Below, one piece after another: positions 1 through 64,000 of a stretch of 64,000 nucleotides of DNA. The notes under the pieces are model-generated. The model was not told where the DNA came from. It made no database searches and saw only the letters and a list, made by a program, of their open reading frames with translations. The DNA comes from an uncultured Flavobacteriaceae bacterium (GTDB lineage Bacteria > Bacteroidota > Bacteroidia > Flavobacteriales > Flavobacteriaceae). A program made the translations under genes and the position numbers. How positions within the stretch are numbered: the stretch's first letter is position 1; each line of letters begins with the position of its first letter. The stretch spans positions 186,001 to 250,000 of the forward strand of contig CANNAN010000004.1 in NCBI GenBank assembly GCA_947502635.1, in the 5' to 3' direction.

Positions 1-1855
1 ATAAAGGTCCGCTATAACCATAAGGTGTGATAGCATCAAAGCATTTTATATTAACCGTTTTTGAATTTACATCTCTTAAAATGATAGGCATTAATATTTG
101 ATAAGAATCATTTATTTCGAATAGAAAATATTTTAAAGTGCTTTTCTTTTTTTCAAAATATTTTAAATGATCATAAGCATAATAAATATTATTGTACCAA
201 TTCTCTTTTAATATTTTTTTATATTTTAAAATGCTTAGCTCATTATCTAAGCTATTAACCTCTAGTTTATATTTTTTTTGTTTATGGTCTTTAGGTTGAA
301 ATAAGTTATCTGCAATAATTTTTGATAAAACTTTAGATAGCCATATAATTCTCCCACAATGCTCAACATGCCATACAGGCCTGCTTTCTATGACATTTCC
401 TGCTAGCATGGGCCCCATTATATAAAGGCTTTCACTTGCTTCAAGTGAACTGTTTACATGGAATCCTATTTTTGATTCGTTAGGTGTGCAGTATCCTTTT
501 TTAATCAAATTTTTATGCAACACTGGTATGTCATCATGGGTTAAATTTTTGCTACCGACACAATTTATTACTATATGAAAATGTTTATTGTATATTTTTT
601 CTTTTTTTGATGAAGTATCGAGGTACCTCAAGTTATAATTTCCGTCAGAATCTGATTCCAAATCATTGAAACGCCCAGAGATATGTTCAAATCTATTTTG
701 ATTTTCTAAATCTGATATAACATTTGAGTAGTGTAATCCTGCACAACGTTGTCTTTTTCCTATTTGATTACCATATTGACAAGCAAATCTTTCTAGTTCT
801 TTAGGGCTAAGCGAGCCAAGTAATACACCAAAGTATTTTGAAATTATATCTACAGTAGATGCAGCACCTAAATTAATCTCATCAGCAAAATCAAGGTCTT
901 TAAATGTTGCCTCTGCAATTAATTTAGCAGTTAATTTTTTTTCTTTCTTTAATTCGTTTAAATTCTTTGGGATAAATTCTTTTTGCTTTTCAAAATCAAT
1001 TACAGCATCAGGAACAGTACCTTGTGTGGAGAGAAAAGTGAAATTAGTGCTATCATGTTTCTTCTTTGTGTAATCATTAAGCTTGTATATTAATTCAAGA
1101 GCACTAGCGTTTGCTCCTACAATAAGTATATTTGTTATTTCTCCATTTCTATTATCAATAAAATTATCTATTTTATCTAAAACAACTCTTAATTCAGGTT
1201 TGTATGGATTATTTACAAACATTAAGTTTTTCTCTTCAATGAGGTCTTTCTTTTTCCATAGATAGTTTATAGGTAGAGATCCTACCGATAAAATTACTTT
1301 TTTAGTGCTAAGTTCTGTACCATCTTCTAAAGAGATATTATATATAGACTTGTTTTTCTCTAGGTCTATGACTTCTCCCGAAATAAAATTGACATCAATG
1401 CGTCCTTTTTTAGTAAGTTCTCTAATTTTATTATTAACTCTTAAATTAATATAACAGCCAAAAAAACGTCTTGGTATAAAAAGATCTTCCCAGTTATTAT
1501 TGGCAATTTTTTCTTGATGATCTAAAAGCCATTTTTTAGATAGAGCACCGCCTTCTTTTTCAAATTCATCTAAAAGCCAAACTTTATTTTTATTGAGCCA
1601 TTTTATAAATAAACCAAGTTCTGGTTCAATTAAAAAATTCCTCAAAGAAGTTATTAAAAGTGTTGAGAAACCAGATCTGGAACCATAAGGGATACCGAGA
1701 TTAAACTCAGAATACTTTTCAACTATATCAATAGATATTTTATCATTAACATGAGTTTCATTATCAACCTGATCTAAAAAATTTATAATACTGAAAGAGG
1801 TTGAAATTCCAGAACCAATAAATGTAATGTCTGTTGTATTTTTATGCGTTTCCAA
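1..1855 (-). CDS. FAD/NAD(P)-binding oxidoreductase fused to a FemAB/GNAT-like acyltransferase domain (partial at the left edge)
   Basis: I read this frame by hand; it is open without a stop from 1855 to the window edge (618 codons seen). The N-terminus has a dinucleotide-binding loop (TFIGSGIS, residues 11-18). A second segment, ILIVGANASALEL, and a late INCVGSKN fit the FAD-NAD(P)-binding family related to N-hydroxylases. From about residue 545 the sequence changes to a FemAB/GNAT-type start: aromatic-rich YYAYDHLKYF, then LMPIILRDV and FDAITPYGYSGPL, a signature of FemAB-like acyltransferases. No in-frame ATG precedes the Rossmann motif, so TTG at 1855, 5 nt after the upstream stop, is the likely start. 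The rest of the acyltransferase lies outside the window. Substrate unknown; a hydroxylation or oxidation coupled to acylation is inference. Confidence 0.75.
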   Translation of the reverse strand, partial: METHKNTTDITFIGSGISTSFSIINFLDQVDNETHVNDKISIDIVEKYSEFNLGIPYGSRSGFSTLLITSLRNFLIEPELGLFIKWLNKNKVWLLDEFEKEGGALSKKWLLDHQEKIANNNWEDLFIPRRFFGCYINLRVNNKIRELTKKGRIDVNFISGEVIDLEKNKSIYNISLEDGTELSTKKVILSVGSLPINYLWKKKDLIEEKNLMFVNNPYKPELRVVLDKIDNFIDNRNGEITNILIVGANASALELIYKLNDYTKKKHDSTNFTFLSTQGTVPDAVIDFEKQKEFIPKNLNELKKEKKLTAKLIAEATFKDLDFADEINLGAASTVDIISKYFGVLLGSLSPKELERFACQYGNQIGKRQRCAGLHYSNVISDLENQNRFEHISGRFNDLESDSDGNYNLRYLDTSSKKEKIYNKHFHIVINCVGSKNLTHDDIPVLHKNLIKKGYCTPNESKIGFHVNSSLEASESLYIMGPMLAGNVIESRPVWHVEHCGRIIWLSKVLSKIIADNLFQPKDHKQKKYKLEVNSLDNELSILKYKKILKENWYNNIYYAYDHLKYFEKKKSTLKYFLFEINDSYQILMPIILRDVNSKTVNIKCFDAITPYGYSGPL

Positions 1856-1860
1856 CTTAA

Positions 1861-2484
1861 CTATTTTTTAATTTTTATTATTTTTCCTGGATTACCAACA
1901 ACTGTTGAGTAATCAGGAATATCTTTCAACACGATAGTTCCAGCCCCAATAGTACACCACTTACCAATTTTTACTTTTGGTATTACTACAGCACCAACGC
2001 CTACGTGAGACCCTTCTCCAACTTCTACATGACCACACAAAGCAGCTTTAGGAGAGATATGAGCATAATCACCTATAATATTATCATGATCGACACTTGC
2101 TCCAGTATTTATAATAACATGTTTTCCTATCGTAGTGTTTGGTTGAATAATTGCTCCTGCGAATACAACGGTGCCTTCTCCAATTTTTGATGTGTTTGAA
2201 ATTATAGCTGATTGATGAATGGCTTTTTCGTAAGTACAGTTTAAAAATCCAGCAATTTCAGCCCGCTCTGCGTTTATTCCAACGGCTATAATTACAGGGT
2301 CTCCATCATGAGGAAATGCGTTTAAGTCTTTTCTAGCACCACCAACTACATTTTTAGAAGCATGATGAACACCTTCTGGTTTATCATCGAAAGTATCTGT
2401 AACTATGTAGTTGTTATTTTCCAAAACCTCTTTTATGACCTGTGAGTGACCACCAGCTCCATATATTCGCACTTTATTTTCCAT
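1861..2484 (-). CDS. PglD/NeuD-type sugar O/N-acetyltransferase (first copy)
   Basis: This 207-residue protein has the two-part architecture of PglD and NeuD. An N-terminal Rossmann-like sugar-nucleotide domain has the glycine loop IYGAGGHSQVI (residues 7-17). A left-handed beta-helix of hexapeptide repeats follows from about residue 92. The catalytic His is probably H133 in SVDHDN, and the family end motif VVGNPGKII is present. PglD uses acetyl-CoA to acetylate the 4-amino group of UDP-4-amino-4,6-dideoxy-GlcNAc. It lies 41 nt downstream of a PglC-like transferase, the usual partner. A second PglD-like gene lies two genes upstream, so one of them may use a different amino sugar or acyl donor. 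Confidence 0.85.
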   Translation of the reverse strand: MENKVRIYGAGGHSQVIKEVLENNNYIVTDTFDDKPEGVHHASKNVVGGARKDLNAFPHDGDPVIIAVGINAERAEIAGFLNCTYEKAIHQSAIISNTSKIGEGTVVFAGAIIQPNTTIGKHVIINTGASVDHDNIIGDYAHISPKAALCGHVEVGEGSHVGVGAVVIPKVKIGKWCTIGAGTIVLKDIPDYSTVVGNPGKIIKIKK

Positions 2485-2525
2485 TTTATGGTTCTTTCTT
2501 TTATTTATTTTAAATCTTGTAAAAA

Positions 2526-3134
2526 TTATAGATCATTGCCTTTCCATGTAGGCATGGTCATATTTTCGTTAGTATTTACACCGTCTTTTTTAATAACTTT
2601 GAGAATCGTTAGAAAAAAAATTTTTATATCTAAGCTTAAACTTAAATTCTTTACGTACCACACATCATATTCAAATTTTTGATTCCAACTTAATGAATTT
2701 CTTCCTTTGACTTGTGCCCATCCAGTTATACCTGGTCTAACATTATGTCTCATTTTTTGAATATCGTCATATAATGGTAAGTATTCGACTAATAGAGGTC
2801 TAGGTCCAATGATGCTCATATCTCCTTTTAAAACATTTACAAGCTGTAAAACTTCATCTAATGAATATTTTCTTATAAATGCTCCAGCCTTTGTAACTCG
2901 TGTCAGGCTATGTACTTCATTCTTAGAATTTGGATTTAAATCGGTCATCGTTTTAAACTTAATAATTTTGAAAAGTTTTCCATGCTTCCCAGGTCTTTGC
3001 TGAAAGAAAAACGGTTTGCCATTATTGGTAAAGACCAATACTATTATAATGACTAAAATCAATGGTGATAAAACAATTAAACCAATAATTGAAATTAAAA
3101 AGTCCAGAAAATTTTTTAATAATAATGAGTACAT
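2526..3134 (-). CDS. PglC-like initiating sugar-1-phosphate transferase (first copy)
   Basis: The 202-residue monotopic phosphoglycosyl transferase moves a sugar-1-phosphate to undecaprenyl phosphate to start repeat-unit assembly. An N-terminal hydrophobic re-entrant segment (residues about 8-35) is followed by FKTMTD, KYSLDEVLQLVNVLKGDMS, IGPRPLL and [15 protein letters not shown]. The Asp-Glu dyad in SLDE is the catalytic pair. One oddity is that the normally invariant Pro of DE-x-PQL is Leu here (DEVLQL); the second copy at 6745 has the canonical DEIPQL. The size matches PglC rather than the long WcaJ/WbaP form. It sits between two PglD-like genes, which fits a bacillosamine-type first sugar. 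Confidence 0.88.
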   Translation of the reverse strand: MYSLLLKNFLDFLISIIGLIVLSPLILVIIIVLVFTNNGKPFFFQQRPGKHGKLFKIIKFKTMTDLNPNSKNEVHSLTRVTKAGAFIRKYSLDEVLQLVNVLKGDMSIIGPRPLLVEYLPLYDDIQKMRHNVRPGITGWAQVKGRNSLSWNQKFEYDVWYVKNLSLSLDIKIFFLTILKVIKKDGVNTNENMTMPTWKGNDL

Positions 3135-3164
3135 TAAATAATTCTTATTTGTTTAAAAAGCATG

Positions 3165-3833
3165 TTATTTTGCTAAATATGGTTCTCCTATTTGTCTATC
3201 TCTAATTTTTTTTCCTGGCACGCCATATGCCAGAAGGTTGTTTCCTACATCTTCCAAAACCAAAGTGCCAGCTCCAACAATAGTATGCATCCCTATCTTA
3301 ACATTTTGAATAACTGTAGCCCCTATAGACACAGCAGAAAATTCACCTATACTAACATTTCCACCTATGGTTGCATTGGGGGCCAAACTGGAAAAGTCAT
3401 CCATTACACTATCGTGTCCTAAAGATGATTTTGTATTTAAGATACAAAAGGGAGCTATTTTAGCTTCAGCATTTACTATCGCTCCAGCCATTATAACAAC
3501 ACCTTGTTCTATTTTTAAATTGTTACATAAAACTGCGTTTGGGTGTACAGCTGGTAAAAACTTAAATTCTGGAACAATCTTTTTAATAGTATCTCTCACT
3601 TTATTCCTTGACCAATTATCTCCAATAGCGATAACCCCACCAACGATTTTTTCTTTTTCTATCAATTCTGGGATTAAATCTTCTTTACCTAAAATGGTGT
3701 AACCCATTATTTTTTGATTAGCATTTTTGTAAGAGTCAATAAGTCCAATTATTTGATATTCATTTCGTTTTTCAATAATATCAATTATAACTTTTGCATG
3801 GCCTGATGCGCCAATAATTACTATTTTTTTCAC
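3165..3833 (-). CDS. PglD/NeuD-type sugar acetyltransferase (second copy)
   Basis: This 222-residue protein has the same two domains as the gene at 1861: a Rossmann-like start (VIIGASGHAKVI, residues 5-16) and a hexapeptide beta-helix from about residue 100. The probable catalytic His is H140 in GHDSVMDD. The flanking residues differ from the SVDHDN of its neighbour, hinting at a different acceptor. It ends with a motif (AYGVPGKKI) where the more usual sequence is VxGNPAKxI. It is transcribed between a carrier-protein gene and the PglC-like gene at 2526. Known relatives acetylate UDP-4-amino sugars or sialic-acid-like sugars; which applies here cannot be read from sequence. Confidence 0.83.
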   Translation of the reverse strand: MKKIVIIGASGHAKVIIDIIEKRNEYQIIGLIDSYKNANQKIMGYTILGKEDLIPELIEKEKIVGGVIAIGDNWSRNKVRDTIKKIVPEFKFLPAVHPNAVLCNNLKIEQGVVIMAGAIVNAEAKIAPFCILNTKSSLGHDSVMDDFSSLAPNATIGGNVSIGEFSAVSIGATVIQNVKIGMHTIVGAGTLVLEDVGNNLLAYGVPGKKIRDRQIGEPYLAK

Positions 3834-3875
3834 CTTTATTTTTTTTTTGGGGAGTTTTAATAATGATGAAAGTTA

Positions 3876-4124
3876 CTAATTTATTGACAATTCTGTTTCA
3901 ATGCAGTTTAATAAATCCCCAACACTGTTCATATTCATTAGGTCCATTAACTTAAATTTAATATCAAAAGTTTTTTCAATCTCAGTGATAATCATCATAT
4001 GCGTAATTGATTCCCAACCATCAACGTCTTCTGCTGTAGTTGTATTTGTAAGTTCAAAGTTATTATGCTCTAGAACACCTGAAAATACTTTGTTTACTTT
4101 TATTAAAATTTCTTCTCTACTCAT
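3876..4124 (-). CDS. Acyl/aminoacyl carrier protein (DltC-like)
   Basis: An 82-residue four-helix carrier protein. The phosphopantetheine site is Ser39 in DVDGWESITHM. The DGW-x-S form, with Trp before the serine, is shared with DltC-like and stand-alone amino-acid carriers rather than the DSL form of fatty-acid AcpP. It starts 4 nt after the stop of the adenylation enzyme at 4129-5625, so the two are almost certainly translated together and form a loading module. It is very similar to the carrier at 37138 (same Ser39, same FDIKFKL/FNIKFKL block). The cargo is unknown; an amino acid is the best guess from its partner. Confidence 0.88.
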   Translation of the reverse strand: MSREEILIKVNKVFSGVLEHNNFELTNTTTAEDVDGWESITHMMIITEIEKTFDIKFKLMDLMNMNSVGDLLNCIETELSIN

Positions 4125-4128
4125 AGTT

Positions 4129-5625
4129 CTATTTTATATCGAAATGTTTTTTTAATTCTTTTCTATCAATTTTACCATTAATACTGTGCGGAAAATCTTT
4201 AATGAACTTAACATGCATCGGAATCATATAATTTGGCATTTTAGTTTTCATATGCTCAAAAATATATGTGGTATCAAAGGGTTCAGACTCAATAGCTAAG
4301 CCTAGTTCAGCATTACCAAGTTTATTATTAATATCTAAAGCAACCATGTTAACCTTTTTCTCAGATTTTGATTTGGCATGAAATTCAATTTCTGATAGTT
4401 CAACACGATATCCTCTAATTTTTACCTGAAAATCAGCTCTACCCACATAAAGAAAATCGTTGTCCTTATCCTTTATGCATAAATCTCCAGTTTTATAATA
4501 CCTTATATCTTCACCGTTTTCGTTTCTAACAAAAAAACTTTGTTCATTTTTTTCTTTATTTTTCCAATACCCTGGTGTTATTTGTGGTCCCCCTAAGCAA
4601 AGTTCTCCTGTTTCACCAATAGAGACCTCTTCATTATTCTCATTTACAACCAAGTATAATGTGTCTTTTTGCGGTGTCCCAATTGCAATTATGCCATTAT
4701 GTGCTTTTGTATGCGTGTCTTTCTGGTATGGATAAAAACCACTATAAACAGTAAACTCTGTTGGCCCGTAATAATTAAATATTTTGCAATTTGGCAAACA
4801 CTCACTCCATTCTTTTGCGATATCATTATGTAAGGCACCACCTCCAAAACTACAATACCTTACAGATTCTTCATTAATTTCTGGAAAATAAGGACGCAAA
4901 TAATTAATTATTGATGGCACCATAGTAAGAACTGTTAGTGCTTTCTCTTTAATGAGTTTGAAAATATAAAAATATTTTATAGTTCCTTTTGGTATGGTAT
5001 ACATACAGGATCCTGCCAACAAAGGAAATAAATAGGTGACAACAGAAAAATCAAATGTTAATTCGAACATTTGAAGACATCTATCTGTATTATTTAGATT
5101 AAATTCTGGCTCTGCATCTATAGCATTTACCAAAGCTTGTACATTATTAAATGTAATAGGGACTCCTTTTGGCACACCAGTAGTTCCTGAAGTGAATAAA
5201 ATATAGGCTATATCCTCTCCTGAGAAATCTTTTGGACTTAGGCTAGGGTGGAGGTCTTCTAAAATACTTGAGTTAATGACTTTGTAATCATTATAAATAG
5301 ACTCCTTCGAAGAGTCAATGACATACTTGGTTTTTGTTAATTCGAAAATATGATAGTTCCTGTCTAAAGGAGTTTCTGGGTTTACAGGAACATAAGCTTT
5401 CCCTTCTAACCAAAGCGCAATAATGCTGGCATATGTTTGAATATCATCATTTGTAACTAATCCAATTAGTTTTTCGCCTTCTTCAATAGTATTAACAATA
5501 GCTTTTCTGATTTTTCTAACTTCAATTTCAAAATCTTTATATGTAAAGTAAACATTGCTGATACAAAGTGAATTATGCTCTGCATTTTTTTCTATTGATT
5601 GCTGTATGTTTTTTATAAATTCCAT
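4129..5625 (-). CDS. Adenylation enzyme, DltA-like amino-acid/carrier ligase (first copy)
   Basis: A stand-alone adenylation domain of 498 residues with the ANL core motifs: phosphate loop FTSGTTGVPKG (about residue 144), FELTFDFSV (the Asp that holds the substrate amino group in amino-acid-activating enzymes), YYGPTEFTVY, YKTGDLC and the C-terminal NGKIDRKEL lysine. It would adenylate an acid and load it on the carrier encoded 4 nt downstream. The pocket segment reads FGGGALH where DltA proteins, as I recall, have FCGEVLP; the Cys there selects D-Ala. The paralogue at 37391 keeps FCGEALP. I therefore infer an amino acid, but probably not the same one as the paralogue. Confidence 0.88.
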   Translation of the reverse strand: MEFIKNIQQSIEKNAEHNSLCISNVYFTYKDFEIEVRKIRKAIVNTIEEGEKLIGLVTNDDIQTYASIIALWLEGKAYVPVNPETPLDRNYHIFELTKTKYVIDSSKESIYNDYKVINSSILEDLHPSLSPKDFSGEDIAYILFTSGTTGVPKGVPITFNNVQALVNAIDAEPEFNLNNTDRCLQMFELTFDFSVVTYLFPLLAGSCMYTIPKGTIKYFYIFKLIKEKALTVLTMVPSIINYLRPYFPEINEESVRYCSFGGGALHNDIAKEWSECLPNCKIFNYYGPTEFTVYSGFYPYQKDTHTKAHNGIIAIGTPQKDTLYLVVNENNEEVSIGETGELCLGGPQITPGYWKNKEKNEQSFFVRNENGEDIRYYKTGDLCIKDKDNDFLYVGRADFQVKIRGYRVELSEIEFHAKSKSEKKVNMVALDINNKLGNAELGLAIESEPFDTTYIFEHMKTKMPNYMIPMHVKFIKDFPHSINGKIDRKELKKHFDIK

Positions 5626-5643
5626 TGTTATATAGTCAGATTA

Positions 5644-6735
5644 TTAATAAAAATGACCGTCTCTATTATGTAATTCAACATCTTTTAAATTTAAACTATT
5701 ATGAGCTAAACCTTTTTTCTCTGATTTATGTGTAAAGACCGTAAAGAACCTTTTTTGTATGTTCTCTGCTAGTTTCGTGTCATCAGTAAATATAAATTTG
5801 GCCCTTTTGTTAATGAAATTTTCAATAAGCACATCTACACATAAATCGTAATACTCTTCTTTTTCTACTAAAAAATACTTGACATTAAATTCATTATAAT
5901 TTATAATAAAAGATATAAAACCTATTGTTTTACCATCCTTTAAAATTTTCAAACTATATCCATATATATTATTACTAGTGCCTGTTTCAAGGGATTTATA
6001 GCGTTGTTTTGTAGGAACGATTAACTGCGTAAATTGCTTATTATCTATTTGCCAGCTTATATAATCTTTAGATTTTACTATTAAGTCGTTTTTACATAAT
6101 GGCTCAATAAAATTCCAGGCTTCATTATCTAATTCATTTATATATTCATAGAAAAGGTCTTCAGTTCTTCGCTTTAATTTATTATAGTTGATCTTATTTA
6201 TTATCGATGCTATAACATAATCAAATCTATCAAGGAAATAACGAAATGGTTTTAAAAATTTAAATCTTCCAACTAACATCGATGGATCTACACTTAAAAA
6301 AATAGTATATCTTAATCTCGTTACTATGGTAGAAAAGGGTTGTTTATTGTAGAAATCAGCAATATGCTCAGCATAAGATTTAATTAATATTTTGTTACCA
6401 GCTAGTTTTAGAGCCTCATAAAATGTATATGTGCCCAAAACTGTATTTTCATATTTAGGGTCTACCCACCACGAAATCATCCAATATACTTTCTTAGGTT
6501 CATCGTCTTTTAAATTCAATAAATCTGGAATCATATAAATAAATGAAATCATTTTTTGATCTTCCAAAGTTATTATACAGCAATAATCGTCATCTTCAAT
6601 CCTAGAATTAGACAAAAGCCAAGAAGCTTTGCTTTTGGGCAAAGGAGCAAAACCTTTTTTCCAATAGGTGTTTTGTTCAATACTATCACGTAGCATTTTT
6701 TTTGTAATCCCTAAGACCTTTAAATCTTTACTCAT
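5644..6735 (-). CDS. GNAT-like acyltransferase in the adenylation/carrier cassette
   Basis: This 363-residue soluble protein has no signal peptide. The N-terminal half looks like a GNAT fold: an ISFIYMIPD strand, then WWVDPKYENTVLGTYTFYEALKLA, resembling the acyl-donor loop and following helix, then a segment IADFYNKQPF like the usual 'xxFYxKxGF' end strand. The C-terminal half contains a second alpha/beta segment (YGYSLKILKDGKTIGFISF) that may be a degenerate GNAT repeat. It lies 18 nt upstream of the adenylation gene and 9 nt downstream of a PglC-like gene, so it is the natural candidate to move the carrier-bound group to a sugar. I do not recognise a named family; the function is inference. 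Confidence 0.6.
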   Translation of the reverse strand: MSKDLKVLGITKKMLRDSIEQNTYWKKGFAPLPKSKASWLLSNSRIEDDDYCCIITLEDQKMISFIYMIPDLLNLKDDEPKKVYWMISWWVDPKYENTVLGTYTFYEALKLAGNKILIKSYAEHIADFYNKQPFSTIVTRLRYTIFLSVDPSMLVGRFKFLKPFRYFLDRFDYVIASIINKINYNKLKRRTEDLFYEYINELDNEAWNFIEPLCKNDLIVKSKDYISWQIDNKQFTQLIVPTKQRYKSLETGTSNNIYGYSLKILKDGKTIGFISFIINYNEFNVKYFLVEKEEYYDLCVDVLIENFINKRAKFIFTDDTKLAENIQKRFFTVFTHKSEKKGLAHNSLNLKDVELHNRDGHFY

Positions 6736-6744
6736 TGTTAAATA

Positions 6745-7350
6745 CTAATTCTTTCCGTTAAAATATTCGGATGTTAAATCGTTAGATAAATTCACATCTT
6801 TTTTTTGTAAAACCTTGAGAATTGTTAATCCGATTATTTTTAAATCTAATAAAAAGCTCATGTTTTTGACATACCAAACATCCAGCTCAAATTTTTTATT
6901 CCATGTTATTGAATTTCTTCCATTTACTTGTGCCCAACCAGTAATTCCTGGTTTTACGTCATGTCTTTTTTTTTGAATATCGTTATAAATAGGCAAATAT
7001 TCAATGATAAGTGGGCGAGGACCTACCAAGGACATATCTCCAATTAATACATTAAAAAGTTGAGGGATCTCATCCAATGAATATTTTCTAACAAACTGTC
7101 CAGCAGCTGTTATACGGTCTTTATCGGGTAGTAAATTGCCTTCTTTATCTCTTAAGCTATTCATTGTCTTAAACTTAACAATTTTGAATATCTTTTCCTT
7201 TTTTCCTGGCCTTTTTTGAAAGAAGAAAGGAGTTCCTTTATTGGAAACCATTAAAAAAAAAGCAACAATTATTATTAAAGGGGAAAATAGAATTAACCCT
7301 ATGAAGGCAAAAAAGGAATCTAATAGTCGCTTAATTATTTTTTTATACAA
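6745..7350 (-). CDS. PglC-like initiating sugar-1-phosphate transferase (second copy)
   Basis: A 201-residue paralogue of the protein at 2526. It has the same hydrophobic N-terminal segment (residues 9-35), FKTMNSL, canonical [19 protein letters not shown] with the Asp-Glu dyad, GPRPLI and RPGITGWAQ-type [16 protein letters not shown]. It would attach a sugar-1-phosphate to undecaprenyl phosphate at the inner membrane. Having two full-length PglC-like enzymes in one transcript, plus a third at 59346, suggests two initiating sugars or a recent duplication with divergence. A candidate promoter lies about 50 bp upstream, so this gene and those below it may be transcribed separately from the genes above. 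Confidence 0.9.
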
Positions 7351-7402
7351 ACTCTATAGTTTACTTAAACTTATTTCTTTGCTGCTATTAATAATTCAAT
7401 GT

Positions 7403-7429
7403 CAAATATATAATTATATAGCTTTACAA
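7403..7429 (-). promoter_or_regulatory. Candidate flavobacterial promoter ahead of the second pglC-like gene
   Basis: On the minus strand TATATTTG (7410-7403) matches the Bacteroidetes -7 consensus TAnnTTTG, with TTG at 7429-7427 upstream at a 16-nt spacing (the known range is about 17-23). It lies in the 132-bp gap between the PaaK-like gene and the PglC-like gene, about 50 bp before the ATG. In such AT-rich DNA a chance match is possible. Confidence 0.4.
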
Positions 7430-7482
7430 ATTGGTAAATCCGTTCTTCTATATTTTTTAATCGTTAAGGTGTTTATTTGTTA

Positions 7483-8793
7483 TTAACTGAGGTTACTTTT
7501 GTAATAATTATTTATGGTAGCCTTTCTTTTTCCAGATGCCAGTAAAGGGATTTCTTCTACATAATTGATTTTTATTTCTGCATCTTCACCTAAATATCCT
7601 TTGAATTCATTAATCACATCAATTTCTTGATTAAATTCATTTGTGACGTTTAATTTTAATGTATAACTTTTTTTCGATTCTTGAATGAGCTGTCCTTGGA
7701 TAACCCCTATATACTCTACTACATTAATAATTATAAAAGAGGAAACAATTTCTCCTTCAGTATTATATATTACATCTGTTTTTCTTCCTTCTACACTTTT
7801 AAAAACAGGTGGGCTAACAGTGTAATCAATAATACCTAAGTCACCTGTATCATAGCGTATTAAAGGGGTCGCATAATTATATAAATCTGTAACAACAATT
7901 CTACCAGTTTCATCTTTCTCTGCTAATGTATCTTCATCTAGTTTAAAAATTTCAACATAATAACTTGCCCAATTTATTGTGAAGCTTTCGCTTTTTATTT
8001 TTTGCTGAGCAATAATGCCATTTTCATTGTTTGAATACCTAGAAACCACATGTGCATTAAAATATTTACACATAGACTCTTTGGTGTATTTGTTGAGACT
8101 TTCAGACATAGCTATAATTGATTTTACATAGCTGTTTATGGGTTTAGATTTAGTTTTGTCAAGATGCTTGCATATTAATTCATACCCTGAAGCATATCCT
8201 AGCCACCCTTTAGCAGATTTATCTTTTTTAATTTTGTTTATAATACTATCTATATATTGATCACTTAGATTAACAACTTCTAGTTCTTCAATATTTTGTA
8301 TAAATTTTGTTATAGGTGATTTTTTATAATAGTCATTCCAATTTCTTAGATATAAAAGTTTGTAACCTATTTTAAAACCAGCTAATTTTCCAAAATAAAT
8401 AGAATCTGCTGTATTTCGGACAATTTTGTTTTTGTCTTGATTTACCTTTAAAGCTAAACCAGTTGACCCACTTGTTGAAACTATTTTTGTTTTTTTATCC
8501 GTGTAGTTTTGAGCTTCGAATTCTTTACTACGCGTCCTTAAAAGATTCTTGTTAATTATAGGGAAATCTTCTATGTTTTTATAATTTTTATAAAAAGTGG
8601 TCGATTTATTAGCATGATTCAATAAGTCTACTAAACTTTTTTCTCTGAGATCTTTTGATTTGGATTCGGAAAAATTTTCTAAAATATATGAAATATCCTT
8701 ATAATGACGCTTTATTTTTGATCCTTTGATCATATCCAAAAGCCAAAAAAATGTAAATCTTAGATATTCTAAGCACGATGTTAATAGCTTCAT
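7483..8793 (-). CDS. CapK/PaaK-like AMP-forming ligase (first copy)
   Basis: A 436-residue member of the phenylacetate-CoA ligase (PaaK/CapK) branch of adenylating enzymes found in capsule loci. It shows the phosphate-binding loop VSTSGSTGLALKVN, the RYSNNENG motif and RYDTGDLGIID, plus the C-terminal GKRKATINN-type end. PaaK activates aryl acids with CoA. Capsule homologues (CapK) are of unknown substrate but are assumed to activate an acid for polymer modification. It lies 45 nt downstream of an SGNH gene whose MBOAT partner follows upstream, suggesting it may supply their acyl group. A second copy lies at 30192. Confidence 0.8.
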   Translation of the reverse strand: MKLLTSCLEYLRFTFFWLLDMIKGSKIKRHYKDISYILENFSESKSKDLREKSLVDLLNHANKSTTFYKNYKNIEDFPIINKNLLRTRSKEFEAQNYTDKKTKIVSTSGSTGLALKVNQDKNKIVRNTADSIYFGKLAGFKIGYKLLYLRNWNDYYKKSPITKFIQNIEELEVVNLSDQYIDSIINKIKKDKSAKGWLGYASGYELICKHLDKTKSKPINSYVKSIIAMSESLNKYTKESMCKYFNAHVVSRYSNNENGIIAQQKIKSESFTINWASYYVEIFKLDEDTLAEKDETGRIVVTDLYNYATPLIRYDTGDLGIIDYTVSPPVFKSVEGRKTDVIYNTEGEIVSSFIIINVVEYIGVIQGQLIQESKKSYTLKLNVTNEFNQEIDVINEFKGYLGEDAEIKINYVEEIPLLASGKRKATINNYYKSNLS

Positions 8794-8838
8794 TTTAATT
8801 TTAATTTCTTGAGCATTTTTAATAATGATTTATAAGTC

Positions 8839-9783
8839 TTAAATTTTCATGCTTGAGCTAATGAAATGGGCTAGTTCACCTGTAAATAACCTTGCGCCAT
8901 CGTCGTTTAGGTGAGATGGGTCATGAAATAATTCAAACTGATTAGTATATTTTGGAGTATTTAAAAAGTCTAAAAACGGGATTTCTTCAGAATCGGCAAT
9001 TTCTTTTATTCTATTCAATGATTCGTTATTAGAAACATTTCTTTCAATTAGATTTGGAGAGGTAACAAATAGAAGCTTTGCATTGTTTCGTTTTGCTTCA
9101 GAAATAAAATCTTTTAAAGCCCTCACAAAATAATCATCAATTTCTTCAATAAACTCTTTTTCTGAATGATTCTTTTCATGAATAGCTACTTTTTCAGGTG
9201 TCATTTTATCATCCAATGGGCGATACCCTTTGTAATCAATTTGTGGTGACAAATAATATCTTAAAGCATGAATGAGTGTGGAGTTTTTTTGGTAGGACTT
9301 AAAAAACAACTTAAAATCTATTAAGCTGGAATTTATACCCAATATAGGTCTTAATTCATGTTTGAAATCTTCGTAATAGGGGTGTAAATCACTAAGTCTA
9401 TCGTGAGCTTTGCTAGATTTATAAAGAAAATTTTCATCGATGTTTAATACTAGTAATTTAGGTTGTGTCCTTTTTAAAATCATTTTCAGCAAGGCGGTAT
9501 GATAAAGTAGTTGCTGCCCTTCTGCACCTGCGTTATAGCATGTTTTTGAAAGTTCTTTTTCTATAACATCTGGTACATAGTGTCTATGTGCATGCGAGCT
9601 ACCAAATATTAAAATATCTTCTTTGGCTTCGTATATAGAGTAAGTAGATCTGTGAAACTTTCCTGTTTTTTGATTTACAAATATTTGATTAGATATAAAT
9701 CCTAAGCAAAAATCTACAACTAATAGTAATATTGTGAATTTTATAATCTTGATTCCTGTTAATTTAAATTCAGATTTTCTCAT
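8839..9783 (-). CDS. SGNH-fold O-acyltransferase/esterase partner of MBOAT (pair 1)
   Basis: A 314-residue protein with one N-terminal membrane anchor (residues about 12-32) and the rest predicted periplasmic. The block-I serine is in FGSSHAH (S63) and the block-V pair is D288-P-S-H291, giving the Ser/Asp/His triad of the DltD/AlgJ/PatB type. Such proteins take an acyl group from an MBOAT and pass it to a polysaccharide hydroxyl. The gene follows its MBOAT by 3 nt. The paired arrangement occurs five times in this window. The acyl group is unknown. Confidence 0.8.
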   Translation of the reverse strand: MRKSEFKLTGIKIIKFTILLLVVDFCLGFISNQIFVNQKTGKFHRSTYSIYEAKEDILIFGSSHAHRHYVPDVIEKELSKTCYNAGAEGQQLLYHTALLKMILKRTQPKLLVLNIDENFLYKSSKAHDRLSDLHPYYEDFKHELRPILGINSSLIDFKLFFKSYQKNSTLIHALRYYLSPQIDYKGYRPLDDKMTPEKVAIHEKNHSEKEFIEEIDDYFVRALKDFISEAKRNNAKLLFVTSPNLIERNVSNNESLNRIKEIADSEEIPFLDFLNTPKYTNQFELFHDPSHLNDDGARLFTGELAHFISSSMKI

Positions 9784-9786
9784 GTT

Positions 9787-11196
9787 TTAAAATTGAAAAT
9801 AAATAAATTGACTTTCCCCAAAAACGCCTAAGTAAAGAATAACAAATATTAATATAGAATATCCTAATATACGGACAAATTCAGATTTATTTTTTGAAAT
9901 AGAAAAAAGAGAATCGAAGAATTCTTTTTTAAGCTCTACAGCTACAAGTATTATAATGGCTATTGTAGCATAAATTGATGCGGTGATATCGTCGCCGCTA
10001 CCTATGTACAAATGCCCTGGAGCTGTGAAAATTTTATTTATAATATAATACGCATTATCTAATGTGTTTGCTCTAAAAAATATCCACGCAAAATTTATTA
10101 GTATAAATGTAATTATAATATGTATTACACTGGTTCTTTTGTATTTAAATATAAGTGCTTCAATAATTAAATAAACACCATTTAGAGCACCCCAAATCAC
10201 AAAAGTCCAGTTGGCACCATGCCATAATCCACTTATTAAAAATGTAATAAATAGATTAAACATCCAACGTGGTTTTTTAACTCGATTCCCTCCTAAGGGA
10301 ATGTAAACATAATCTTTAAACCAAGTTGATAAAGATATATGCCACCTGCTCCAAAATTCACTGATGGATGCTGCAAAATAAGGACGATTAAAGTTTGTTA
10401 TTAAAGTTAAACCGAACATTTTAGCTATACCAATTGCTATTAAGGAATACCCTGCAAAATCTCCATAAATTTGAAATGAAAATAATACAGTAGCAGCTAT
10501 AAAACTCAACCCATCATGGTTTTCTACATTATTATAAACAGCATTAACATAAATGGCTGCTCTATCTGCAACGACTAGTTTTAAAAAAAAGCCCCAAATC
10601 ATTAGTTTTACCCCCGTAGAAATTGCTTTATATGTAAACTCTCTGGATTTCAATATTTGAGGTAGTAAATTTGATGCTCTTTCTATAGGGCCAGCTACCA
10701 ATTGAGGAAAGAACGACACAAATGCAGCAAAGCCAATAAAATTGTTAGTTGGGGTTAACTTACCTTTGTAGATGTCTATAGAATAAGATAATGTTTGAAA
10801 TGTATAAAAAGAAATACCTACGGGTAAAATTATGTTTAATGCCCAAGTATTTTCTATAGAAAAGCCTAATGTAGAAACAGAACTCACCCAGGATTCTATG
10901 AAAAAATTATAATATTTAAAAAAGCCTAAAAGTCCTAGGTTAAATAGAATACTAAGTAAAAACCATTTCTTTTTGGTTGATTTATTATGAGATTTAAATA
11001 TTTGCAAGCCAACAAAATAATCAATTATGGTACTAGCTGCTATTAATGCCAAAAAGCGGTAATCCCACCATCCATAAAACAGATAGCTACTAATTAAAAG
11101 TAGTATATTTTGTGCTTTTAAATTTTTGTATAGTAACCAGTATAGTGAAAACACTATTGGTAAAAAGATTAAAAAATCTATTGAGTTAAAAAGCAT
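9787..11196 (-). CDS. MBOAT family O-acyltransferase, AlgI/DltB-like (pair 1)
   Basis: A 469-residue polytopic membrane protein with about 11 hydrophobic segments. MBOAT signatures are FWSRWHISLSTWFKDY (H286) and LWHGANWTFVIWG (H326, the conserved histidine). Also present are the family blocks LLISSYLFYGWWD, FFPQLVAGPIERASNL and PVGISFYTFQTLSYSIDIY. It moves acyl groups across or within the inner membrane for transfer to polysaccharide. The C-terminus is FIYFQF. Related C-terminal Tyr motifs have been reported to carry the acyl group to the extracytoplasmic SGNH enzyme, encoded here 3 nt downstream. Confidence 0.93.
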   Translation of the reverse strand: MLFNSIDFLIFLPIVFSLYWLLYKNLKAQNILLLISSYLFYGWWDYRFLALIAASTIIDYFVGLQIFKSHNKSTKKKWFLLSILFNLGLLGFFKYYNFFIESWVSSVSTLGFSIENTWALNIILPVGISFYTFQTLSYSIDIYKGKLTPTNNFIGFAAFVSFFPQLVAGPIERASNLLPQILKSREFTYKAISTGVKLMIWGFFLKLVVADRAAIYVNAVYNNVENHDGLSFIAATVLFSFQIYGDFAGYSLIAIGIAKMFGLTLITNFNRPYFAASISEFWSRWHISLSTWFKDYVYIPLGGNRVKKPRWMFNLFITFLISGLWHGANWTFVIWGALNGVYLIIEALIFKYKRTSVIHIIITFILINFAWIFFRANTLDNAYYIINKIFTAPGHLYIGSGDDITASIYATIAIIILVAVELKKEFFDSLFSISKNKSEFVRILGYSILIFVILYLGVFGESQFIYFQF

Positions 11197-11271
11197 TTAT
11201 ATAAAATAGTATTAATTAACTTACGTACAGGTCACTATATTTTGTTTTTGAATCCTTTTGATTAAAGTCTA

Positions 11272-12429
11272 TTAGTTTAAATTTTGATACTCAGTAAGTA
11301 AGGCCTCCCAAACCCTTTTTCGTTCAAACTTAGAAACAATATTAGTTCTGGACAGTAACCCCATTTTTGTAGCTTCTTTTTGATTCGATAATATGTAATT
11401 CATAGACTCATAAATTGCTTCGTCGTCTTTTACAGGAATAATAAGGCCATGTTTTTCATGCTCAATTATTTCGTTACACCCATTAATATTTGTTACTATG
11501 CTAGGTAACTCCATAGCCCCAGATTGCATAACGACATTTGGAAAACCTTCTCGGTAGCTAGGGAATACTAAGGCATTCGATATTGCAAAATATGGTCTAA
11601 CATCATCCACCCAGCCAGTACAAGCAATGTTTTTGTTGTTTTGTATTATTTCCATCGATTTAGGTAAAAGCGGATCTAAATCATTTTCATAAGTCCCGAC
11701 TAATAGTAATTTTACTTTTTCATGTTCTGCATTTATTTTATTAAAAGCTGCCATTAATTCATTGATACCTTTATCTGTAACCAATCTGCCAGTATATACA
11801 AACACAAAATCATCTTCCAAAATATTTAAACTTTTTTTAAGTTCAAGTATTTTAGATTTATCGCTGAAAATTGCTGGGTCAAAATAAGACGTGTCTATGC
11901 CGTTAGTGCTTCCGTTGGCTATAACCTTTAGTTTGTCTTTTTTAGTAAAATTGTTTTCTAATATAATATCTACTAACCCGTAGGAATTTGGATATATTTT
12001 TGTAGCACATTTATAAGTGATTTTTTCAACTAAATTAAGAATGAAGCGTTTAAAGCCTGTCGCTTCAACAAGAGGTAAACCTGCTATCGTATGCAATCTA
12101 TGTGGTACTCTTGCTAGTTTTGCTGCAAGCATAGAAAGCGTTCCTGCTTTTGGTGTATGAGAATGCACAATAAAAGGCTTTTCTTTTTTAAACACTTTAT
12201 ATAATTGCCACATAGCAAAAAGGTCTTTAAAAGGTGTTATTTTTCTTGTCATTTCAACAGCTATAGTTGGAACATCTTCATATTCCGAAACTCTTGCTAA
12301 TGCATTATCTTTTCCTTTTGATGACACTCCTAATATGTCAAAATGATTGGACATAAATCTTAATTGCCCTTGTAGCAAACCACTTAATGATAATGGAACT
12401 GTAGTGACTCTAATAATTTTTTTCTTCAT
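11272..12429 (-). CDS. Glycosyltransferase family 4 (GT-B)
   Basis: A 385-residue GT-B glycosyltransferase, cytoplasmic or peripheral to the inner membrane. The N-terminal acceptor domain contains HSHTPKAGTLSMLAAKLA. The C-terminal donor domain has VFVYTGRLVTDKGINEL and the EX7E-type block YREGFPNVVMQSGAMELP. It is of the sort usually found near initiating PglC-like transferases in Bacteroidetes capsule loci, where it adds the second sugar; that role is inference. It is the only glycosyltransferase in the 21.8-kb leftmost run. A candidate -7 element lies 38 bp before the ATG. Confidence 0.88.
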   Translation of the reverse strand: MKKKIIRVTTVPLSLSGLLQGQLRFMSNHFDILGVSSKGKDNALARVSEYEDVPTIAVEMTRKITPFKDLFAMWQLYKVFKKEKPFIVHSHTPKAGTLSMLAAKLARVPHRLHTIAGLPLVEATGFKRFILNLVEKITYKCATKIYPNSYGLVDIILENNFTKKDKLKVIANGSTNGIDTSYFDPAIFSDKSKILELKKSLNILEDDFVFVYTGRLVTDKGINELMAAFNKINAEHEKVKLLLVGTYENDLDPLLPKSMEIIQNNKNIACTGWVDDVRPYFAISNALVFPSYREGFPNVVMQSGAMELPSIVTNINGCNEIIEHEKHGLIIPVKDDEAIYESMNYILSNQKEATKMGLLSRTNIVSKFERKRVWEALLTEYQNLN

Positions 12430-12466
12430 AAAATCGGTTATATATCAACCTTTAATTGTGCGGTGA

Positions 12467-12474
12467 CAAATATA
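12467..12474 (-). promoter_or_regulatory. Candidate -7 promoter element before the GT4 gene
   Basis: TATATTTG on the minus strand matches TAnnTTTG and lies 38 bp upstream of the ATG at 12429, within a 152-bp gap after the GNAT array. I find no TTG at the expected -33 distance, so support is partial. Confidence 0.35.
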
Positions 12475-12581
12475 TAAAAGTAATTAGTTTTCATTTGCTT
12501 TTCTCTTTCTATTACTGAGTTTTAGGATAAACAGCTTACAGATTAGAAATTATTTTATAATGCAAAGGTCAAAAATAAAAA

Positions 12582-13769
12582 TCAAGCATTAAATATAACT
12601 TTTTGGTAACTATTTACTCCCTTGATCAAAAATGAATGTTCATCATTGTATTTATATATTTTTATATCATTTATATGACTTGTTGTAGTATATAAAAAAC
12701 TATATATATACTTATTTAAAAAACGATATTCATCAGTGCTATACTGCTGTATTTCTTTTATATTAACACTCTTTAAATCATTAATTACTTTAATTTCTGA
12801 TAGCATAATATTACTTTGCTTGTCTTGCTTCTTTGTAAGGTATCTATTAATTTTTGGATAAATTTCATTTAACCTTTTAGATTTCAGATATTCTTTAAAT
12901 TGGATTTTCATTACAATCAATTGTGCTTTATATTTTGATTGAACAGAGGAACTTTTGTAAATCACATAGTGGTTGTATCTATAAATATTATTGCTCCATC
13001 TTCTTTTGTAATCCATGCCGCCAACACCCATTTCAAAAAGCTTATAGCCGTTATTGGCACACCACTCTATTTGTTTATATATTTCGACATGACCTAATCC
13101 AAACTTTGAATAATCAATATTAAATGATGAGATATAACTGAATAAGATTTTATCAAAATGATAATTTAATGAAATTTCTATAGGCTCATCTTCATTATAA
13201 ATAACAAATAATGAGGCTTCTTTGTTTAGGATTTTTTGATAAGTACTTTCTACTAAAACCTGCCATTCAAACAGGTTTTTATGTGTTTCATTCCGTTCTT
13301 TAAATCTATCAATAATCATCGTGTACAATGACTGCATGATAAAGTTGTAGTCTGCTGAAGAAATGTCCCCATAAAACATTCTATATCTCACATTGAAGCA
13401 AGATTCCAGGCGTTTGATATACCTTTTTAGAATATTTCTCTTTTTAGAATTAAATTGACGCTGCATATAAGTATCAATAGAATCGGAAGTATTGAGTAAT
13501 ATCGAATAGCCCCAGTTGTGCTGTGGTATTATTTTACTTTTAAATGTGGTGTCTCTTAAATTTAACTTGAAATATTCTGGAACTAATCTGAATGTAAATA
13601 TGCTGTTTTTTAAAACCTCTGAGTTTTTATTTAAAATATGTAGTCCAAAATATTCAATACTTTTATAAAGACGGTTTATCTCTTGTGTTCTGAATAGAAG
13701 AGGAAAGATTGCTATTTTATTTTTTTTTCTCATTGAATTTTTCAAACTAAAAATTAATTTAATCTGCAA
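12582..13769 (-). CDS. GNAT-fold (CelD/BcsL-like) acyltransferase, array member 1
   Basis: 395 residues, soluble. The central region has the array core: KRNILKRYIKRLESCFNV followed by RMFYGDI, then ASLFVIYNEDEPIEISLN, then FNIDYSKFGLGHVEIYKQIEWC and FEMGVGGMDYKRRW. The last blocks match the CelD/BcsL (Acetyltransf_6) signature of the second half of a FemAB-like GNAT fold. The last 70 residues form an extra domain (YRFLNKYIYSFLYTTTSHIN...IYKY...FLIKG) shared with members 2-4. It overlaps member 2 by 11 bp. It probably transfers an acyl or aminoacyl group to a sugar or lipid-linked saccharide; no substrate can be assigned. Confidence 0.78.
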   Translation of the reverse strand: MQIKLIFSLKNSMRKKNKIAIFPLLFRTQEINRLYKSIEYFGLHILNKNSEVLKNSIFTFRLVPEYFKLNLRDTTFKSKIIPQHNWGYSILLNTSDSIDTYMQRQFNSKKRNILKRYIKRLESCFNVRYRMFYGDISSADYNFIMQSLYTMIIDRFKERNETHKNLFEWQVLVESTYQKILNKEASLFVIYNEDEPIEISLNYHFDKILFSYISSFNIDYSKFGLGHVEIYKQIEWCANNGYKLFEMGVGGMDYKRRWSNNIYRYNHYVIYKSSSVQSKYKAQLIVMKIQFKEYLKSKRLNEIYPKINRYLTKKQDKQSNIMLSEIKVINDLKSVNIKEIQQYSTDEYRFLNKYIYSFLYTTTSHINDIKIYKYNDEHSFLIKGVNSYQKVIFNA

Positions 13770-14967
13770 TTAGTATTTTTTGTGTTCTTTTTAAACCTTT
13801 AAAATAAAAAGTTTCTTTATTATCTAATTCCTTGTATATGCTAACGTTGTTTACTAATTCTTGACTTTTATGCAAAAAATAGTTTAATGGTTTTATTAAA
13901 AATGAGTATTCATCTTTGCTAAGATCAATTGTATCTAAGTTTTCAAGTTTTGGTATTTCAGAAGTTGTATTATCTATATTAAACCTTATTTCTTTTGTTG
14001 GTTTACTTTTAGCTTTAATTAGTCTGTATTTATATTTTACATATTTACCATACCATAAATGTATGCTTGTTTTTTTTAGAATTTGAATGACCCCAAATCG
14101 GATTTTCAATTTTATTATTTTAAGATATGCTATTATTGAAGCTCGCAATGATTTCGAATCATATAAAACGTGCTCATTATACATATAATTTTCATTAACA
14201 TATTTTCGTTTATGTAGAAAGTCACCTCGCCCCATATCAAACAATTTGAAACTATTTTGAAAAGCCCATTCCAGATGATTTACCATGTTAATATGACCTA
14301 AATTAAACATTTGATAGTCAGTGTCGTAACAGCTGTTCCAGTGAAAAATAGTATCACCGTCTATAAAGTTTAAAGTGATATTAATGGGTTTGTTATTATG
14401 ATAGATAGCAAATATGCATGCTTTTTTATCTAATATTAATGGATACATCATGTCTTGATATAATTCCAGATATGGTAGTTCGAAATTAAATTCTTCTTTT
14501 TGAGCAAATCGTTGCTCAGTCATTGAGAATAGGTATTTAAAAAGAAGAAGGTATTCGTGTTCTAATATATCTCCATAGAATATTTTGTATTCTGGGGCTA
14601 TGCATAGATCTAATCGTTTTCTGTACCTTTTTAACTGAGACTTTCTGGGTCTGCCTAGTTTATTGTTTAAATAATCTTCTAAGTCTTTAAAAGCTGTTAA
14701 GTTTATTAAATAGCCCGTATATAACAAAGTTGTTAATAGTTTTAAATGTTTATCGGTATTAATAAGTTGGGGTGAAAAATAATCAGGAATATCGCTAATA
14801 CTATATGTTGTATGATTAATTCTAAAATTGGAATTAGAATTTGTTCTGTAAACAACATGGTTTGTAATTGAATTGGTTATTTTTTTATAAAAAGGAGGGA
14901 AGCCCTTATTTTTAAAGAATAGGTCTAAAAAAAAACTAACATTACTATGTTTTTTATTCATTTCCAT
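13759..14967 (-). CDS. GNAT-fold (CelD/BcsL-like) acyltransferase, array member 2
   Basis: 402 residues, the longest of the array. The N-terminal block FFKNKGFPPFYKKITNSI and DIPDYFSPQ is shared in looser form with members 3-6. The core has KSQLKRYRKRLDLC, YKIFYGDI, KKACIFAIYHNNKPINITLN, YDTDYQMFNLGHINMVNHLE and FDMGRGDFLHKR. In the last motif the usual YK is HK. The C-terminal 70-residue domain is present (YSFLIKPLNYFLHKSQELVN). It is 15 nt from member 3 and overlaps member 1, so it is co-transcribed. Function as for the family: acyl or aminoacyl transfer, substrate unknown. Confidence 0.76.
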   Translation of the reverse strand: MEMNKKHSNVSFFLDLFFKNKGFPPFYKKITNSITNHVVYRTNSNSNFRINHTTYSISDIPDYFSPQLINTDKHLKLLTTLLYTGYLINLTAFKDLEDYLNNKLGRPRKSQLKRYRKRLDLCIAPEYKIFYGDILEHEYLLLFKYLFSMTEQRFAQKEEFNFELPYLELYQDMMYPLILDKKACIFAIYHNNKPINITLNFIDGDTIFHWNSCYDTDYQMFNLGHINMVNHLEWAFQNSFKLFDMGRGDFLHKRKYVNENYMYNEHVLYDSKSLRASIIAYLKIIKLKIRFGVIQILKKTSIHLWYGKYVKYKYRLIKAKSKPTKEIRFNIDNTTSEIPKLENLDTIDLSKDEYSFLIKPLNYFLHKSQELVNNVSIYKELDNKETFYFKGLKRTQKILIAD

Positions 14968-14982
14968 TTATAAAAAAATAAT

Positions 14983-16164
14983 TTATTCATTTTTATCTAT
15001 TGTTATTAGTTGTTTTTTGTTTTTTGACTTTATTAAAAACTGATTTTCTGAATCATTAAACTTATACACAATTACATGATTGATAGATTGTTTAGATATA
15101 AACAAAAAATCGTATAAAGCCTTTCTTAAAAAAGCATAGTCATTAATTTTTTCAATAAGTATTGGAGTGATATTTTTTATTTCATTTTCATTAATATTAG
15201 ATACAACCGTTGTTGGTTTATCATTAATACGTCCTATTTTAAATGTTTTTTTGTTAATCTTTTTATATGCAAGATATAGTTTTGAATTTTTAATGATTGT
15301 ATAGCATTTATATTTAATACGTTCCTTTATATAAGTTAATTTACCAATAAAAGAGGTTTTAATTGAATTTGGGTTGTAAACTATATGATTGTAATAATGA
15401 TGTGATTTTGTTGCCCACTTTTTCTTATAGTAATCATATCCTTTTAAAAGATCATAAGTTTCAAAGTTATTATCAAAACACCAAGCTATATTTTTTAGCA
15501 TATCTATTGATCCTAAATGAAATTTTGAATAATCGATATCATAACCACTAATAATGTAAAAACCTAGTTTTTCTTTGTTCATATTTATTCGAATACTAAT
15601 CGGGTTATCATTATCATATATAACAAATAAACTGGCTTTTTTATTAAGTATTAAATCATATACAATACCATGAAATTCATCCAGATATTGTAATTCATAG
15701 TTAACTTCTTGTTTTTGGTTAAATCGTTTTATTAATAAATCCTTTAAAACAATAAAAAGGCGGTCATATTCTTGTTTAGGAATGGCACCATAGTAACAAG
15801 TATACTTGATGTTGAAGCAGGTTTCCAACCTGTTTTGATAGCGTCTTAAGTTTGACCTGCTTTTAGCACTAAAATTTTGTTTTAAATAATCGGAAAAGCT
15901 TTTAAATGATTTAAGTTCTACTAAATGTCCTTTTAAAGTCTTTACTTTAGCTAGGATCATTTTTTCTTCTGATTCTTTAATATTAACATGTAAATAATCA
16001 GGAATATCTTTTATTAGAAATATTAGCTTATTTATATTCAGGGTTTTATTAGTTTCTAATTTATAATTAAAACCCTCATTGTCTGTAATTGAATAATAGA
16101 TAGGAGGAAGGTTGTTTTCTGCTAAAAAAGCTTTTAAAAATGTTATGTTTTTAATGATCCCCAT
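14983..16164 (-). CDS. GNAT-fold (CelD/BcsL-like) acyltransferase, array member 3
   Basis: 393 residues. N-terminal LAENNLPPIYYSITDN and DIPDYLHVN; core RSNLRRYQNRLETCFNI, YTCYYGAI, KKASLFVIYDNDNPISIRIN, YDIDYSKFHLGSIDMLKNIAWC and YDLLKGYDYYKKKW. The C-terminal extra domain is present (YAFLRKALYDFLFISKQSIN). The conserved RYxxRLExCFNI segment marks the start of the catalytic half. No membrane segment or signal peptide, so it acts in the cytoplasm, before export of the repeat unit. It is 14 nt upstream of member 2's neighbour boundary and 14 nt downstream of member 4. Confidence 0.77.
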   Translation of the reverse strand: MGIIKNITFLKAFLAENNLPPIYYSITDNEGFNYKLETNKTLNINKLIFLIKDIPDYLHVNIKESEEKMILAKVKTLKGHLVELKSFKSFSDYLKQNFSAKSRSNLRRYQNRLETCFNIKYTCYYGAIPKQEYDRLFIVLKDLLIKRFNQKQEVNYELQYLDEFHGIVYDLILNKKASLFVIYDNDNPISIRINMNKEKLGFYIISGYDIDYSKFHLGSIDMLKNIAWCFDNNFETYDLLKGYDYYKKKWATKSHHYYNHIVYNPNSIKTSFIGKLTYIKERIKYKCYTIIKNSKLYLAYKKINKKTFKIGRINDKPTTVVSNINENEIKNITPILIEKINDYAFLRKALYDFLFISKQSINHVIVYKFNDSENQFLIKSKNKKQLITIDKNE

Positions 16165-16178
16165 AAAACTTACCAGAC

Positions 16179-17369
16179 TTATTGAAAAGTTATTTTAAAT
16201 ATATTGTTTTTCCCCTTTATAAGGTAAGTGCTTTTTTTATTTTGAAATTTAAAGACCTCAATTGTATTTATTGATTCTTGGGTGGTATATAAAAAATAGT
16301 ATACTGGTCTTTTTAAATAATAGAATGATTTATTATTGATATCAACATTGATCAGATCTTCAGACGAATCTATTAATTTTAGTTTTTCAACAACTACTTT
16401 TTTTGAATCGGTATCTATTTTCCCCAATTCTCTATTTCTATATTTATATTTTAAAAAATTATGATATAGTACATTAAAATGCAGCTTCTTTAAAAAACGA
16501 ACCAATGCATAAAAAACGCGTGTTCTAGTGACTATTATATTTGCAGAAAGCCTTGTTAAAATTGATTTCGAATTATAAAGAACATGTTTTTGGAAATCAT
16601 ATTGCGTGTCAATTAATTTGGTCTTATAAGGGTAGTTTCCTTTAAGTAAATCAAAAATTTCAATATTGTTGTTAAAGCACCAATCGAGCTGTTTTATAAA
16701 ATCTGTAAAACCAATATAGAATTTTGAATAATCAATATCATAGGTTCTAATATAACCATAAATCGTTTTATCTCTTACCAAATTTAGGCAAATGCTAATA
16801 GGTTTTGTATTATTATAAATCACAAATAGTGCTGCTTCTTCACTATTTATGAGGGGGTAAGCAATTTCATAGTAAGTATCCCACCGAGACAAATCATAAT
16901 TCTGTATTTTTTTTTCTAAAAACCGATTTTTAATCATTTTATGAAATGCTTCAAAAAGAGCGTCATATTCGCTTCTTGAAATGGCTCCAAAAAAACTCTT
17001 ATACTCAATATTGAAACATGTTTCCAACCTTCGCTGGTAGGTTCTGAATTTCGATCTTCTGCCAGAACTAAATTTATGCTTTAAATAATCGTCTGAATTA
17101 TCATAATTTTTAAGTAAAATTAATGACCCTTTATATGTATTTATACTTTTTAATTTCCAACTTGTATTTGTAATAGATCCTTTTAAATAACTGGGAAAAT
17201 CATAAATACAGTATAAAAATTTTTTGTCTTCAAGTATGGGTTTGATATTTTTATAAATAGTTGTTCCAGAAATGCTATTTACAATAGTATTGTAAACAGG
17301 TAAAGCTACTTTTTTCTCTAAAAAAGTACTTAAAACGTCTAGGTTTTCTGGTCGTATTCTTTTTAGCAT
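16179..17369 (-). CDS. GNAT-fold (CelD/BcsL-like) acyltransferase, array member 4
   Basis: 396 residues. N-terminal FLEKKVALPVYNTIVNSI and DFPSYLKGS; core RSKFRTYQRRLETCFNI, YKSFFGAI, EEAALFVIYNNTKPISICLN, YDIDYSKFYIGFTDFIKQLDWC and FDLLKGNYPYKTK. The final motif lacks the usual Trp after YK. The C-terminal domain is present (FYYLKRPVYYFLYTTQESIN), closest in wording to that of member 1. It is 4 nt downstream of member 5, the tightest spacing in the array. The enzyme class is supported; the acceptor is not. Confidence 0.77.
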   Translation of the reverse strand: MLKRIRPENLDVLSTFLEKKVALPVYNTIVNSISGTTIYKNIKPILEDKKFLYCIYDFPSYLKGSITNTSWKLKSINTYKGSLILLKNYDNSDDYLKHKFSSGRRSKFRTYQRRLETCFNIEYKSFFGAISRSEYDALFEAFHKMIKNRFLEKKIQNYDLSRWDTYYEIAYPLINSEEAALFVIYNNTKPISICLNLVRDKTIYGYIRTYDIDYSKFYIGFTDFIKQLDWCFNNNIEIFDLLKGNYPYKTKLIDTQYDFQKHVLYNSKSILTRLSANIIVTRTRVFYALVRFLKKLHFNVLYHNFLKYKYRNRELGKIDTDSKKVVVEKLKLIDSSEDLINVDINNKSFYYLKRPVYYFLYTTQESINTIEVFKFQNKKSTYLIKGKNNIFKITFQ

Positions 17370-17373
17370 GCTA

Positions 17374-18330
17374 CTAGGGTCTTACAACTTTATTTTTATA
17401 AGAGTAAATGAGCTTATCAAGTATAAATAATTTACCTATTATATTTTTATTTCTTAAAAACTGCAAGAATTTCAATTCTTGTTCAATAATTTTTGCAAAC
17501 AGTCTTGATCGTATTGATTTTTTATTATAAAAAATATGATATAAAAAGTGATATTGATGATTACTCCATTTTTCTTTATAATAAGTATGTCCCATGGAAA
17601 GGTCGAATATGGCAATATTATTATTTATCAACCATTCTATGTGATTTACCATGCTTACATCACCCATATTGTATTTTGAATAATTCACATCATAGGTTTG
17701 AATATGACTAAAAACAATATCACTTAAATGGAAGTTCAATGTAATTGCAATAGGTTTTGAATCATCATAGATTACATGTAAAGATGCTTTTTTATCTTGT
17801 ATTTTTTGAAAAGTAGACACTTGCAGATCACTCCAACCAGATAAATACCTGTTGTAGGTTTTCTTTTTTATGAATCTAGTTTTGAGTAGCTTATAGAAAG
17901 CCTCAAAAATGTTCTCGTATTCCTTTTTTTCTATTTTTCCGAAAAAAAAACGTGATGAGATACTATGGTTTCTATGAAGCTTATTTATTTTAGAATTTAA
18001 ATTTTTCTTATTTCTTTTATTAAGCGTGTTATTTATAAAATCCTGTGCATTTATGACTCCTTTAACATTCACCAAATAACCTTTATATTGTAATACCTCT
18101 TTAAACTTTGTATTGGAGTTTTTAATATGAGGAGTGAAACTTAAGTAATTCGGAATATCTTTAGTTATATAGATGTTTTTGAAGTTATTGTTAACTATGT
18201 TTTCAATATTGAAGCTATTTTGTGTTAATATATTCAAAACTTTTCCATCGTATAATGGACTTATTTTTTTATTTAAAAATAAATCAAAAATTAAATGACT
18301 GTTTCGAATAGAAAAAAGCTTGTGAATCAT
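17374..18330 (-). CDS. GNAT-fold (CelD/BcsL-like) acyltransferase, array member 5 (short form)
   Basis: 318 residues. It carries the shared N-terminal block (FLNKKISPLYDGKVLNIL, DIPNYLSFT) and core (KASLHVIYDDSKPIAITLN, YDVNYSKYNMGDVSMVNHIEW, FDLSMGHTYYKEKW). The RYxxRLExC segment is diverged (KNLNSKINKLHRNHSI). It ends at the point where members 1-4 begin their 70-residue C-terminal domain. It terminates cleanly with its stop 4 nt before the next ATG, so this looks like a natural short form rather than a truncated pseudogene. Substrate unknown. Confidence 0.76.
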   Translation of the reverse strand: MIHKLFSIRNSHLIFDLFLNKKISPLYDGKVLNILTQNSFNIENIVNNNFKNIYITKDIPNYLSFTPHIKNSNTKFKEVLQYKGYLVNVKGVINAQDFINNTLNKRNKKNLNSKINKLHRNHSISSRFFFGKIEKKEYENIFEAFYKLLKTRFIKKKTYNRYLSGWSDLQVSTFQKIQDKKASLHVIYDDSKPIAITLNFHLSDIVFSHIQTYDVNYSKYNMGDVSMVNHIEWLINNNIAIFDLSMGHTYYKEKWSNHQYHFLYHIFYNKKSIRSRLFAKIIEQELKFLQFLRNKNIIGKLFILDKLIYSYKNKVVRP

Positions 18331-18373
18331 CTAAACAGGTTGGTCTTTATTAATGGTTTAATTTACTCAATAT

Positions 18374-19393
18374 TTATTCAGCATATCTCTTTTTGTTTAG
18401 AAAAAAGTGTAACTCATGAATAAAATTTGTAACATGTTTTTTTCTGAGAAATAATTTAAAAGCAAAGAAATTTTTATAAAGCCATGCCAGTAAGCATGCT
18501 ACAATTGATTTTTTATCATAAAAAATATGGTATTCAAACCAATATGGTTTATTGGCCCATCTTTGCTTATATTCAAAATAGCCTTTAGAGAAATCTAAAG
18601 CCTTAATATTGTTTTCTATACACCATTCTAATTGCTTCATAATACTAACGGTACCTAGTCTAAATTTTTTATAATCGATATCGAAAACCCTAATAACATC
18701 TATCATGGTATTATTTGATAAATTAATTAAGGTAATAGCAATAGGTTTATCTTTATCATATACTACAAATAGCCCAGCTTGCTTTTTCAAGATCATAGGT
18801 AATGTTACTTCTTTATAAAAATTCCATTCCTCAGGATTTAAATTATTATTTACCGTTTTTTTATCAAAAAACCGTTTTTTAAGAAGCCGTTTAAAATGAT
18901 AAAAGATGTCCTCATAAGCTTCTGGAGTTATATCATCTAAAAACACTTTATAATGTATATCACATGAAGTCTCTAGTTTGCGTTTGTAACTGTTAAACTT
19001 ATAGCGGCTTTTTCTACTAATAACTTCAAGTAAATACTCTTCAAGTGTATTGTATTTTTGCAGATCGCATACGTATCCAGGATACTGTTTGATTTTATAA
19101 CAACTTAAATCTTCGTTTTTAGTATTATTTTCTATATTAAATGCAGGAACATCAAAGATTATGAAAACACTATTTTTATAATCATCATAAATGTCATTTG
19201 ATAAATTATATGAAACCCCTTTTGTATTAGTGCCTCCTGTATTGGAAAACACAGGTAGTTTTTTATGTTTTACAAAAGTAAGCGCATCAACAAAACTAAA
19301 AGCAAACGGCTTTTCACTATCGTTGAAGTGTTTTAGCCAAATAGACTTAAAAGTTCTACGCAAATAAGGGTTTTTGTTAGTTACCATATTCAT
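18374..19393 (-). CDS. GNAT-fold (CelD/BcsL-like) acyltransferase, array member 6 (short form)
   Basis: 339 residues, first of the six in transcription order. N-terminal FVKHKKLPVFSNTGGTN; core SRYKFNSYKRKLETSCDI, YKVFLDDI, KQAGLFVVYDKDKPIAITLIN, FDIDYKKFRLGTVSIMKQLEWC and LDFSKGYFEYKQRW. It lacks the C-terminal domain found in members 1-4. The start overlaps the end of the SGNH gene by 17 bp; an in-frame ATG two codons later is equally possible. The overlap ties the whole array to the MBOAT/SGNH pair just upstream. Confidence 0.77.
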   Translation of the reverse strand: MNMVTNKNPYLRRTFKSIWLKHFNDSEKPFAFSFVDALTFVKHKKLPVFSNTGGTNTKGVSYNLSNDIYDDYKNSVFIIFDVPAFNIENNTKNEDLSCYKIKQYPGYVCDLQKYNTLEEYLLEVISRKSRYKFNSYKRKLETSCDIHYKVFLDDITPEAYEDIFYHFKRLLKKRFFDKKTVNNNLNPEEWNFYKEVTLPMILKKQAGLFVVYDKDKPIAITLINLSNNTMIDVIRVFDIDYKKFRLGTVSIMKQLEWCIENNIKALDFSKGYFEYKQRWANKPYWFEYHIFYDKKSIVACLLAWLYKNFFAFKLFLRKKHVTNFIHELHFFLNKKRYAE

Positions 19394-20339
19394 TCCTTTC
19401 TACTAAACTATTTTTGATATCCTTACCCAATAGTTTAGAAAATTTCTTTGCACTAGCGGATAACATATGAGACCCGTCATAAGTTTTATAGTCACTACCC
19501 AATGATGAATAATTTAAAAACTCAACACTGTATTGTTTTGAAATACTATCAAATTGTTTGTCAAAACCTTTCCATAAATCATTTTCTATTTTTATAATAT
19601 CATTATCCGCAGGTAAACGAACAATGAATACATTGCCAATCGTTTTTAAATATTGAATGGTTTTTATGAAATGATTTAAACGGTAATTCGAAAATTGTTC
19701 TTTCTTGATTTTTCGTTTATAATACCTGATTGTTAACGATTTCCAGTGATCGATATCACTTTCTCTAATCTTGTTAAACCTACCATTTTGTGTTATTTCA
19801 TTCCACCCATTTGGATGTGGGGTATGATGCTCCCATTTATCAAAATCATGCAACGCATTATATAAGGGTTGAGGATAGGTATTAATAATATAACTGTAAT
19901 TAGGTGCTGATGTGAAATTATCTATTTTACCTATAATACCTTCTTTATCCATATTGTAGATGTTTTCATCATTCATACCTGAAGGAGCCGTAAAACTTCC
20001 AGGGGAAATAGCGACAATAAAAATTCCGTTTTTAGAATTTGATTTTAATTTTTGCTTAATACCGTCTAAATATATTTCACCATAAGATGATTGAACCGTA
20101 TTCATTGCAAAATTCACCATTGGGTTTTCAAATTGACCACTGCTTAGTTCTTCTTCAATAATACTTGGAGAAACACCTTCACTAGCACGGGACAGTCCTA
20201 AAATTAGGCCACTGGCTTTTTGCGAAAATTTATTGTAATAAGGGTCAACATATTCTTTTGAAAGCTTATCTACAAAAAAAGCATAAGTACTAGCCAGTAT
20301 AGTACAGAAAATAATTATTTTATAAATAAAATTCTTCAT
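19377..20339 (-). CDS. SGNH-like O-acyltransferase partner of MBOAT (pair 2)
   Basis: 320 residues with an N-terminal membrane anchor (residues about 5-22). The nucleophile motif is ILGLSRASEG and the terminal pair is YDGSHM (Asp-x-x-His after accounting for the D-G-S-H spacing). This places it in the SGNH/DltD-like group although the block-I 'GDS' is GLS. The inner block GIFIVAISPGSF is shared with the protein at 34741, and together they form a subfamily distinct from pairs 1, 3 and 4. It follows its MBOAT by 5 nt. It probably acylates the exported polymer on the periplasmic side. Confidence 0.75.
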   Translation of the reverse strand: MKNFIYKIIIFCTILASTYAFFVDKLSKEYVDPYYNKFSQKASGLILGLSRASEGVSPSIIEEELSSGQFENPMVNFAMNTVQSSYGEIYLDGIKQKLKSNSKNGIFIVAISPGSFTAPSGMNDENIYNMDKEGIIGKIDNFTSAPNYSYIINTYPQPLYNALHDFDKWEHHTPHPNGWNEITQNGRFNKIRESDIDHWKSLTIRYYKRKIKKEQFSNYRLNHFIKTIQYLKTIGNVFIVRLPADNDIIKIENDLWKGFDKQFDSISKQYSVEFLNYSSLGSDYKTYDGSHMLSASAKKFSKLLGKDIKNSLVERNEYGN

Positions 20340-20344
20340 AATCG

Positions 20345-21790
20345 TTAAAATTGAAAATAGATGAATGTATTCTGACGATTAATAGCAAATAAAACAATGA
20401 TTACTATGTAACTCATATATATAGACCACCTTAAAGGCTTCGATTTATTTGTAACTAATTCATGGATTTTATCATTTCCTTTAAAATAATGAATTGTTTG
20501 AACACCTATAATAAAAACAAAGCTCAAAATAAGTTCAAAATAATTATTTAGAATATTAATGTGCAACCCCGTAATGTTAATCATGCTTTTAAAATATAAA
20601 ATGGCATCTGTAGCAGAAGGTGATCTAAAAAAGATTAAAGGTATACTAAGACATATTACTAGAGCGCACCATCCCAACATTCTAATTAAAGTTTTTGGAA
20701 GCTTAAGGGCCTTAAAAATTAGCTTTCTAATATTGTTGGTACTAAACTCTAAAATAAGCAATATTGCATTCAAAACACCCCAAATAACAAAAGTCCAATT
20801 TGCTCCATGCCATAAACCAACAATAAAAAATAGAATAAGTACATTTCTAACAACTTTTAACTTAGATCCTCTAGAGCCACCTAATGGTATAAAAACATAA
20901 TCCTTAAGCCATTCCATTAAAGAAATATGCCAGCGTTTCCAAAATTCTGAAATTGATGTTGCAAAATATGGTTTATTGAAATTTTGGACTAAATCAAATC
21001 CCATTGTCTTGGCAGTACCTATTGCAATTGATGTGTATGCAGAAAAATCATAATAAATTTGGAAGGCAAAGAAGAAAGAACCAATAAAAAGTGGTATTCC
21101 ATGATTAAATTCAGGGTCTTCAAAAGCAGCATCTACATAAACACCTAATCTATCTGCAACTACGACCTTTAAGAAAAACCCCCAAGCTATCATTATGAGT
21201 CCCTTTTTTAAATTTGGTAAATGAATACTTATTTCTTTTTTTAATTGAGGTATTAATCTTGAGGCACGTTCTATAGGTCCAGCGACTAATTGAGGAAAAA
21301 AGGATACATATAACGCAAAAACTCCAAAATGTTTTTCAGGTAAGATTTTCCCTCTATATACATCTATACTATAGCTTAAAGTTTGAAATGTATAAAAGCT
21401 AATACCTACAGGAAGTAATATTTGTTTAAAGTTATAGCCTCCAACTTGTTCTCTATTAATACTTAAGTTGAAAAAAGAAAATAAACTTTCAATCGATGTT
21501 GTAAAAAAAGATAAATATTTAAAAACAAATAGAATCCCAATATTGACTACTATACTAATAAACAGGTACAACCTTCTCATTAGTGAATTTGCATGTACCA
21601 TTTTAAGTGCACAAAAATAATCTACAATCGTCGAAGTTAATAAGAGAATTAATAATTCAGGTTCATGTATCATATAAAAGAAATAACTCCCCAAAAGAAG
21701 CCATAACCACCTGTTTTTGTGTGGCAAAACATAGAACCCAATTATCATTACTGGGAAAAAAAGAAGAAATTCAAATGAATTAAATAACAT
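20345..21790 (-). CDS. MBOAT family O-acyltransferase, AlgI/DltB-like (pair 2)
   Basis: 481 residues, polytopic. Motifs: FWKRWHISLMEWLKDY and LWHGANWTFVIWG with the conserved histidines, FFPQLVAGPIERASRL, PVGISFYTFQTLSYSID, and the C-terminal FIYFQF. It is the first gene of the leftmost minus-strand run and has a candidate -7 element 34 bp before its ATG, so it probably opens that operon. It differs from the other four MBOATs in the N-terminal loop (FYMIHEPEL in place of FYGWWDYRF-like). The SGNH partner follows immediately. Confidence 0.92.
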   Translation of the reverse strand: MLFNSFEFLLFFPVMIIGFYVLPHKNRWLWLLLGSYFFYMIHEPELLILLLTSTIVDYFCALKMVHANSLMRRLYLFISIVVNIGILFVFKYLSFFTTSIESLFSFFNLSINREQVGGYNFKQILLPVGISFYTFQTLSYSIDVYRGKILPEKHFGVFALYVSFFPQLVAGPIERASRLIPQLKKEISIHLPNLKKGLIMIAWGFFLKVVVADRLGVYVDAAFEDPEFNHGIPLFIGSFFFAFQIYYDFSAYTSIAIGTAKTMGFDLVQNFNKPYFATSISEFWKRWHISLMEWLKDYVFIPLGGSRGSKLKVVRNVLILFFIVGLWHGANWTFVIWGVLNAILLILEFSTNNIRKLIFKALKLPKTLIRMLGWCALVICLSIPLIFFRSPSATDAILYFKSMINITGLHINILNNYFELILSFVFIIGVQTIHYFKGNDKIHELVTNKSKPLRWSIYMSYIVIIVLFAINRQNTFIYFQF

Positions 21791-21823
21791 TTAGAATTTA
21801 AATTTTAAGTTGATTTGAGATAA

Positions 21824-21831
21824 CAAACTTA
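21824..21831 (-). promoter_or_regulatory. Candidate -7 promoter element for the leftmost minus-strand run
   Basis: The minus strand reads TAAGTTTG, a match to TAnnTTTG, 34 bp before the ATG of the MBOAT at 21790. A TTG at the usual -33 position is not evident. Position at the head of a 21.8-kb co-directional gene run is the main support. Confidence 0.4.
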
Positions 21832-22176
21832 AAGTATTCCTTCTATAATAATTTAAAAAAAAGTTGAAGTGAAAATAAAAAGGATTAACCTCTTTTTTGC
21901 TTAAGAAAAACTCAAAAATATGCATTTCATCGTAAATTTAATTTAATCACTACAACAATTTAATGACATTAAATTTTTAGTCCAACTCGTTTTTTTTATA
22001 AAAAAACTGATATAATTATCTGACTATTAATATATTATTAGTTTAAAAGTTATTAGATTTTATTAACAATTTCAAGTTTTTTGTCGATTAGATCATATTT
22101 TTGTGCCGCTTTTATTTATTCAATATAGTCCAGATTAAGATTTTAAACGTAAATAAGAACTAATTACAATAATTAA

Positions 22177-22263
22177 AGCACTTAATCGAAAAAAAACGTA
22201 TTTAATCGATTACAAATCATTAAAAGTAACGTATTTAATCGAAAAAAAAACGCACTTAAACGA
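22177..22263 (+). repeat. Four direct copies of a 13-bp box, spaced 20, 33 and 21 bp
   Basis: Copies: AGCACTTAATCGA (22177), CGTATTTAATCGA (22197), CGTATTTAATCGA (22230) and CGCACTTAAACGA (22251). Start-to-start spacings of 20, 33 and 21 bp are close to 2, 3 and 2 helical turns, so all boxes face the same side of the helix. This is the expected look of a multi-site operator. The ~21-bp period resembles sites of LytTR-type regulators, but the sequence itself does not match a consensus I know. The last copy lies 50-60 bp before the lipoprotein gene. Confidence 0.7.
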
Positions 22264-22312
22264 TTTTTTAAAAAATTATTTTACTATTGAATAAATATTA
22301 ACTCCCCAAATT

Positions 22313-24292
22313 ATGATTACCATGAAAAGGATTTTAAAAACTATGCTATTTGTCTTAATATTTATGATGTCAATAACATCATGCAATAAAGAAGAACTAT
22401 TTAACGAACCAGTAGTGGTTGTAGATGAGGACCCAACTGATACTGACGAACCAGATACAGATGATGATGATGATACTGACGCAACTTTACCCTGTGATTT
22501 TACTCTAGATAACGTTGAACCTAACTCTACTATAATAATTAACTGTATTTTAGATTTAGATGGAAAAACAGTTGATCTACCTGCAGATGTTACTATCGAA
22601 TATGAAGGTGGAGATATTATAAATGGTACTATTAATTTTTCTGAAGGAAATATTATTGATGGTAATATATTAAATTCTACATTAACTATTGGAGGGACAA
22701 AACCACAATTAAAAGATCCTGTTTTTAATTTTAATCCAAAGAGATGGGGGATAGTTGAAGGGGAAACAACTTCTGAAATTGCCCAAAGAAATAATGATAT
22801 CCTAGAAGAGTCTATGTTTATGGCTAAAGATTTGGGTATAACTATTTTCAAAATTGATAAAATGGATGCTTACTTTGAAGTATCTAAAGTGACTAGTACT
22901 ACAACTAACCAAAATTTTTACCCCTCTCAAGAAGCCATTAATGTGCCTTCAGATTTCACTTTAGAAATGACTGACAATACGCATTTAAGAGTATTGCCAA
23001 ATTCGAGAAAAGTTTATTGTTTATTAGGTATAAGAGGAGAGAAAAATGTAGTTGTAAAAGGAGGTATTTTACATGGAGATAGAGATAGACATGACGATAA
23101 TTCTCAAGAGGGACCTCATGCTTTTGGAATGTTAGTTATTATTCATGGTTCTGAAAATGTTTTGGTTGATGGAGTTACTATGATTAATGCCATTGGTGAT
23201 GGACTTGATGTTAATAGTATAGGTTTTACATTTGAGCCTGATTATCAACCAGCTAACAATATTAGAGTAGCTAACTGTACTTTTGATAATAACAGACGTA
23301 ATAACCTTTCAATTACAGATGGTTTCAATATGATAATTGAAAACAACCTGTTTTTAAATGCAGGAAGAGATAATCCAAATTCTATAGGTATGGCTCCTGG
23401 ATTTGCTATAGATGTAGAAGCTTTTAGAGGTAAGGAAAATGGTGAGTTTATCTATTATGAAAAGGCTTATGACATTATTATAAGAAATAACACTGAAAGA
23501 GGTAGTAAATATGGTGCTTTTGTAGTTGCAATTGGAGACGATGTAACTATTGAAAACAATACAACAGAAGGAGGTATAACTATTGGAGCAGCATCTGGGG
23601 TGAAAATTATTGGAAATAAATTAACTTTTAATCCTGATAACCCAAGTAGTGATGCAGGTATAACAACTGGACATCCAGCGTCTGAAACGACATTTAATAA
23701 TGAAGTATCTAATAATACTGTTAAAGGTTATAGTGTAGGTGTAGCTGCATATCAAAGAGATACTAAAATATTTGGCAATACTTTTGAAGATTTTAGTGTA
23801 GGTATTCAACCTAAAAACATTAAGAATTTTGAAATTTATAATAACAACTTTACGAGTAGTAGATCTACTTCTGTAGCCATATTTGGAAATTTAACAACTA
23901 TGGAAAATGTTAATATACACAATAACGATGTTATAAGTGTAGTTCGAGAGAGTGTGAAATTAGTAGCTGTAAATGAAGATGCTTCAGCTTCTAATTATAG
24001 AGTTAATATAGAAAATAATAATTTATCTAACGGTTCTGTATTTAGTCGATCTAAAGGTGTTGATTTTGTTAAAAATGCAACAAAAGAAGGACTTATTTTT
24101 GTAAACGCTAGCGATATGACTGTTACAGAAAACAATATTGAATCAACAAATCAAGACGGTATTATAATATCCAGTGGTTGCAGTAATTTAAATGTACGAA
24201 ACAATACCATTACAGTTACTGGTGCTAATACAGATTGTATCAGTAATGATGGAGGTGCTAATATAGTTGTAGGAGATAATAGTTGTAATTAA
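22313..24292 (+). CDS. Predicted surface-exposed parallel beta-helix lipoprotein
   Basis: 659 residues. A lipoprotein signal peptide (MKRILKTMLFVLIF...SITSC) is followed by NKEE, matching the Cys-X-Lys-(Asp/Glu)2 surface-export signal described in Capnocytophaga. Next is an acidic linker (about residues 42-60, mostly D, T, E, P). From about residue 65 the chain is beta-helix repeats of the pectate-lyase/NosD type, for example GDGLDVNSIGF, IRVANCTFDNNRRNNLSI and VTIENNTTEGGITIGA. The fold is typical of polysaccharide lyases, epimerases and depolymerases. A second ATG three codons in (22322) starts the signal peptide more naturally. It is the only plus-strand gene inside the locus. Action on the polymer (trimming, epimerisation or anchoring) is inference. 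Confidence 0.82.
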   Translation: MITMKRILKTMLFVLIFMMSITSCNKEELFNEPVVVVDEDPTDTDEPDTDDDDDTDATLPCDFTLDNVEPNSTIIINCILDLDGKTVDLPADVTIEYEGGDIINGTINFSEGNIIDGNILNSTLTIGGTKPQLKDPVFNFNPKRWGIVEGETTSEIAQRNNDILEESMFMAKDLGITIFKIDKMDAYFEVSKVTSTTTNQNFYPSQEAINVPSDFTLEMTDNTHLRVLPNSRKVYCLLGIRGEKNVVVKGGILHGDRDRHDDNSQEGPHAFGMLVIIHGSENVLVDGVTMINAIGDGLDVNSIGFTFEPDYQPANNIRVANCTFDNNRRNNLSITDGFNMIIENNLFLNAGRDNPNSIGMAPGFAIDVEAFRGKENGEFIYYEKAYDIIIRNNTERGSKYGAFVVAIGDDVTIENNTTEGGITIGAASGVKIIGNKLTFNPDNPSSDAGITTGHPASETTFNNEVSNNTVKGYSVGVAAYQRDTKIFGNTFEDFSVGIQPKNIKNFEIYNNNFTSSRSTSVAIFGNLTTMENVNIHNNDVISVVRESVKLVAVNEDASASNYRVNIENNNLSNGSVFSRSKGVDFVKNATKEGLIFVNASDMTVTENNIESTNQDGIIISSGCSNLNVRNNTITVTGANTDCISNDGGANIVVGDNSCN

Positions 24293-24319
24293 TTATTATA
24301 TAAAAATATAAAATCATTT

Positions 24320-24360
24320 AAAACAAAAAAAGCTCGGAATTTCCGAGCTTTTTTTGTTTT
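24320..24360. terminator. Bidirectional intrinsic terminator
   Basis: A perfect inverted repeat with 20-bp arms around T24340. The core stem GCTCGG/CCGAGC with an AATTT loop is flanked by A7 on the left and T7 on the right, so it ends transcripts from both sides. It separates the convergent beta-helix lipoprotein gene (+) and the GDSL-like gene at 24371 (-). Confidence 0.92.
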
Positions 24361-24370
24361 CATTTCAATA

Positions 24371-25336
24371 TTATTTTCTAATGAGACCTTCCATAAGTTT
24401 AGCAAGCTCCTCATTACCTTTTTTATTTAAATGACCATTCGATGTGAAATAATTGTTTAAATCATCTGGAAAATTAATAAGATGGAATTTTACTTTTTTA
24501 GACTGATTAGAATAGTTTTCTATTTCTTTTATTTTTATTCTTCCTAAGTTGTTTAAAATAATTATATCTATAACAGAATTAAAGTTTTCTTTCTCTATTA
24601 ATGATGCAAACCAATCTAATTTTTCTCTTTCAAAATCTACTATATTAGGCTTAACTTTAGGTGCACCATAATATTTAAATGTATAATAGATCTTAGAAAT
24701 CAATAAACTTTTAAACAATCGTTTCGATTTATCGATAAGAGACAAATTATTAGTGAAGCTGGACTTTTCTGTTTTATGAAAACTTAGAGTATCGTTTAAC
24801 CTGTAAGGGTAATTTCTTAATAAATCATTTTTGGGAGACCTTTTATCTAAATTTACTACTTCACCAGGGGTGAGAATAATAATGGTTTGTTTAAACGCCA
24901 TTTTTTTATTCTTCAAAAGATCTCTTAATACCATAAAGCTTTGAATTGGAGTCCAAACACCTCCAGAACCTGCATTGTTTATGGTTAAACTTGTTTTTTT
25001 CTCTAATATTTCTGAAAACCTGTGCTTTGCCTTTATCCCATAACCCTCAACAAATGAATTGCCCGTAATCAAAATGCCATCATTTTTAAACTCATCATCG
25101 ACAAAACCTAATGTATTTGTTTTACAAACAACTCCACCCCAAGGGTAGCTTATCATCTGTTTTGTGCTTCTTTGTCGTGTAACACCATACGAAGAATCCA
25201 TATCATAATATAAGGGGGGAGCATTAAAGCTTGTGTAAGGCAAAATCACATCCTTTCCGTTAGAAACTAAACCAATTATTAAATTGAGAAACTCTAATAA
25301 TATAATACCTATAATAATTCTTTTAAAATATTTCAT
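24371..25336 (-). CDS. SGNH/GDSL-like protein partner of MBOAT (pair 3), altered catalytic block
   Basis: 321 residues with an N-terminal anchor (residues about 6-24). Block I is LITGNSFVEGYGIKAKHRFSEIL, closer to classical GDSL esterases than the other four partners. The oxyanion Gly/Asn block is probably INNAGSGG. The final block is SNGHLNKKGNEELA: the His is kept but the residue three before it is Ser/Asn rather than Asp. It may use a Ser-His dyad or have lost full activity. It follows its MBOAT by 2 nt and is the last gene before the terminator. Confidence 0.75.
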   Translation of the reverse strand: MKYFKRIIIGIILLEFLNLIIGLVSNGKDVILPYTSFNAPPLYYDMDSSYGVTRQRSTKQMISYPWGGVVCKTNTLGFVDDEFKNDGILITGNSFVEGYGIKAKHRFSEILEKKTSLTINNAGSGGVWTPIQSFMVLRDLLKNKKMAFKQTIIILTPGEVVNLDKRSPKNDLLRNYPYRLNDTLSFHKTEKSSFTNNLSLIDKSKRLFKSLLISKIYYTFKYYGAPKVKPNIVDFEREKLDWFASLIEKENFNSVIDIIILNNLGRIKIKEIENYSNQSKKVKFHLINFPDDLNNYFTSNGHLNKKGNEELAKLMEGLIRK

Positions 25337-25338
25337 CT

Positions 25339-26748
25339 TTAAAATTGAAAATAAATAAATTCTGCTTGTACGTCTCTATTTAATGCCCCTAGAATAGCTA
25401 ATACCATAAGGAGCCAGATAAGAAAATGAATTTTAATTTTTTTATACCTAAGATAATCAAGAACAACAAGCGCTATAATTAATAGTATGTCAGATAACAT
25501 AATAAAGCTAAGAGGGTCAATTGATAATGAATTGATATGCGCAATATAACTAACAGCATCACGTATTGTATCGGCTCTAAAAAATACCCAAGCTATAGTG
25601 ACTACCGAAAAGGTATACAAAACCTTTAATATATCTTTTATATAAAATGCCCAATTTTTACCTAAGGGGTTTTCTTCCAAATGTTTTCTATTGGTACCTA
25701 AAATAAATGAAGGAATGAATAATAGGGCATGAATACCTCCCCAAGCAATAAACGTCCAATTAGCACCATGCCAAAAACCGCTGACTAAAAATATAGCAAA
25801 AACATTTCTAATTCCTTTTAATTTACCAACTTTAGATCCTCCCAAAGGAATATATAAATAGTCCCTAAACCATGTGGAAAGGGAGATATGCCATTTTCTC
25901 CAAAATTCGCCTATACTTTTAGAGAAATAGGGGAAATTAAAATTCGTCATCAAATCAAAACCGAACAACCTGGCGGTTCCAATAGCTATATCAGAATACC
26001 CACTAAAATCACAATAAATTTGAAAAGCAAAAAGTAATGCTCCCATTATTAATGTGCCTCCAGAATACCCTGCGTAGTTAGAAAAAATATCATTAACTAT
26101 AGGCGCAAATGAATCTGCGATTACTACTTTTTTAAACATTCCCCATACAATGAGCTCAATACCATCAAGGCTTTTCGATTTATCAAATTGTCTCTTTTTT
26201 AACATCTGTGGCAACAGATTGGAGGCTCGTTCTATAGGACCTGCTACCAGTTGAGGGAAGAAGGATACAAATGCAGCAAAAGCTATAAAATCTTTAGTAG
26301 GATTAAGTTTGTTTCTATAAATATCAATTGAATAAGACATGGTTTGAAACGTATAAAAGGATATTCCAACAGGTAAAATAACCTTTAGCGTCCATGTACT
26401 TTGTAATTGGTATCCTAAGGAAGCCAAAAGATCTACCCATGATTCTATAAAAAAGTTATAGTATTTAAAGAACCCTAAAAGCCCCAAATTGAAAAGAACA
26501 CTTATTAATAACCAATACTTTCTATGTATCTTATTTTGAGAATTATAAATTGAAAGTCCAATAAAATAATCTACAACAGTACTTAAAGCAATTAACGACA
26601 AAAAACGATAATCCCACCAACCATAAAAGACATAGCTTGCAATTAAAAGTAGTATATTTTGAAGTTTAAGATGCTTATTGGTTACAAACCAATAGAGCAC
26701 AAAAACTAATGGAAGAAAAATAAAAAATTCAAGAGAATTAAAAAGCAT
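25339..26748 (-). CDS. MBOAT family O-acyltransferase, AlgI/DltB-like (pair 3)
   Basis: 469 residues, very close in length and motif wording to the protein at 9787. FWRKWHISLSTWFRDY, FWHGANWTFIAWGG, FYGWWDYRFLSLIALS, FFPQLVAGPIERASNLLP and the C-terminal FIYFQF are present. About 11 membrane segments. It would deliver an acyl group to its SGNH partner, encoded 2 nt downstream. This and pair 4 are adjacent, giving four acylation genes in a row. The similarity to pair 1 suggests duplication within the locus. Confidence 0.93.
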   Translation of the reverse strand: MLFNSLEFFIFLPLVFVLYWFVTNKHLKLQNILLLIASYVFYGWWDYRFLSLIALSTVVDYFIGLSIYNSQNKIHRKYWLLISVLFNLGLLGFFKYYNFFIESWVDLLASLGYQLQSTWTLKVILPVGISFYTFQTMSYSIDIYRNKLNPTKDFIAFAAFVSFFPQLVAGPIERASNLLPQMLKKRQFDKSKSLDGIELIVWGMFKKVVIADSFAPIVNDIFSNYAGYSGGTLIMGALLFAFQIYCDFSGYSDIAIGTARLFGFDLMTNFNFPYFSKSIGEFWRKWHISLSTWFRDYLYIPLGGSKVGKLKGIRNVFAIFLVSGFWHGANWTFIAWGGIHALLFIPSFILGTNRKHLEENPLGKNWAFYIKDILKVLYTFSVVTIAWVFFRADTIRDAVSYIAHINSLSIDPLSFIMLSDILLIIALVVLDYLRYKKIKIHFLIWLLMVLAILGALNRDVQAEFIYFQF

Positions 26749-26775
26749 AATTTATAGTTCTATTACGATTAGTGT

Positions 26776-27705
26776 TTATTTGAATATTATCTTATTTAAA
26801 TTTTCTGAAAATATTTGAGCGCCTGCGTCTGAAAGATGAACTTCATCCTTCCAGTATTCCATTGAATTATTTGAATTGAACATATTAGAGAAATCATGAT
26901 ATTCTACCCCCAATTCTTTAAAAACTTTGACCATCTGTTCATTATCAATTTGACATTCGTCATTATATAAAGGTGTAGTAATCATAACTAATTTTTTATT
27001 ATTCATTTCACAAAAGGCCTTTATTTCTTCGATGTATAACTTATACAGAGGGCTTAAATGATATTCGTTAAAACAATCGACGGGTTTTGAATACTTTAGC
27101 ACATTTTTAAACATTTCTGTTTGGGTTTCATCAACATGAATGGGATCATATCCATAGTAATTACGATAATCATATTTAGGTATAAAATAATTTTTAAAAA
27201 GACCTAAAACCCTTCCATTATATGCTTTGCACCAAAAAAAATTTTGAATAATATCATAGCCATATACTTTGTCTATTTCTGTCTTAAGAAGTTCGTTTCT
27301 ATGATACATAACCCTTAATGATCCAACGTCTTCTCCTGAATAGTCTGCATCAAATGAGTTTTTCGTATCAACATTTATGATAACAGTTTGCTCCTTATTT
27401 TCGGGAAGCAATTTGGTTAAAGCAGTACAATAGGCAATAGACCTTGCATCTGCTCCCATATTAAAAGCGGATTGGGATAATTTTTGAGGGTCTACATGGT
27501 GATTTGCTCTTGAATTACCTAAAATAACTACCTTGACAGAATCCTTAACTAGCAAAAAATGGTTAAGCTTACCTCCAGACTGACCCGACAAAATTTTGTC
27601 ATTCACTATGTTTAGAGAATAATATATAGCCTTATCTGTCAAGTAAGATAAAACTATGATGCCTAAAGTAATTTTAATTATGTATGTATAATTTGGTTTG
27701 CTCAT
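26776..27705 (-). CDS. SGNH-like O-acyltransferase partner of MBOAT (pair 4)
   Basis: About 309 residues from the ATG at 27705 (MSKPNYTYII...). A longer in-frame start at 27783 exists but would overlap the MBOAT gene by 74 bp and add a sequence without a membrane anchor, so I reject it. The anchor is at residues about 8-25. Block I is VILGNSRANHHVD and the last block KDEVHLSDAGAQIF has the Asp-x-x-His spacing. The chosen start is 5 nt from the MBOAT stop, matching the spacing of the other pairs. Acts on the periplasmic face; acceptor unknown. Confidence 0.82.
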   Translation of the reverse strand: MSKPNYTYIIKITLGIIVLSYLTDKAIYYSLNIVNDKILSGQSGGKLNHFLLVKDSVKVVILGNSRANHHVDPQKLSQSAFNMGADARSIAYCTALTKLLPENKEQTVIINVDTKNSFDADYSGEDVGSLRVMYHRNELLKTEIDKVYGYDIIQNFFWCKAYNGRVLGLFKNYFIPKYDYRNYYGYDPIHVDETQTEMFKNVLKYSKPVDCFNEYHLSPLYKLYIEEIKAFCEMNNKKLVMITTPLYNDECQIDNEQMVKVFKELGVEYHDFSNMFNSNNSMEYWKDEVHLSDAGAQIFSENLNKIIFK

Positions 27706-27709
27706 AGTT

Positions 27710-29119
27710 TTAAAATTGAAAGTAAATAAAGTTGTCTGAGGTAGAATAAAATAAGTTGAGAAGCATAATGATGGTTGTTGCAAGAATAATTAATTTTAAA
27801 GTGCTAAATTGACCTCCAATTATCTCTAAATCTACATTTTTAATTCTAATATAAAAATCGAAGCCAATCCCTAGTAAAAGCATGACAACCGCTATTGTTA
27901 CATTATTAAAATCACCTATAAATGGCATTATAAAGTCAAAACTTAATATTCTTTTTATTATCGTGAAGGATGTTTCTAGATCTTTTGCTCTAAAAAAGAC
28001 CCATGATAGCAATACTACCATAAATGTGTAAATGTAGCCTAAAAAGCCAAAGCTCTTATTTTTTTTATATGTAAAAATAAGTTTTTCAAAGCTCAAAGCA
28101 ATTCCATGAATACCTCCCCAAATAACAAAATTCCATGAACTACCGTGCCAAAGTCCCCCTAAGAGCATAGTTATCATTAAATTTCTATAAGTGATTTTTA
28201 TCCCCTTTCTATTACCTCCTAAAGAGATATAAAGATAATCTCTAAGCCAAAACGATAATGACATATGCCATTTTCTCCAAAATTCTGTAATACTTTTAGA
28301 AAAATAAGGAAGGTTAAAGTTTTGATTGAATTTGAAACCTAATAATTTGGCACTTCCTATAGCTATATCTGAATATCCTGAAAAATCAAAATAGATTTGA
28401 AAAGCATAAAAGAATGTTGCAATAATAAGCGTAGATGAGTTGTGAATTTCTGGGCTAAAATAAGCAGCATCGACATAAGTAGCTAAATTATCTGCTATAA
28501 CTATCTTTCTAAAAAGTCCAACAAGTATTTGAAATATACCTTCGCTAAAAAAACGTTTCTTGAATTCTCTTTTACCTTCTATTTGAGGAAGTAAATTTGA
28601 AGCTCTTTCAATGGGGCCAGCAACTAATTGAGGAAAAAAACTTATATAGGTAAAAAAGGCTATTAGATTAGTTGTAGGCTTAAATTGTTTTCTATAAATG
28701 TCTATAGTATAGCTTAGTGTCTGGAAAGTATAAAAACTAATACCAACAGGAAGAATTATATTTAAAGTTAAGTCATTTACTTCCCATCCAAAATTAAGCA
28801 TTAAATCTGCAAACGAATCTGCAAAAAAGTTATAGTATTTAAACACTCCTAAAAGCCCTAAGTTTGAAAATAAACTTAAAATAAGCCATTTTTTACTTTC
28901 CTTATTGGTTGTTGAATCAGCAATTTTTATTCCAGCTAAATAATCAACAAAAGAACTAAAGATTATTAAAGATAAAAACCTCCAATCCCACCAAGCATAA
29001 AAGATATAACTTGAAACTAATAATAAAATATTTTGATACTTATAATTATTTTTAAGCATCCAATACAGTATAAATACTATAGGGAAAAACAAGAGAAATT
29101 CTATAGAGTTAAATAACAT
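27710..29119 (-). CDS. MBOAT family O-acyltransferase, AlgI/DltB-like (pair 4)
   Basis: 469 residues, polytopic. FWRKWHMSLSFWLRDY and LWHGSSWNFVIWGG carry the conserved histidines; in this copy the usual WHGANW is WHGSSW. Other blocks: FYAWWDWRFLSL, FFPQLVAGPIERASNLLP, DFSGYSDIAIG and the FIYFQF end. It is placed directly after a glycosyltransferase gene (11-nt gap) and before its SGNH partner. Acyl donor unknown; acetyl-CoA would be the default for AlgI-like members. Confidence 0.92.
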   Translation of the reverse strand: MLFNSIEFLLFFPIVFILYWMLKNNYKYQNILLLVSSYIFYAWWDWRFLSLIIFSSFVDYLAGIKIADSTTNKESKKWLILSLFSNLGLLGVFKYYNFFADSFADLMLNFGWEVNDLTLNIILPVGISFYTFQTLSYTIDIYRKQFKPTTNLIAFFTYISFFPQLVAGPIERASNLLPQIEGKREFKKRFFSEGIFQILVGLFRKIVIADNLATYVDAAYFSPEIHNSSTLIIATFFYAFQIYFDFSGYSDIAIGSAKLLGFKFNQNFNLPYFSKSITEFWRKWHMSLSFWLRDYLYISLGGNRKGIKITYRNLMITMLLGGLWHGSSWNFVIWGGIHGIALSFEKLIFTYKKNKSFGFLGYIYTFMVVLLSWVFFRAKDLETSFTIIKRILSFDFIMPFIGDFNNVTIAVVMLLLGIGFDFYIRIKNVDLEIIGGQFSTLKLIILATTIIMLLNLFYSTSDNFIYFQF

Positions 29120-29130
29120 TTATTATTGTT

Positions 29131-30180
29131 TTAGTTTAGCGCACTTTTGTAAATTTTAATATGCAGGTCTGATACCTTTTCAATATCATACTTGCTTTTA
29201 ACCAGATCAAAAAGGATTTCCCCTTTTTTAATAGCTTCATTATAATTTGTTAAAACTGAAATCATTGATTCATGAAATTTTTCTAAATCAGTAACATAGG
29301 CATTGTCATCATTCAAAAAATCAGGAATACTTCCTACAGGTGTTGAAATTACTGGTAATTTAGAAGCTCCAGCTTCAATGATAGACACAGGCATACCTTC
29401 CCAAAGTGAAGGTATAATTAAACAATTGGCTTCACTTATAAATTTTGAAACATTATTTTGAAACCCCAGTAATTTAATATAATTTGATAGCTCACTTTTA
29501 ATTATTGCAGTTTCTAATTCTTTTCTTAAACCGCCATCTCCAACAACATTAATGATGAAGTCTTTGTGATTATTTTCAATAAGTTGATTTACGATATGAA
29601 TTAAAAATAATGGGTTTTTTGGTTCGGTTAACCTACCTAAAAATAGAAATGTAAAAGGACGTTCTGTATCCAATTTCTCTATAGGTTTGAATTTAGAAAG
29701 ATCGACTCCATTAGGTATATCAATGGTGTTTTTTAAGTACCATTTCTTTGAGTTTTTACTAAAAATTATGTCCTTTGATCTGATTTTTTTGGTTAAAAAA
29801 AGTATCCATTTTCTGTAAAGCTGCTTGACTTGGTTTGTGTGTAAAGTAAAAACTATCGGAACATTTTTAAAAAAAACTTTGTAAAGGAACCCAACTATAA
29901 AAGCATGGAACATATGACAATGAAAAACAAATTTGTCGGTGCTTTTACTATGAATTTCTTTTAGTTTGGATAGTCCTTTTATTAATGATTTAATAGAAAC
30001 AACATTAAGAAAGTGGCATTCAATATTTTTTGAATTAAATTTATTTAATATCAAGTCCCTATTAGACAGGGAAACCACAATAACTTTGTTTCCTTTATTT
30101 TGACATTGGTTTGCTAGCTCAAGAACCATATGTTCTGCGCCTCCACCATCTAAACCTATTATTAAATGTAAAATAGTCAA
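29131..30180 (-). CDS. Glycosyltransferase family 4 (GT-B)
   Basis: 349 residues. The N-terminus reads ILHLIIGLDGGGAEHMVLELA, the glycine-rich loop typical of GT4. The donor domain has FTFLFLGRLTEPKNPLFLI, VVGDGGLRKEL, LLGFQNNVSKFI and the EX7E-type SLWEGMPVSIIEAGASKLP. It would extend the lipid-linked repeat unit at the cytoplasmic face. It is 11 nt downstream of the PaaK-like gene. Linkage and sugar cannot be assigned. Confidence 0.9.
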   Translation of the reverse strand: MTILHLIIGLDGGGAEHMVLELANQCQNKGNKVIVVSLSNRDLILNKFNSKNIECHFLNVVSIKSLIKGLSKLKEIHSKSTDKFVFHCHMFHAFIVGFLYKVFFKNVPIVFTLHTNQVKQLYRKWILFLTKKIRSKDIIFSKNSKKWYLKNTIDIPNGVDLSKFKPIEKLDTERPFTFLFLGRLTEPKNPLFLIHIVNQLIENNHKDFIINVVGDGGLRKELETAIIKSELSNYIKLLGFQNNVSKFISEANCLIIPSLWEGMPVSIIEAGASKLPVISTPVGSIPDFLNDDNAYVTDLEKFHESMISVLTNYNEAIKKGEILFDLVKSKYDIEKVSDLHIKIYKSALN

Positions 30181-30191
30181 TTTAATTTTTT

Positions 30192-31592
30192 TTAGAATTT
30201 AAGTTCAAAATTTCTTTTTTGCGCATCAAATTTCTCATTGGGGCCTAATGGAATATTATCAACAATATTTATTGTATAATCAATATGCTCTCCCAATCTA
30301 TCTTTAAGGTTGTTCAACAATCTATCGTGCATTTTTTTATTAAAAGCATCATCTACGATCAAATTAACCACAACTAATTTTGGGTTTTCTTGTATAATCT
30401 GTCCTTCCATAATGCCTTCAATATCAATTAAAGCAGTATCTGCACTAACCACATAGCCTTTTTCTTCGGTCCACAAAATATCATCTTCTCGTCCTATTAT
30501 TTTTTTCACAATGGGCATATTGCAATTGCAATTACATATTTCATTTTGTAAAGGTAAAAGCACTGTATCTCCTATATTATAACGTATTAAAGGCGTTTTA
30601 AACCTAATAATGCTCGTAACCACTAGATTTGCTATTTCCCCAGGTTTAGCGGGTTTACCTTCATTATTAACATATTCGAAAATTCCAGAATCAAGATTTA
30701 CATGTAAATTACCATTGGTACATTCTGTGATAAAAGGACTGCCTTCGTTTGAAGCATATTGATTGTGTACATGGCACCTAAAGGCTTTTTCTATTTCTAT
30801 CCTTTGGTAATCATATAAAGTTTCAGAAGTCACAGCTATGGCCTTAGGTACAAAGCTTAGTTTAATTTTATTCTTGTTTATGAATTTACTAATGATAAAG
30901 ATAGCAGATGGATAACCATCTATTAACTTAGGCTTGAATTTGTTTAATTTCTCTATATAGAATTTGAAATTTTCCGATTTTAAATGATAGGTAGACATCA
31001 TCAACTGCTTCTCAAAATAATTGTATACCCAAAAAGGAGGTTTTTTTGCATCATTATTAATGACCAGCCTTCCTGAAAAACGCACTTGTTTGTCTTTAGT
31101 TTTTACACCAATAACATTATGAAAACGTTTCCATACTGCAAACGAATCGTTGATAGATTCTTGATCTAGGTAATCCATAGTAGGTGACCCCGTTGTGCCA
31201 CTGGTATGATTTACCATATCTGTTTTTCTGCTAGTATTTACAATTAAATCTACATGTTTTTTTCTATCGCTCTTTTCAAGAATAGGCATTCTTTTCAATA
31301 CCTCTATGGGATTTGATTCTATTTCTTTTAAAGTAATTTTACGCTCTTTCATTATGGAAGCGTACCATTGAGAGTGTTGGTGTACTTCTGTTAATAATTT
31401 AGATAATTTTTTTTTCTGGAAATCATTAATATCTTGAATGTCTGCTCCCCAAAGGTCTATATGCTCTTGTAAAGAGCTTTTAAATCTACTATTGTAACGT
31501 TGTTTGGCATTTAAATACCCTTTGAAATTTAACAAAAGATATTTAAAAAAATATGGCGATTTATCGTAAACCTTTTTAGCTAACCCTCCCAT
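30192..31592 (-). CDS. CapK/PaaK-like AMP-forming ligase (second copy)
   Basis: 466 residues. Adenylation motifs NHTSGTTGSPTMDYL, QYASNEGSPFITEC and RYNIGDTVLLP are followed by a small Cys-rich segment (CNCNCN) and KKIIGREDD. It belongs to the phenylacetate-CoA-ligase-like branch often seen in capsule loci. It probably activates a carboxylic acid for attachment to the polymer. The gene overlaps the upstream glycosyltransferase by 17 bp, so it is co-translated with it. Compared with the copy at 7483 it keeps a Cys cluster that copy lacks, so the two are not recent duplicates. Confidence 0.8.
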   Translation of the reverse strand: MGGLAKKVYDKSPYFFKYLLLNFKGYLNAKQRYNSRFKSSLQEHIDLWGADIQDINDFQKKKLSKLLTEVHQHSQWYASIMKERKITLKEIESNPIEVLKRMPILEKSDRKKHVDLIVNTSRKTDMVNHTSGTTGSPTMDYLDQESINDSFAVWKRFHNVIGVKTKDKQVRFSGRLVINNDAKKPPFWVYNYFEKQLMMSTYHLKSENFKFYIEKLNKFKPKLIDGYPSAIFIISKFINKNKIKLSFVPKAIAVTSETLYDYQRIEIEKAFRCHVHNQYASNEGSPFITECTNGNLHVNLDSGIFEYVNNEGKPAKPGEIANLVVTSIIRFKTPLIRYNIGDTVLLPLQNEICNCNCNMPIVKKIIGREDDILWTEEKGYVVSADTALIDIEGIMEGQIIQENPKLVVVNLIVDDAFNKKMHDRLLNNLKDRLGEHIDYTINIVDNIPLGPNEKFDAQKRNFELKF

Positions 31593-32739
31593 GCGTCTTT
31601 ATATTTTGTTGAAGATAAAACTCTTGTAACCTTACAGCATTAGAAAAAATATCATACCCATTTTCTATTATTAAATCTTTCGTATTTACTTTTTTATTAT
31701 TTGAACGGCAAATTTCAATTATTTTGTTTGCCCAAAATTCTGGAGTATCATTTAAAGAAAGAAACTTGATTAAATTAGTTATTTCAACTTCATTAGTTAT
31801 CATACTTGAAGCAATTACATGTATTCCAGCTGCTTGTGCTTCTATTAAGGTGACTGGTAGACCTTCATATAATGAAGGAAAAACGAAAGCATTCATAGTC
31901 TGAAATAATTTATCTACATCTTGTCTTACGCCTAAAAAATGAATTTTATCATGAATTGATAAGCTTTTAGCTTCCTCTTCAACTTTGCTTTTCATTGGTC
32001 CATCTCCAATTAGTAATAATTTACAGTCAGGCTCAATTTTAATAACCGCCGAAAATATTTTTAATAAAAAGGAATGATTTTTTTGGCTATCAAATCTTCC
32101 AACATGTCCAATTATAATTTCATTATTAATACCTAATTCTTTTTTATATTGTTTTGAGATTGACTCATTGAAACTGAATTTCCCCGAATCAATGGCATTA
32201 TTCATGGTTGTAAACGGAGTACTGCCAAACAACCATTTGCCTGCCAGATCTCCACAAGAAAAACGATGTGTAATATGTTTATGAATTCTTCTCTTTAAAC
32301 GCATTTTAATGAGATGCTTTATCTTTTCTATCCAAGGTTCGTTACTATTAACGAAAAACTTGAAATTTATAGGTTCAAGGGCTATATGAGCGTGTGCTAT
32401 TCGACAAGGTATATTATATTCTTTAGCAATTTTTAAAGTAAAAAAGCTAAATGTGTTTAAATGAGCGTGTATTATGCTAAATTCTTTATGTTCCTTGAAA
32501 AATGCTCTTAACGCTTGATAATAATTTTTAGGGAATAATGGGTTAATTTTTTTTAGTCTGTAAATTTTTCCGCCCAGACTCGTAATTTCATCTTCAAAAA
32601 CGCCCTTTTCTTCTCTATGAACTAAAAAGTCAAATTGAATTTTTGATTTATCGATTGCCCGATAATAGTTCATAATCATAGATTCGGAGCCGCCTCGATC
32701 CATAATTGTAAAAACTTGTAAAACTCTTCTAGGTTTCAT
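31576..32739 (-). CDS. Glycosyltransferase family 4 (GT-B)
   Basis: 387 residues. RVLQVFTIMDRGGSESMIMNYY is the acceptor-side loop. IIGHVGRFDSQKNHSFLL, LIGDGPMKSKVEE, FLGVRQDVDKLF and FPSLYEGLPVTLIEAQAAG are donor-domain motifs of the Bacteroidetes/Firmicutes EpsF-like group. Its ATG shares a base with the end of the GT2 gene upstream (32739). It adds a sugar at the inner-membrane cytoplasmic face; the exact linkage is unknown. Confidence 0.9.
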   Translation of the reverse strand: MKPRRVLQVFTIMDRGGSESMIMNYYRAIDKSKIQFDFLVHREEKGVFEDEITSLGGKIYRLKKINPLFPKNYYQALRAFFKEHKEFSIIHAHLNTFSFFTLKIAKEYNIPCRIAHAHIALEPINFKFFVNSNEPWIEKIKHLIKMRLKRRIHKHITHRFSCGDLAGKWLFGSTPFTTMNNAIDSGKFSFNESISKQYKKELGINNEIIIGHVGRFDSQKNHSFLLKIFSAVIKIEPDCKLLLIGDGPMKSKVEEEAKSLSIHDKIHFLGVRQDVDKLFQTMNAFVFPSLYEGLPVTLIEAQAAGIHVIASSMITNEVEITNLIKFLSLNDTPEFWANKIIEICRSNNKKVNTKDLIIENGYDIFSNAVRLQEFYLQQNIKTHGRVS

Positions 32740-33629
32740 TAAAAGTCGTTCTTAGTTTTTACTCTTATATATACATTTAATAGTATGCCAAAAGGAATAG
32801 CCAAAATAGTATGCCCTTTTTTGGGAGATTCTTTTAAAAAGCCGCTATTTTTAGTAAACATCGCGCTTGATACATAGTGTATGGCATTTTTAAACGTTTC
32901 TTTAAAATTATTAGATAATCTCATTCTACTTTTTCTAGAAAAAGCAAACCCTTTAGGGTGTCTTCGGTATTGTTTCAACATATTCATACTAGATCCGTCT
33001 TCTAAATATTCAACAATACACATGACTTCGTTTATTGGATATAGCTTATAATCTTGGTCAATAAGCTGATATAGGTAACCAAGTGGAACAAATCGCTCGC
33101 CTTCAAAAATAGGGTAGGGCGGGTATTGCTTAACGACACTCGTTTTTAAAACAAGTTTTTTGTCTCCTTTAACACCATGTTTGTCATAAATTTCATTTAG
33201 GGTCGTCTCTGTTAAATCACTTGGCATTTGAGATCCAATAATTTTCCCGTTTTTATCTGCATCTAGCCCTACTAAACCTGCAAAATGGTCTTTGTCTTCT
33301 ATTTCTTTCCAGTTATTAAGAATGATTTCAATGGCATCATCTGGCATGAAATCATCACTGTCTATACAAACATTTAAAGAGGTGTCAATAAGCCTGTAGG
33401 CAGCATTATGAGCGCCATGCATCCCTTGGTTTTCTTGATAATGATACCTGATTTGAATCTTATCTTCGTCAATCCAAGACTGTACTAATTCTTTGGTATT
33501 ATCTGTAGAGCCATCATCTACTATAAGCCATAAGAAATCGTTATTTGTTTGTCTTACTAAACTTTGATAGCATTGGTCAAGGCAATAAGCTCTATTATAT
33601 GCAGGTGTAAATACTGTAATTGTTTTCAT
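32739..33629 (-). CDS. Glycosyltransferase family 2 (GT-A)
   Basis: 296 residues. The GT-A fold starts with VFTPAYNRAYCLDQCYQSL, then LIVDDGSTDNT, and the metal-binding acid pair lies in CIDSDDFMPDDA. A C-terminal extension of about 100 residues lacks a clear membrane anchor except a short hydrophobic segment (ILAIPFGILLNVYI). It is 17 nt downstream of the EpsG-like polymerase. It transfers one sugar in repeat-unit assembly. It is the only GT-A enzyme in the locus. Confidence 0.92.
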   Translation of the reverse strand: MKTITVFTPAYNRAYCLDQCYQSLVRQTNNDFLWLIVDDGSTDNTKELVQSWIDEDKIQIRYHYQENQGMHGAHNAAYRLIDTSLNVCIDSDDFMPDDAIEIILNNWKEIEDKDHFAGLVGLDADKNGKIIGSQMPSDLTETTLNEIYDKHGVKGDKKLVLKTSVVKQYPPYPIFEGERFVPLGYLYQLIDQDYKLYPINEVMCIVEYLEDGSSMNMLKQYRRHPKGFAFSRKSRMRLSNNFKETFKNAIHYVSSAMFTKNSGFLKESPKKGHTILAIPFGILLNVYIRVKTKNDF

Positions 33630-33646
33630 TGTTGGTTTTTTTATTT

Positions 33647-34744
33647 TTATCCCCAGAATAAATAATACATGAAAAAAGTAAAAGAAAAATAGACGGCCAT
33701 TATTTTTCCAATCATTAAATGATGATTTTTAAAGAAGCGCTCTTTTAAAAGCGGATATATGATGATTATTGCCATCATGAACCATGATAAATATGCAAAC
33801 CTATTAGAGTAATTGGCGTTAATTACTAAAATCCAAAACCCATTACAGGTTAAATAGGTATTTAGTAATTGAAAATACATTTTATCCTTAAATTTTTTCT
33901 TAAATACAAAATACCAGCCTGCAAATACAGCAAAACAGCTATGAAATAAGAAATCCCATCTAAAACCAGTTTGCGAAAAAGTACCTTCTTCTGCTTGACT
34001 GGTTAAATAACCTGCCAGCCTTTGATCGTCACCAAATCCCAAATTAGCAAAAAGAGACACCCAAAGGCTACCTAGTGCCAATGATAAAGGTATACAGGCT
34101 AACCAAGCCTTAAAGTATACTTTGGGATTATTATAAAATAGTGTTAATATAAAAGCAAAAATGGGTAGCAGCGTTGTTTTGTGGAATAAAGAGGCTAATA
34201 AAAAAAAGAAAGCCATAAGCATTTTATTATTCCGATAAACAACACCCCATAAAAACAAAGAACAAGCAGCACCATTACGCATACCATTAACGCCATATGT
34301 CCAAAAAGAATACGATATAATAAACATAAAGAATGCATAGTACCAATATTCTTTAAAAAAATCTTTCGAGATCCGGTACATTGGGAAAACATAAATGAAA
34401 GCACAAATAGTAAAGAAAGTATGGATAGATGATACACCAGACATTGTTTTCATGAATACATGCCAACCATAATCATTTACAGTAGTTATTGGAGCTCCAT
34501 TGTAATACTCCATAAAGGTTCTGTAATAATTTATGGTATCACCAAATCTATGACTGGCTGGTCTTTGTCCAATATGTACAATTAATAAAAACAATAACAA
34601 ATAACCTACAGCATTGATATATGTCAAGTTTTTTTTATCATTTATATCTAATAGCATGGTGTGCAAAAGAGTAAAAAGAACTAAAAAAAAGCACAAATTC
34701 AAATATAGGGGATAATACCAGTCTATTGGAACTAAAGTATTCAT
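33647..34744 (-). CDS. EpsG-like polysaccharide polymerase (Wzy-type)
   Basis: 365 residues, with about 9-10 hydrophobic segments. The N-terminal half carries an RPASHRFGDTINYYRTF loop and then FWTYGVNGMRNGAACSLFLWG, the Arg/Asn-rich block characteristic of the EpsG family. This family polymerises flipped repeat units in the periplasm. It overlaps the SGNH gene of pair 5 by 4 bp (ATGA), so polymerisation and acylation genes are translationally coupled. I find no second polymerase in the window, which suggests a single polymer. Confidence 0.85.
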   Translation of the reverse strand: MNTLVPIDWYYPLYLNLCFFLVLFTLLHTMLLDINDKKNLTYINAVGYLLLFLLIVHIGQRPASHRFGDTINYYRTFMEYYNGAPITTVNDYGWHVFMKTMSGVSSIHTFFTICAFIYVFPMYRISKDFFKEYWYYAFFMFIISYSFWTYGVNGMRNGAACSLFLWGVVYRNNKMLMAFFFLLASLFHKTTLLPIFAFILTLFYNNPKVYFKAWLACIPLSLALGSLWVSLFANLGFGDDQRLAGYLTSQAEEGTFSQTGFRWDFLFHSCFAVFAGWYFVFKKKFKDKMYFQLLNTYLTCNGFWILVINANYSNRFAYLSWFMMAIIIIYPLLKERFFKNHHLMIGKIMAVYFSFTFFMYYLFWG

Positions 34745-35676
34745 TTTATATGGTTCGTTTGCTTTAAATCATTATTGATCAAATTACATAAATCATTTGT
34801 GAATGTCTTGCCATAAAATTTGTTTATATGATGTCCATCGTATGCTTGATAAGACTTGTTTAATTTATTAAAATTAAAATAAGTGCTATTGGTGATTTTT
34901 GAAATTGAATCAACTATATTGTTGAATTTCGGATAATATTTTTCTTCATAGCCATAAAACGCTTCACTAATAGGCATTCTAAGCAAATATACATGTCCTC
35001 GTTGTTTTAACTCTAATATGAGGTCATTTAAACTTTGAATTCTAGTATCTGATAGTTTAGCTGTTTTTACATCTTTTAGGAAAAGATTTATTTGATTTTC
35101 TTTCCAGTCTTCAAAAACCTTTTCATCTGCTGGTAAATTATTTTCTTCTAACCAGCCATCTTTGTGGGTTTTAGAATTTTTCTTGAACATGGCTTTAAAA
35201 TGAAAGAAAGACAAGTTCTTAATAAAATATTCGTAATTCGGGTTAACATCTACAAGTTCCATGTTATGTGGAGGTTGTCCTGCTTCCCTAAACTCACCTT
35301 CTTTATTATTAAAGCCCTCATGTTCGGTGAGCATTTCGGGGGTGATAGAAATTATAAAAATACCGTTTGTTGTTGATTCATCTATCTTTTTAAGAATACT
35401 TTTATTGTAAAGAGGACCAATTAAAGCCTGTGCTATTGTGAAACTATAGTTGAACATAGGGAGCTCATAATCTTTGTCCTTAAAATAGTCATTGATTACG
35501 CTAGGCTGAATACCTTGAAAACTTCTTGAGTCACCTATAATCATTGATTTTGCTTTAGGAGTTGTGAATTTTTCATAAAAATAATCAACATGACCTCCAT
35601 AACTCATTAAAATATAGGTTAGAATAGCTAAACATATCACAGAAAACAGTCCTAATTTTATAAATAAAGTTTTCAT
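34741..35676 (-). CDS. SGNH-like O-acyltransferase partner of MBOAT (pair 5)
   Basis: 311 residues with an N-terminal anchor (residues about 7-25). Block I is MIIGDSRSFQGI with the classical Gly-Asp-Ser order. The inner block GIFIISITPEML and the ending YQAYDGHHI match the pair-2 partner at 19377, so these two form a subfamily. It follows its MBOAT by 5 nt. With the MBOAT, carrier and adenylation genes just upstream it completes a dlt-like order, in which it takes the DltD position. Confidence 0.82.
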   Translation of the reverse strand: MKTLFIKLGLFSVICLAILTYILMSYGGHVDYFYEKFTTPKAKSMIIGDSRSFQGIQPSVINDYFKDKDYELPMFNYSFTIAQALIGPLYNKSILKKIDESTTNGIFIISITPEMLTEHEGFNNKEGEFREAGQPPHNMELVDVNPNYEYFIKNLSFFHFKAMFKKNSKTHKDGWLEENNLPADEKVFEDWKENQINLFLKDVKTAKLSDTRIQSLNDLILELKQRGHVYLLRMPISEAFYGYEEKYYPKFNNIVDSISKITNSTYFNFNKLNKSYQAYDGHHINKFYGKTFTNDLCNLINNDLKQTNHIK

Positions 35677-35681
35677 AAAGT

Positions 35682-37127
35682 TTAAAATTGAAAATATATA
35701 AAGGTTTCAGCACTTTTACCAAAAATCAAAATGAGCAAATAAAGAACAATATAACATATCCATCTTAATATAAAGGGATAATGACTTATTTCAAAATCAT
35801 GACTTTTTTCTCTATGCAACCATTCAACTGCTATAAATAGAAATAATAAAGCAGTGGTTATTAAATAATTTGAACTAAAGATTTCAGTTGGAATACTAAA
35901 AATATTATTAGAAAAAATTAAAAATATATAGTCAAAAGCTTCCGAAACATTATGAGCACGAAAAAAGACATCGGTGAGCATTATTAAAATAAATAACAAA
36001 ATCATTTTTATAAGCTCTACAAAAGATGGTAGCAGCTTGCCTTTTGCTACTATTTCTGATGTATTCATTTTACCAGAATATACTAAAGGAATAAAATATA
36101 TGCCATGGAGCAGCCCATAAAAAATAAATGTCCAATTAGCTCCATGCCAAAAACCAACAAGAACGAATGTTGCAATAATTGAAATAATCAATCCTTTTTT
36201 CTGATAGCTTCTTAAGCTAAATGATAGTGGTGTAAATACATAATCCATCATCCAAGTAGTTAAGGAAATGTGCCATTTTCTCCAAAAATCACTAATGTTA
36301 GTTGAAAAGAAGGGAGTTGAGAAATTACGCATCAATTGAATACCGAAGAGTTTTGATATGCCTATTGCCATATTTGAATATCCAGAAAAATCGGCATATA
36401 ATTGGATCGCATAAAAAAATGTTCCTAAAAGTAATACGCTTCCAGATTGATTTTCGTAGTCATTAAAAATAGGATTTGCTATAGCTGCACAATTTTCTGC
36501 AATAACTATTTTAGCAAATAGCCCCCATAAAATCTGCCTGAGCCCATCAACAAAAACAGGATAAGTAAAGTTTCTTTTTTCTTGAATTTGAGGCATCATC
36601 TTTGAAGCCCGTTCAATAGGGCCAGAAAGAATTTTTGGAAAATAACTTACAAAAACTGAAAATTCCAAAAGGTTACTACTAGGCTCAGTTTCTTCATTAT
36701 AAATATCTATAAGATAGCCTAATGTTTGAAAACTAAAAAAACTAATTCCAAGTGGAAGTAATATAGAAAGTGTATTATAACTCGCAGAGGCTCCAAAAAC
36801 ATTTAAAATTTCTATAAATCCTTCATAGAAAAAATTAAAATATTTGAAATATAGCAAAAGCCCAATATTAAATATTAATCCTATATACAAAAAGCGCCTT
36901 TGTATAGTCTCATTTGTAGTATTGCTGATTTTTTTTCCTAAATAATAATTAAGCAGGATACTTATCAAAAGTAAAATTAAAAACCTCCAGTCTGCCCATG
37001 CATAAAAAACCAAGCTAGAGACTAATAATAGTATATTTTGAGATACCTTACTTTTCTTAAAAAATATCCAGTAAACAATTAGTACTGGTATTATAAAACC
37101 AACAAAATTAAACGAGTTAAATACCAC
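35682..37127 (-). CDS. MBOAT family O-acyltransferase, DltB position (pair 5)
   Basis: 481 residues, polytopic. FWRKWHISLTTWMMDY and FWHGANWTFIFYGLLHG carry the conserved histidines. FYAWADWRFLILLL and the C-terminal FIYFQF are present. The usual FFPQLVAGPIERAS is YFPKILSGPIERAS, the most diverged version of that block in the window. The gene lies 10 nt downstream of the carrier protein and is the likely recipient of its cargo, as DltB is for D-Ala-DltC. An aminoacyl rather than acetyl donor is inferred from context. Confidence 0.92.
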   Translation of the reverse strand: MVFNSFNFVGFIIPVLIVYWIFFKKSKVSQNILLLVSSLVFYAWADWRFLILLLISILLNYYLGKKISNTTNETIQRRFLYIGLIFNIGLLLYFKYFNFFYEGFIEILNVFGASASYNTLSILLPLGISFFSFQTLGYLIDIYNEETEPSSNLLEFSVFVSYFPKILSGPIERASKMMPQIQEKRNFTYPVFVDGLRQILWGLFAKIVIAENCAAIANPIFNDYENQSGSVLLLGTFFYAIQLYADFSGYSNMAIGISKLFGIQLMRNFSTPFFSTNISDFWRKWHISLTTWMMDYVFTPLSFSLRSYQKKGLIISIIATFVLVGFWHGANWTFIFYGLLHGIYFIPLVYSGKMNTSEIVAKGKLLPSFVELIKMILLFILIMLTDVFFRAHNVSEAFDYIFLIFSNNIFSIPTEIFSSNYLITTALLFLFIAVEWLHREKSHDFEISHYPFILRWICYIVLYLLILIFGKSAETFIYFQF

Positions 37128-37137
37128 GGTTTGTTAA

Positions 37138-37377
37138 TTATATTTTACTTTGTATCACAGACACTAACGAGCCCATGTTTTTAAGTTTATTTAAGTCTCT
37201 AAGCTTAAATTTAATATTAAAAGCTTCCTCTATTTTAGTAATAATCATCATATGCGATAATGAATCCCACCCATCTACATCCTTAGCTGTTAATTCATCG
37301 TGCATTTCAAAGTTACCGTGTCCTAAAATAGATTTTAACACATCGCCTATATTTTCTTTTATCGTTAAAGTTTCCAT
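37138..37377 (-). CDS. Acyl/aminoacyl carrier protein (DltC-like, second copy)
   Basis: 79 residues. The phosphopantetheine serine is Ser39 in DVDGWDSLSHM, at the same residue number as in the carrier at 3876. Helix III wording (FNIKFKLRDL) is near-identical to that copy. It is 13 nt downstream of the adenylation gene and 10 nt upstream of the MBOAT, the order ligase-carrier-MBOAT-SGNH. Fatty-acid synthesis genes are absent nearby, so a role in polymer decoration is more likely than lipid synthesis. Confidence 0.9.
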   Translation of the reverse strand: METLTIKENIGDVLKSILGHGNFEMHDELTAKDVDGWDSLSHMMIITKIEEAFNIKFKLRDLNKLKNMGSLVSVIQSKI

Positions 37378-37390
37378 ATTATCTATTTTA

Positions 37391-38875
37391 TTAAATAAAA
37401 AGTTCTGTTAATTTATTTCTATCTGTTTTACCATTCGTGTTTAAAGGGAAGTTTCCAATAAACTTTATTTGAGTCGGAATCATGTATTTAGGTAATTTAA
37501 GATTTAAGTCTTCTATTAATGGTTTGGTATCCAAAGGTTCCGATTCAATAACCAATCCTATTTCTGTATTATGAATATTATTAGTAAAAGCAATGGCTAC
37601 TGCGTTAACTTTATTCAATGCGGCTTTAGCATGAAATTCTATTTCAGATAATTCTACCCTAAACCCTTGAATTTTAGCTTGAAAATCAACTCTGCCTAAA
37701 TATAACACATCCCCATCTTCATCGGCACGACATAAATCACCTGTTCTATAAAACCTTGTTTCTTTTCCATTATGAATTTTATTGAAAAAGACTTCCTTGT
37801 TTTTTTGTTCATCTTTCCAATACCCAGAGGTTAACTGTACGCCGCTTAAGCATAGTTCACCTTCTTTTCCTGTTTCAACTTCGTTGTTATTGTCATCTAC
37901 TATTATGGTAGATGTGTTTTTCATGTCTTTTCCTATGGTTAAAACACCATTATGCGCTTTATTTTCTGCCTCTTTTTTATATGTATAATCCATGCAGTAA
38001 ATTGTACACTCTGTAGGCCCGTAAACATTAGCAATGGTTGCATTAGGTATGCACTTGCTCCATTCTTCTGTAACGTCCAACGGTAAAGCTTCTCCACAGA
38101 ATAAACTATATTTCATGGATGGACAATTTATTTCATCAAAATAAGGTCTTAAATAATGTAATATAGATGGGACCATTAACGAATAAGTCAATTCATGATC
38201 TTCCATAAGTTCAAAAATATAGCTATACTTAATTTCGTCTTTTGGAATCGTAAAAATACTAGCTCCTTTAAGTAAGGGTGCTAAATATGACACAACAGAT
38301 AAGTCGAATGTTAATTCAAACATCTGTAAGCACCTGTCATGCTCCGTAATTGTATAATCTAATGCCCATTGCGCCTCAATAAAACCAGATAGGTTGCCAA
38401 AAGTAATAGGAACACCTTTTGGAGTTCCAGTTGTACCAGAGGTGAAAAATATATAGGCTAAAGTTTTACTTGATATTTTAGTTGGAGTTATGTCTAATTC
38501 AGTATTGTCTAAATTTTTTGTTAGCAAAGAATTATAGTCACTAAACTGTTTTTCTGAAGAAGAATCAAGAATAGAAACAATATCTGCTTGCTCTATTACC
38601 ATAGAGTTTCTTTCAATAGGAAATTCAGGATTTAAAGGCACATATGCTTTTCCTTCAAACCATAAAGCAATTATTGATGCATACGTTTCAATATCATCGT
38701 TTGTGATTAAACCAACATTAATTTCATTATTGCTTACAGAGTTTTTAATTAAACTCCTAATATTTGAAATGATTTGAGCAAACTCCTTATAGCTATAGAA
38801 AGTATTATTAATGCAGAAGGCATTATTATCAAAATTATTTTGAATGGAATTTTGTAGGTCAGTTAACAAGCTCAT
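37391..38875 (-). CDS. Adenylation enzyme, DltA-like D-alanine/amino-acid ligase (second copy)
   Basis: 494 residues. Motifs: FTSGTTGTPKG, FELTFDLSV (amino-group-binding Asp), LFCGEALP, NVYGPTECTIY, YRTGDLC and NGKTDRNKL with the C-terminal lysine region. The FCGEALP segment matches the DltA block that, as I recall, holds the Cys (268/269 in Bacillus) that favours D-Ala over L-Ala. The gene is followed by carrier, MBOAT and SGNH genes, reproducing a dlt gene order in a Gram-negative capsule locus. D-alanine is the leading guess for substrate; other small amino acids are possible. Confidence 0.88.
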   Translation of the reverse strand: MSLLTDLQNSIQNNFDNNAFCINNTFYSYKEFAQIISNIRSLIKNSVSNNEINVGLITNDDIETYASIIALWFEGKAYVPLNPEFPIERNSMVIEQADIVSILDSSSEKQFSDYNSLLTKNLDNTELDITPTKISSKTLAYIFFTSGTTGTPKGVPITFGNLSGFIEAQWALDYTITEHDRCLQMFELTFDLSVVSYLAPLLKGASIFTIPKDEIKYSYIFELMEDHELTYSLMVPSILHYLRPYFDEINCPSMKYSLFCGEALPLDVTEEWSKCIPNATIANVYGPTECTIYCMDYTYKKEAENKAHNGVLTIGKDMKNTSTIIVDDNNNEVETGKEGELCLSGVQLTSGYWKDEQKNKEVFFNKIHNGKETRFYRTGDLCRADEDGDVLYLGRVDFQAKIQGFRVELSEIEFHAKAALNKVNAVAIAFTNNIHNTEIGLVIESEPLDTKPLIEDLNLKLPKYMIPTQIKFIGNFPLNTNGKTDRNKLTELFI

Positions 38876-38882
38876 TTCATTA

Positions 38883-39071
38883 TTATTTTATCTCATTTTT
38901 ATTACGATTGAGTATGCTATTATCTTTTCTTAAGTAATCAAATAAAATTTCAGCTATTTCCGAGGGATGAAATAATAATAAGGCTAAAATAATTGATATA
39001 GGGACTTGCGCCACTTTTAATCTATGAATTAACAAAAATTTCGTTGTAATAATGGTTCTTAGATCTATTGA
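38883..39071 (-). pseudogene. Possible remnant of a membrane protein gene
   Basis: The minus frame from 39071 to the stop at 38885-38883 is open for about 62 codons but has no ATG. It encodes a plausible membrane-helix segment (FLLIHRLKVAQVPISIIL, then ALLLFHPSEIAEILFDYL) and a basic tail. The wording looks like the last transmembrane part of an integral membrane protein, not random AT-rich translation. Only a GTG at the VAQVP position could start a short peptide. I read it as the decayed 3' end of a lost gene; the family is not recognised. Confidence 0.4.
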
Positions 39072-39095
39072 CTAAAAATAGAAACGTATAACAGT

Positions 39096-39668
39096 TTACA
39101 TTTCTTCTTCTTTTTGTTTTATAATTCTTGCAGGATTTCCTACTACTGTAGCGTTATCGGGAATGTCTTTTACTACTACTGAACCAGCACCAATGTTAAC
39201 ATTATTACCAACAACAATATCTCCAATAACGATGGCACCTGTATGAATGGAAACATTGTTACCTATCGTTGGTCTTTTTCCATTAATTTCTCCAACAGTA
39301 ACTAAGTGGTTTACATAAAAGTTTTCTCCAATTGAATTTGCATTTAGTATGGTGCTATAAGGATGACCAGTTAGTATGCCACCACCTAATTTTGTTGTGA
39401 CATCAATCCTAAAATATTTTTCTTTTCTACAATAAATATTTAAAATATGAGAAACTAAACCACGATTTCTAAAATAGAAAACAGTTCTAAAATCTGGAGA
39501 ATTGATTAAAAAATATAACAATAATGATCGTTTTGATTTCTTTAACCCTTTGGCAATAGCCCATCTTTCTATATCTTTATCTATATCTTTTTTATTTTTA
39601 CTACGCATATACACAAATAGGTGGGGAATGAGAAGTATTTTGAATATGGTATTATATAGTAGTCTCAT
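39096..39668 (-). CDS. Serine-acetyltransferase-like hexapeptide O-acetyltransferase
   Basis: 190 residues. The N-terminal helical part (residues 1-85) is followed by a left-handed beta-helix: IGENFYVNHLVTVGEI, the catalytic-loop type segment, then IGNNVSIHTGAIVIGDIVVGN and the end motif VVGNPARII. It belongs to the CysE-like/capsule acetyltransferase group that acetylates sugar hydroxyls in the cytoplasm with acetyl-CoA. The ATG overlaps the upstream glycosyltransferase stop by 4 bp. It adds a sixth route of O-acylation distinct from the MBOAT pairs. Confidence 0.86.
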   Translation of the reverse strand: MRLLYNTIFKILLIPHLFVYMRSKNKKDIDKDIERWAIAKGLKKSKRSLLLYFLINSPDFRTVFYFRNRGLVSHILNIYCRKEKYFRIDVTTKLGGGILTGHPYSTILNANSIGENFYVNHLVTVGEINGKRPTIGNNVSIHTGAIVIGDIVVGNNVNIGAGSVVVKDIPDNATVVGNPARIIKQKEEEM

Positions 39669-40798
39669 GGTGTGCTATTTTTGTTAATTAAATCAATAAA
39701 CATATCTTCCCATAGTTTCATAACCTTATCCACACTGTAGTTTTGTGCATTTTTTCTAGCAGAATCTCCCATACGTTGAATCTGTTCGTTATTCTTCATT
39801 AATTCTACTAATCTTTCTGCAAAAAAAGCATTATCATTTAAAGGTATTAGTACGCCATTATAGGGATTAAGAATGCTTTTAGGTCCATGAGGGCAATCAA
39901 AAGAAACAATTGGTAATCCACAAGCTTGAGCCTCTAATAAAACGAGTGGAAAACATTCATTTCGTGATGACATTACATAAATTGAAGATTCTAGCATCTT
40001 TCCTTTTATATCTGAAGTGGCCCCTTTAAATATAAAACTTTTTTGAAGCCCTTTCTCTTTAACTTTACGCTTAAGGTGGTTTACATAATTGGATTCTCCA
40101 TCACCATAAATATGTATTTGCCAATCGTTTTTTAATTTGCAAACCAACTCCCAAATATCTATCAATATATCATAACCTTTTACATGTGCAATCCTACCAG
40201 CTGAAATTATCGTCTTATTTTCTAGATTAGAAGTTGTGTCAGGAAAAAAGGTTAAAGGGTTTGGAATGACCGTAGTATTTTCAGATTTATAATAGCCTAT
40301 CTCATTCGAATTTAAAACTACTAATTGATCATATTTACTTTCAACATAATCGGTAAATTTAAAAAACCACTTTTTTAAAAAATTTCGTGGATTAGCTCTA
40401 GGAGCAACCTCTATAAATTTTGAAAAATGAAATTCTTTAATTTTCGGAACACTTTTAGCGATAAATGGCATAAAATAAGTGTCTGTGCTATGACTACAAA
40501 CTACAACGACATCGGGTTTAATTTTATTGATCTCAGACCTGATTTTAAGTATATGTTTGGGAAGTTTTAGTAGGTTGATTGGGTGAAAATAGGACTTATT
40601 TCGATTATAATTTATCTCAATATCTTTGAAGATGATTTTATCACTAAAATCATAGCATGTTTTGTTGTTTTTTTGCTCAGTGGTTATTATATGAACCTCA
40701 TTATTAGATTCTTTAGAAAAATAACTAGCTTTTATAGATAGCACACGTTCTATACCCCCGTGAAGATAAACCTGATCTATAATGAAAATGATTTTCAT
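39665..40798 (-). CDS. Glycosyltransferase family 4, tandem paralogue A
   Basis: 377 residues. IIDQVYLHGGIERVLSIKASYF, IISAGRIAHVKGYDIL, IYGDGESNYVNHL and the EX7E-type NECFPLVLLEAQACGLP with SFDCPHGPKSIL. The last motif and the start motif are shared almost word for word with the neighbour at 40805, showing a tandem duplication. It is 6 nt downstream of that gene. Galactosyl/N-acetylgalactosaminyl transferases of the EpsD/RfaG-like group have this form, but the sugar is not assignable. Confidence 0.9.
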   Translation of the reverse strand: MKIIFIIDQVYLHGGIERVLSIKASYFSKESNNEVHIITTEQKNNKTCYDFSDKIIFKDIEINYNRNKSYFHPINLLKLPKHILKIRSEINKIKPDVVVVCSHSTDTYFMPFIAKSVPKIKEFHFSKFIEVAPRANPRNFLKKWFFKFTDYVESKYDQLVVLNSNEIGYYKSENTTVIPNPLTFFPDTTSNLENKTIISAGRIAHVKGYDILIDIWELVCKLKNDWQIHIYGDGESNYVNHLKRKVKEKGLQKSFIFKGATSDIKGKMLESSIYVMSSRNECFPLVLLEAQACGLPIVSFDCPHGPKSILNPYNGVLIPLNDNAFFAERLVELMKNNEQIQRMGDSARKNAQNYSVDKVMKLWEDMFIDLINKNSTP

Positions 40799-40804
40799 TT
40801 TAAT

Positions 40805-41905
40805 TTACTGTCTTTTTAAACTTTTAAATAAAATATGCCATTTTTCTACTATCTTTTCTGGCATATAACGCTGTACATTTTCTCTGGCTTTTGCTCCCAT
40901 TTCTGATCTTATTTCATCATTGTCTATCAAATAATTAATACCATTTACTAAACCATCAGTATCATGATTTTTTACTAAGATACCATTTTCGTTATTTGTA
41001 ATTATATCTGATGGTCCATAAGGACAATCAAACGAAACACAAGGTACGCCATAAGCCATAGCTTCAGTTAACACCATACCAAAACCTTCATATCTAGATG
41101 ACATAACATAGATAGATGCTTCTTTATATTTATCTGCTATATTTTTAACAGGCGGGTAGAAGTTAACACTGTTAGCAATTCCCAAGTCATTAGCCAAATC
41201 ATCCAAGCCTTCTTTTTTACTAATAGTCCCATAAATATCTAAGCTCCAATCAGGATGTTTAGCATGAACAGCTTTCCAGCTTTTTAAAAGTCTATCGTAC
41301 CCTTTTTGAAAAGACTGTTTGCCAACTGCTAATACTTTTTTATTTTTTAATGAACTTTTATCTTGTGGGTAAAAAGATAATGGATTTGGTATTACTTTAA
41401 GATTCTTAAATTTCCACTCATTAAGGTTTCCTTTTGTAAGTACAACAAAATGGTTGTAAAATTTCCCACCAAAATTCATGAGTCTAAACTTTAAACCAGT
41501 CGAAATTTTGCTAAAAATAGAACGGCCTTGATTCACAAGTGCTACATTTTTTGAAACATGCCTTTCGTAAATCATCGGGCAAGGCTTGCCTAGAATTAAT
41601 GGAACAAAAAAACCTTTTAACCCATCATCGCACACAGCTATAACATCTGGATTTAGTTTTTTCACCATTTTTCTTAGTTCAAATATATACTTATAAGTAT
41701 GAACTAAGGGGTTTCCACTTGCTATAATATTGTGATAGGATATTTTTGAACTAAAATCATAAAAGAGTGTGTCGTTATCTTGATTTAGCGTAATAACATG
41801 CACATCGTAATTATGTTTGTCTGCCAACAGACTTGCTTTAATAGATAAGACTCTTTCTAATCCGCCAGGACCGTCTATTCTATTAACTATGTATACAAGC
41901 TTCAT
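40805..41905 (-). CDS. Glycosyltransferase family 4, tandem paralogue B
   Basis: 366 residues. IVNRIDGPGGLERVLSIKASLL, VLAVGKQSFQKGYDRLL, YPPVKNIADKYKEASIYVMSSR and YEGFGMVLTEAMAYGVP with SFDCPYGPSDII. It is the sister of the gene at 39665; the shared ERVLSIKAS and SFDCPxGP blocks are unusual enough to support gene duplication followed by divergence of donor or acceptor. It lies 13 nt downstream of the pyruvyl transferase. Acts in cytoplasmic repeat-unit assembly. Confidence 0.9.
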   Translation of the reverse strand: MKLVYIVNRIDGPGGLERVLSIKASLLADKHNYDVHVITLNQDNDTLFYDFSSKISYHNIIASGNPLVHTYKYIFELRKMVKKLNPDVIAVCDDGLKGFFVPLILGKPCPMIYERHVSKNVALVNQGRSIFSKISTGLKFRLMNFGGKFYNHFVVLTKGNLNEWKFKNLKVIPNPLSFYPQDKSSLKNKKVLAVGKQSFQKGYDRLLKSWKAVHAKHPDWSLDIYGTISKKEGLDDLANDLGIANSVNFYPPVKNIADKYKEASIYVMSSRYEGFGMVLTEAMAYGVPCVSFDCPYGPSDIITNNENGILVKNHDTDGLVNGINYLIDNDEIRSEMGAKARENVQRYMPEKIVEKWHILFKSLKRQ

Positions 41906-41918
41906 TTAGTCAATGACT

Positions 41919-42887
41919 TTAGTTTAAGTGACTTTTAACTTTGTCTTTTAGAGCATTAGCTAAGTCGTGGTGTTTTTCAAGATTTTTTATATCTGTGGCT
42001 TTATCAATCTTACCTTCCAACCCGAAATTTGATGTAAAAGTTCCTGTTTCACTATTGATATCAATTCGGTTGAATAATTCTAAAATACCATCAAACCTGC
42101 ATGAGTCTACAAAACTATCAAAACCATTAACAAATATAACAGGCGTTCCCAGCGCCAAACATGGTAGTGCACAATGAATCCTAGAAGTTATTACTAGTTT
42201 TGCTTTTGCATATTTTTTTAATAGAGACTTGGCCATTTCAAACTTTTCTTCGTCTGTATATGTGTTTGAAGGGGGCTCTTGATTTATAAATTCTGCAGAA
42301 CTTAATAGCTCTTCACTAATAAAGTTTTTTAAATGTTTTTTCTTTTTTGAAAGCTGAAAAGCTTTACCATTTAATATGTTTTTTACTGTAGCTTTCGCGT
42401 TGTAAAATATTTTTTCTGGTCGTGGATAACTATATAGTGGGTCTACAATATAAACATTGTCGTCTCTTTCAGAATCATCAACCTTATAAGAATCTAGTGT
42501 TAATGTTAAACAACCTGTAAAGTAAGCATCGATACCTTTTTCTTTTAATGTATCTGCAGTAAATTGATCTCTACAGCCAATTGGCTCGTGTTTTTTTAAA
42601 TAAGCAATGCCCTTATCACTTAACATGGCAGGCGCAGCCGTATTATTCATATGGAATGACACAAACACAGGTGATATATCGTCTGAAGGGACCCAATTAT
42701 GTATGTTGTGAGTAAACCAACCATTCATAATAAGCTTTGTTTTTTCTCCTTTATACTCAGCCAATCGCTCTCTGTTTAAGAATACATCAACTTTAGGTAA
42801 AAACTGTTTAGCTGCTAAGCTTTGTATATTATCGCCAACATTAAAAAAACGCTTATTCTCGTCATATTTAAGTAGTCCGTATTTCAT
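41919..42887 (-). CDS. Polysaccharide pyruvyl transferase family protein
   Basis: 322 residues. The start KYDENKRFFNVGDNIQSLAA, with the FNVGD block, and the C-terminal VITSRIHCALPCLALGTPVIFVNG are the two signatures of the pyruvyl-transferase (CsaB/WcaK-like) family. Members add a ketal-linked pyruvate from phosphoenolpyruvate to a sugar, giving negative charge. A few family members have other roles, so the exact donor is inferred. It is 4 nt downstream of the PP-loop protein and may work with it. Confidence 0.85.
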   Translation of the reverse strand: MKYGLLKYDENKRFFNVGDNIQSLAAKQFLPKVDVFLNRERLAEYKGEKTKLIMNGWFTHNIHNWVPSDDISPVFVSFHMNNTAAPAMLSDKGIAYLKKHEPIGCRDQFTADTLKEKGIDAYFTGCLTLTLDSYKVDDSERDDNVYIVDPLYSYPRPEKIFYNAKATVKNILNGKAFQLSKKKKHLKNFISEELLSSAEFINQEPPSNTYTDEEKFEMAKSLLKKYAKAKLVITSRIHCALPCLALGTPVIFVNGFDSFVDSCRFDGILELFNRIDINSETGTFTSNFGLEGKIDKATDIKNLEKHHDLANALKDKVKSHLN

Positions 42888-42891
42888 AATT

Positions 42892-44166
42892 TTAATATCT
42901 TATTTTTTTGTACAGCCTGTATATTGCTGAAAATTTGTTTCTTACTATAAATTTAACTTTATCTGTAAATCCATTAGAGTTTTTAATTTTGTCTTCTAAA
43001 AGATTATGGATTTCTCCATTACGTATCCTATCTAGTTGAATTTTTTCTAATGCTTCATCATTAAATGTGAAAATAGACTTCGTTTTTTTGGCTTTTTCCA
43101 TGAGCTCCCACCAAAAATATTGCATACCTCTACTGGCACCTCCAATATTTAGTGTTTCAAAAATACCAGCATAAACATGCTCATCTACATTAAAACCATA
43201 ATTATTAGGGTTTTTACCATTTAAAATAATGCCTAGTATTGTTCGATAACATTTTTCACAGCTACTACAGTTAAAACCATCTCTACGCTCTGAATAGCAC
43301 ACACGTAACTTGAAATTCGAATCTGTATTAGCCGAAAATTTTGTTATTAAATCAACTTTATCTTGTCTTTTAAGCTCGTAACCGTCGTGAAAAACTTTAA
43401 TAGAAGCCCAAGAAATTTTTTCATCAATTTGAGGTGTTGAGCCCCAAGCAATGTCAATTTGTTCTGTGTACGATGATGCGATATAAATACCACTATATGA
43501 GTTTATGTACGAAATAGGGGCAAGGGATCCTATGAGTGATAAACCGTGTTGAACTTTTCCCCACCAACCAATGTCTTTTAGCAATAGTTCTACTTGATAC
43601 GTGTAAAAAGATCTCACATTGGTTTCTATATATTGTTTCTTGTTTTTTTGTAGAAGTTTTTCATTTTCTACAAAGTTGGTGAAGTCGTTCCATTGCGATT
43701 GATCTTCAATTTCAATATCTGCTCCCAGTATGGTTACAAGGTCAGGGGTTTTATCATAAGCTCTAATGTATGTAGCATAAGCATCAACGCCACCACTAAA
43801 GAGCATCGCTGTATTTTGACCTTCTATTTTATTTTCAAATAACTGTTTGGCAATTAAATCACCTGTTAGATTATAGTCTAAAAATTGCTTTTCAAATTCA
43901 ATTTTAACCAATTTAATAGCTTCGTAAAAATCTGCATCTAAAGACTCTACTTCAATATCAAAACCTGCAAACCAGGCGATAGGTAGTATATTCGACAAAA
44001 AAGGAATAACCAAAATACTATTTGGAACTTTGCTTACATCAATGTCGTACTTAGCATAAAATAAGTCTTTTAAGTTAAAGTACTTCTGGATATCATTGCT
44101 GGCCTCGTAGTTGTATACAACTTTTTTACCATCATCTTCAAGATTTATGTTTTTAAGTTTAAGCAT
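42892..44166 (-). CDS. QueC-like PP-loop ATPase of unknown role in a capsule locus
   Basis: 424 residues. A PP-loop AMLFSGGVDAYATYI (about residue 130) marks an ATP-pyrophosphatase fold, as in QueC, asparagine synthetase and ThiI. A Cys cluster, NCSSCEKCYRTILGI (near residue 310), matches the zinc site position of QueC. The N-terminal 120 residues are not typical of QueC and look like an added domain. No other queuosine gene is nearby and the context is purely polysaccharide. I infer ATP-dependent activation, perhaps amidation of a uronic acid made by the adjacent pathway, but no function is established here. Confidence 0.65.
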   Translation of the reverse strand: MLKLKNINLEDDGKKVVYNYEASNDIQKYFNLKDLFYAKYDIDVSKVPNSILVIPFLSNILPIAWFAGFDIEVESLDADFYEAIKLVKIEFEKQFLDYNLTGDLIAKQLFENKIEGQNTAMLFSGGVDAYATYIRAYDKTPDLVTILGADIEIEDQSQWNDFTNFVENEKLLQKNKKQYIETNVRSFYTYQVELLLKDIGWWGKVQHGLSLIGSLAPISYINSYSGIYIASSYTEQIDIAWGSTPQIDEKISWASIKVFHDGYELKRQDKVDLITKFSANTDSNFKLRVCYSERRDGFNCSSCEKCYRTILGIILNGKNPNNYGFNVDEHVYAGIFETLNIGGASRGMQYFWWELMEKAKKTKSIFTFNDEALEKIQLDRIRNGEIHNLLEDKIKNSNGFTDKVKFIVRNKFSAIYRLYKKIRY

Positions 44167-45698
44167 TATCTTGTGAGTTTTATTAATTTAAAAAGAGGAT
44201 TCATTGTCTTTTTGACTAAATCCTTTTCAAAATCGATTAATCCAATATTATATGCAAGAATACTAAACACAATACTATAAATAACAGCTTTTAATACAAA
44301 ATTTAGCCATCCTATTCCTGGAATCATGTTAATGAGATACCCTAAACCTATAGCCAATAAGATTAAAAAAAAGGTTTTATTAAATAATTCTTTAAAAAAT
44401 CGAATAATATTAAGCCCTATTTTTTTGTGGTAATAAAAATTCATAACGTTTTGAACAATTAACCAAGCAACTACAGACCCTGCCATCATACCAATTGCTC
44501 CGTAATGGTGTGCTAAAATGGCTCCTAAAATGGTTCCTAATATCATAAACGAAAGATACAAAATGGCTTTAAACCTTAATTTACTTTTAGCTTCTAAAAT
44601 AGAATTTCCGAAGCCTTGAACAAGCGGTAGGGTGTAAGCAACCATTATCATTAAAGCAATTAACCAAGACTGGTAACTACCTTCTTTTTCTAATTCACCA
44701 CCAACCCAAAGGAAAACAAATTGTTTGCCAAAAAGAATAAAGGCAGTCAGTATAAACATCAAGATAATGAAAGATAGTCTGCCTATTTTAATCATCATAT
44801 CTGTTAATTCTTCTCCTGAAGCATTATCTACCGACATTTTAGTGGCTCTTGGCAAAAAAACACTTGAAATAGCAGTTGAGAAGGCACCATAGTAAGTTCC
44901 CAATGCAATCCCTATTCCATAAATACTTAATACTTCGGGAGGTGCAATTCTACCTAATACCCAATGTCCCGCTTTCCATTGAAATAACGAAACTAATGCG
45001 AAGACAAATATCCACATAGAATAACTAAAAATATGTTTTATAAAATTAATAGAAAATGAGTGGAGTTTTATTTTTATATGTAATTTTTTAAATACGTAGT
45101 ATCCTGTAATTAATATAATTAAAAGATTAAAAATAGAATCCACAATTACAAGGGCTATAGCCTTACCTCCAAATAGTAAGACACCAGCGACGGTCACAGA
45201 CCTTAAAATATATCTTACAATGTTGAGGGTTTTAGGGAAAACAAATTCTTCATACCCATAGCATATCCCTGTTAAGGAACCTCCGGGCAACCCTACGGCC
45301 AGATTAAAAATGAATATTGCAAAAATCACTTTAGCAATTTCAATTTCTTCTGGAGTCATTTTAGTAAAATACGAATCTATGTATCCATAAAAAATAACAC
45401 CTATTATAATAATCAAAGTAGAGATCCCGAGATATATTAACATGGTAGTTGCTAAAAAGTTTTCTTGACCGACTTTATCTTTCTCTGCTTTATATTTTGC
45501 AACAAACCTTACTATGGTGTTGTTCAAACCAAAGTCCAATAGAGAAATTGTGCCAACTAATGCGCCTATTGTGAGGTAGATACCATACTCAGCTTTACCT
45601 AAATGATTAAGGATAAAAGGAGTCATTAACAAACCAATGACATTTGTTAATATAATAGTTGTATAGTTTAAAAAAGCTCCTTTTTTTAATTGACTCAA
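44166..45698 (-). CDS. Wzx-type polysaccharide flippase
   Basis: 510 residues with about 13-14 hydrophobic segments. The N-terminus (LKKGAFLNYTTIILTNVIGLLMTPF) and GKAEYGIYLTIGALVG are typical of the MATE-like/PST flippase family. It moves the undecaprenyl-linked repeat unit across the inner membrane. Its stop codon shares a base with the next start (44166). It is the only flippase in the window, so all repeat units probably pass through it, including any carrying cytoplasmic GNAT modifications. Confidence 0.92.
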   Translation of the reverse strand: MSQLKKGAFLNYTTIILTNVIGLLMTPFILNHLGKAEYGIYLTIGALVGTISLLDFGLNNTIVRFVAKYKAEKDKVGQENFLATTMLIYLGISTLIIIIGVIFYGYIDSYFTKMTPEEIEIAKVIFAIFIFNLAVGLPGGSLTGICYGYEEFVFPKTLNIVRYILRSVTVAGVLLFGGKAIALVIVDSIFNLLIILITGYYVFKKLHIKIKLHSFSINFIKHIFSYSMWIFVFALVSLFQWKAGHWVLGRIAPPEVLSIYGIGIALGTYYGAFSTAISSVFLPRATKMSVDNASGEELTDMMIKIGRLSFIILMFILTAFILFGKQFVFLWVGGELEKEGSYQSWLIALMIMVAYTLPLVQGFGNSILEAKSKLRFKAILYLSFMILGTILGAILAHHYGAIGMMAGSVVAWLIVQNVMNFYYHKKIGLNIIRFFKELFNKTFFLILLAIGLGYLINMIPGIGWLNFVLKAVIYSIVFSILAYNIGLIDFEKDLVKKTMNPLFKLIKLTR

Positions 45699-45742
45699 AA
45701 TAGTTGGTTTTTATTAGATAAAATTATTTAAGGTCAAAAAAA

Positions 45743-47023
45743 TCACAACCTACCATTCACATTTTCGCTTAGAATACCTTTAACATCATATAAAACACCT
45801 TCTGGATTTAATAATGATCTTAAATCTTCTTGAAGAAACTCATTATGAGCTACTGTTAAAACAACAGCATCAAATGTACCTTCAGGTAATTGTTTTACTG
45901 TTTGTAAATCATACTCATGTTTTACTTCTTCTGGATTTGCCCAAGGGTCGTATATTGTGACTTGTGTACCGTAACTTTTAAGCTGATTAATAACATCAAC
46001 AGCTTTTGTATTTCTAACATCTGGACAGTTTTCTTTGAAAGTAATTCCAAGAGCTAATATCTTCGAACCTTTGATGCGTATATCATTCTTCACCATTAAC
46101 TTAATAACTTCAGAAGCTACATATTGCCCCATACTATCATTTACACGACGTCCCGCTAATATAATTTCTGGATGGTATCCAACTTCTTGAGCTTTCTGTG
46201 CTAAATAATAAGGGTCTACACCTATGCAATGTCCGCCAACTAATCCAGGTTTAAATGGCAAAAAGTTCCATTTAGTACCTGCCGCCTCAAGGACTGAATG
46301 CGTATCAATATCCATTAGATTGAAAATTTTTGCTAATTCATTAACAAAGGCAATATTTATATCGCGTTGCGAATTCTCTATTACTTTAGCAGCTTCAGCA
46401 ACCTTAATAGTAGGTGCTAAATGAGTTCCTGCTGTGATAACACTAGCATATAAAGCATCCACTTTTTTTCCAATTTCAGGAGTCGAGCCAGCTGTTACTT
46501 TAAGTATTTTTTCAACCGTATGTAATTTATCACCAGGATTGATTCTTTCTGGAGAATATCCTGCATAGAAATCTTTATTAAATGTAAGCCCGCTAATTTT
46601 TTCAAGAACTGGTACACATTCATCTTCAGTGACACCTGGATATACTGTTGATTCATAAATAACAATGTCTCCTTTCTTCAAGACGTTAGCTACAGTTTCA
46701 CTAGATTTATAAAGCGGTGTTAAATCTGGTCTGTTATTTTTATCAATAGGGGTAGGGACTGTAATTACATAATAATTACAATCTTTAATATCTCCAAGAG
46801 AAGCACTACACAATAAGCCTATACCATTGCTTGAATCGCTTTTTAAAACTGATTTTAAAGTATCAGAGTCTACTTCAAGAGTAGAGTCCTTTCCTTCAGA
46901 TAATTCATTAATCCTACTTTGATTAATATCAAAGCCTACAACATTATACTTAGTTGCAAAAAGTCTAGCCAATGGCAAGCCTACATAGCCCAATCCAATA
47001 ACGGCAATTTTAATATCCTTCAT
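45743..47023 (-). CDS. UDP-N-acetylhexosamine 6-dehydrogenase (WbpA/TviB/WbpO-like)
   Basis: 426 residues. An NAD-binding loop IGLGYVGLPLARLFA (residues 9-23) is followed by FNKDFYAGYSPERINPGD and the catalytic Cys block GLVGGHCIGVDPYYLA (about residue 260). Oxidises the C6 hydroxyl of a UDP-sugar to a uronic acid. The VGGHCIGVDPYYL wording fits the N-acetylated-sugar dehydrogenases (TviB/WbpO) rather than UDP-glucose dehydrogenase. With the epimerase 22 nt upstream it gives UDP-GalNAcA from UDP-GlcNAc, the Vi-antigen pathway. Confidence 0.9.
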   Translation of the reverse strand: MKDIKIAVIGLGYVGLPLARLFATKYNVVGFDINQSRINELSEGKDSTLEVDSDTLKSVLKSDSSNGIGLLCSASLGDIKDCNYYVITVPTPIDKNNRPDLTPLYKSSETVANVLKKGDIVIYESTVYPGVTEDECVPVLEKISGLTFNKDFYAGYSPERINPGDKLHTVEKILKVTAGSTPEIGKKVDALYASVITAGTHLAPTIKVAEAAKVIENSQRDINIAFVNELAKIFNLMDIDTHSVLEAAGTKWNFLPFKPGLVGGHCIGVDPYYLAQKAQEVGYHPEIILAGRRVNDSMGQYVASEVIKLMVKNDIRIKGSKILALGITFKENCPDVRNTKAVDVINQLKSYGTQVTIYDPWANPEEVKHEYDLQTVKQLPEGTFDAVVLTVAHNEFLQEDLRSLLNPEGVLYDVKGILSENVNGRL

Positions 47024-47045
47024 TTTTTATTTTGGTAATATTACT

Positions 47046-48044
47046 TTATTTTAAATTTTCCCAATACCACTTTACAGCTTCTTTCAAACCACTGTCAATA
47101 TTGTATTTTGGGTCGTAATTTAATAATTCTTTTGCTTTATCAATAGAAGCCAAAGAGTGAGGGATATCTCCAATTCTATTATCTCTATGTTGTATTTCAA
47201 TATTTCCTATAACATTATCAAATTCAGATAAATATTTTTTTAACAAAGTAGCTAATTCAATTAAAGTAGTTCGTTCTCCATATGCTACATTATACACAGT
47301 GTTTAATGCTGCTTTATTTTCAACAGTTAATGCATTAATATTCATTTGAACCACATTATCAATAAAAGTAAAATCTCTGGAGTAGCTACCATCTCCATTA
47401 ATAATAGGAGATTCATGATTTATATATTGTTGAACAAACTTTGGAATTACAGCCGCATAGGCGCCATTTGGGTCTTGTCTTTTTCCAAAAACATTAAAAT
47501 AACGTAAACCAATAGTATTTAATTTATAAGTACTAAAAAAGATCTCTGCATACAATTCATTCACATACTTAGTAATGGCATAAGGAGACAATGGTTTCCC
47601 AATAACATCTTCAACTTTAGGTAATGCTTCATGGTCTCCATATGTTGAAGAACTTGCAGCATAAACAAAACGGTTCACATTAGCGTCTCTAGCTGCCACT
47701 AACATGTTTAAAAATCCAGAAACGTTTACATCATTTGTAGTAATAGGATCGTTTATAGATCTAGGTACAGACCCTAAGGCAGCTTGATGTAAAACGTAGT
47801 CAACACCAGAACATGCATGATGACAATCTTCAAGATTTCTAATATCGCCTTCTATTAGTTTAAAATTGTCATTACTCAAAAAAGGTTCAATATTAGTTCG
47901 TTTTCCAGTTGAGAAATTATCTAAACAAACTACCTGTATATTATTGCCTAATAAAACTTCACATAGATTAGAACCAATGAATCCAGCTCCACCAGTGATA
48001 AGTATTGTTTTTCCTAGTAAAGTTTTTAGTTGTTGTTCGGTCAT
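47046..48044 (-). CDS. UDP-GlcNAc(A) C4-epimerase (WbpP/TviC-like SDR)
   Basis: 332 residues. Extended SDR: NAD loop ITGGAGFIGSNLCEVLL (residue about 16), ASSSTYGDH and the catalytic YAITKYVNE Tyr-Lys pair (about residue 155). The stretch LGSVPRSINDPITTNDVNV and the RYFNVFGKRQDPNGAYAAVIPKF block are typical of WbpP/TviC, which interconvert UDP-GlcNAc and UDP-GalNAc or their uronic acids. It is the first gene of a minus-strand run that reaches 24371 and sits opposite the DegT/PglF genes across a 678-bp divergent region. Confidence 0.92.
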   Translation of the reverse strand: MTEQQLKTLLGKTILITGGAGFIGSNLCEVLLGNNIQVVCLDNFSTGKRTNIEPFLSNDNFKLIEGDIRNLEDCHHACSGVDYVLHQAALGSVPRSINDPITTNDVNVSGFLNMLVAARDANVNRFVYAASSSTYGDHEALPKVEDVIGKPLSPYAITKYVNELYAEIFFSTYKLNTIGLRYFNVFGKRQDPNGAYAAVIPKFVQQYINHESPIINGDGSYSRDFTFIDNVVQMNINALTVENKAALNTVYNVAYGERTTLIELATLLKKYLSEFDNVIGNIEIQHRDNRIGDIPHSLASIDKAKELLNYDPKYNIDSGLKEAVKWYWENLK

Positions 48045-48072
48045 TTTTAGATTTAGGATTTTTTATTCGAGG

Positions 48073-48098
48073 CAAATATTAAAAAAATAAACGGAACA
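48073..48098 (-). promoter_or_regulatory. Candidate promoter for the minus-strand run
   Basis: On the minus strand TTG (48098-48096) is followed after about 15 nt by AATATTTG (48080-48073), which misses the TAnnTTTG consensus at one position. It lies 29 bp before the ATG of the epimerase at 48044. It is the only such pair in the 100 bp upstream. Confidence 0.35.
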
Positions 48099-48345
48099 AG
48101 TTAACTAATTATATCAAGGTTCCATTTTTCCCGATGAAATTCAACTATATGTCAAAATAACCGTCCAAACAAAGCTTTTTTATAAAAATGAATAAATGGC
48201 TGCTTTTAACTATAATTTCTCTTTTGTTTTGCTGTTTGTAAGTAAATGTTTATATTTTATCAAATCGCTTATGAAAAATTCAGAGAAAAATTGAATTTAT
48301 AGAATCGACGATATGCACACTTTTGCTTTTAATTAAAAACACAGG

Positions 48346-48358
48346 TGTATTTAACCGA
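48346..48358 (+). promoter_or_regulatory. Box related to the 22177-22263 repeats
   Basis: TGTATTTAACCGA differs from CGTATTTAATCGA at two positions. Weaker look-alikes (8 of 13 positions) begin 22 bp before (48324) and 21 bp after (48367), echoing the ~21-bp spacing at the other site. Both sites lie in the two large divergent regions of the locus, which suggests a common regulator. Confidence 0.45.
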
Positions 48359-48603
48359 TTTTAATTACTCTTTTAGCGAATTAAGTTAATTCTAATCATG
48401 TTAGTTTAAAACAATTACTAAATTTACACCGTAAAACACAAATTGAATTGATTAATAGCATATTAATTTAATTGTATTAAAATGATAAATATAAAATATT
48501 TCCAAAATCTCTCAATCATTAATCTGTAGAAATACATTAATAATAGATATTTTAAAAAGTCACTTAATACTAAACAATTAATTTAAGCTAATAATTAAGT
48601 AAT

Positions 48604-48611
48604 TAATTTTG
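48604..48611 (+). promoter_or_regulatory. Candidate -7 element for the DegT/PglF/Wza/Wzc run
   Basis: TAATTTTG matches TAnnTTTG, 112 bp before the ATG at 48723. No TTG is present at the expected -33 distance. It would leave a leader of about 105 nt that contains the inverted repeat at 48662. Confidence 0.3.
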
Positions 48612-48661
48612 TTTTATGAATAAAGAGGGAAATCATTCAGAAATAACATGTGTGTTTAATT

Positions 48662-48683
48662 GTATAACTATAAAAAGTTATAC
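48662..48683 (+). promoter_or_regulatory. Perfect inverted repeat upstream of the DegT gene
   Basis: GTATAACT (48662-48669) and AGTTATAC (48676-48683) are exact reverse complements around a 6-nt ATAAAA loop. It ends 39 bp before the ATG at 48723. It could be a dimer operator or a leader hairpin. No T-run follows, so it is not an intrinsic terminator. Confidence 0.5.
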
Positions 48684-48722
48684 GGATACTTTATGCAATA
48701 AACTGAAATTATAATCTTATAA

Positions 48723-49853
48723 ATGTTGACCAAAACTAAAATATATTTATCATCACCTCACATGGGAGGATCCGAACAAAAATTTGTAGCGGAGGCTTTC
48801 GATACTAATTGGATTGCTCCATTAGGGCCTCATGTTGATGGTTTTGAAAATGATTTAAGAAATTATCTAGGTGAAGATAAGTATGCTGCAGCTTTAAGTT
48901 CTGGCACAGCTGCTATTCATTTAGCACTTCAATTGCTTAATGTATCTAAAGGAGATGAAGTTTTATGTCAAAGTTTTACTTTTTCTGCTTCGGCAAACCC
49001 AATATTATATCAAGGAGCCACACCTGTTTTTATAGATAGTGAATCTGATACTTGGAATATGTCTCCAGAATTATTGGAAATAGCCATTAAAGATAGAATT
49101 GAAAAATATAAAAAGCCAAAAGCCATAATTGCAGTCCATCTATATGGTATGCCGTATAAGGCAAATGAAATTAATGCCATTGCAGAAAAGTATAAAATAC
49201 CAGTAGTAGAAGATAGTGCTGAAGCTTTAGGTAGCACTTATTTTAATCAAAATTGCGCAACGCTTTCTGATATTGGTATATTATCATTTAATGGCAATAA
49301 AATAATAACTACTTCGGGTGGAGGTGCTTTAATCACTAATACACAAAGTTTAAAAGAAAAAGCCGTTTTTCTATCAACTCAAGCAAGAGATAATGCACCT
49401 CATTATGAGCATTCATCTATAGGTTATAATTATAGAATGAGTAATGTTTTGGCAGGTATTGGTAGAGGACAAATGGAAGTGATTGATGAAAGGGTAAAAG
49501 CTAGAAGAAAAAATTTCGAATTTTACAAGGCGAATTTGTCACAAATTAATACGATTCAGTTTTTAGAAGAACCTCAAGGGTTCTTTTCAAATAGATGGAT
49601 TACTTGTATTAAAACTGATTCTTATGAGACTCGTGAACAAATAAGACTCACATTATCGAAAGATGATATTGAGTCAAGACCTTTATGGAAACCAATGCAC
49701 ATGCAGCCAGTCTTTAAAGATTGCCTTCATTTTACAAATGGTATATCAGAAGATCTTTTTGATAAAGGTCTTTGCTTACCAAGTGGGTCTAATCTAAGTC
49801 AAGATGATTTAGATAGAGTACTCAATAATATTTTAAAAACCCCTAACTTATGA
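48723..49853 (+). CDS. DegT/DnrJ/EryC1 aminotransferase (PglE-like)
   Basis: 376 residues, a PLP-dependent sugar aminotransferase. ALSSGTAAIHLAL binds phosphate of PLP, VVEDSAEALGS holds the ring-binding Asp, and SFNGNKIITTSGGG contains the Schiff-base lysine K193. The NGNKxxTTSGGG form is usual for enzymes that aminate 4-keto-6-deoxy sugars, as PglE does in bacillosamine synthesis. The stop overlaps the next gene (PglF/WbpM-like) by 4 bp (ATGA), placing dehydratase and aminotransferase together. Product: probably UDP-4-amino-4,6-dideoxy-GlcNAc. Confidence 0.92.
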   Translation: MLTKTKIYLSSPHMGGSEQKFVAEAFDTNWIAPLGPHVDGFENDLRNYLGEDKYAAALSSGTAAIHLALQLLNVSKGDEVLCQSFTFSASANPILYQGATPVFIDSESDTWNMSPELLEIAIKDRIEKYKKPKAIIAVHLYGMPYKANEINAIAEKYKIPVVEDSAEALGSTYFNQNCATLSDIGILSFNGNKIITTSGGGALITNTQSLKEKAVFLSTQARDNAPHYEHSSIGYNYRMSNVLAGIGRGQMEVIDERVKARRKNFEFYKANLSQINTIQFLEEPQGFFSNRWITCIKTDSYETREQIRLTLSKDDIESRPLWKPMHMQPVFKDCLHFTNGISEDLFDKGLCLPSGSNLSQDDLDRVLNNILKTPNL

Positions 49854-51790
49854 TAAATAATTACTTTACCTATTTCTCTCAAAAATATGCTTCAAAATGG
49901 CTTGTTTTGGCTATTGACTTGGCCATTGTTTTGTCAACATTTTTTATGGCATATTTAATTAGGTTTAATTTCACACTAAATTTTGACCTAAAGCAATTTT
50001 TAATTCAATTACCTTTTTTAGCTACTGTAGCTACTGTTAGCTTTCTATTAATAGGATCATTTAAAAGTGTTATTAGACATACAGGATTTACAGATGTTGT
50101 GAACTTATTTAAATCTGTCGCTATTATGTCATTAACATGTATAGTTACAGTATTAGCAAATAGAATATTTGAGATTTTCCCTGAATTTACAATACCATTA
50201 TCTATTGTAATTATGCACGCTTTATTGAGTTTTGTAGTACTTAGTGCGAGTAGATTGCTCTTCAAAATGTCTTATAAGTACTTGAAATGTAAATTAATGT
50301 CATCAAAAAGAGTTTTAATTTATGGAGCTGGTGACTCAGGAATTGTTACTTACAATGCTTTAATAAGTAATGTTAGTACAAAATTTCAAGTCGTTGGTTT
50401 TATTGATGATAATTCAAGAAAAAAAGGAAAATCAATAAATGGTATTTCTATCTTTTCAAAAGAAAAAATAACGAATGCTTATATTGAGTCCAATCAAATA
50501 GATGAGTTAATTATTGCTTCTAAAAATATAGCAAAAGAAAACTTAATTAATTTTGTTAATCTAGACATAAAAATCACTAAAGTACCACCTATTGAAAGCT
50601 GGATTAATGGCGAGTTAAACGTTAAGCAAATTAAACAAGTACAAATTGAAGATTTACTAGGAAGACCGCCTATTGAAATTAACAACCCTAATTTATTAAA
50701 TGAATTTAGAGGAGAAACTGTTATTGTTACTGGTGCTGCAGGATCTATAGGTAGTGAATTGGTTAAACAACTTTCTAACTTTGATGTAAAAGAATTGATT
50801 CTTGTAGACCAAGCCGAATCTGCCCTTTATGATGTACAGCAGGATTTAAAGCAAAATGGGAAACATAATTTCACAGCTATAGTAGCCGATATTCGTGATG
50901 GTTTAAGAATAGATACTATTTTTCAAAACCATAAACCAACCATGGTATTTCATGCAGCGGCATACAAACATGTTCCTTTAATGGAAAAATCGCCTTATGA
51001 GGCTATTAAAATTAATGTTAATGGTACTAAACTTTTAGCAGACACTGCATCTCGATATAATGTGAAAAAATTCGTATTTGTATCTACAGACAAAGCTGTT
51101 AACCCAACAAGTGTTATGGGAGCCACTAAAAGAATGGCGGAGATGTATATTAGTTGTCTTCAAAAAGAAAGCAAAACAAAATTCATTACAACACGATTTG
51201 GAAATGTATTAGGTTCTAACGGATCTGTTATTCCTTTGTTTAAAAAACAAATTGAGAATGATGGCCCCCTTACTTTAACTCATAAAGAAATCACTAGATA
51301 TTTCATGACTATTCCTGAAGCTTCTCAATTAGTATTAGAAGCTGGAACCATGGGTAAGGGCGGTGAGATTTTTATATTTGATATGGGTGAGTCTGTTAAA
51401 ATCTATGATCTTGCAAAAAATATGATAAAACTTTCAGGATTGAGATTCCCTGAAGATATTGATATTAAAATTACTGGATTACGACCAGGTGAAAAACTAT
51501 ATGAAGAATTATTAGCCAATGGTGAAAATACATTATCTACATACCATAAAAAGATAATGATTAGTAAAACCAGAGAGTTAGATTATGATAAAATTAAAGC
51601 AGAAATAGAAGAGTTATGTATTACTAATCGTTTTCAAAATAACAATATTGTTATGAAAATGAAACGATTAATTCCAGAATATAAATCTAACAATTCTGAT
51701 TACGAACGTTTTGACAAAAGAGTTCAGATTTATAAAAAAGTTAAAGGAATATCGAAAGAAAGAGCTGATAAAAATTACGGAAACCTTTAA
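49850..51790 (+). CDS. Membrane UDP-GlcNAc 4,6-dehydratase (PglF/WbpM/CapD-like)
   Basis: 646 residues. Four membrane helices (about residues 15-135) precede a first Rossmann-like domain (LIYGAGDSGIVTYNAL, about residue 155) and a catalytic SDR domain (IVTGAAGSIGSELV, about residue 290). The catalytic segment STDKAVNPTSVMGATKRMAE has Met in place of the classical SDR Tyr, as in PglF and WbpM. It makes the UDP-4-keto-6-deoxy sugar used by the aminotransferase just upstream. The PglC and PglD partners are about 46 kb away in the leftmost run. Confidence 0.93.
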   Translation: MINNYFTYFSQKYASKWLVLAIDLAIVLSTFFMAYLIRFNFTLNFDLKQFLIQLPFLATVATVSFLLIGSFKSVIRHTGFTDVVNLFKSVAIMSLTCIVTVLANRIFEIFPEFTIPLSIVIMHALLSFVVLSASRLLFKMSYKYLKCKLMSSKRVLIYGAGDSGIVTYNALISNVSTKFQVVGFIDDNSRKKGKSINGISIFSKEKITNAYIESNQIDELIIASKNIAKENLINFVNLDIKITKVPPIESWINGELNVKQIKQVQIEDLLGRPPIEINNPNLLNEFRGETVIVTGAAGSIGSELVKQLSNFDVKELILVDQAESALYDVQQDLKQNGKHNFTAIVADIRDGLRIDTIFQNHKPTMVFHAAAYKHVPLMEKSPYEAIKINVNGTKLLADTASRYNVKKFVFVSTDKAVNPTSVMGATKRMAEMYISCLQKESKTKFITTRFGNVLGSNGSVIPLFKKQIENDGPLTLTHKEITRYFMTIPEASQLVLEAGTMGKGGEIFIFDMGESVKIYDLAKNMIKLSGLRFPEDIDIKITGLRPGEKLYEELLANGENTLSTYHKKIMISKTRELDYDKIKAEIEELCITNRFQNNNIVMKMKRLIPEYKSNNSDYERFDKRVQIYKKVKGISKERADKNYGNL

Positions 51791-51832
51791 TAATCAATTT
51801 TAATTTTACTATTTTCCCCAAATAATATTAAA

Positions 51833-52606
51833 ATGAATATACCACTTATAAGAAGTAAACTGCTAATTGCTACCATAATAATTGGTATGCTTTTTACTTC
51901 ATGTGCATCAAAACAAGATATTGTTTATTTTCAAAATGCCAAGAGCTTTGAGACTGTTGTAGATACAGATACTTTTACGGCCAAACTAAAAGTTGGAGAT
52001 GTTGTGAGTATTTACGTTTCTACACTGGATCCAACGGTTACACAACCCTATAATTTGGTTAGATCTGCTGGTGCTCAAGGTGAATTGATAGATTATTTAA
52101 TTGATGTCGAAGGAAATATTGATTATCCAGTTTTAGGTAAAATAAAACTATTAGGCCTTACCGTTGAACAAGCAAAAGCACTTTTTAAGAAAAAATTTGA
52201 CGAAGGTCAACTACTAAAAGACCCTGTAATCATTTTTCGTGTGCTAAATTTTAGAGTTACTATAGCTGGAGAAGTAAATAGACCTGGCGTTTATCCCGTT
52301 TCTGGAGAAAGAGTATCTATTTTAGAAGCACTTGGTATGGCTGGTGATTTGACTATAAAAGGTAAAAGAACTAATATACTTGTAGTTAGGGATTTTAATG
52401 GTACAAAAACTTATACTAGGATTGATTTAACAAATAAAGAAGTTTTTAATTCTCCTGTTTATTACTTAACACAAAATGATTACGTTTATGTTGAGCCTAA
52501 TAACTCGGCAATAAGTGGTGCATCTGGTGACGCAAGAATTGGTACACTAATTTCAATTACATCATTTCTTATAACGACAACACTTTTATTAATTACTAGA
52601 AACTAG
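51833..52606 (+). CDS. Wza-like polysaccharide export lipoprotein
   Basis: 257 residues. Lipoprotein signal with lipobox LFTSC then ASKQDIVYFQ, the usual Bacteroidetes start. The Poly_export domain (KLKVGDVVSIYVSTLDP, then IDYPVLGKIKLLGLTVEQAK) is followed by an SLBB segment (VTIAGEVNRPGVYPV). A hydrophobic C-terminal helix (TSFLITTTLLLI) is present. It is shorter than E. coli Wza, as is normal in this phylum. It forms the export channel with the Wzc-like kinase encoded 13 nt downstream. Confidence 0.94.
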   Translation: MNIPLIRSKLLIATIIIGMLFTSCASKQDIVYFQNAKSFETVVDTDTFTAKLKVGDVVSIYVSTLDPTVTQPYNLVRSAGAQGELIDYLIDVEGNIDYPVLGKIKLLGLTVEQAKALFKKKFDEGQLLKDPVIIFRVLNFRVTIAGEVNRPGVYPVSGERVSILEALGMAGDLTIKGKRTNILVVRDFNGTKTYTRIDLTNKEVFNSPVYYLTQNDYVYVEPNNSAISGASGDARIGTLISITSFLITTTLLLITRN

Positions 52607-52619
52607 AAAGAAATATATA

Positions 52620-55004
52620 ATGGCTTTAATTGACAACAGAAACGCATCTGATAATACTTCTGAAGGTTTTAAATTTGATCTAAAGAAAATACTTTCTGTT
52701 TATCTTAAGCAGTGGAAATGGTTTGCATTAAGTTGTATCGTATGCTTGAGTATTGCCTACGCAAATCTAAGATATACGACACCTCAATATATAGCAGTTG
52801 CTAAAATAATGCTTTTAGATGATAAAGATAATTCTACAAGTGCTTTAAAAGATTTATCTCTTTTCTCCGAAAAAGAAGATGCTATGGTTGAAGACGAAAT
52901 ACAAGTTATTCAATCTAGAAGTTTTTTAAGAAATATTGTTAAAAGGTTGCATTTAAATATTAACTATTTTGCTAAAGGTAGAGTTAACGAATCTGAACTT
53001 TATAAAAACGCACCAATAGTTATAAATTTCATTGAATCTGATTCAATTATTAATAATACAAGTTTTAATTTTTATACTGAAATTCTTTCTGCAACAGATT
53101 TTAATTTTAGAATTAATGAAGAAGATACTCCTAAAAAATACACTTTTGGAGAAACAATTCCTACTTTTTTTGGCGGTATTATAATAACTCCTAAAGATAA
53201 AAATCTAGTAAGCTATGTAGGAAATAATATTAGAGTAAAAATAACACCATTGGAGGTATTAGCAGAATCTCTTAAGAATAGAATTTCGATATTCCCTACA
53301 GGTAAATCTTCAAAGGTTATTGAAGTTAGTATTACTGATCCTGTTATACAAAAAGCTAAAGATATTGTAAATACTCTGATCGATGAATATAATATTTCAA
53401 CCATTCAGAAGAAAAATGAAATATCAAAAAACACAGCTGATTTTATTAATAAGCGTGTTGAATTGATAGCTTCAGACTTAGTAAATGTTGATGACAGTAT
53501 CGTGAAGTTTAAAACAGGTAATAAGGTAACGGATGTTGCTTCTGAAGCTGGTCAATTTTTAAATTCAAGTGCATTAAACGAGCAACAATTAGATGCCAGT
53601 AGAATGCAATTGAATCAATTAAGTTATATGAAGGAATCTTTAGGTGATTCATCGGGAAAATATGACGCCATTCCATCTAATTTGGGATTGGGTGATGCTG
53701 CTATTAGTGAACTCTCATCTAGATATAATCAACTCCTTGAAAGGAGAAAAACGCTTTTAAAAAGTGCTGGAGAGCAAAATCCAATAGTTAAAGAACTAGA
53801 TCAAACATTAGGAGGCATAAGACAAAATCTACAACAAAGTATAAATAATTCAAGTAAATCACTTAGAATTCAAATTGGAAGTCTTGAAAATCAATCAAAA
53901 AGGATTAATTCTAAAATATACTCGGTTCCTGGACAAGAACGTAGGTTACGATCTATTGAAAGAAAGCAAGGTATCAAAGAATCTTTATATTTATACTTAT
54001 TAGAGAAAAGAGAAGAAGCTACTATTTCTTTAACAGCTACTTCTCCTAGCGCAAAAATAATTGATGAAGCATATAACAGTTATGGCGGTCCAGTGTCTCC
54101 AAATAGACAAATTGCATATATTACAGCATTGTTTTTTGGGTTAGTCATCCCTTTTATGATTATATATTTAAAAATTTTATTAGATACTAAAATCCATAAT
54201 AAAGAAGATTTAGAAAAAGAGATTAGAAACATAACAGTTCTAGGTGAGATTCCAAGAGTAAAAGGTCGCGATAACACTTTAGTAGAGCGCAATGATAGAT
54301 CCATTTTATCTGAATCATTTAGAATAATACGAACAAATTTTGATTACGTAAAAAGAGGTAGAGGTCCTAAAAACTATGAGAATGTTGTTTTTGTAACATC
54401 CACTATTAATGGCGAAGGCAAGTCTTTTTTTAGTTTGAATATGGCTCTAACGCTAGCAAATACAAATAAAAGAGTTTTACTTCTTGGTGCAGATATTAGA
54501 AATCCACAAATTTATTCTGCAATAAAAAACAAAAAGGAAAAGAATCACGCAAAGATTGGTCTTACAGAATTTTTAGTTGACAAATCTGTAATAGTAGGGG
54601 AAACGATTAACACTTATGATATTAATGGTATAAACATTGATATTCTACTTTCAGGAAAAGTACCACCTAATCCAGCAGAACTCTTAATGACCGATAGGGT
54701 TAAAGAATTATTTGATTCTGTATCTGATCAATATGATTATGTTATTGTTGATACAGCGCCATCTATGCTTGTTACAGACACCTTATTGATAAGTGAATAT
54801 GCTGGACATACTATTTATTTAACACGAGCAGATTATACCGAAAAACGCATATTGAATTTCGCTAAAGAACTCCACGCTGAAAAGAAACTTAATGGTATGA
54901 TGCTAGTTGTAAATGATGTAAAACAATCTAACTTTGGATATGGTGCAAAATATGGTTACTACGGTGCTCCTCAAAAGAAAGGTTTTTTTAGAAGAAAAGC
55001 TTAA
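52620..55004 (+). CDS. Wzc-like chain-length regulator and tyrosine autokinase
   Basis: 794 residues. Wzz domain with membrane helices near residues 35 and 500 and a periplasmic coiled-coil part between them. The cytoplasmic BY-kinase domain has the Walker A TSTINGEGKSFFSLN (about residue 592), the Walker A' type LLGADIRNPQIY and the Walker B VIVDTAPSM. Four tyrosines lie in the last 25 residues (NFGYGAKYGYYGAPQ), the usual autophosphorylation cluster. Its stop overlaps the antisense stop of the phosphatase at 55001. Controls polymer length and export together with the Wza-like protein. Confidence 0.94.
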   Translation: MALIDNRNASDNTSEGFKFDLKKILSVYLKQWKWFALSCIVCLSIAYANLRYTTPQYIAVAKIMLLDDKDNSTSALKDLSLFSEKEDAMVEDEIQVIQSRSFLRNIVKRLHLNINYFAKGRVNESELYKNAPIVINFIESDSIINNTSFNFYTEILSATDFNFRINEEDTPKKYTFGETIPTFFGGIIITPKDKNLVSYVGNNIRVKITPLEVLAESLKNRISIFPTGKSSKVIEVSITDPVIQKAKDIVNTLIDEYNISTIQKKNEISKNTADFINKRVELIASDLVNVDDSIVKFKTGNKVTDVASEAGQFLNSSALNEQQLDASRMQLNQLSYMKESLGDSSGKYDAIPSNLGLGDAAISELSSRYNQLLERRKTLLKSAGEQNPIVKELDQTLGGIRQNLQQSINNSSKSLRIQIGSLENQSKRINSKIYSVPGQERRLRSIERKQGIKESLYLYLLEKREEATISLTATSPSAKIIDEAYNSYGGPVSPNRQIAYITALFFGLVIPFMIIYLKILLDTKIHNKEDLEKEIRNITVLGEIPRVKGRDNTLVERNDRSILSESFRIIRTNFDYVKRGRGPKNYENVVFVTSTINGEGKSFFSLNMALTLANTNKRVLLLGADIRNPQIYSAIKNKKEKNHAKIGLTEFLVDKSVIVGETINTYDINGINIDILLSGKVPPNPAELLMTDRVKELFDSVSDQYDYVIVDTAPSMLVTDTLLISEYAGHTIYLTRADYTEKRILNFAKELHAEKKLNGMMLVVNDVKQSNFGYGAKYGYYGAPQKKGFFRRKA

Positions 55005-55747
55005 ATTACTGAAAATGTTTGGTTAGTATTAGCTATTATTTCATTTAAGCGTTTATGTATTCTTTTATTTAGTATTAGATTTGATAATTTATCGATATGT
55101 TTTTCATTATGAATATCGGTACCAACAAAATCAATTAATTGTTCCTCTATTAAATAATTAGCAGTTTTCTCAACATTTTTACCATAATGATCACTTAGTG
55201 AAAGCAAATTAAGTTGAAAATAACAGCCTTGCTGTTTCAGGTTTTCATAGTATGCTTTTTGATTATGATAAAATGAATAACGCTCAGGATGGGCTAAAAC
55301 TGGTATATAACCCTGAGTTTTTATTTTAAAAATAAGATCTTCTAAATTTATTGGAGCCTGAAAATATGACATTTCAATAAGTACATAGTTTCCTTTTAAA
55401 GTAAATAAATTTCTATTTTCTAATAAACTTTCAAAATGACTATCTAACATATATTCCGCAGCGGGATTCAATGTAATCGTATCAAGTAATTTTGAATCTA
55501 AAGCTTCTAATAAATCCTGATAAGCATTTCCTATAGTCACATCAGTATTGGGATAAAAATCCTGCATAATATGCGGAGTAGCTATATATTGCTTTATACC
55601 CAATTCTCTCATCTTTTTTATTAAGTTCAAAGAATCTTCAATATTCTTTGCACCATCATCTATACCAGGAAGGATGTGATTATGGATATCTACAAAATCT
55701 TCCAATAAATCTTTTAAAAATAGTCTCTTAGAGAAAAAACGAAGCAT
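55001..55747 (-). CDS. CpsB/YwqE-type PHP-domain tyrosine phosphatase
   Basis: 248 residues. Metal-binding PHP motifs: DIHNHILPGIDDGA (residue about 18), ATPHIMQDFYP, LAHPERYSFY and the final GTDIHNEKH. This family removes phosphate from the tyrosine cluster of BY-kinases. It is convergent with the Wzc-like gene; the two stop codons share TTAA (55001-55004). Kinase and phosphatase are thus encoded tail to tail rather than in one transcript. The alternative, a histidinol-phosphatase-like enzyme, is less likely in this context. Confidence 0.93.
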   Translation of the reverse strand: MLRFFSKRLFLKDLLEDFVDIHNHILPGIDDGAKNIEDSLNLIKKMRELGIKQYIATPHIMQDFYPNTDVTIGNAYQDLLEALDSKLLDTITLNPAAEYMLDSHFESLLENRNLFTLKGNYVLIEMSYFQAPINLEDLIFKIKTQGYIPVLAHPERYSFYHNQKAYYENLKQQGCYFQLNLLSLSDHYGKNVEKTANYLIEEQLIDFVGTDIHNEKHIDKLSNLILNKRIHKRLNEIIANTNQTFSVI

Positions 55748-55784
55748 TTATAAAGTTACAAACATATTATGCCAACAATAGCAA

Positions 55785-56852
55785 TTAGTTATCATAAAAA
55801 TGAAAAGCATTCACTATTATTTCGTCATCAACTAAGCAGTCTATTTTAGGGGTACCTATTGATTCTAATAGCACGAAATTAATATTACCATGATTATTCT
55901 TTTTATCATACTTAAGCAATTCAATAATGGCAGGATATTCATCTTCTTTAATTTCAACTTTACCATAATAATTGATAAATAAGCTCTTAATATCTATGGT
56001 TGTTTGCTTTGGAAAGCCAGTCAATTCAGTAGAAATATAGCATGCTAAAATCATCCCAACTATAATTGCTTCTCCATGTAATAATGTCGTTTTATTAGGA
56101 CTACTTAAAAAATAAGACTCTATAGCATGACCAAGTGTATGTCCAAAATTTAAGGTTTTTCGCAAATTGTCTTCTAATGGATCATTTTCAACGACATTCT
56201 TTTTAATTAATACAGATTCGTAAATTAAAACATCAAGGTCATCCAAAGTTAACTTTGATAAATCTTTAAATTTATTCCAGTAAATCTCATTACTAATTAA
56301 ACCATGCTTAAGCATTTCAGCTAAACCTGAGCGCATTTGATTTTGCGGTAACGTATTTAGGTAGATAGTATCAATTAATACCAAATCAGGATTGCTAATA
56401 ACACCTATTTGATTTTTTAAATGCCCCAAATCAACGCCCGTTTTTCCTCCAACAGATGCATCAACCATAGAGAGTAGGGTAGTAGGCACATTAATATAAG
56501 CGATGCCTCTTTTAAAAGTACAAGCTACAAAACCACCTAGATCTGTAATGACACCACCTCCAATATTTATGAGTAAACTCTTTCTGTCTGCATCTAAATC
56601 AGAAAGTGTATTCCAAACACCAGCACAAGTATCTATCGTTTTATTAATTTCACCAGACTCAATTTCAATAATTTCAATAAGGATATCTGTTTCTAATTTT
56701 TCTAAGAAATAAGGCAAACAATGTTCATGAGTATTCTCATCAACTAAAATAAAAATTTTAGAAAAGTTTTTTTCTTTAATGTGTTTATTCAGAGGTTCGT
56801 AACATGCCTCGTTAAAATGAATTGTGCATTCATTTGTAGTAATGGAATCCAT
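55785..56852 (-). CDS. aroB: 3-dehydroquinate synthase
   Basis: 355 residues. NAD-binding GGGVITDLGGFVACTFKRGI, then PTTLLSMVDASVGGKTGVD, and the metal-ligand blocks EMLKHGLI and LNFGHTLGHAIE. It catalyses the second step of the shikimate pathway. The family length is normal and all key residues are present. It is divergent from the proline dehydrogenase gene at 56987 with a 134-bp gap holding a direct repeat, and lies outside the capsule locus proper. Confidence 0.97.
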   Translation of the reverse strand: MDSITTNECTIHFNEACYEPLNKHIKEKNFSKIFILVDENTHEHCLPYFLEKLETDILIEIIEIESGEINKTIDTCAGVWNTLSDLDADRKSLLINIGGGVITDLGGFVACTFKRGIAYINVPTTLLSMVDASVGGKTGVDLGHLKNQIGVISNPDLVLIDTIYLNTLPQNQMRSGLAEMLKHGLISNEIYWNKFKDLSKLTLDDLDVLIYESVLIKKNVVENDPLEDNLRKTLNFGHTLGHAIESYFLSSPNKTTLLHGEAIIVGMILACYISTELTGFPKQTTIDIKSLFINYYGKVEIKEDEYPAIIELLKYDKKNNHGNINFVLLESIGTPKIDCLVDDEIIVNAFHFYDN

Positions 56853-56896
56853 AAAATAATTATTATTTTTTGAGGCTGTGAAATTAAGGAGATTTT

Positions 56897-56937
56897 ATAT
56901 AAAATGATAGTATTTAACATATAAAATGATAGTATTT
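56897..56937 (+). repeat. 19-bp perfect direct repeat, 22-bp period
   Basis: ATATAAAATGATAGTATTT occurs at 56897-56915 and again at 56919-56937, separated by AAC. The repeat lies between the divergent aroB and proline dehydrogenase genes, 50-90 bp before the latter's ATG. The unit is also partly palindromic (TATAAAAT/ATTTTATA at the outer ends). It may be an operator or a slippage product. Confidence 0.75.
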
Positions 56938-56986
56938 TATATAAATTGAAGTATGTATATATTTATATTTACACAAAATTTTCAAC

Positions 56987-58162
56987 ATGAGCACAAATCC
57001 AATATTTGATAATACAGAAATTGCATTCTCATTAAAGAATGATTCTGAATTAGAGCGGGCATATTTTTTGTTTAAAATGATATCTATTGAGCCTTTAGTT
57101 AGAATAGGTACAGCTGCTACAAACTTTGCAATTAAGGCTAATTTACCTATCGAAGGCCTCATTCGATCTACAGTGTTCGACCATTTTTGCGGCGGTGTAA
57201 ACGAAGAAGATTGCCTGCCTGTAATTAATAAAATGTTTTTAAATGGTGTAAGCTCCGTTTTAGATTATTCTGTAGAAGGTAAAGAAAGCGAAAAGGAGTT
57301 TGATGCTTCTATGAATACCATCCTTAAAATCATTGATTTTGCTAAAAATATTGATGCTATTCCTATTGCGGTATTTAAACCTTCAGGCTTTGGCAGGTTA
57401 GATTTATATGAAAAAGTTGGTAATAACAAAGAGCTAAACCAAAGTGAACAGGAAGAATGGACTCATGTTGTAAATAGATTTGATATTGTTTGTAAAAAAG
57501 CCAAGGAGAATGATGTAGCAGTTTTAATTGATGCAGAAGAAAGTTGGATGCAAGATGCGGCAGATGGATTAGTAACAACTATGATGCAAAAATATAATAC
57601 GGAAAAACCTATTGTGTATAATACTTTACAAATGTACAGACATGATAGATTGGCATTTTTAAAAAACGAATACCAAAAAGCAAAAGATGGTAATTATTAT
57701 CTTGGTTATAAATTGGTTCGTGGGGCTTATATGGAAAAAGAAAATGACAGAGCCAAAGAAAAAGGATATACATCTCCCATTTGCATAAGTAAATTGGCCA
57801 CAGACAAAAACTTTGATGAAGGATTAAAATATACAATTGATAACTTAGATTATATATCCTTATTCGCTGGAACTCATAATGAGGAAAGTTCGTATTTGTT
57901 AATGGAATTAATGGCTACTAAAAACCTAAAAAACAATGACAGTCGTGTTTGGTTTGGACAATTATATGGTATGAGTGATCATATTAGTTATAACTTGGCT
58001 AATAAAGGCTATAATGTTGCTAAATACATTCCTTTTGGACCCGTAAAAGATGTGATGCCTTATTTAATTAGAAGAGCCGAAGAAAACACTTCTGTTGCTG
58101 GACAAACAGGTAGAGAATTAACACTTTTGGCTAAAGAAAAAAAGCGCCGAAAAACACTCTAA
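56987..58162 (+). CDS. Proline dehydrogenase (single-domain PRODH)
   Basis: 391 residues. A TIM-barrel with the PRODH blocks VAVLIDAEESWMQDAAD, YNTLQMYRHDRLAFL, YYLGYKLVRGAYMEKE, FAGTHNEESSYLL, FGQLYGMSDHISYNLA and the C-terminal YLIRRAEENTSV (Arg-Arg that binds proline carboxylate). Oxidises proline to pyrroline-5-carboxylate with FAD. It is the short monofunctional form typical of Bacteroidetes. It converges with the CapD-like gene at 58164 with a 1-nt gap. Confidence 0.95.
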   Translation: MSTNPIFDNTEIAFSLKNDSELERAYFLFKMISIEPLVRIGTAATNFAIKANLPIEGLIRSTVFDHFCGGVNEEDCLPVINKMFLNGVSSVLDYSVEGKESEKEFDASMNTILKIIDFAKNIDAIPIAVFKPSGFGRLDLYEKVGNNKELNQSEQEEWTHVVNRFDIVCKKAKENDVAVLIDAEESWMQDAADGLVTTMMQKYNTEKPIVYNTLQMYRHDRLAFLKNEYQKAKDGNYYLGYKLVRGAYMEKENDRAKEKGYTSPICISKLATDKNFDEGLKYTIDNLDYISLFAGTHNEESSYLLMELMATKNLKNNDSRVWFGQLYGMSDHISYNLANKGYNVAKYIPFGPVKDVMPYLIRRAEENTSVAGQTGRELTLLAKEKKRRKTL

Positions 58163-58163
58163 T

Positions 58164-59231
58164 TTAAACATACTTTTCTAAAATAGATTTAATTTCTGAA
58201 TGAGGCATTTTTGGTGTAATATTTACTAACTCAGTAAAGTTAATTATTTTGGGTTCTACACCTTCTTTGAGTTTTACTAATAAAATATCTTCATGCTCTG
58301 TTGGTGTTAATGTTTCATTCTTTGAAACGATATTTTCGTGAAGTTTTTCACCAGGGCGTAATTCTGTAATTTTTATTTCGGTTTTTTCAGCCAGATTACC
58401 ACTAAAAACTACTAGTCTTTCAGCTAAATCGATTATTTTAATTGGTTCACCCATATTAAAAGTATAAGTGCAGCTTGTATGATTGTTAAAAGCAGTAATC
58501 TCTAATATTAAAGCACAAGCTTTACTTTTACTAATAAAATAACGAGAAATGCTATCATTTGTAACTGTAAGGGGGATACATAATTCTATTTGCTTCTTAA
58601 AAAGAGGTAAAACTGATCCGTTAGAACCTAATATATTTCCAAATCGAGTGGTAATAAATTGTGTTTTTGATTTGGTTGATAAATGATTAAGATAGTTTTC
58701 TGCTATACGTTTAGACATTCCCATAATACTTATAGGATTTACTGCCTTATCTGTAGAAATAAAAATGAATTTTTTTACACTGTATTCTATAGATAAATCC
58801 ACTAATAATTTTGTTCCTAAAATATTAAGCTTAATAGCTTCATATGGATTTCCTTCCATTAAAGGAACATGTTTGTAAGCTGCAGTATGAAAAATAAGTG
58901 TCGGTTTGTATGTTTCAAAAAGATGCTGTAACGATTGTTCTTCTGTAATATTTAACAGGCGAAAATCAATATTCTCTGTGTCTTCGAATTCCAAATCTTT
59001 TATAAGATCATAAAGAGGAGATTCCGCAACATCAACAAGTATAAGTTTTTTATAGCGACATGTTATTAATTGTTTAGTAAGTCCGCTACCTATAGAGCCA
59101 GCTGCTCCTGTTATTAAGATGGTTTCATCAGAAAAGTCAAAACTTTTTAGTTTTTGTTGTATTTTCTTTGTGGGAAATAATCCAGAATCAATTAATAATT
59201 GATCTATATGATTAGAAGTAGACTTATTCAT
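58164..59231 (-). CDS. Soluble CapD/FlaA1-like UDP-sugar 4,6-dehydratase
   Basis: 355 residues without membrane helices. It corresponds to the C-terminal catalytic domain of the PglF-like protein at 49850: LITGAAGSIGSGLTKQL (residue about 36), FHTAAYKHVPLMEGNPYEA, STDKAVNPISIMGMSKRIAE and LRPGEKLHE. Met replaces the classical SDR Tyr, as in the dehydratase group. It may be a second dehydratase/epimerase (PseB or FlaA1-like) for another sugar. It is followed by a third sugar transferase at 59346 on the same strand, 114 bp upstream of its start. Confidence 0.88.
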   Translation of the reverse strand: MNKSTSNHIDQLLIDSGLFPTKKIQQKLKSFDFSDETILITGAAGSIGSGLTKQLITCRYKKLILVDVAESPLYDLIKDLEFEDTENIDFRLLNITEEQSLQHLFETYKPTLIFHTAAYKHVPLMEGNPYEAIKLNILGTKLLVDLSIEYSVKKFIFISTDKAVNPISIMGMSKRIAENYLNHLSTKSKTQFITTRFGNILGSNGSVLPLFKKQIELCIPLTVTNDSISRYFISKSKACALILEITAFNNHTSCTYTFNMGEPIKIIDLAERLVVFSGNLAEKTEIKITELRPGEKLHENIVSKNETLTPTEHEDILLVKLKEGVEPKIINFTELVNITPKMPHSEIKSILEKYV

Positions 59232-59345
59232 TTTAGACTTTAACTTCGCTTAAAAATGTATGCTTCTTGGGGCGAATTATATATGCAAAGTATGAATAAT
59301 AATGTTTTGTGCCAAATGAAGTAGAAAAAAGCATTAATACTTCAA

Positions 59346-59939
59346 CTATTTAGTTATAACTTTGATTACGGTGACAGCTATAAGCTTTAAATCAAAAAAG
59401 AAGTTTCGTTTTCTTATATATTCCTTATTGTATTTTAATTTATCGGGTATAATCGTTTTAATAAAAAACTCTTCAGGGTTTTCGGCAGCTTTTAATAGCT
59501 CTACTTCATTTCTATATTTTAAAGATGCTAGTCCTGTAATACCTGGCCTAACAGCAAAAATTTTCATGTCATCTTCATTATAAAAATTCACATAATAACG
59601 TAGTTCAGGTCTTGGACCTACAAAACTCATATCACCTTTCAGAATATTTATAAGTTGAGGGAATTCATCTATTTTATACCGTCTTAAAAAATAGCCCACT
59701 TTAGTTATTCTAGAATCATTATTTCCCAATGTAAGCAATCCCTTGTTTTGAGATTGTATACGCATAGTACGGAACTTAAAAATATTAAAGTCTGTATTGT
59801 TTTTACCAACACGTCCCTGAACAAAAAGAATAGGCCCCCTGGAATCTATTTTAATTAAAACAGCAATTAATATTAAAATGGGGGATAGGACAAACAATCC
59901 CATTATAGAAAAAACAACATCAAAACCACGTTTAAGCAT
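59346..59939 (-). CDS. Initiating sugar-1-phosphate transferase (third copy)
   Basis: 197 residues. Short PglC-size enzyme: N-terminal hydrophobic segment (residues 7-27), FKFRTMRIQS, RRYKIDEFPQLINILKGDMS with the Asp-Glu dyad, GPRPELRYYV and RPGITGLASLKYRNE. The GLASLKYRNE block differs from the GWAQVxGRNS of the two copies in the left run, so it probably uses another sugar or polymer. Placed between a CapD-like gene and a hypothetical gene, outside the main operon. Confidence 0.9.
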   Translation of the reverse strand: MLKRGFDVVFSIMGLFVLSPILILIAVLIKIDSRGPILFVQGRVGKNNTDFNIFKFRTMRIQSQNKGLLTLGNNDSRITKVGYFLRRYKIDEFPQLINILKGDMSFVGPRPELRYYVNFYNEDDMKIFAVRPGITGLASLKYRNEVELLKAAENPEEFFIKTIIPDKLKYNKEYIRKRNFFFDLKLIAVTVIKVITK

Positions 59940-59944
59940 GCTAT

Positions 59945-60316
59945 CTATTCTATTTTTAGATTAGTTATCGTGGCAATACTATCACAATTTTCAACAGTAA
60001 AAATAATTTCTTTTTTTTCAAACTCCCCTTCAATATTATAGGTGGCACATGGTTCTTGCCTTGCATTACTTTCAGAAAAATTAATATTACCTTTTCTTAA
60101 AACATAATTTATAGCTATAGAGTCTAAATTATAATCCTCCAAATTGGATTGAATATTATCATGATAAATAATTTTTTTTAATCTAATATTCTTTAAAACT
60201 CTGGCATCTGGCCCGTAGCTGCATGAGGTTTTTTTACCATTTAAAAAGAAAGCCAAAATTATTAATCCGATAGAAAACCCGCCTAAATAATAGCCAACGC
60301 GCTGTATAAGTTTCAT
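59945..60316 (-). CDS. Small membrane-anchored conserved hypothetical protein
   Basis: 123 residues with one N-terminal membrane helix (GGFSIGLIILAFFL, residues 11-25) followed by GKKTSCSYGPDARVLKNI and an extracytoplasmic-looking remainder with a second Cys pair. I recall this start from proteins encoded next to alanine dehydrogenase in Flavobacteriaceae, possibly annotated DUF4258, but cannot confirm the domain name. It lies 5 nt upstream of the sugar transferase and 41 nt downstream of alanine dehydrogenase. Function unknown. Confidence 0.7.
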   Translation of the reverse strand: MKLIQRVGYYLGGFSIGLIILAFFLNGKKTSCSYGPDARVLKNIRLKKIIYHDNIQSNLEDYNLDSIAINYVLRKGNINFSESNARQEPCATYNIEGEFEKKEIIFTVENCDSIATITNLKIE

Positions 60317-60357
60317 TTAATGTGTTTAGTGAAATAAATAAGAAGAGTTGTAATCAA

Positions 60358-61557
60358 TCAAAAAATAAGCAAATTAACATCGCTAAAATCTAAATCGAAC
60401 CAATCACCTACAGATTTACTGGTTAAAATTCCGTGGTAAAAATACAATCCATTTTTCAAACCTCTGTCAAATCTTAAAGAATTTTCTAGACCACCGTCTT
60501 CAGCAATTTTTAATAAGTAAGGTGTGAAAATATTACTTATAGAAACAGAGGCTGTACGTGAATATCTTGCTAGAATGTTGGGAACACAATAATGAATAAC
60601 ATCATGTTTAATAAACGTAGGATTTTTATGTGTTGTTACTTCGCTAGTTTCGAAACAACCTCCCATATCTATACTAACATCAATAATGATAGCTCCTTTT
60701 TTCATAGATTCTACCATAGCTTCAGATACTATTACTGGCGCTCTATTGGTTCCTCGTATGGCTCCAATTACAACATCACAACGTTTCAAAGCTTTTGTTA
60801 AGTTTTTTGGTGTAATGGTAGATGTGAAAAACGTTCTGCCTAAATTCCTTTGTATGCGTCGTAATTTTGTAATAGAATTATCAAAGACTTTTACACTAGC
60901 ACCAAGACCTATTGAGCTTCTTGTTGCAAACTCTCCAACGGTTCCTGCACCTAATATAACAACCTTAATAGGAGGAACTCCGCTAATATTACCAAACATT
61001 AATCCATTACCATCTTTAGCATCAGATAATAACTCTGAAGCAATTAATACAGAAGCTGTTCCTGCAATTTCGCTTAACGATTTCACGGCGGGATATGTAC
61101 CATCTGCATCACGTATAAACTCAAAAGCCAAAGCTGTGATTCGCTTAGATGCCAACGTTTCAAAATATTTTTTCGATTGAGTTTTTATTTGCAGTGCAGA
61201 TATTAATATTGTTTGCGGATTAATAAGTTTAATTTGTTCTATACTTGGAGGCTCTACTTTTAGAATCATAGGACAAGCAAATACTTTAGCAGTATCTTTT
61301 GTTATTTCTGCACCAGCTTCGCTATAATCTTTATCACTAAAACTAGCTCCAAGCCCAGCACCAGATTCCAGCAAGACTCTATGTCCGTTACTTACCAAAG
61401 CAAATACCGCATCTGGTGTTAAACACACACGTCTTTCTTGAAAAGCAGTCTCTTTAGGTATTCCAATAAATAATTCTCCTTTGCGCTTAAGTAACTCAAG
61501 AGTTTCCTCTTGTGGTAAAAGTTGTTGCTTCGTAAAAGGCGAGAGTGATTTCGACAT
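60358..61557 (-). CDS. ald: Alanine dehydrogenase
   Basis: 399 residues. IGIPKETAFQERRVCLTPDAV starts the substrate domain. The NAD loop VVILGAGTVGEFATRSSIGLGA and the motif VIGAIRGTNRAPVIVSEAMV follow, then IDVSIDMGGCFETSEVTTH. These fit the alanine dehydrogenase/transhydrogenase family in the form found in Bacteroidetes, with a longer N-terminus (about 25 residues) than Bacillus Ald. It interconverts L-alanine and pyruvate. A link to alanine supply for polymer decoration is possible but only by neighbourhood. Confidence 0.92.
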   Translation of the reverse strand: MSKSLSPFTKQQLLPQEETLELLKRKGELFIGIPKETAFQERRVCLTPDAVFALVSNGHRVLLESGAGLGASFSDKDYSEAGAEITKDTAKVFACPMILKVEPPSIEQIKLINPQTILISALQIKTQSKKYFETLASKRITALAFEFIRDADGTYPAVKSLSEIAGTASVLIASELLSDAKDGNGLMFGNISGVPPIKVVILGAGTVGEFATRSSIGLGASVKVFDNSITKLRRIQRNLGRTFFTSTITPKNLTKALKRCDVVIGAIRGTNRAPVIVSEAMVESMKKGAIIIDVSIDMGGCFETSEVTTHKNPTFIKHDVIHYCVPNILARYSRTASVSISNIFTPYLLKIAEDGGLENSLRFDRGLKNGLYFYHGILTSKSVGDWFDLDFSDVNLLIF

Positions 61558-61737
61558 TGTTAGTTGAATTAATAAAAAATCAAATTACAAATAAATTTTC
61601 TATTGTTAATACAAACTCAAAATAATTATTTTAGTTTTTTAATAGCTATCAAAAATTAGCCTGTACATTTCGAGTATGTAAGAAAAAAATGGTGATTACT
61701 ATGATTTTTCCTTAAAATGTTTTAAATTAATTATTTA

Positions 61738-61745
61738 TAAGTTTG
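61738..61745 (+). promoter_or_regulatory. Candidate -7 element before the outer-membrane protein gene
   Basis: TAAGTTTG matches TAnnTTTG and ends 16 bp before the ATG at 61762, so the leader would be very short. No TTG is seen at -33. Confidence 0.3.
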
Positions 61746-61761
61746 TACCATAAATAAATAC

Positions 61762-64000
61762 ATGAATAAGAATTTATTTTATCATTTTATTCTGCTATTT
61801 TCTCTCGTATCTTATTCTCAAGAATATAGATTAAACGGGTATGTTAAAGATGGTGCTAATACCCCAATAGCATATGCGAATGTTTTAATCACCAGTATTG
61901 GAGATTCTGAAACAGCGAATGGTACTTCTACAGATGAAAAGGGCTATTTTATTTTAGAAAACCTTAAAGCTGGCAATTATATACTTAAAGTTAGTTTTCT
62001 TGGTTTTAAAGCATATTCTAAGAGGATTGAACTTGATAGGAATATCAATGTTGAGACCATTATAATTAAAGAAAATATGGAAACACTTGATGGTGTAACC
62101 GTAATTGCAAAAAGACCAACTATTGAGCGTATGGTAGATCGTTTGGTTTTTAATGTTGAAAATTCGACACTTTCAAATAATAATATTTTAGATGTTTTAA
62201 AGCATACGCCAGGTGTTTTAGTTCATGATGGTGCTATAACAATAAAACAATCCACACCTACGGTGTATATAAACGACAGGAGGGTACATTTATCAATTAA
62301 TGAAGTCCAGCAACTTTTAGAAGGTACTTCTGCTAGTAATGTGAAATCCATTGAAGTCATTACAAACCCACCTGCTAAGTATGAAGCAGAAGGAGGTGCG
62401 GTGCTTAATATCGTCACCAGTAAAAATATTATTGCAGGCTATCATGGAAGTCTTTTTGGAAATTATAAGCAAGGTTCAGAATTTCCAAAATATTCGTTTG
62501 GAACGAGTCATTTCTTTAAAACAAAAAAACTCAGTACCTATCTTAATTATAATGTAAGTCCAAGGAAAGATTTTAGGAACAATAATGAATCTATAAATTT
62601 TGTAGATGATAATGGGCAAAATACTTCAAGTTGGGAAACAGATTATCGAAGAACACGAAATAACTCAAATCATAATATAAATTCTAATATTGATTACGAG
62701 TTAGACAAGAATAATGATATTGGATTTTCTACGAATATGCTAATTTCTCCTAGAAATAATACAAAAACTGATGTGAATTCTGTTACTGAAGTTTTTGGAA
62801 ATACAATGAGCTTAGATTCCACATTTATTACAGAAAATAAGTTAAGAGATGAAACCTATAATTTTGCTTTAACATTAGATTATACTCATAGATTCAAGAA
62901 AATAGGAGAAAAATTCTCTATAAGTATACATCATACCAATTATGATTTTTCTAGTTTTCAAAATGTAGATACAGACTATCGTTTTCCTGACAATACACTT
63001 ATAAGAAGTAATAGGTTTCAAACATTTTCAAGCCAAATCATAAAACTATATACTGGACAGGTAGATTATGAATTACCAATAAGTAATGCTGAACAGTTTG
63101 AGATAGGAATAAAAATTTCTGACATTAATTCTAAGAGTATTTTAAATCAATTTGTTTTTGTAAATGATATAAAAGAAGATGATTTACAAAATTCTGATAC
63201 TTTTTTATACGACGAAATTAATTATGCAGCCTATGCAAGCTATTCCAAAGATTGGAAGCATTGGAGTTTAAAATCTGGCTTAAGAGGCGAATATACAGAT
63301 ATAAAAGGGAATTCATTATTAACGAATCAAAATACTAATAATAGCTATCTAAAATTGTTTCCATCATTTTATTTACTGCATAAATTTAATGATAATAATG
63401 AATTATATTTTAACTACAACAGGCGTATTCATCGACCTAGATATAGTCAATTAAATCCTTTTAAATATTTTTTAAATGATAATGCATATGCTTCAGGAGA
63501 TCCAAATTTACAACCACAGATAGATGATGTTTTAACATTAGGATATACACTAAAAAACACTTATACACTTGAGTTTTATTATCGTAATGAAAACAATCCA
63601 ACCTTAGAAATAACATTTCAAGACAATAATAATAACATCTTAAAATATATAAATACCAATATTGATAAGAGTATTTCTTATGGATTAGATTTTACAACAT
63701 ACACTAAAGTGTTAAATGACTGGAACTTATACGTACTATCATCTTTATTCTATTATGAAAATCAGTTTTTTGCCTTGGAAAGTAATAATAAAATAGAAAC
63801 TAATGACAAATGGTCTTTATACGGTCAAGTCGTTAACTATTTTTATTTTTTAAAAGATAAGAGCTTAACTTTTGACCTTTCTTATATATATATATCTACC
63901 ATAGCGGATGGGCCTTCAATAATAGGTAATAGGTCTGGATTAGATATTAATTTGAGAAAAACATTTTGGAGCAATAGAGCATCATTAAGTATTGGTATCG
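61762..64000 (+). CDS. Outer-membrane beta-barrel protein with CarboxypepD_reg-like domain (partial at the right edge)
   Basis: Read by hand from the ATG at 61762; open to the window end (746 codons). The signal peptide is MNKNLFYHFILLFSLVSYSQ. An Ig-like carboxypeptidase-regulatory domain follows (LNGYVKDGANTPIAYANVLI, GYFILENLKAGNYILKVSFLGFKAYSK). A plug-like region comes next (LDVLKHTPGVLVHDGAITI, IEVITNPPAKYEAEGGAVLNIV). The rest is a barrel rich in aromatic strand ends. This is the TonB-receptor-like 'outer membrane beta-barrel family' of Bacteroidetes. No TonB box seen. Its relation to the capsule genes is unclear. Confidence 0.88.
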   Translation, partial: MNKNLFYHFILLFSLVSYSQEYRLNGYVKDGANTPIAYANVLITSIGDSETANGTSTDEKGYFILENLKAGNYILKVSFLGFKAYSKRIELDRNINVETIIIKENMETLDGVTVIAKRPTIERMVDRLVFNVENSTLSNNNILDVLKHTPGVLVHDGAITIKQSTPTVYINDRRVHLSINEVQQLLEGTSASNVKSIEVITNPPAKYEAEGGAVLNIVTSKNIIAGYHGSLFGNYKQGSEFPKYSFGTSHFFKTKKLSTYLNYNVSPRKDFRNNNESINFVDDNGQNTSSWETDYRRTRNNSNHNINSNIDYELDKNNDIGFSTNMLISPRNNTKTDVNSVTEVFGNTMSLDSTFITENKLRDETYNFALTLDYTHRFKKIGEKFSISIHHTNYDFSSFQNVDTDYRFPDNTLIRSNRFQTFSSQIIKLYTGQVDYELPISNAEQFEIGIKISDINSKSILNQFVFVNDIKEDDLQNSDTFLYDEINYAAYASYSKDWKHWSLKSGLRGEYTDIKGNSLLTNQNTNNSYLKLFPSFYLLHKFNDNNELYFNYNRRIHRPRYSQLNPFKYFLNDNAYASGDPNLQPQIDDVLTLGYTLKNTYTLEFYYRNENNPTLEITFQDNNNNILKYINTNIDKSISYGLDFTTYTKVLNDWNLYVLSSLFYYENQFFALESNNKIETNDKWSLYGQVVNYFYFLKDKSLTFDLSYIYISTIADGPSIIGNRSGLDINLRKTFWSNRASLSIGI

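Follow-up and report, generated by a model that had tools for sequence, protein, structure and literature searches.

A conserved array of six GNAT-type transferases in a Flavobacteriaceae polysaccharide locus: candidates for multi-step decoration of a capsule repeat unit

Why should six related transferase genes follow one another in a constant order within one polysaccharide locus? The question is raised by the window, as we call the whole stretch of 64,000 nucleotides analysed here, from an uncultured Flavobacteriaceae bacterium, apparently of the genus Flavivirga, in which the initial annotation saw six consecutive GNAT-fold acyltransferase genes and connected them with the modification of a lipid-linked saccharide. 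The polysaccharide context is borne out, since all six copies lie inside a locus that encodes Wzx, an EpsG-like polymerase, Wza, Wzc, glycosyltransferases and a pyruvyltransferase. Their family, PF13480, is a large one of transferases that are mostly uncharacterised, and we know of no enzyme of the array's transferase family that has been assayed. The reading that we prefer, and to which we give about an even chance, is that the six proteins are non-redundant cytosolic N-acyl- or aminoacyltransferases, each serving one acceptor site of a lipid-linked capsule repeat unit.

The six adjacent open reading frames (12582-19393, minus strand, 318-402 aa) form a real array: F1 (12582-13769, 395 aa with a TTG start), which is its last gene, F2 (13759-14967, 402 aa), F3 (14983-16164, 393 aa), F4 (16179-17369, 396 aa), F5 (17374-18330, 318 aa) and F6 (18374-19393, 339 aa), its first GNAT gene, with the close spacing originally described (gaps of -11, 15, 14, 4 and 43 nt). 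F5 and F6 are short forms without the C-terminal extension found in the other members. The true start of F1 may be an ATG at codon 13, because its orthologs measure 376-387 aa in 14 of 16 hexad loci, that is, loci with the same six genes. Membership of the GNAT family was confirmed by Pfam, PF13480 (Acetyltransf_6) being matched by all six with 35.2-50.7 bits (E 1.7e-8 to 2.8e-13; curated cut-off 22 bits), and F2-F6 share 28-31% identity with F1, aligned along most of their length. Concerning the shared motifs quoted in the initial annotation, they are present in the array but not in every copy, the RYxxRLExCFNI block being absent in F5 and partial in F2 and F6. None of the six proteins has a 19-residue window above 1.6 on the Kyte-Doolittle scale, and their net charge is +16 to +27. 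For a wider alignment, 220 family members in named loci were reduced to 211 by length and end filters and to 120 by thinning at 62% identity; in the 126-row alignment, which leaves aside F7, a seventh paralog of the same genome (one short row of 148 aa had been dropped in an earlier alignment), every member matches PF13480 at E <= 0.01. Searched with the 126-row profile, PDB sequences gave nothing below E 0.4, and with a six-row profile nothing at E <= 1.

The order F6-F5-F4-F3-F2-F1 recurs in 19 distinct genomes of marine Flavobacteriaceae, belonging to the genus of the window and to Flaviramulus, Gaetbulibacter, Wocania, Hyunsoonleella, Cellulophaga and Flagellimonas. Each position corresponds to one clade, with SH-aLRT support of 100% for F1, F2, F3, F4 and F5 and of 99% for the F6 type, and in a larger tree, which covers 17 of the 20 loci holding at least six members (L053, L055 and L057 left out) and only rows of at least 250 aa (one shorter row dropped in L082), the Cellulophaga and Flagellimonas members fall in the same positional clades. 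Judged from gene order and these trees, we are not dealing with a local duplication. Since polysaccharide loci are usually quick to reshuffle, the persistence of six paralogs in one order across several genera points to a multi-step modification to which every enzyme contributes. Among the matches listed in the open-licence full-text literature, taken by their titles and the beginnings of their abstracts, no array of this kind appears.

The conserved unit extends beyond the six genes. Directly upstream of F6, an MBOAT gene and an SGNH-like gene are found in 19 of 19 hexad genomes, and the unit is therefore an eight-gene cassette of the order MBOAT2-SGNH2-F6-F5-F4-F3-F2-F1. Its first gene, MBOAT2 (20345-21790, minus strand, PF03062), belongs to a single clade with 100% support from 18 loci, the window and 17 others, in each of which it lies at most 1.5 kb upstream of an F6-type gene. 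SGNH2 (19377-20339, minus strand) gave no convincing Pfam match and is called SGNH/DltD/AlgJ-like by its context and motifs only, namely an N-terminal hydrophobic segment, GLSR and DGSH. On the other side, the group 1 glycosyltransferase gene GT4a (11272-12429, minus strand) follows F1 in the hexad loci of the Flavivirga group, with the exception of L033. In Arenibacter, where three arrays have 7 genes and one has 6, MBOAT2 and SGNH2 are absent, and other types replace F2 and perhaps F3.

Could the six be redundant or decaying duplicates without distinct functions? Copy number varies among genomes, F4 looks doubled in 7 of the 19 hexads, genome G478 carries two fragments of family members, and those of locus L077 have very long branches in the larger tree. 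Against this, dN/dS in comparison with two relatives is 0.09-0.21 for each of F1-F6, a range by which all six genes are under purifying selection; their frames are open, their core residues are kept, and their order is fixed in 19 genomes. We hold redundancy to be highly improbable as an account of the array, and for the copies in the window redundancy or decay is ruled out by the selection and orthology data. The initial annotation had named decayed copies as an outcome that would speak against its proposal; for the window's six genes dN/dS, open frames and orthology gave the opposite result.

The genes also differ from one another in a regular way. In a comparison of 18 sequences per clade (threshold 85%; L077 left out, one F4-type gene per locus), 11 alignment columns are identical in all six clades, while 16 are fixed within each clade and differ between clades, as at F4 positions 205 (S, H, Y, G, S and D across the six clades) and 218 (G, N, H, Y, N and R); it should be noted that clade-specific residues may also come from descent alone. 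Together with positional orthology and purifying selection, these residues support the idea that each gene has a distinct role. The individual preservation of each gene suggests six separate decorations.

Six is, however, no fixed requirement of the family, because the genomes that have it carry anywhere from 1 to 8 or 9 copies. The survey of copies in related loci that the initial annotation had proposed was carried out in part, and found 1 to 8 members per positive genome (9 if one weak match is included); members were counted in full in 25 genomes, with others counted earlier, and a broader survey scored four candidates per genome, so that its counts stop at 4. The genome of the window itself holds 10 PF13480 genes, nine of them at C4:183117-205015, a region that includes F7 just left of the window, and 16 array genomes have 7 to 11 PF13480 matches each.

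Which donor do these enzymes use? The same locus encodes two A-domains, which match NRPS A domains and DltA and are each accompanied by a PF00550 carrier protein. They might charge these carriers with an amino acid or acyl group, which the six GNAT enzymes would then take over. An A-domain (49-95% identity) is indeed found near the array in each of the 12 Flavivirga-group hexad genomes that were searched whole. However, in a search of 47 whole genomes, reached via 47 of 67 loci, the four other hexad genomes (two Cellulophaga, two Flagellimonas) and two of the four Arenibacter array genomes gave no match better than E 4e-7, the residual matches there (frames near 600 aa) being presumably other ligases, while the best matches in the other two Arenibacter genomes are NRPS-like frames of 1384-1558 aa. 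Conversely, the A-domain is present in five genomes whose locus holds one or two members of the family. Each A-domain/carrier pair moreover adjoins its own transferase. In the first module, CP1 (3876-4124), A-domain 1 (4129-5625, PF00501, with NRPS A domains and DltA as its relatives of solved structure) and GNATx (5644-6735, another GNAT-type protein with a weak PF00583 match) are all on the minus strand; GNATx accompanies A-domain 1 in 20 of 21 stretches and is likely its own transferase. The second pair adjoins MBOAT5/SGNH5. As the A-domain/carrier pair is missing from 4 of the 16 hexad genomes searched whole, it is not an obligate donor; that candidate, considered because of the two pairs in the locus, was dropped after the whole-genome search, and we regard donation from carrier proteins as very unlikely.

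It is also possible, though hardly probable, that the six are plain N-acetyltransferases, moving acetyl or other acyl groups from acyl-CoA onto different amino sugars of the repeat unit or onto a nucleotide sugar, with no amino acids involved. Acyl-CoA is the donor for most GNAT enzymes, PF13480 takes its name from acetyltransferases, and the clade-specific residues would suit different sugar acceptors. On the other hand, only one sugar aminotransferase (DegT, 48723-49853) was met among the Pfam-scanned proteins of the window, which is few for six amino sugars, and hexapeptide and PglD-type enzymes already cover acetyl transfer to nucleotide sugars in the locus; neither point is decisive, because such genes can lie elsewhere.

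A third donor, aminoacyl-tRNA, comes into consideration from the comparison with Fem enzymes, in which several related transferases, FemX, FemA and FemB, serve one position each on peptidoglycan. The six enzymes and the FemAB protein of the same cluster (FemAB_L) might accordingly add amino acids in succession from aminoacyl-tRNAs, building a short peptide or aminoacyl branch on the polysaccharide. The invariant lysine of the array proteins (Lys249 in F4 numbering, motif YK) is in register with a lysine of true FemAB proteins, that of their motif 'FK', and this in turn aligns to FemX Lys305, although the register comes from profile alignments that are very weak (probability 1.5% and 0.7%, E 0.034 and 0.085). 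According to the excerpted text of PMC12945691, FemX Lys305 is the catalytic residue and DhpH-C Lys329 is essential. FemAB_L matches PF02388 at 53.5 bits (cut-off 24) and occurs in 15 of the 16 genomes sampled that have at least six members, but it lies within the 10-kb flanks at only 7 of 20 such loci, and PF02388 is matched by 0 of 126 array-family members at E <= 0.01. The kinship with Fem-type enzymes first proposed is upheld to some degree; the array proteins do not belong to PF02388 by that match. ATE_C, an aminoacyl-tRNA transferase family, is matched by 38 of 126 members and by none of 4 FemAB-type proteins and the FAD fusion, and F6 of the window matches it above the cut-off (29.3 versus 25 bits); the signal is weak, however, and appears also in 1 of 10 controls (a control that is itself a weak relative), so that ATE_C as a tRNA marker is only a hint. 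The array proteins are strongly basic, as would suit such a donor, whereas a dedicated tRNA gene, a candidate that we rejected, was found neither in the window nor in 24 other stretches (21 with arrays, and three flanks, L009, L050 and L051, holding F7). Altogether there are no more than hints of a Fem-type route through aminoacyl-tRNA, and the relay just described is possible but, in our judgement, improbable. A colinear tRNA-dependent line, with a FemAB starter and six Fem-like enzymes that each carry out one step, so that a set of six defined aminoacyl or acyl groups is added, we think rather unlikely.

One polymer from a hexad species has a known structure. The O-polysaccharide of Cellulophaga fucicola, as given in the excerpted text of PMC3210612, has a Gal-Glc-pseudaminic acid repeat that carries two acetamido groups and no amino acid, although the strain may not be the sequenced one. 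Acetamido groups alone would favour plain N-acetylation, and the lack of an amino acid speaks against a Fem-like relay. The published structure does not fit our preferred reading either, therefore the product of the array in that species is another polymer or the idea is wrong; a link between the array and the Cellulophaga O-polysaccharide was rejected.

Among described systems, HfsK of Caulobacter, a GNAT protein likened by its authors to Fem proteins, is proposed to acylate the holdfast polysaccharide (PMC5362036). In that source's excerpted text, HfsK and its paralogs in Caulobacter crescentus resemble the array in being soluble GNAT proteins with about 30% identity between paralogs and a proposed exopolysaccharide target; they differ in being three, against six here, and in not being described there as a fixed-order tandem array, and HfsK binds c-di-GMP, through its C-terminus. 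The tie of a GNAT gene to exopolysaccharide synthesis, which marks the HfsK type, is seen equally in the locus of the six window copies. FemABX proteins (PF02388) share with our preferred reading one position per related transferase, true FemAB proteins also match PF13480, and the catalytic lysine may have an equivalent in the array; the array differs by its lack of PF02388 matches, by its capsule rather than peptidoglycan setting and by six genes against three. As for D-alanylation by DltABCD, the same locus contains a row of four genes (34741-38875) for an A-domain, a carrier protein, an MBOAT and an SGNH-like protein, but this Dlt-like row is separate from the six-gene array, which has no Dlt counterpart and needs no A-domain.

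We return to six separate transferases, for which we infer a cytosolic site, a lipid-linked acceptor and one enzyme per site. F1-F6 would form the transferase portion of an inherited cassette of eight genes, set in a Flavobacteriaceae capsule or exopolysaccharide locus of Wzx/Wzy type, and each F protein would be a soluble, basic GNAT-family transferase (PF13480) with a single fixed job. Working in the cytosol, prior to flipping by Wzx, each would move an acyl or aminoacyl group, for which the donor may be acyl-CoA or aminoacyl-tRNA, to one particular site of the undecaprenyl-linked repeat unit, where the simplest acceptor would be an amino group. MBOAT2 and SGNH2 would act on this polymer afterwards, O-acylating it from the periplasmic side. 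The additions may be parallel or sequential, one-per-site and stepwise action looking alike at the level of sequence.

If confirmed, this reading would give donors and acceptor rules for PF13480, and it could show Fem-type chemistry at work on capsules, beyond peptidoglycan. Should the colinear line be true, the capsule would bear a peptide-like or multi-acyl pattern that is encoded in the genome and evolves as positions of the array are gained and lost. The natural arrays of 1 to 8 or 9 members offer a ready comparison of gene content with polymer structure.

Six adjacent open reading frames, F1 to F6, lie on the minus strand at positions 12582-19393 of the window with inter-gene gaps of -11 to 43 nt, as the initial annotation had proposed, and are transcribed from F6 (18374-19393, minus strand) first to F1 (12582-13769, minus strand) last. 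All six proteins exceed the PF13480 cut-off in a Pfam scan, the profile search suggested as a check of their GNAT-type nature, and share about 30% identity where aligned. The genome holds ten PF13480 genes, nine of them within the capsule-type cluster that contains the array. F1-F4 and F7, a seventh paralog directly left of the window, share a conserved C-terminal extension of some 60-80 residues that F5 and the F6 of the Flavivirga group lack; long F6-like proteins, judged by length, also carry it. That the array might consist of decayed copies was not borne out for F1-F6, since dN/dS was 0.09-0.21 for each gene against two relatives, while a third comparison, with synonymous sites saturated or nearly so, says little.

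The order of these genes is conserved beyond the window. Of 60 genomes, 20 had matches to a profile built from the six sequences (own genome counted, two of the 20 weak), and the order MBOAT2-SGNH2-F6-F5-F4-F3-F2-F1, where MBOAT2 and SGNH2 are the genes upstream of F6, occurs in 9 of 20 DNA stretches around profile matches, window not counted. When named genomes were scanned with ten F6 orthologs, 67 loci were obtained, all from Flavobacteriaceae, and the full F6-to-F1 order was present in 16: L052-L062 and L114 from uncultured Flavobacteriaceae, Flaviramulus, Gaetbulibacter, Flavivirga, Wocania and Hyunsoonleella, L069-L070 from Cellulophaga and L076-L077 from Flagellimonas. Together with the window, G001 and G003, these loci (seven of which come from genomes already in the first survey) make 19 distinct genomes with the full order, here called hexad genomes, and seven of them carry two F4-type genes (L053-L057, L070, L077). 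Three Arenibacter loci have seven genes each, in which the F6, F5, F4 and F1 types keep their order and other types stand between them; a fourth departs further.

In a tree of 92 proteins the orthologs of F1, F2, F3, F4 and F5 form one clade per position, with 100% support each, and the F6 type has 99% SH-aLRT support. Cellulophaga and Flagellimonas genes fall at the same positions in a second tree of 117 rows, where the very long branches of Flagellimonas aequoris make its placement less sure. In that species (L077) the long branches extend to all seven array members, two of which are of odd composition; the frames are nonetheless open. With 18 sequences per clade and an 85% threshold, 11 alignment columns are identical across the six clades, including Arg149, Gly220, Trp230 and Lys249 (F4 numbering), whereas another 16 are fixed inside each clade yet different between clades, a pattern expected of six enzymes with different partners, which descent alone can also give. 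Of 397 sampled genomes of the family, own genome counted, 89 contain one or more array-family members at E <= 1e-20, and 16 have six or more by full counts (10 and 6 from two count sets; one of them, G478, reaches six only with its two family fragments). Judged by sequence, the array is a real, conserved, fixed-order set of six non-redundant PF13480 transferases.

MBOAT2 and SGNH2 stand immediately upstream of F6 in all 19 hexad genomes. MBOAT2 genes from 17 loci (the 16 hexads and the cut contig L079) and the window form one clade with 100% support, outside which fall 46 further MBOATs from the window and the loci. Among the 67 loci the pair accompanies 16 of 20 arrays of at least six members, one of the 32 that have two or three (again L079) and none of 15 singles. 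The array is thus the transferase part of a conserved, fixed-order eight-gene cassette. Across window 18374-21790, compared with L035 of genome G005, F6 is 93% identical, while the adjoining SGNH2 and MBOAT2 fall to 52% and 68%; this drop suggests that a recombination boundary lies between the F6 and SGNH2 genes.

By its gene parts (PF01943 flippase, EpsG-like polymerase, Wza, Wzc, CpsB, glycosyltransferases, initial sugar transferases and pyruvyltransferase) the surrounding locus is a Wzx/Wzy-type capsule or exopolysaccharide cluster. Five MBOAT genes lie in the window (8839-37127), each followed by a gene labelled SGNH-like from motifs and position (SGNH3 misses the DxxH motif), and a sixth in the left flank (L009:14524-15975) is 58% identical to MBOAT3; this points to a single polymer being O-acylated in many separate steps. 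Most Flavivirga-group hexad loci also have, close to the array and on the opposite strand, a gene for a right-handed beta-helix protein (22313-24292, plus strand, in the window), perhaps a polysaccharide-active enzyme. An 887-aa protein encoded to the left of the window (L011:2193-4856) combines an FAD/NAD(P)-binding domain (PF13454) with an Acetyltransf_6/FemAB-like domain and has relatives in other loci. The proteins at 7483-8793 (no Pfam match at E <= 0.01) and 30192-31592 (none at 0.001) have what we take to be a CapK/PaaK-type adenylate-forming look, and that at 42892-44166, adjoining the flippase gene and also without a Pfam match at 0.001, carries an SGGVDA motif, presumably PP-loop-like.

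Two NRPS/DltA-like A-domains, each adjoining a carrier protein, belong to the locus. A-domain 2 is accompanied by an MBOAT/SGNH-like pair, in the manner of dlt operons, and the row A-domain 2, carrier protein 2, MBOAT5 and SGNH5 (34741-38875) is analogous to DltA, DltC, DltB and DltD, here in a Gram-negative capsule locus; it recurs in four other genomes (L032, L036 = L114, L040 = L057, L054). GNATx, a GNAT-like gene proper to A-domain 1, accompanies it in 20 of 21 stretches; the one without it is a cut stretch. A search of 47 whole genomes placed an A-domain (49-95% identity) close to the array in 12 of 12 Flavivirga-group hexad genomes, whereas it was not found in the whole genomes of the other four (two Cellulophaga, two Flagellimonas; best matches E 4.5e-7 to 3.1e-5), and it was present in five genomes whose locus has one or two members of the family. 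The carrier protein is therefore ruled out as obligate donor.

A stepwise relay in which the array enzymes would draw on aminoacyl-tRNA is a main rival, which we regard as unlikely. In its favour, FemAB_L, a FemAB-like gene directly left of the window and about 15 kb from the array, matches PF02388 (53.5 bits), aligns strongly with FemAB (probability 94%, E 9e-8) and co-occurs with the family: it is present in 56 of the 89 family-positive genomes but in 22 of the 308 negative ones (odds ratio 22, Fisher p 5e-27, kinship ignored), and in 15 of 16 genomes with at least six members. Within 10-kb flanks it accompanies 44 of the 47 loci that have one to three members, but only 7 of 20 with at least six. 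However, the PF02388 search suggested for the array failed to match any of 126 array-family proteins; ATE_C was matched by 38 of the 126 and also by one of ten controls. PMC12945691 describes Lys305 of FemX as catalytic and Lys329 of DhpH-C as essential. The FK lysine of a true FemAB (L119) aligns to position 306 of FemX chain 4ii9, a position equal to Lys305 provided that, as alignments suggest, the numbering of 4ii9 is one higher than that of 1ne9; array Lys249 falls in the same register in two profile alignments at probabilities of 1.5% and 0.7%, far below significance. Acyl-CoA is an equally possible donor of F1-F6, and that they are plain acyl-CoA transferases, the other main rival, which overlaps with the assignment of one enzyme to each site, seems to us rather doubtful.

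F1-F6 are probably cytosolic, because their sequences lack any transmembrane-like segment and carry net charges of +16 to +27, and in a locus of this type an undecaprenyl-linked repeat unit would be the acceptor to expect. The O-polysaccharide that PMC3210612 describes for Cellulophaga fucicola is free of amino acids, and its only acetamido groups are the two on pseudaminic acid, which argues against a simple link of the array to LPS. The initial annotation had assigned one enzyme to each position of a lipid-linked saccharide by analogy with FemX/A/B; one enzyme per acceptor site, whichever the donor, is still the best reading, and we give it about an even chance. The closest studied protein found for the array family is HfsK of Caulobacter, which has two paralogs and which the authors of PMC5362036 propose to acylate the holdfast polysaccharide, with Fem proteins as closest homologs of known structure. 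The array enzymes may be taken as members of the polysaccharide-modifying GNAT/Fem-like enzymes, of which they would be a new variant.
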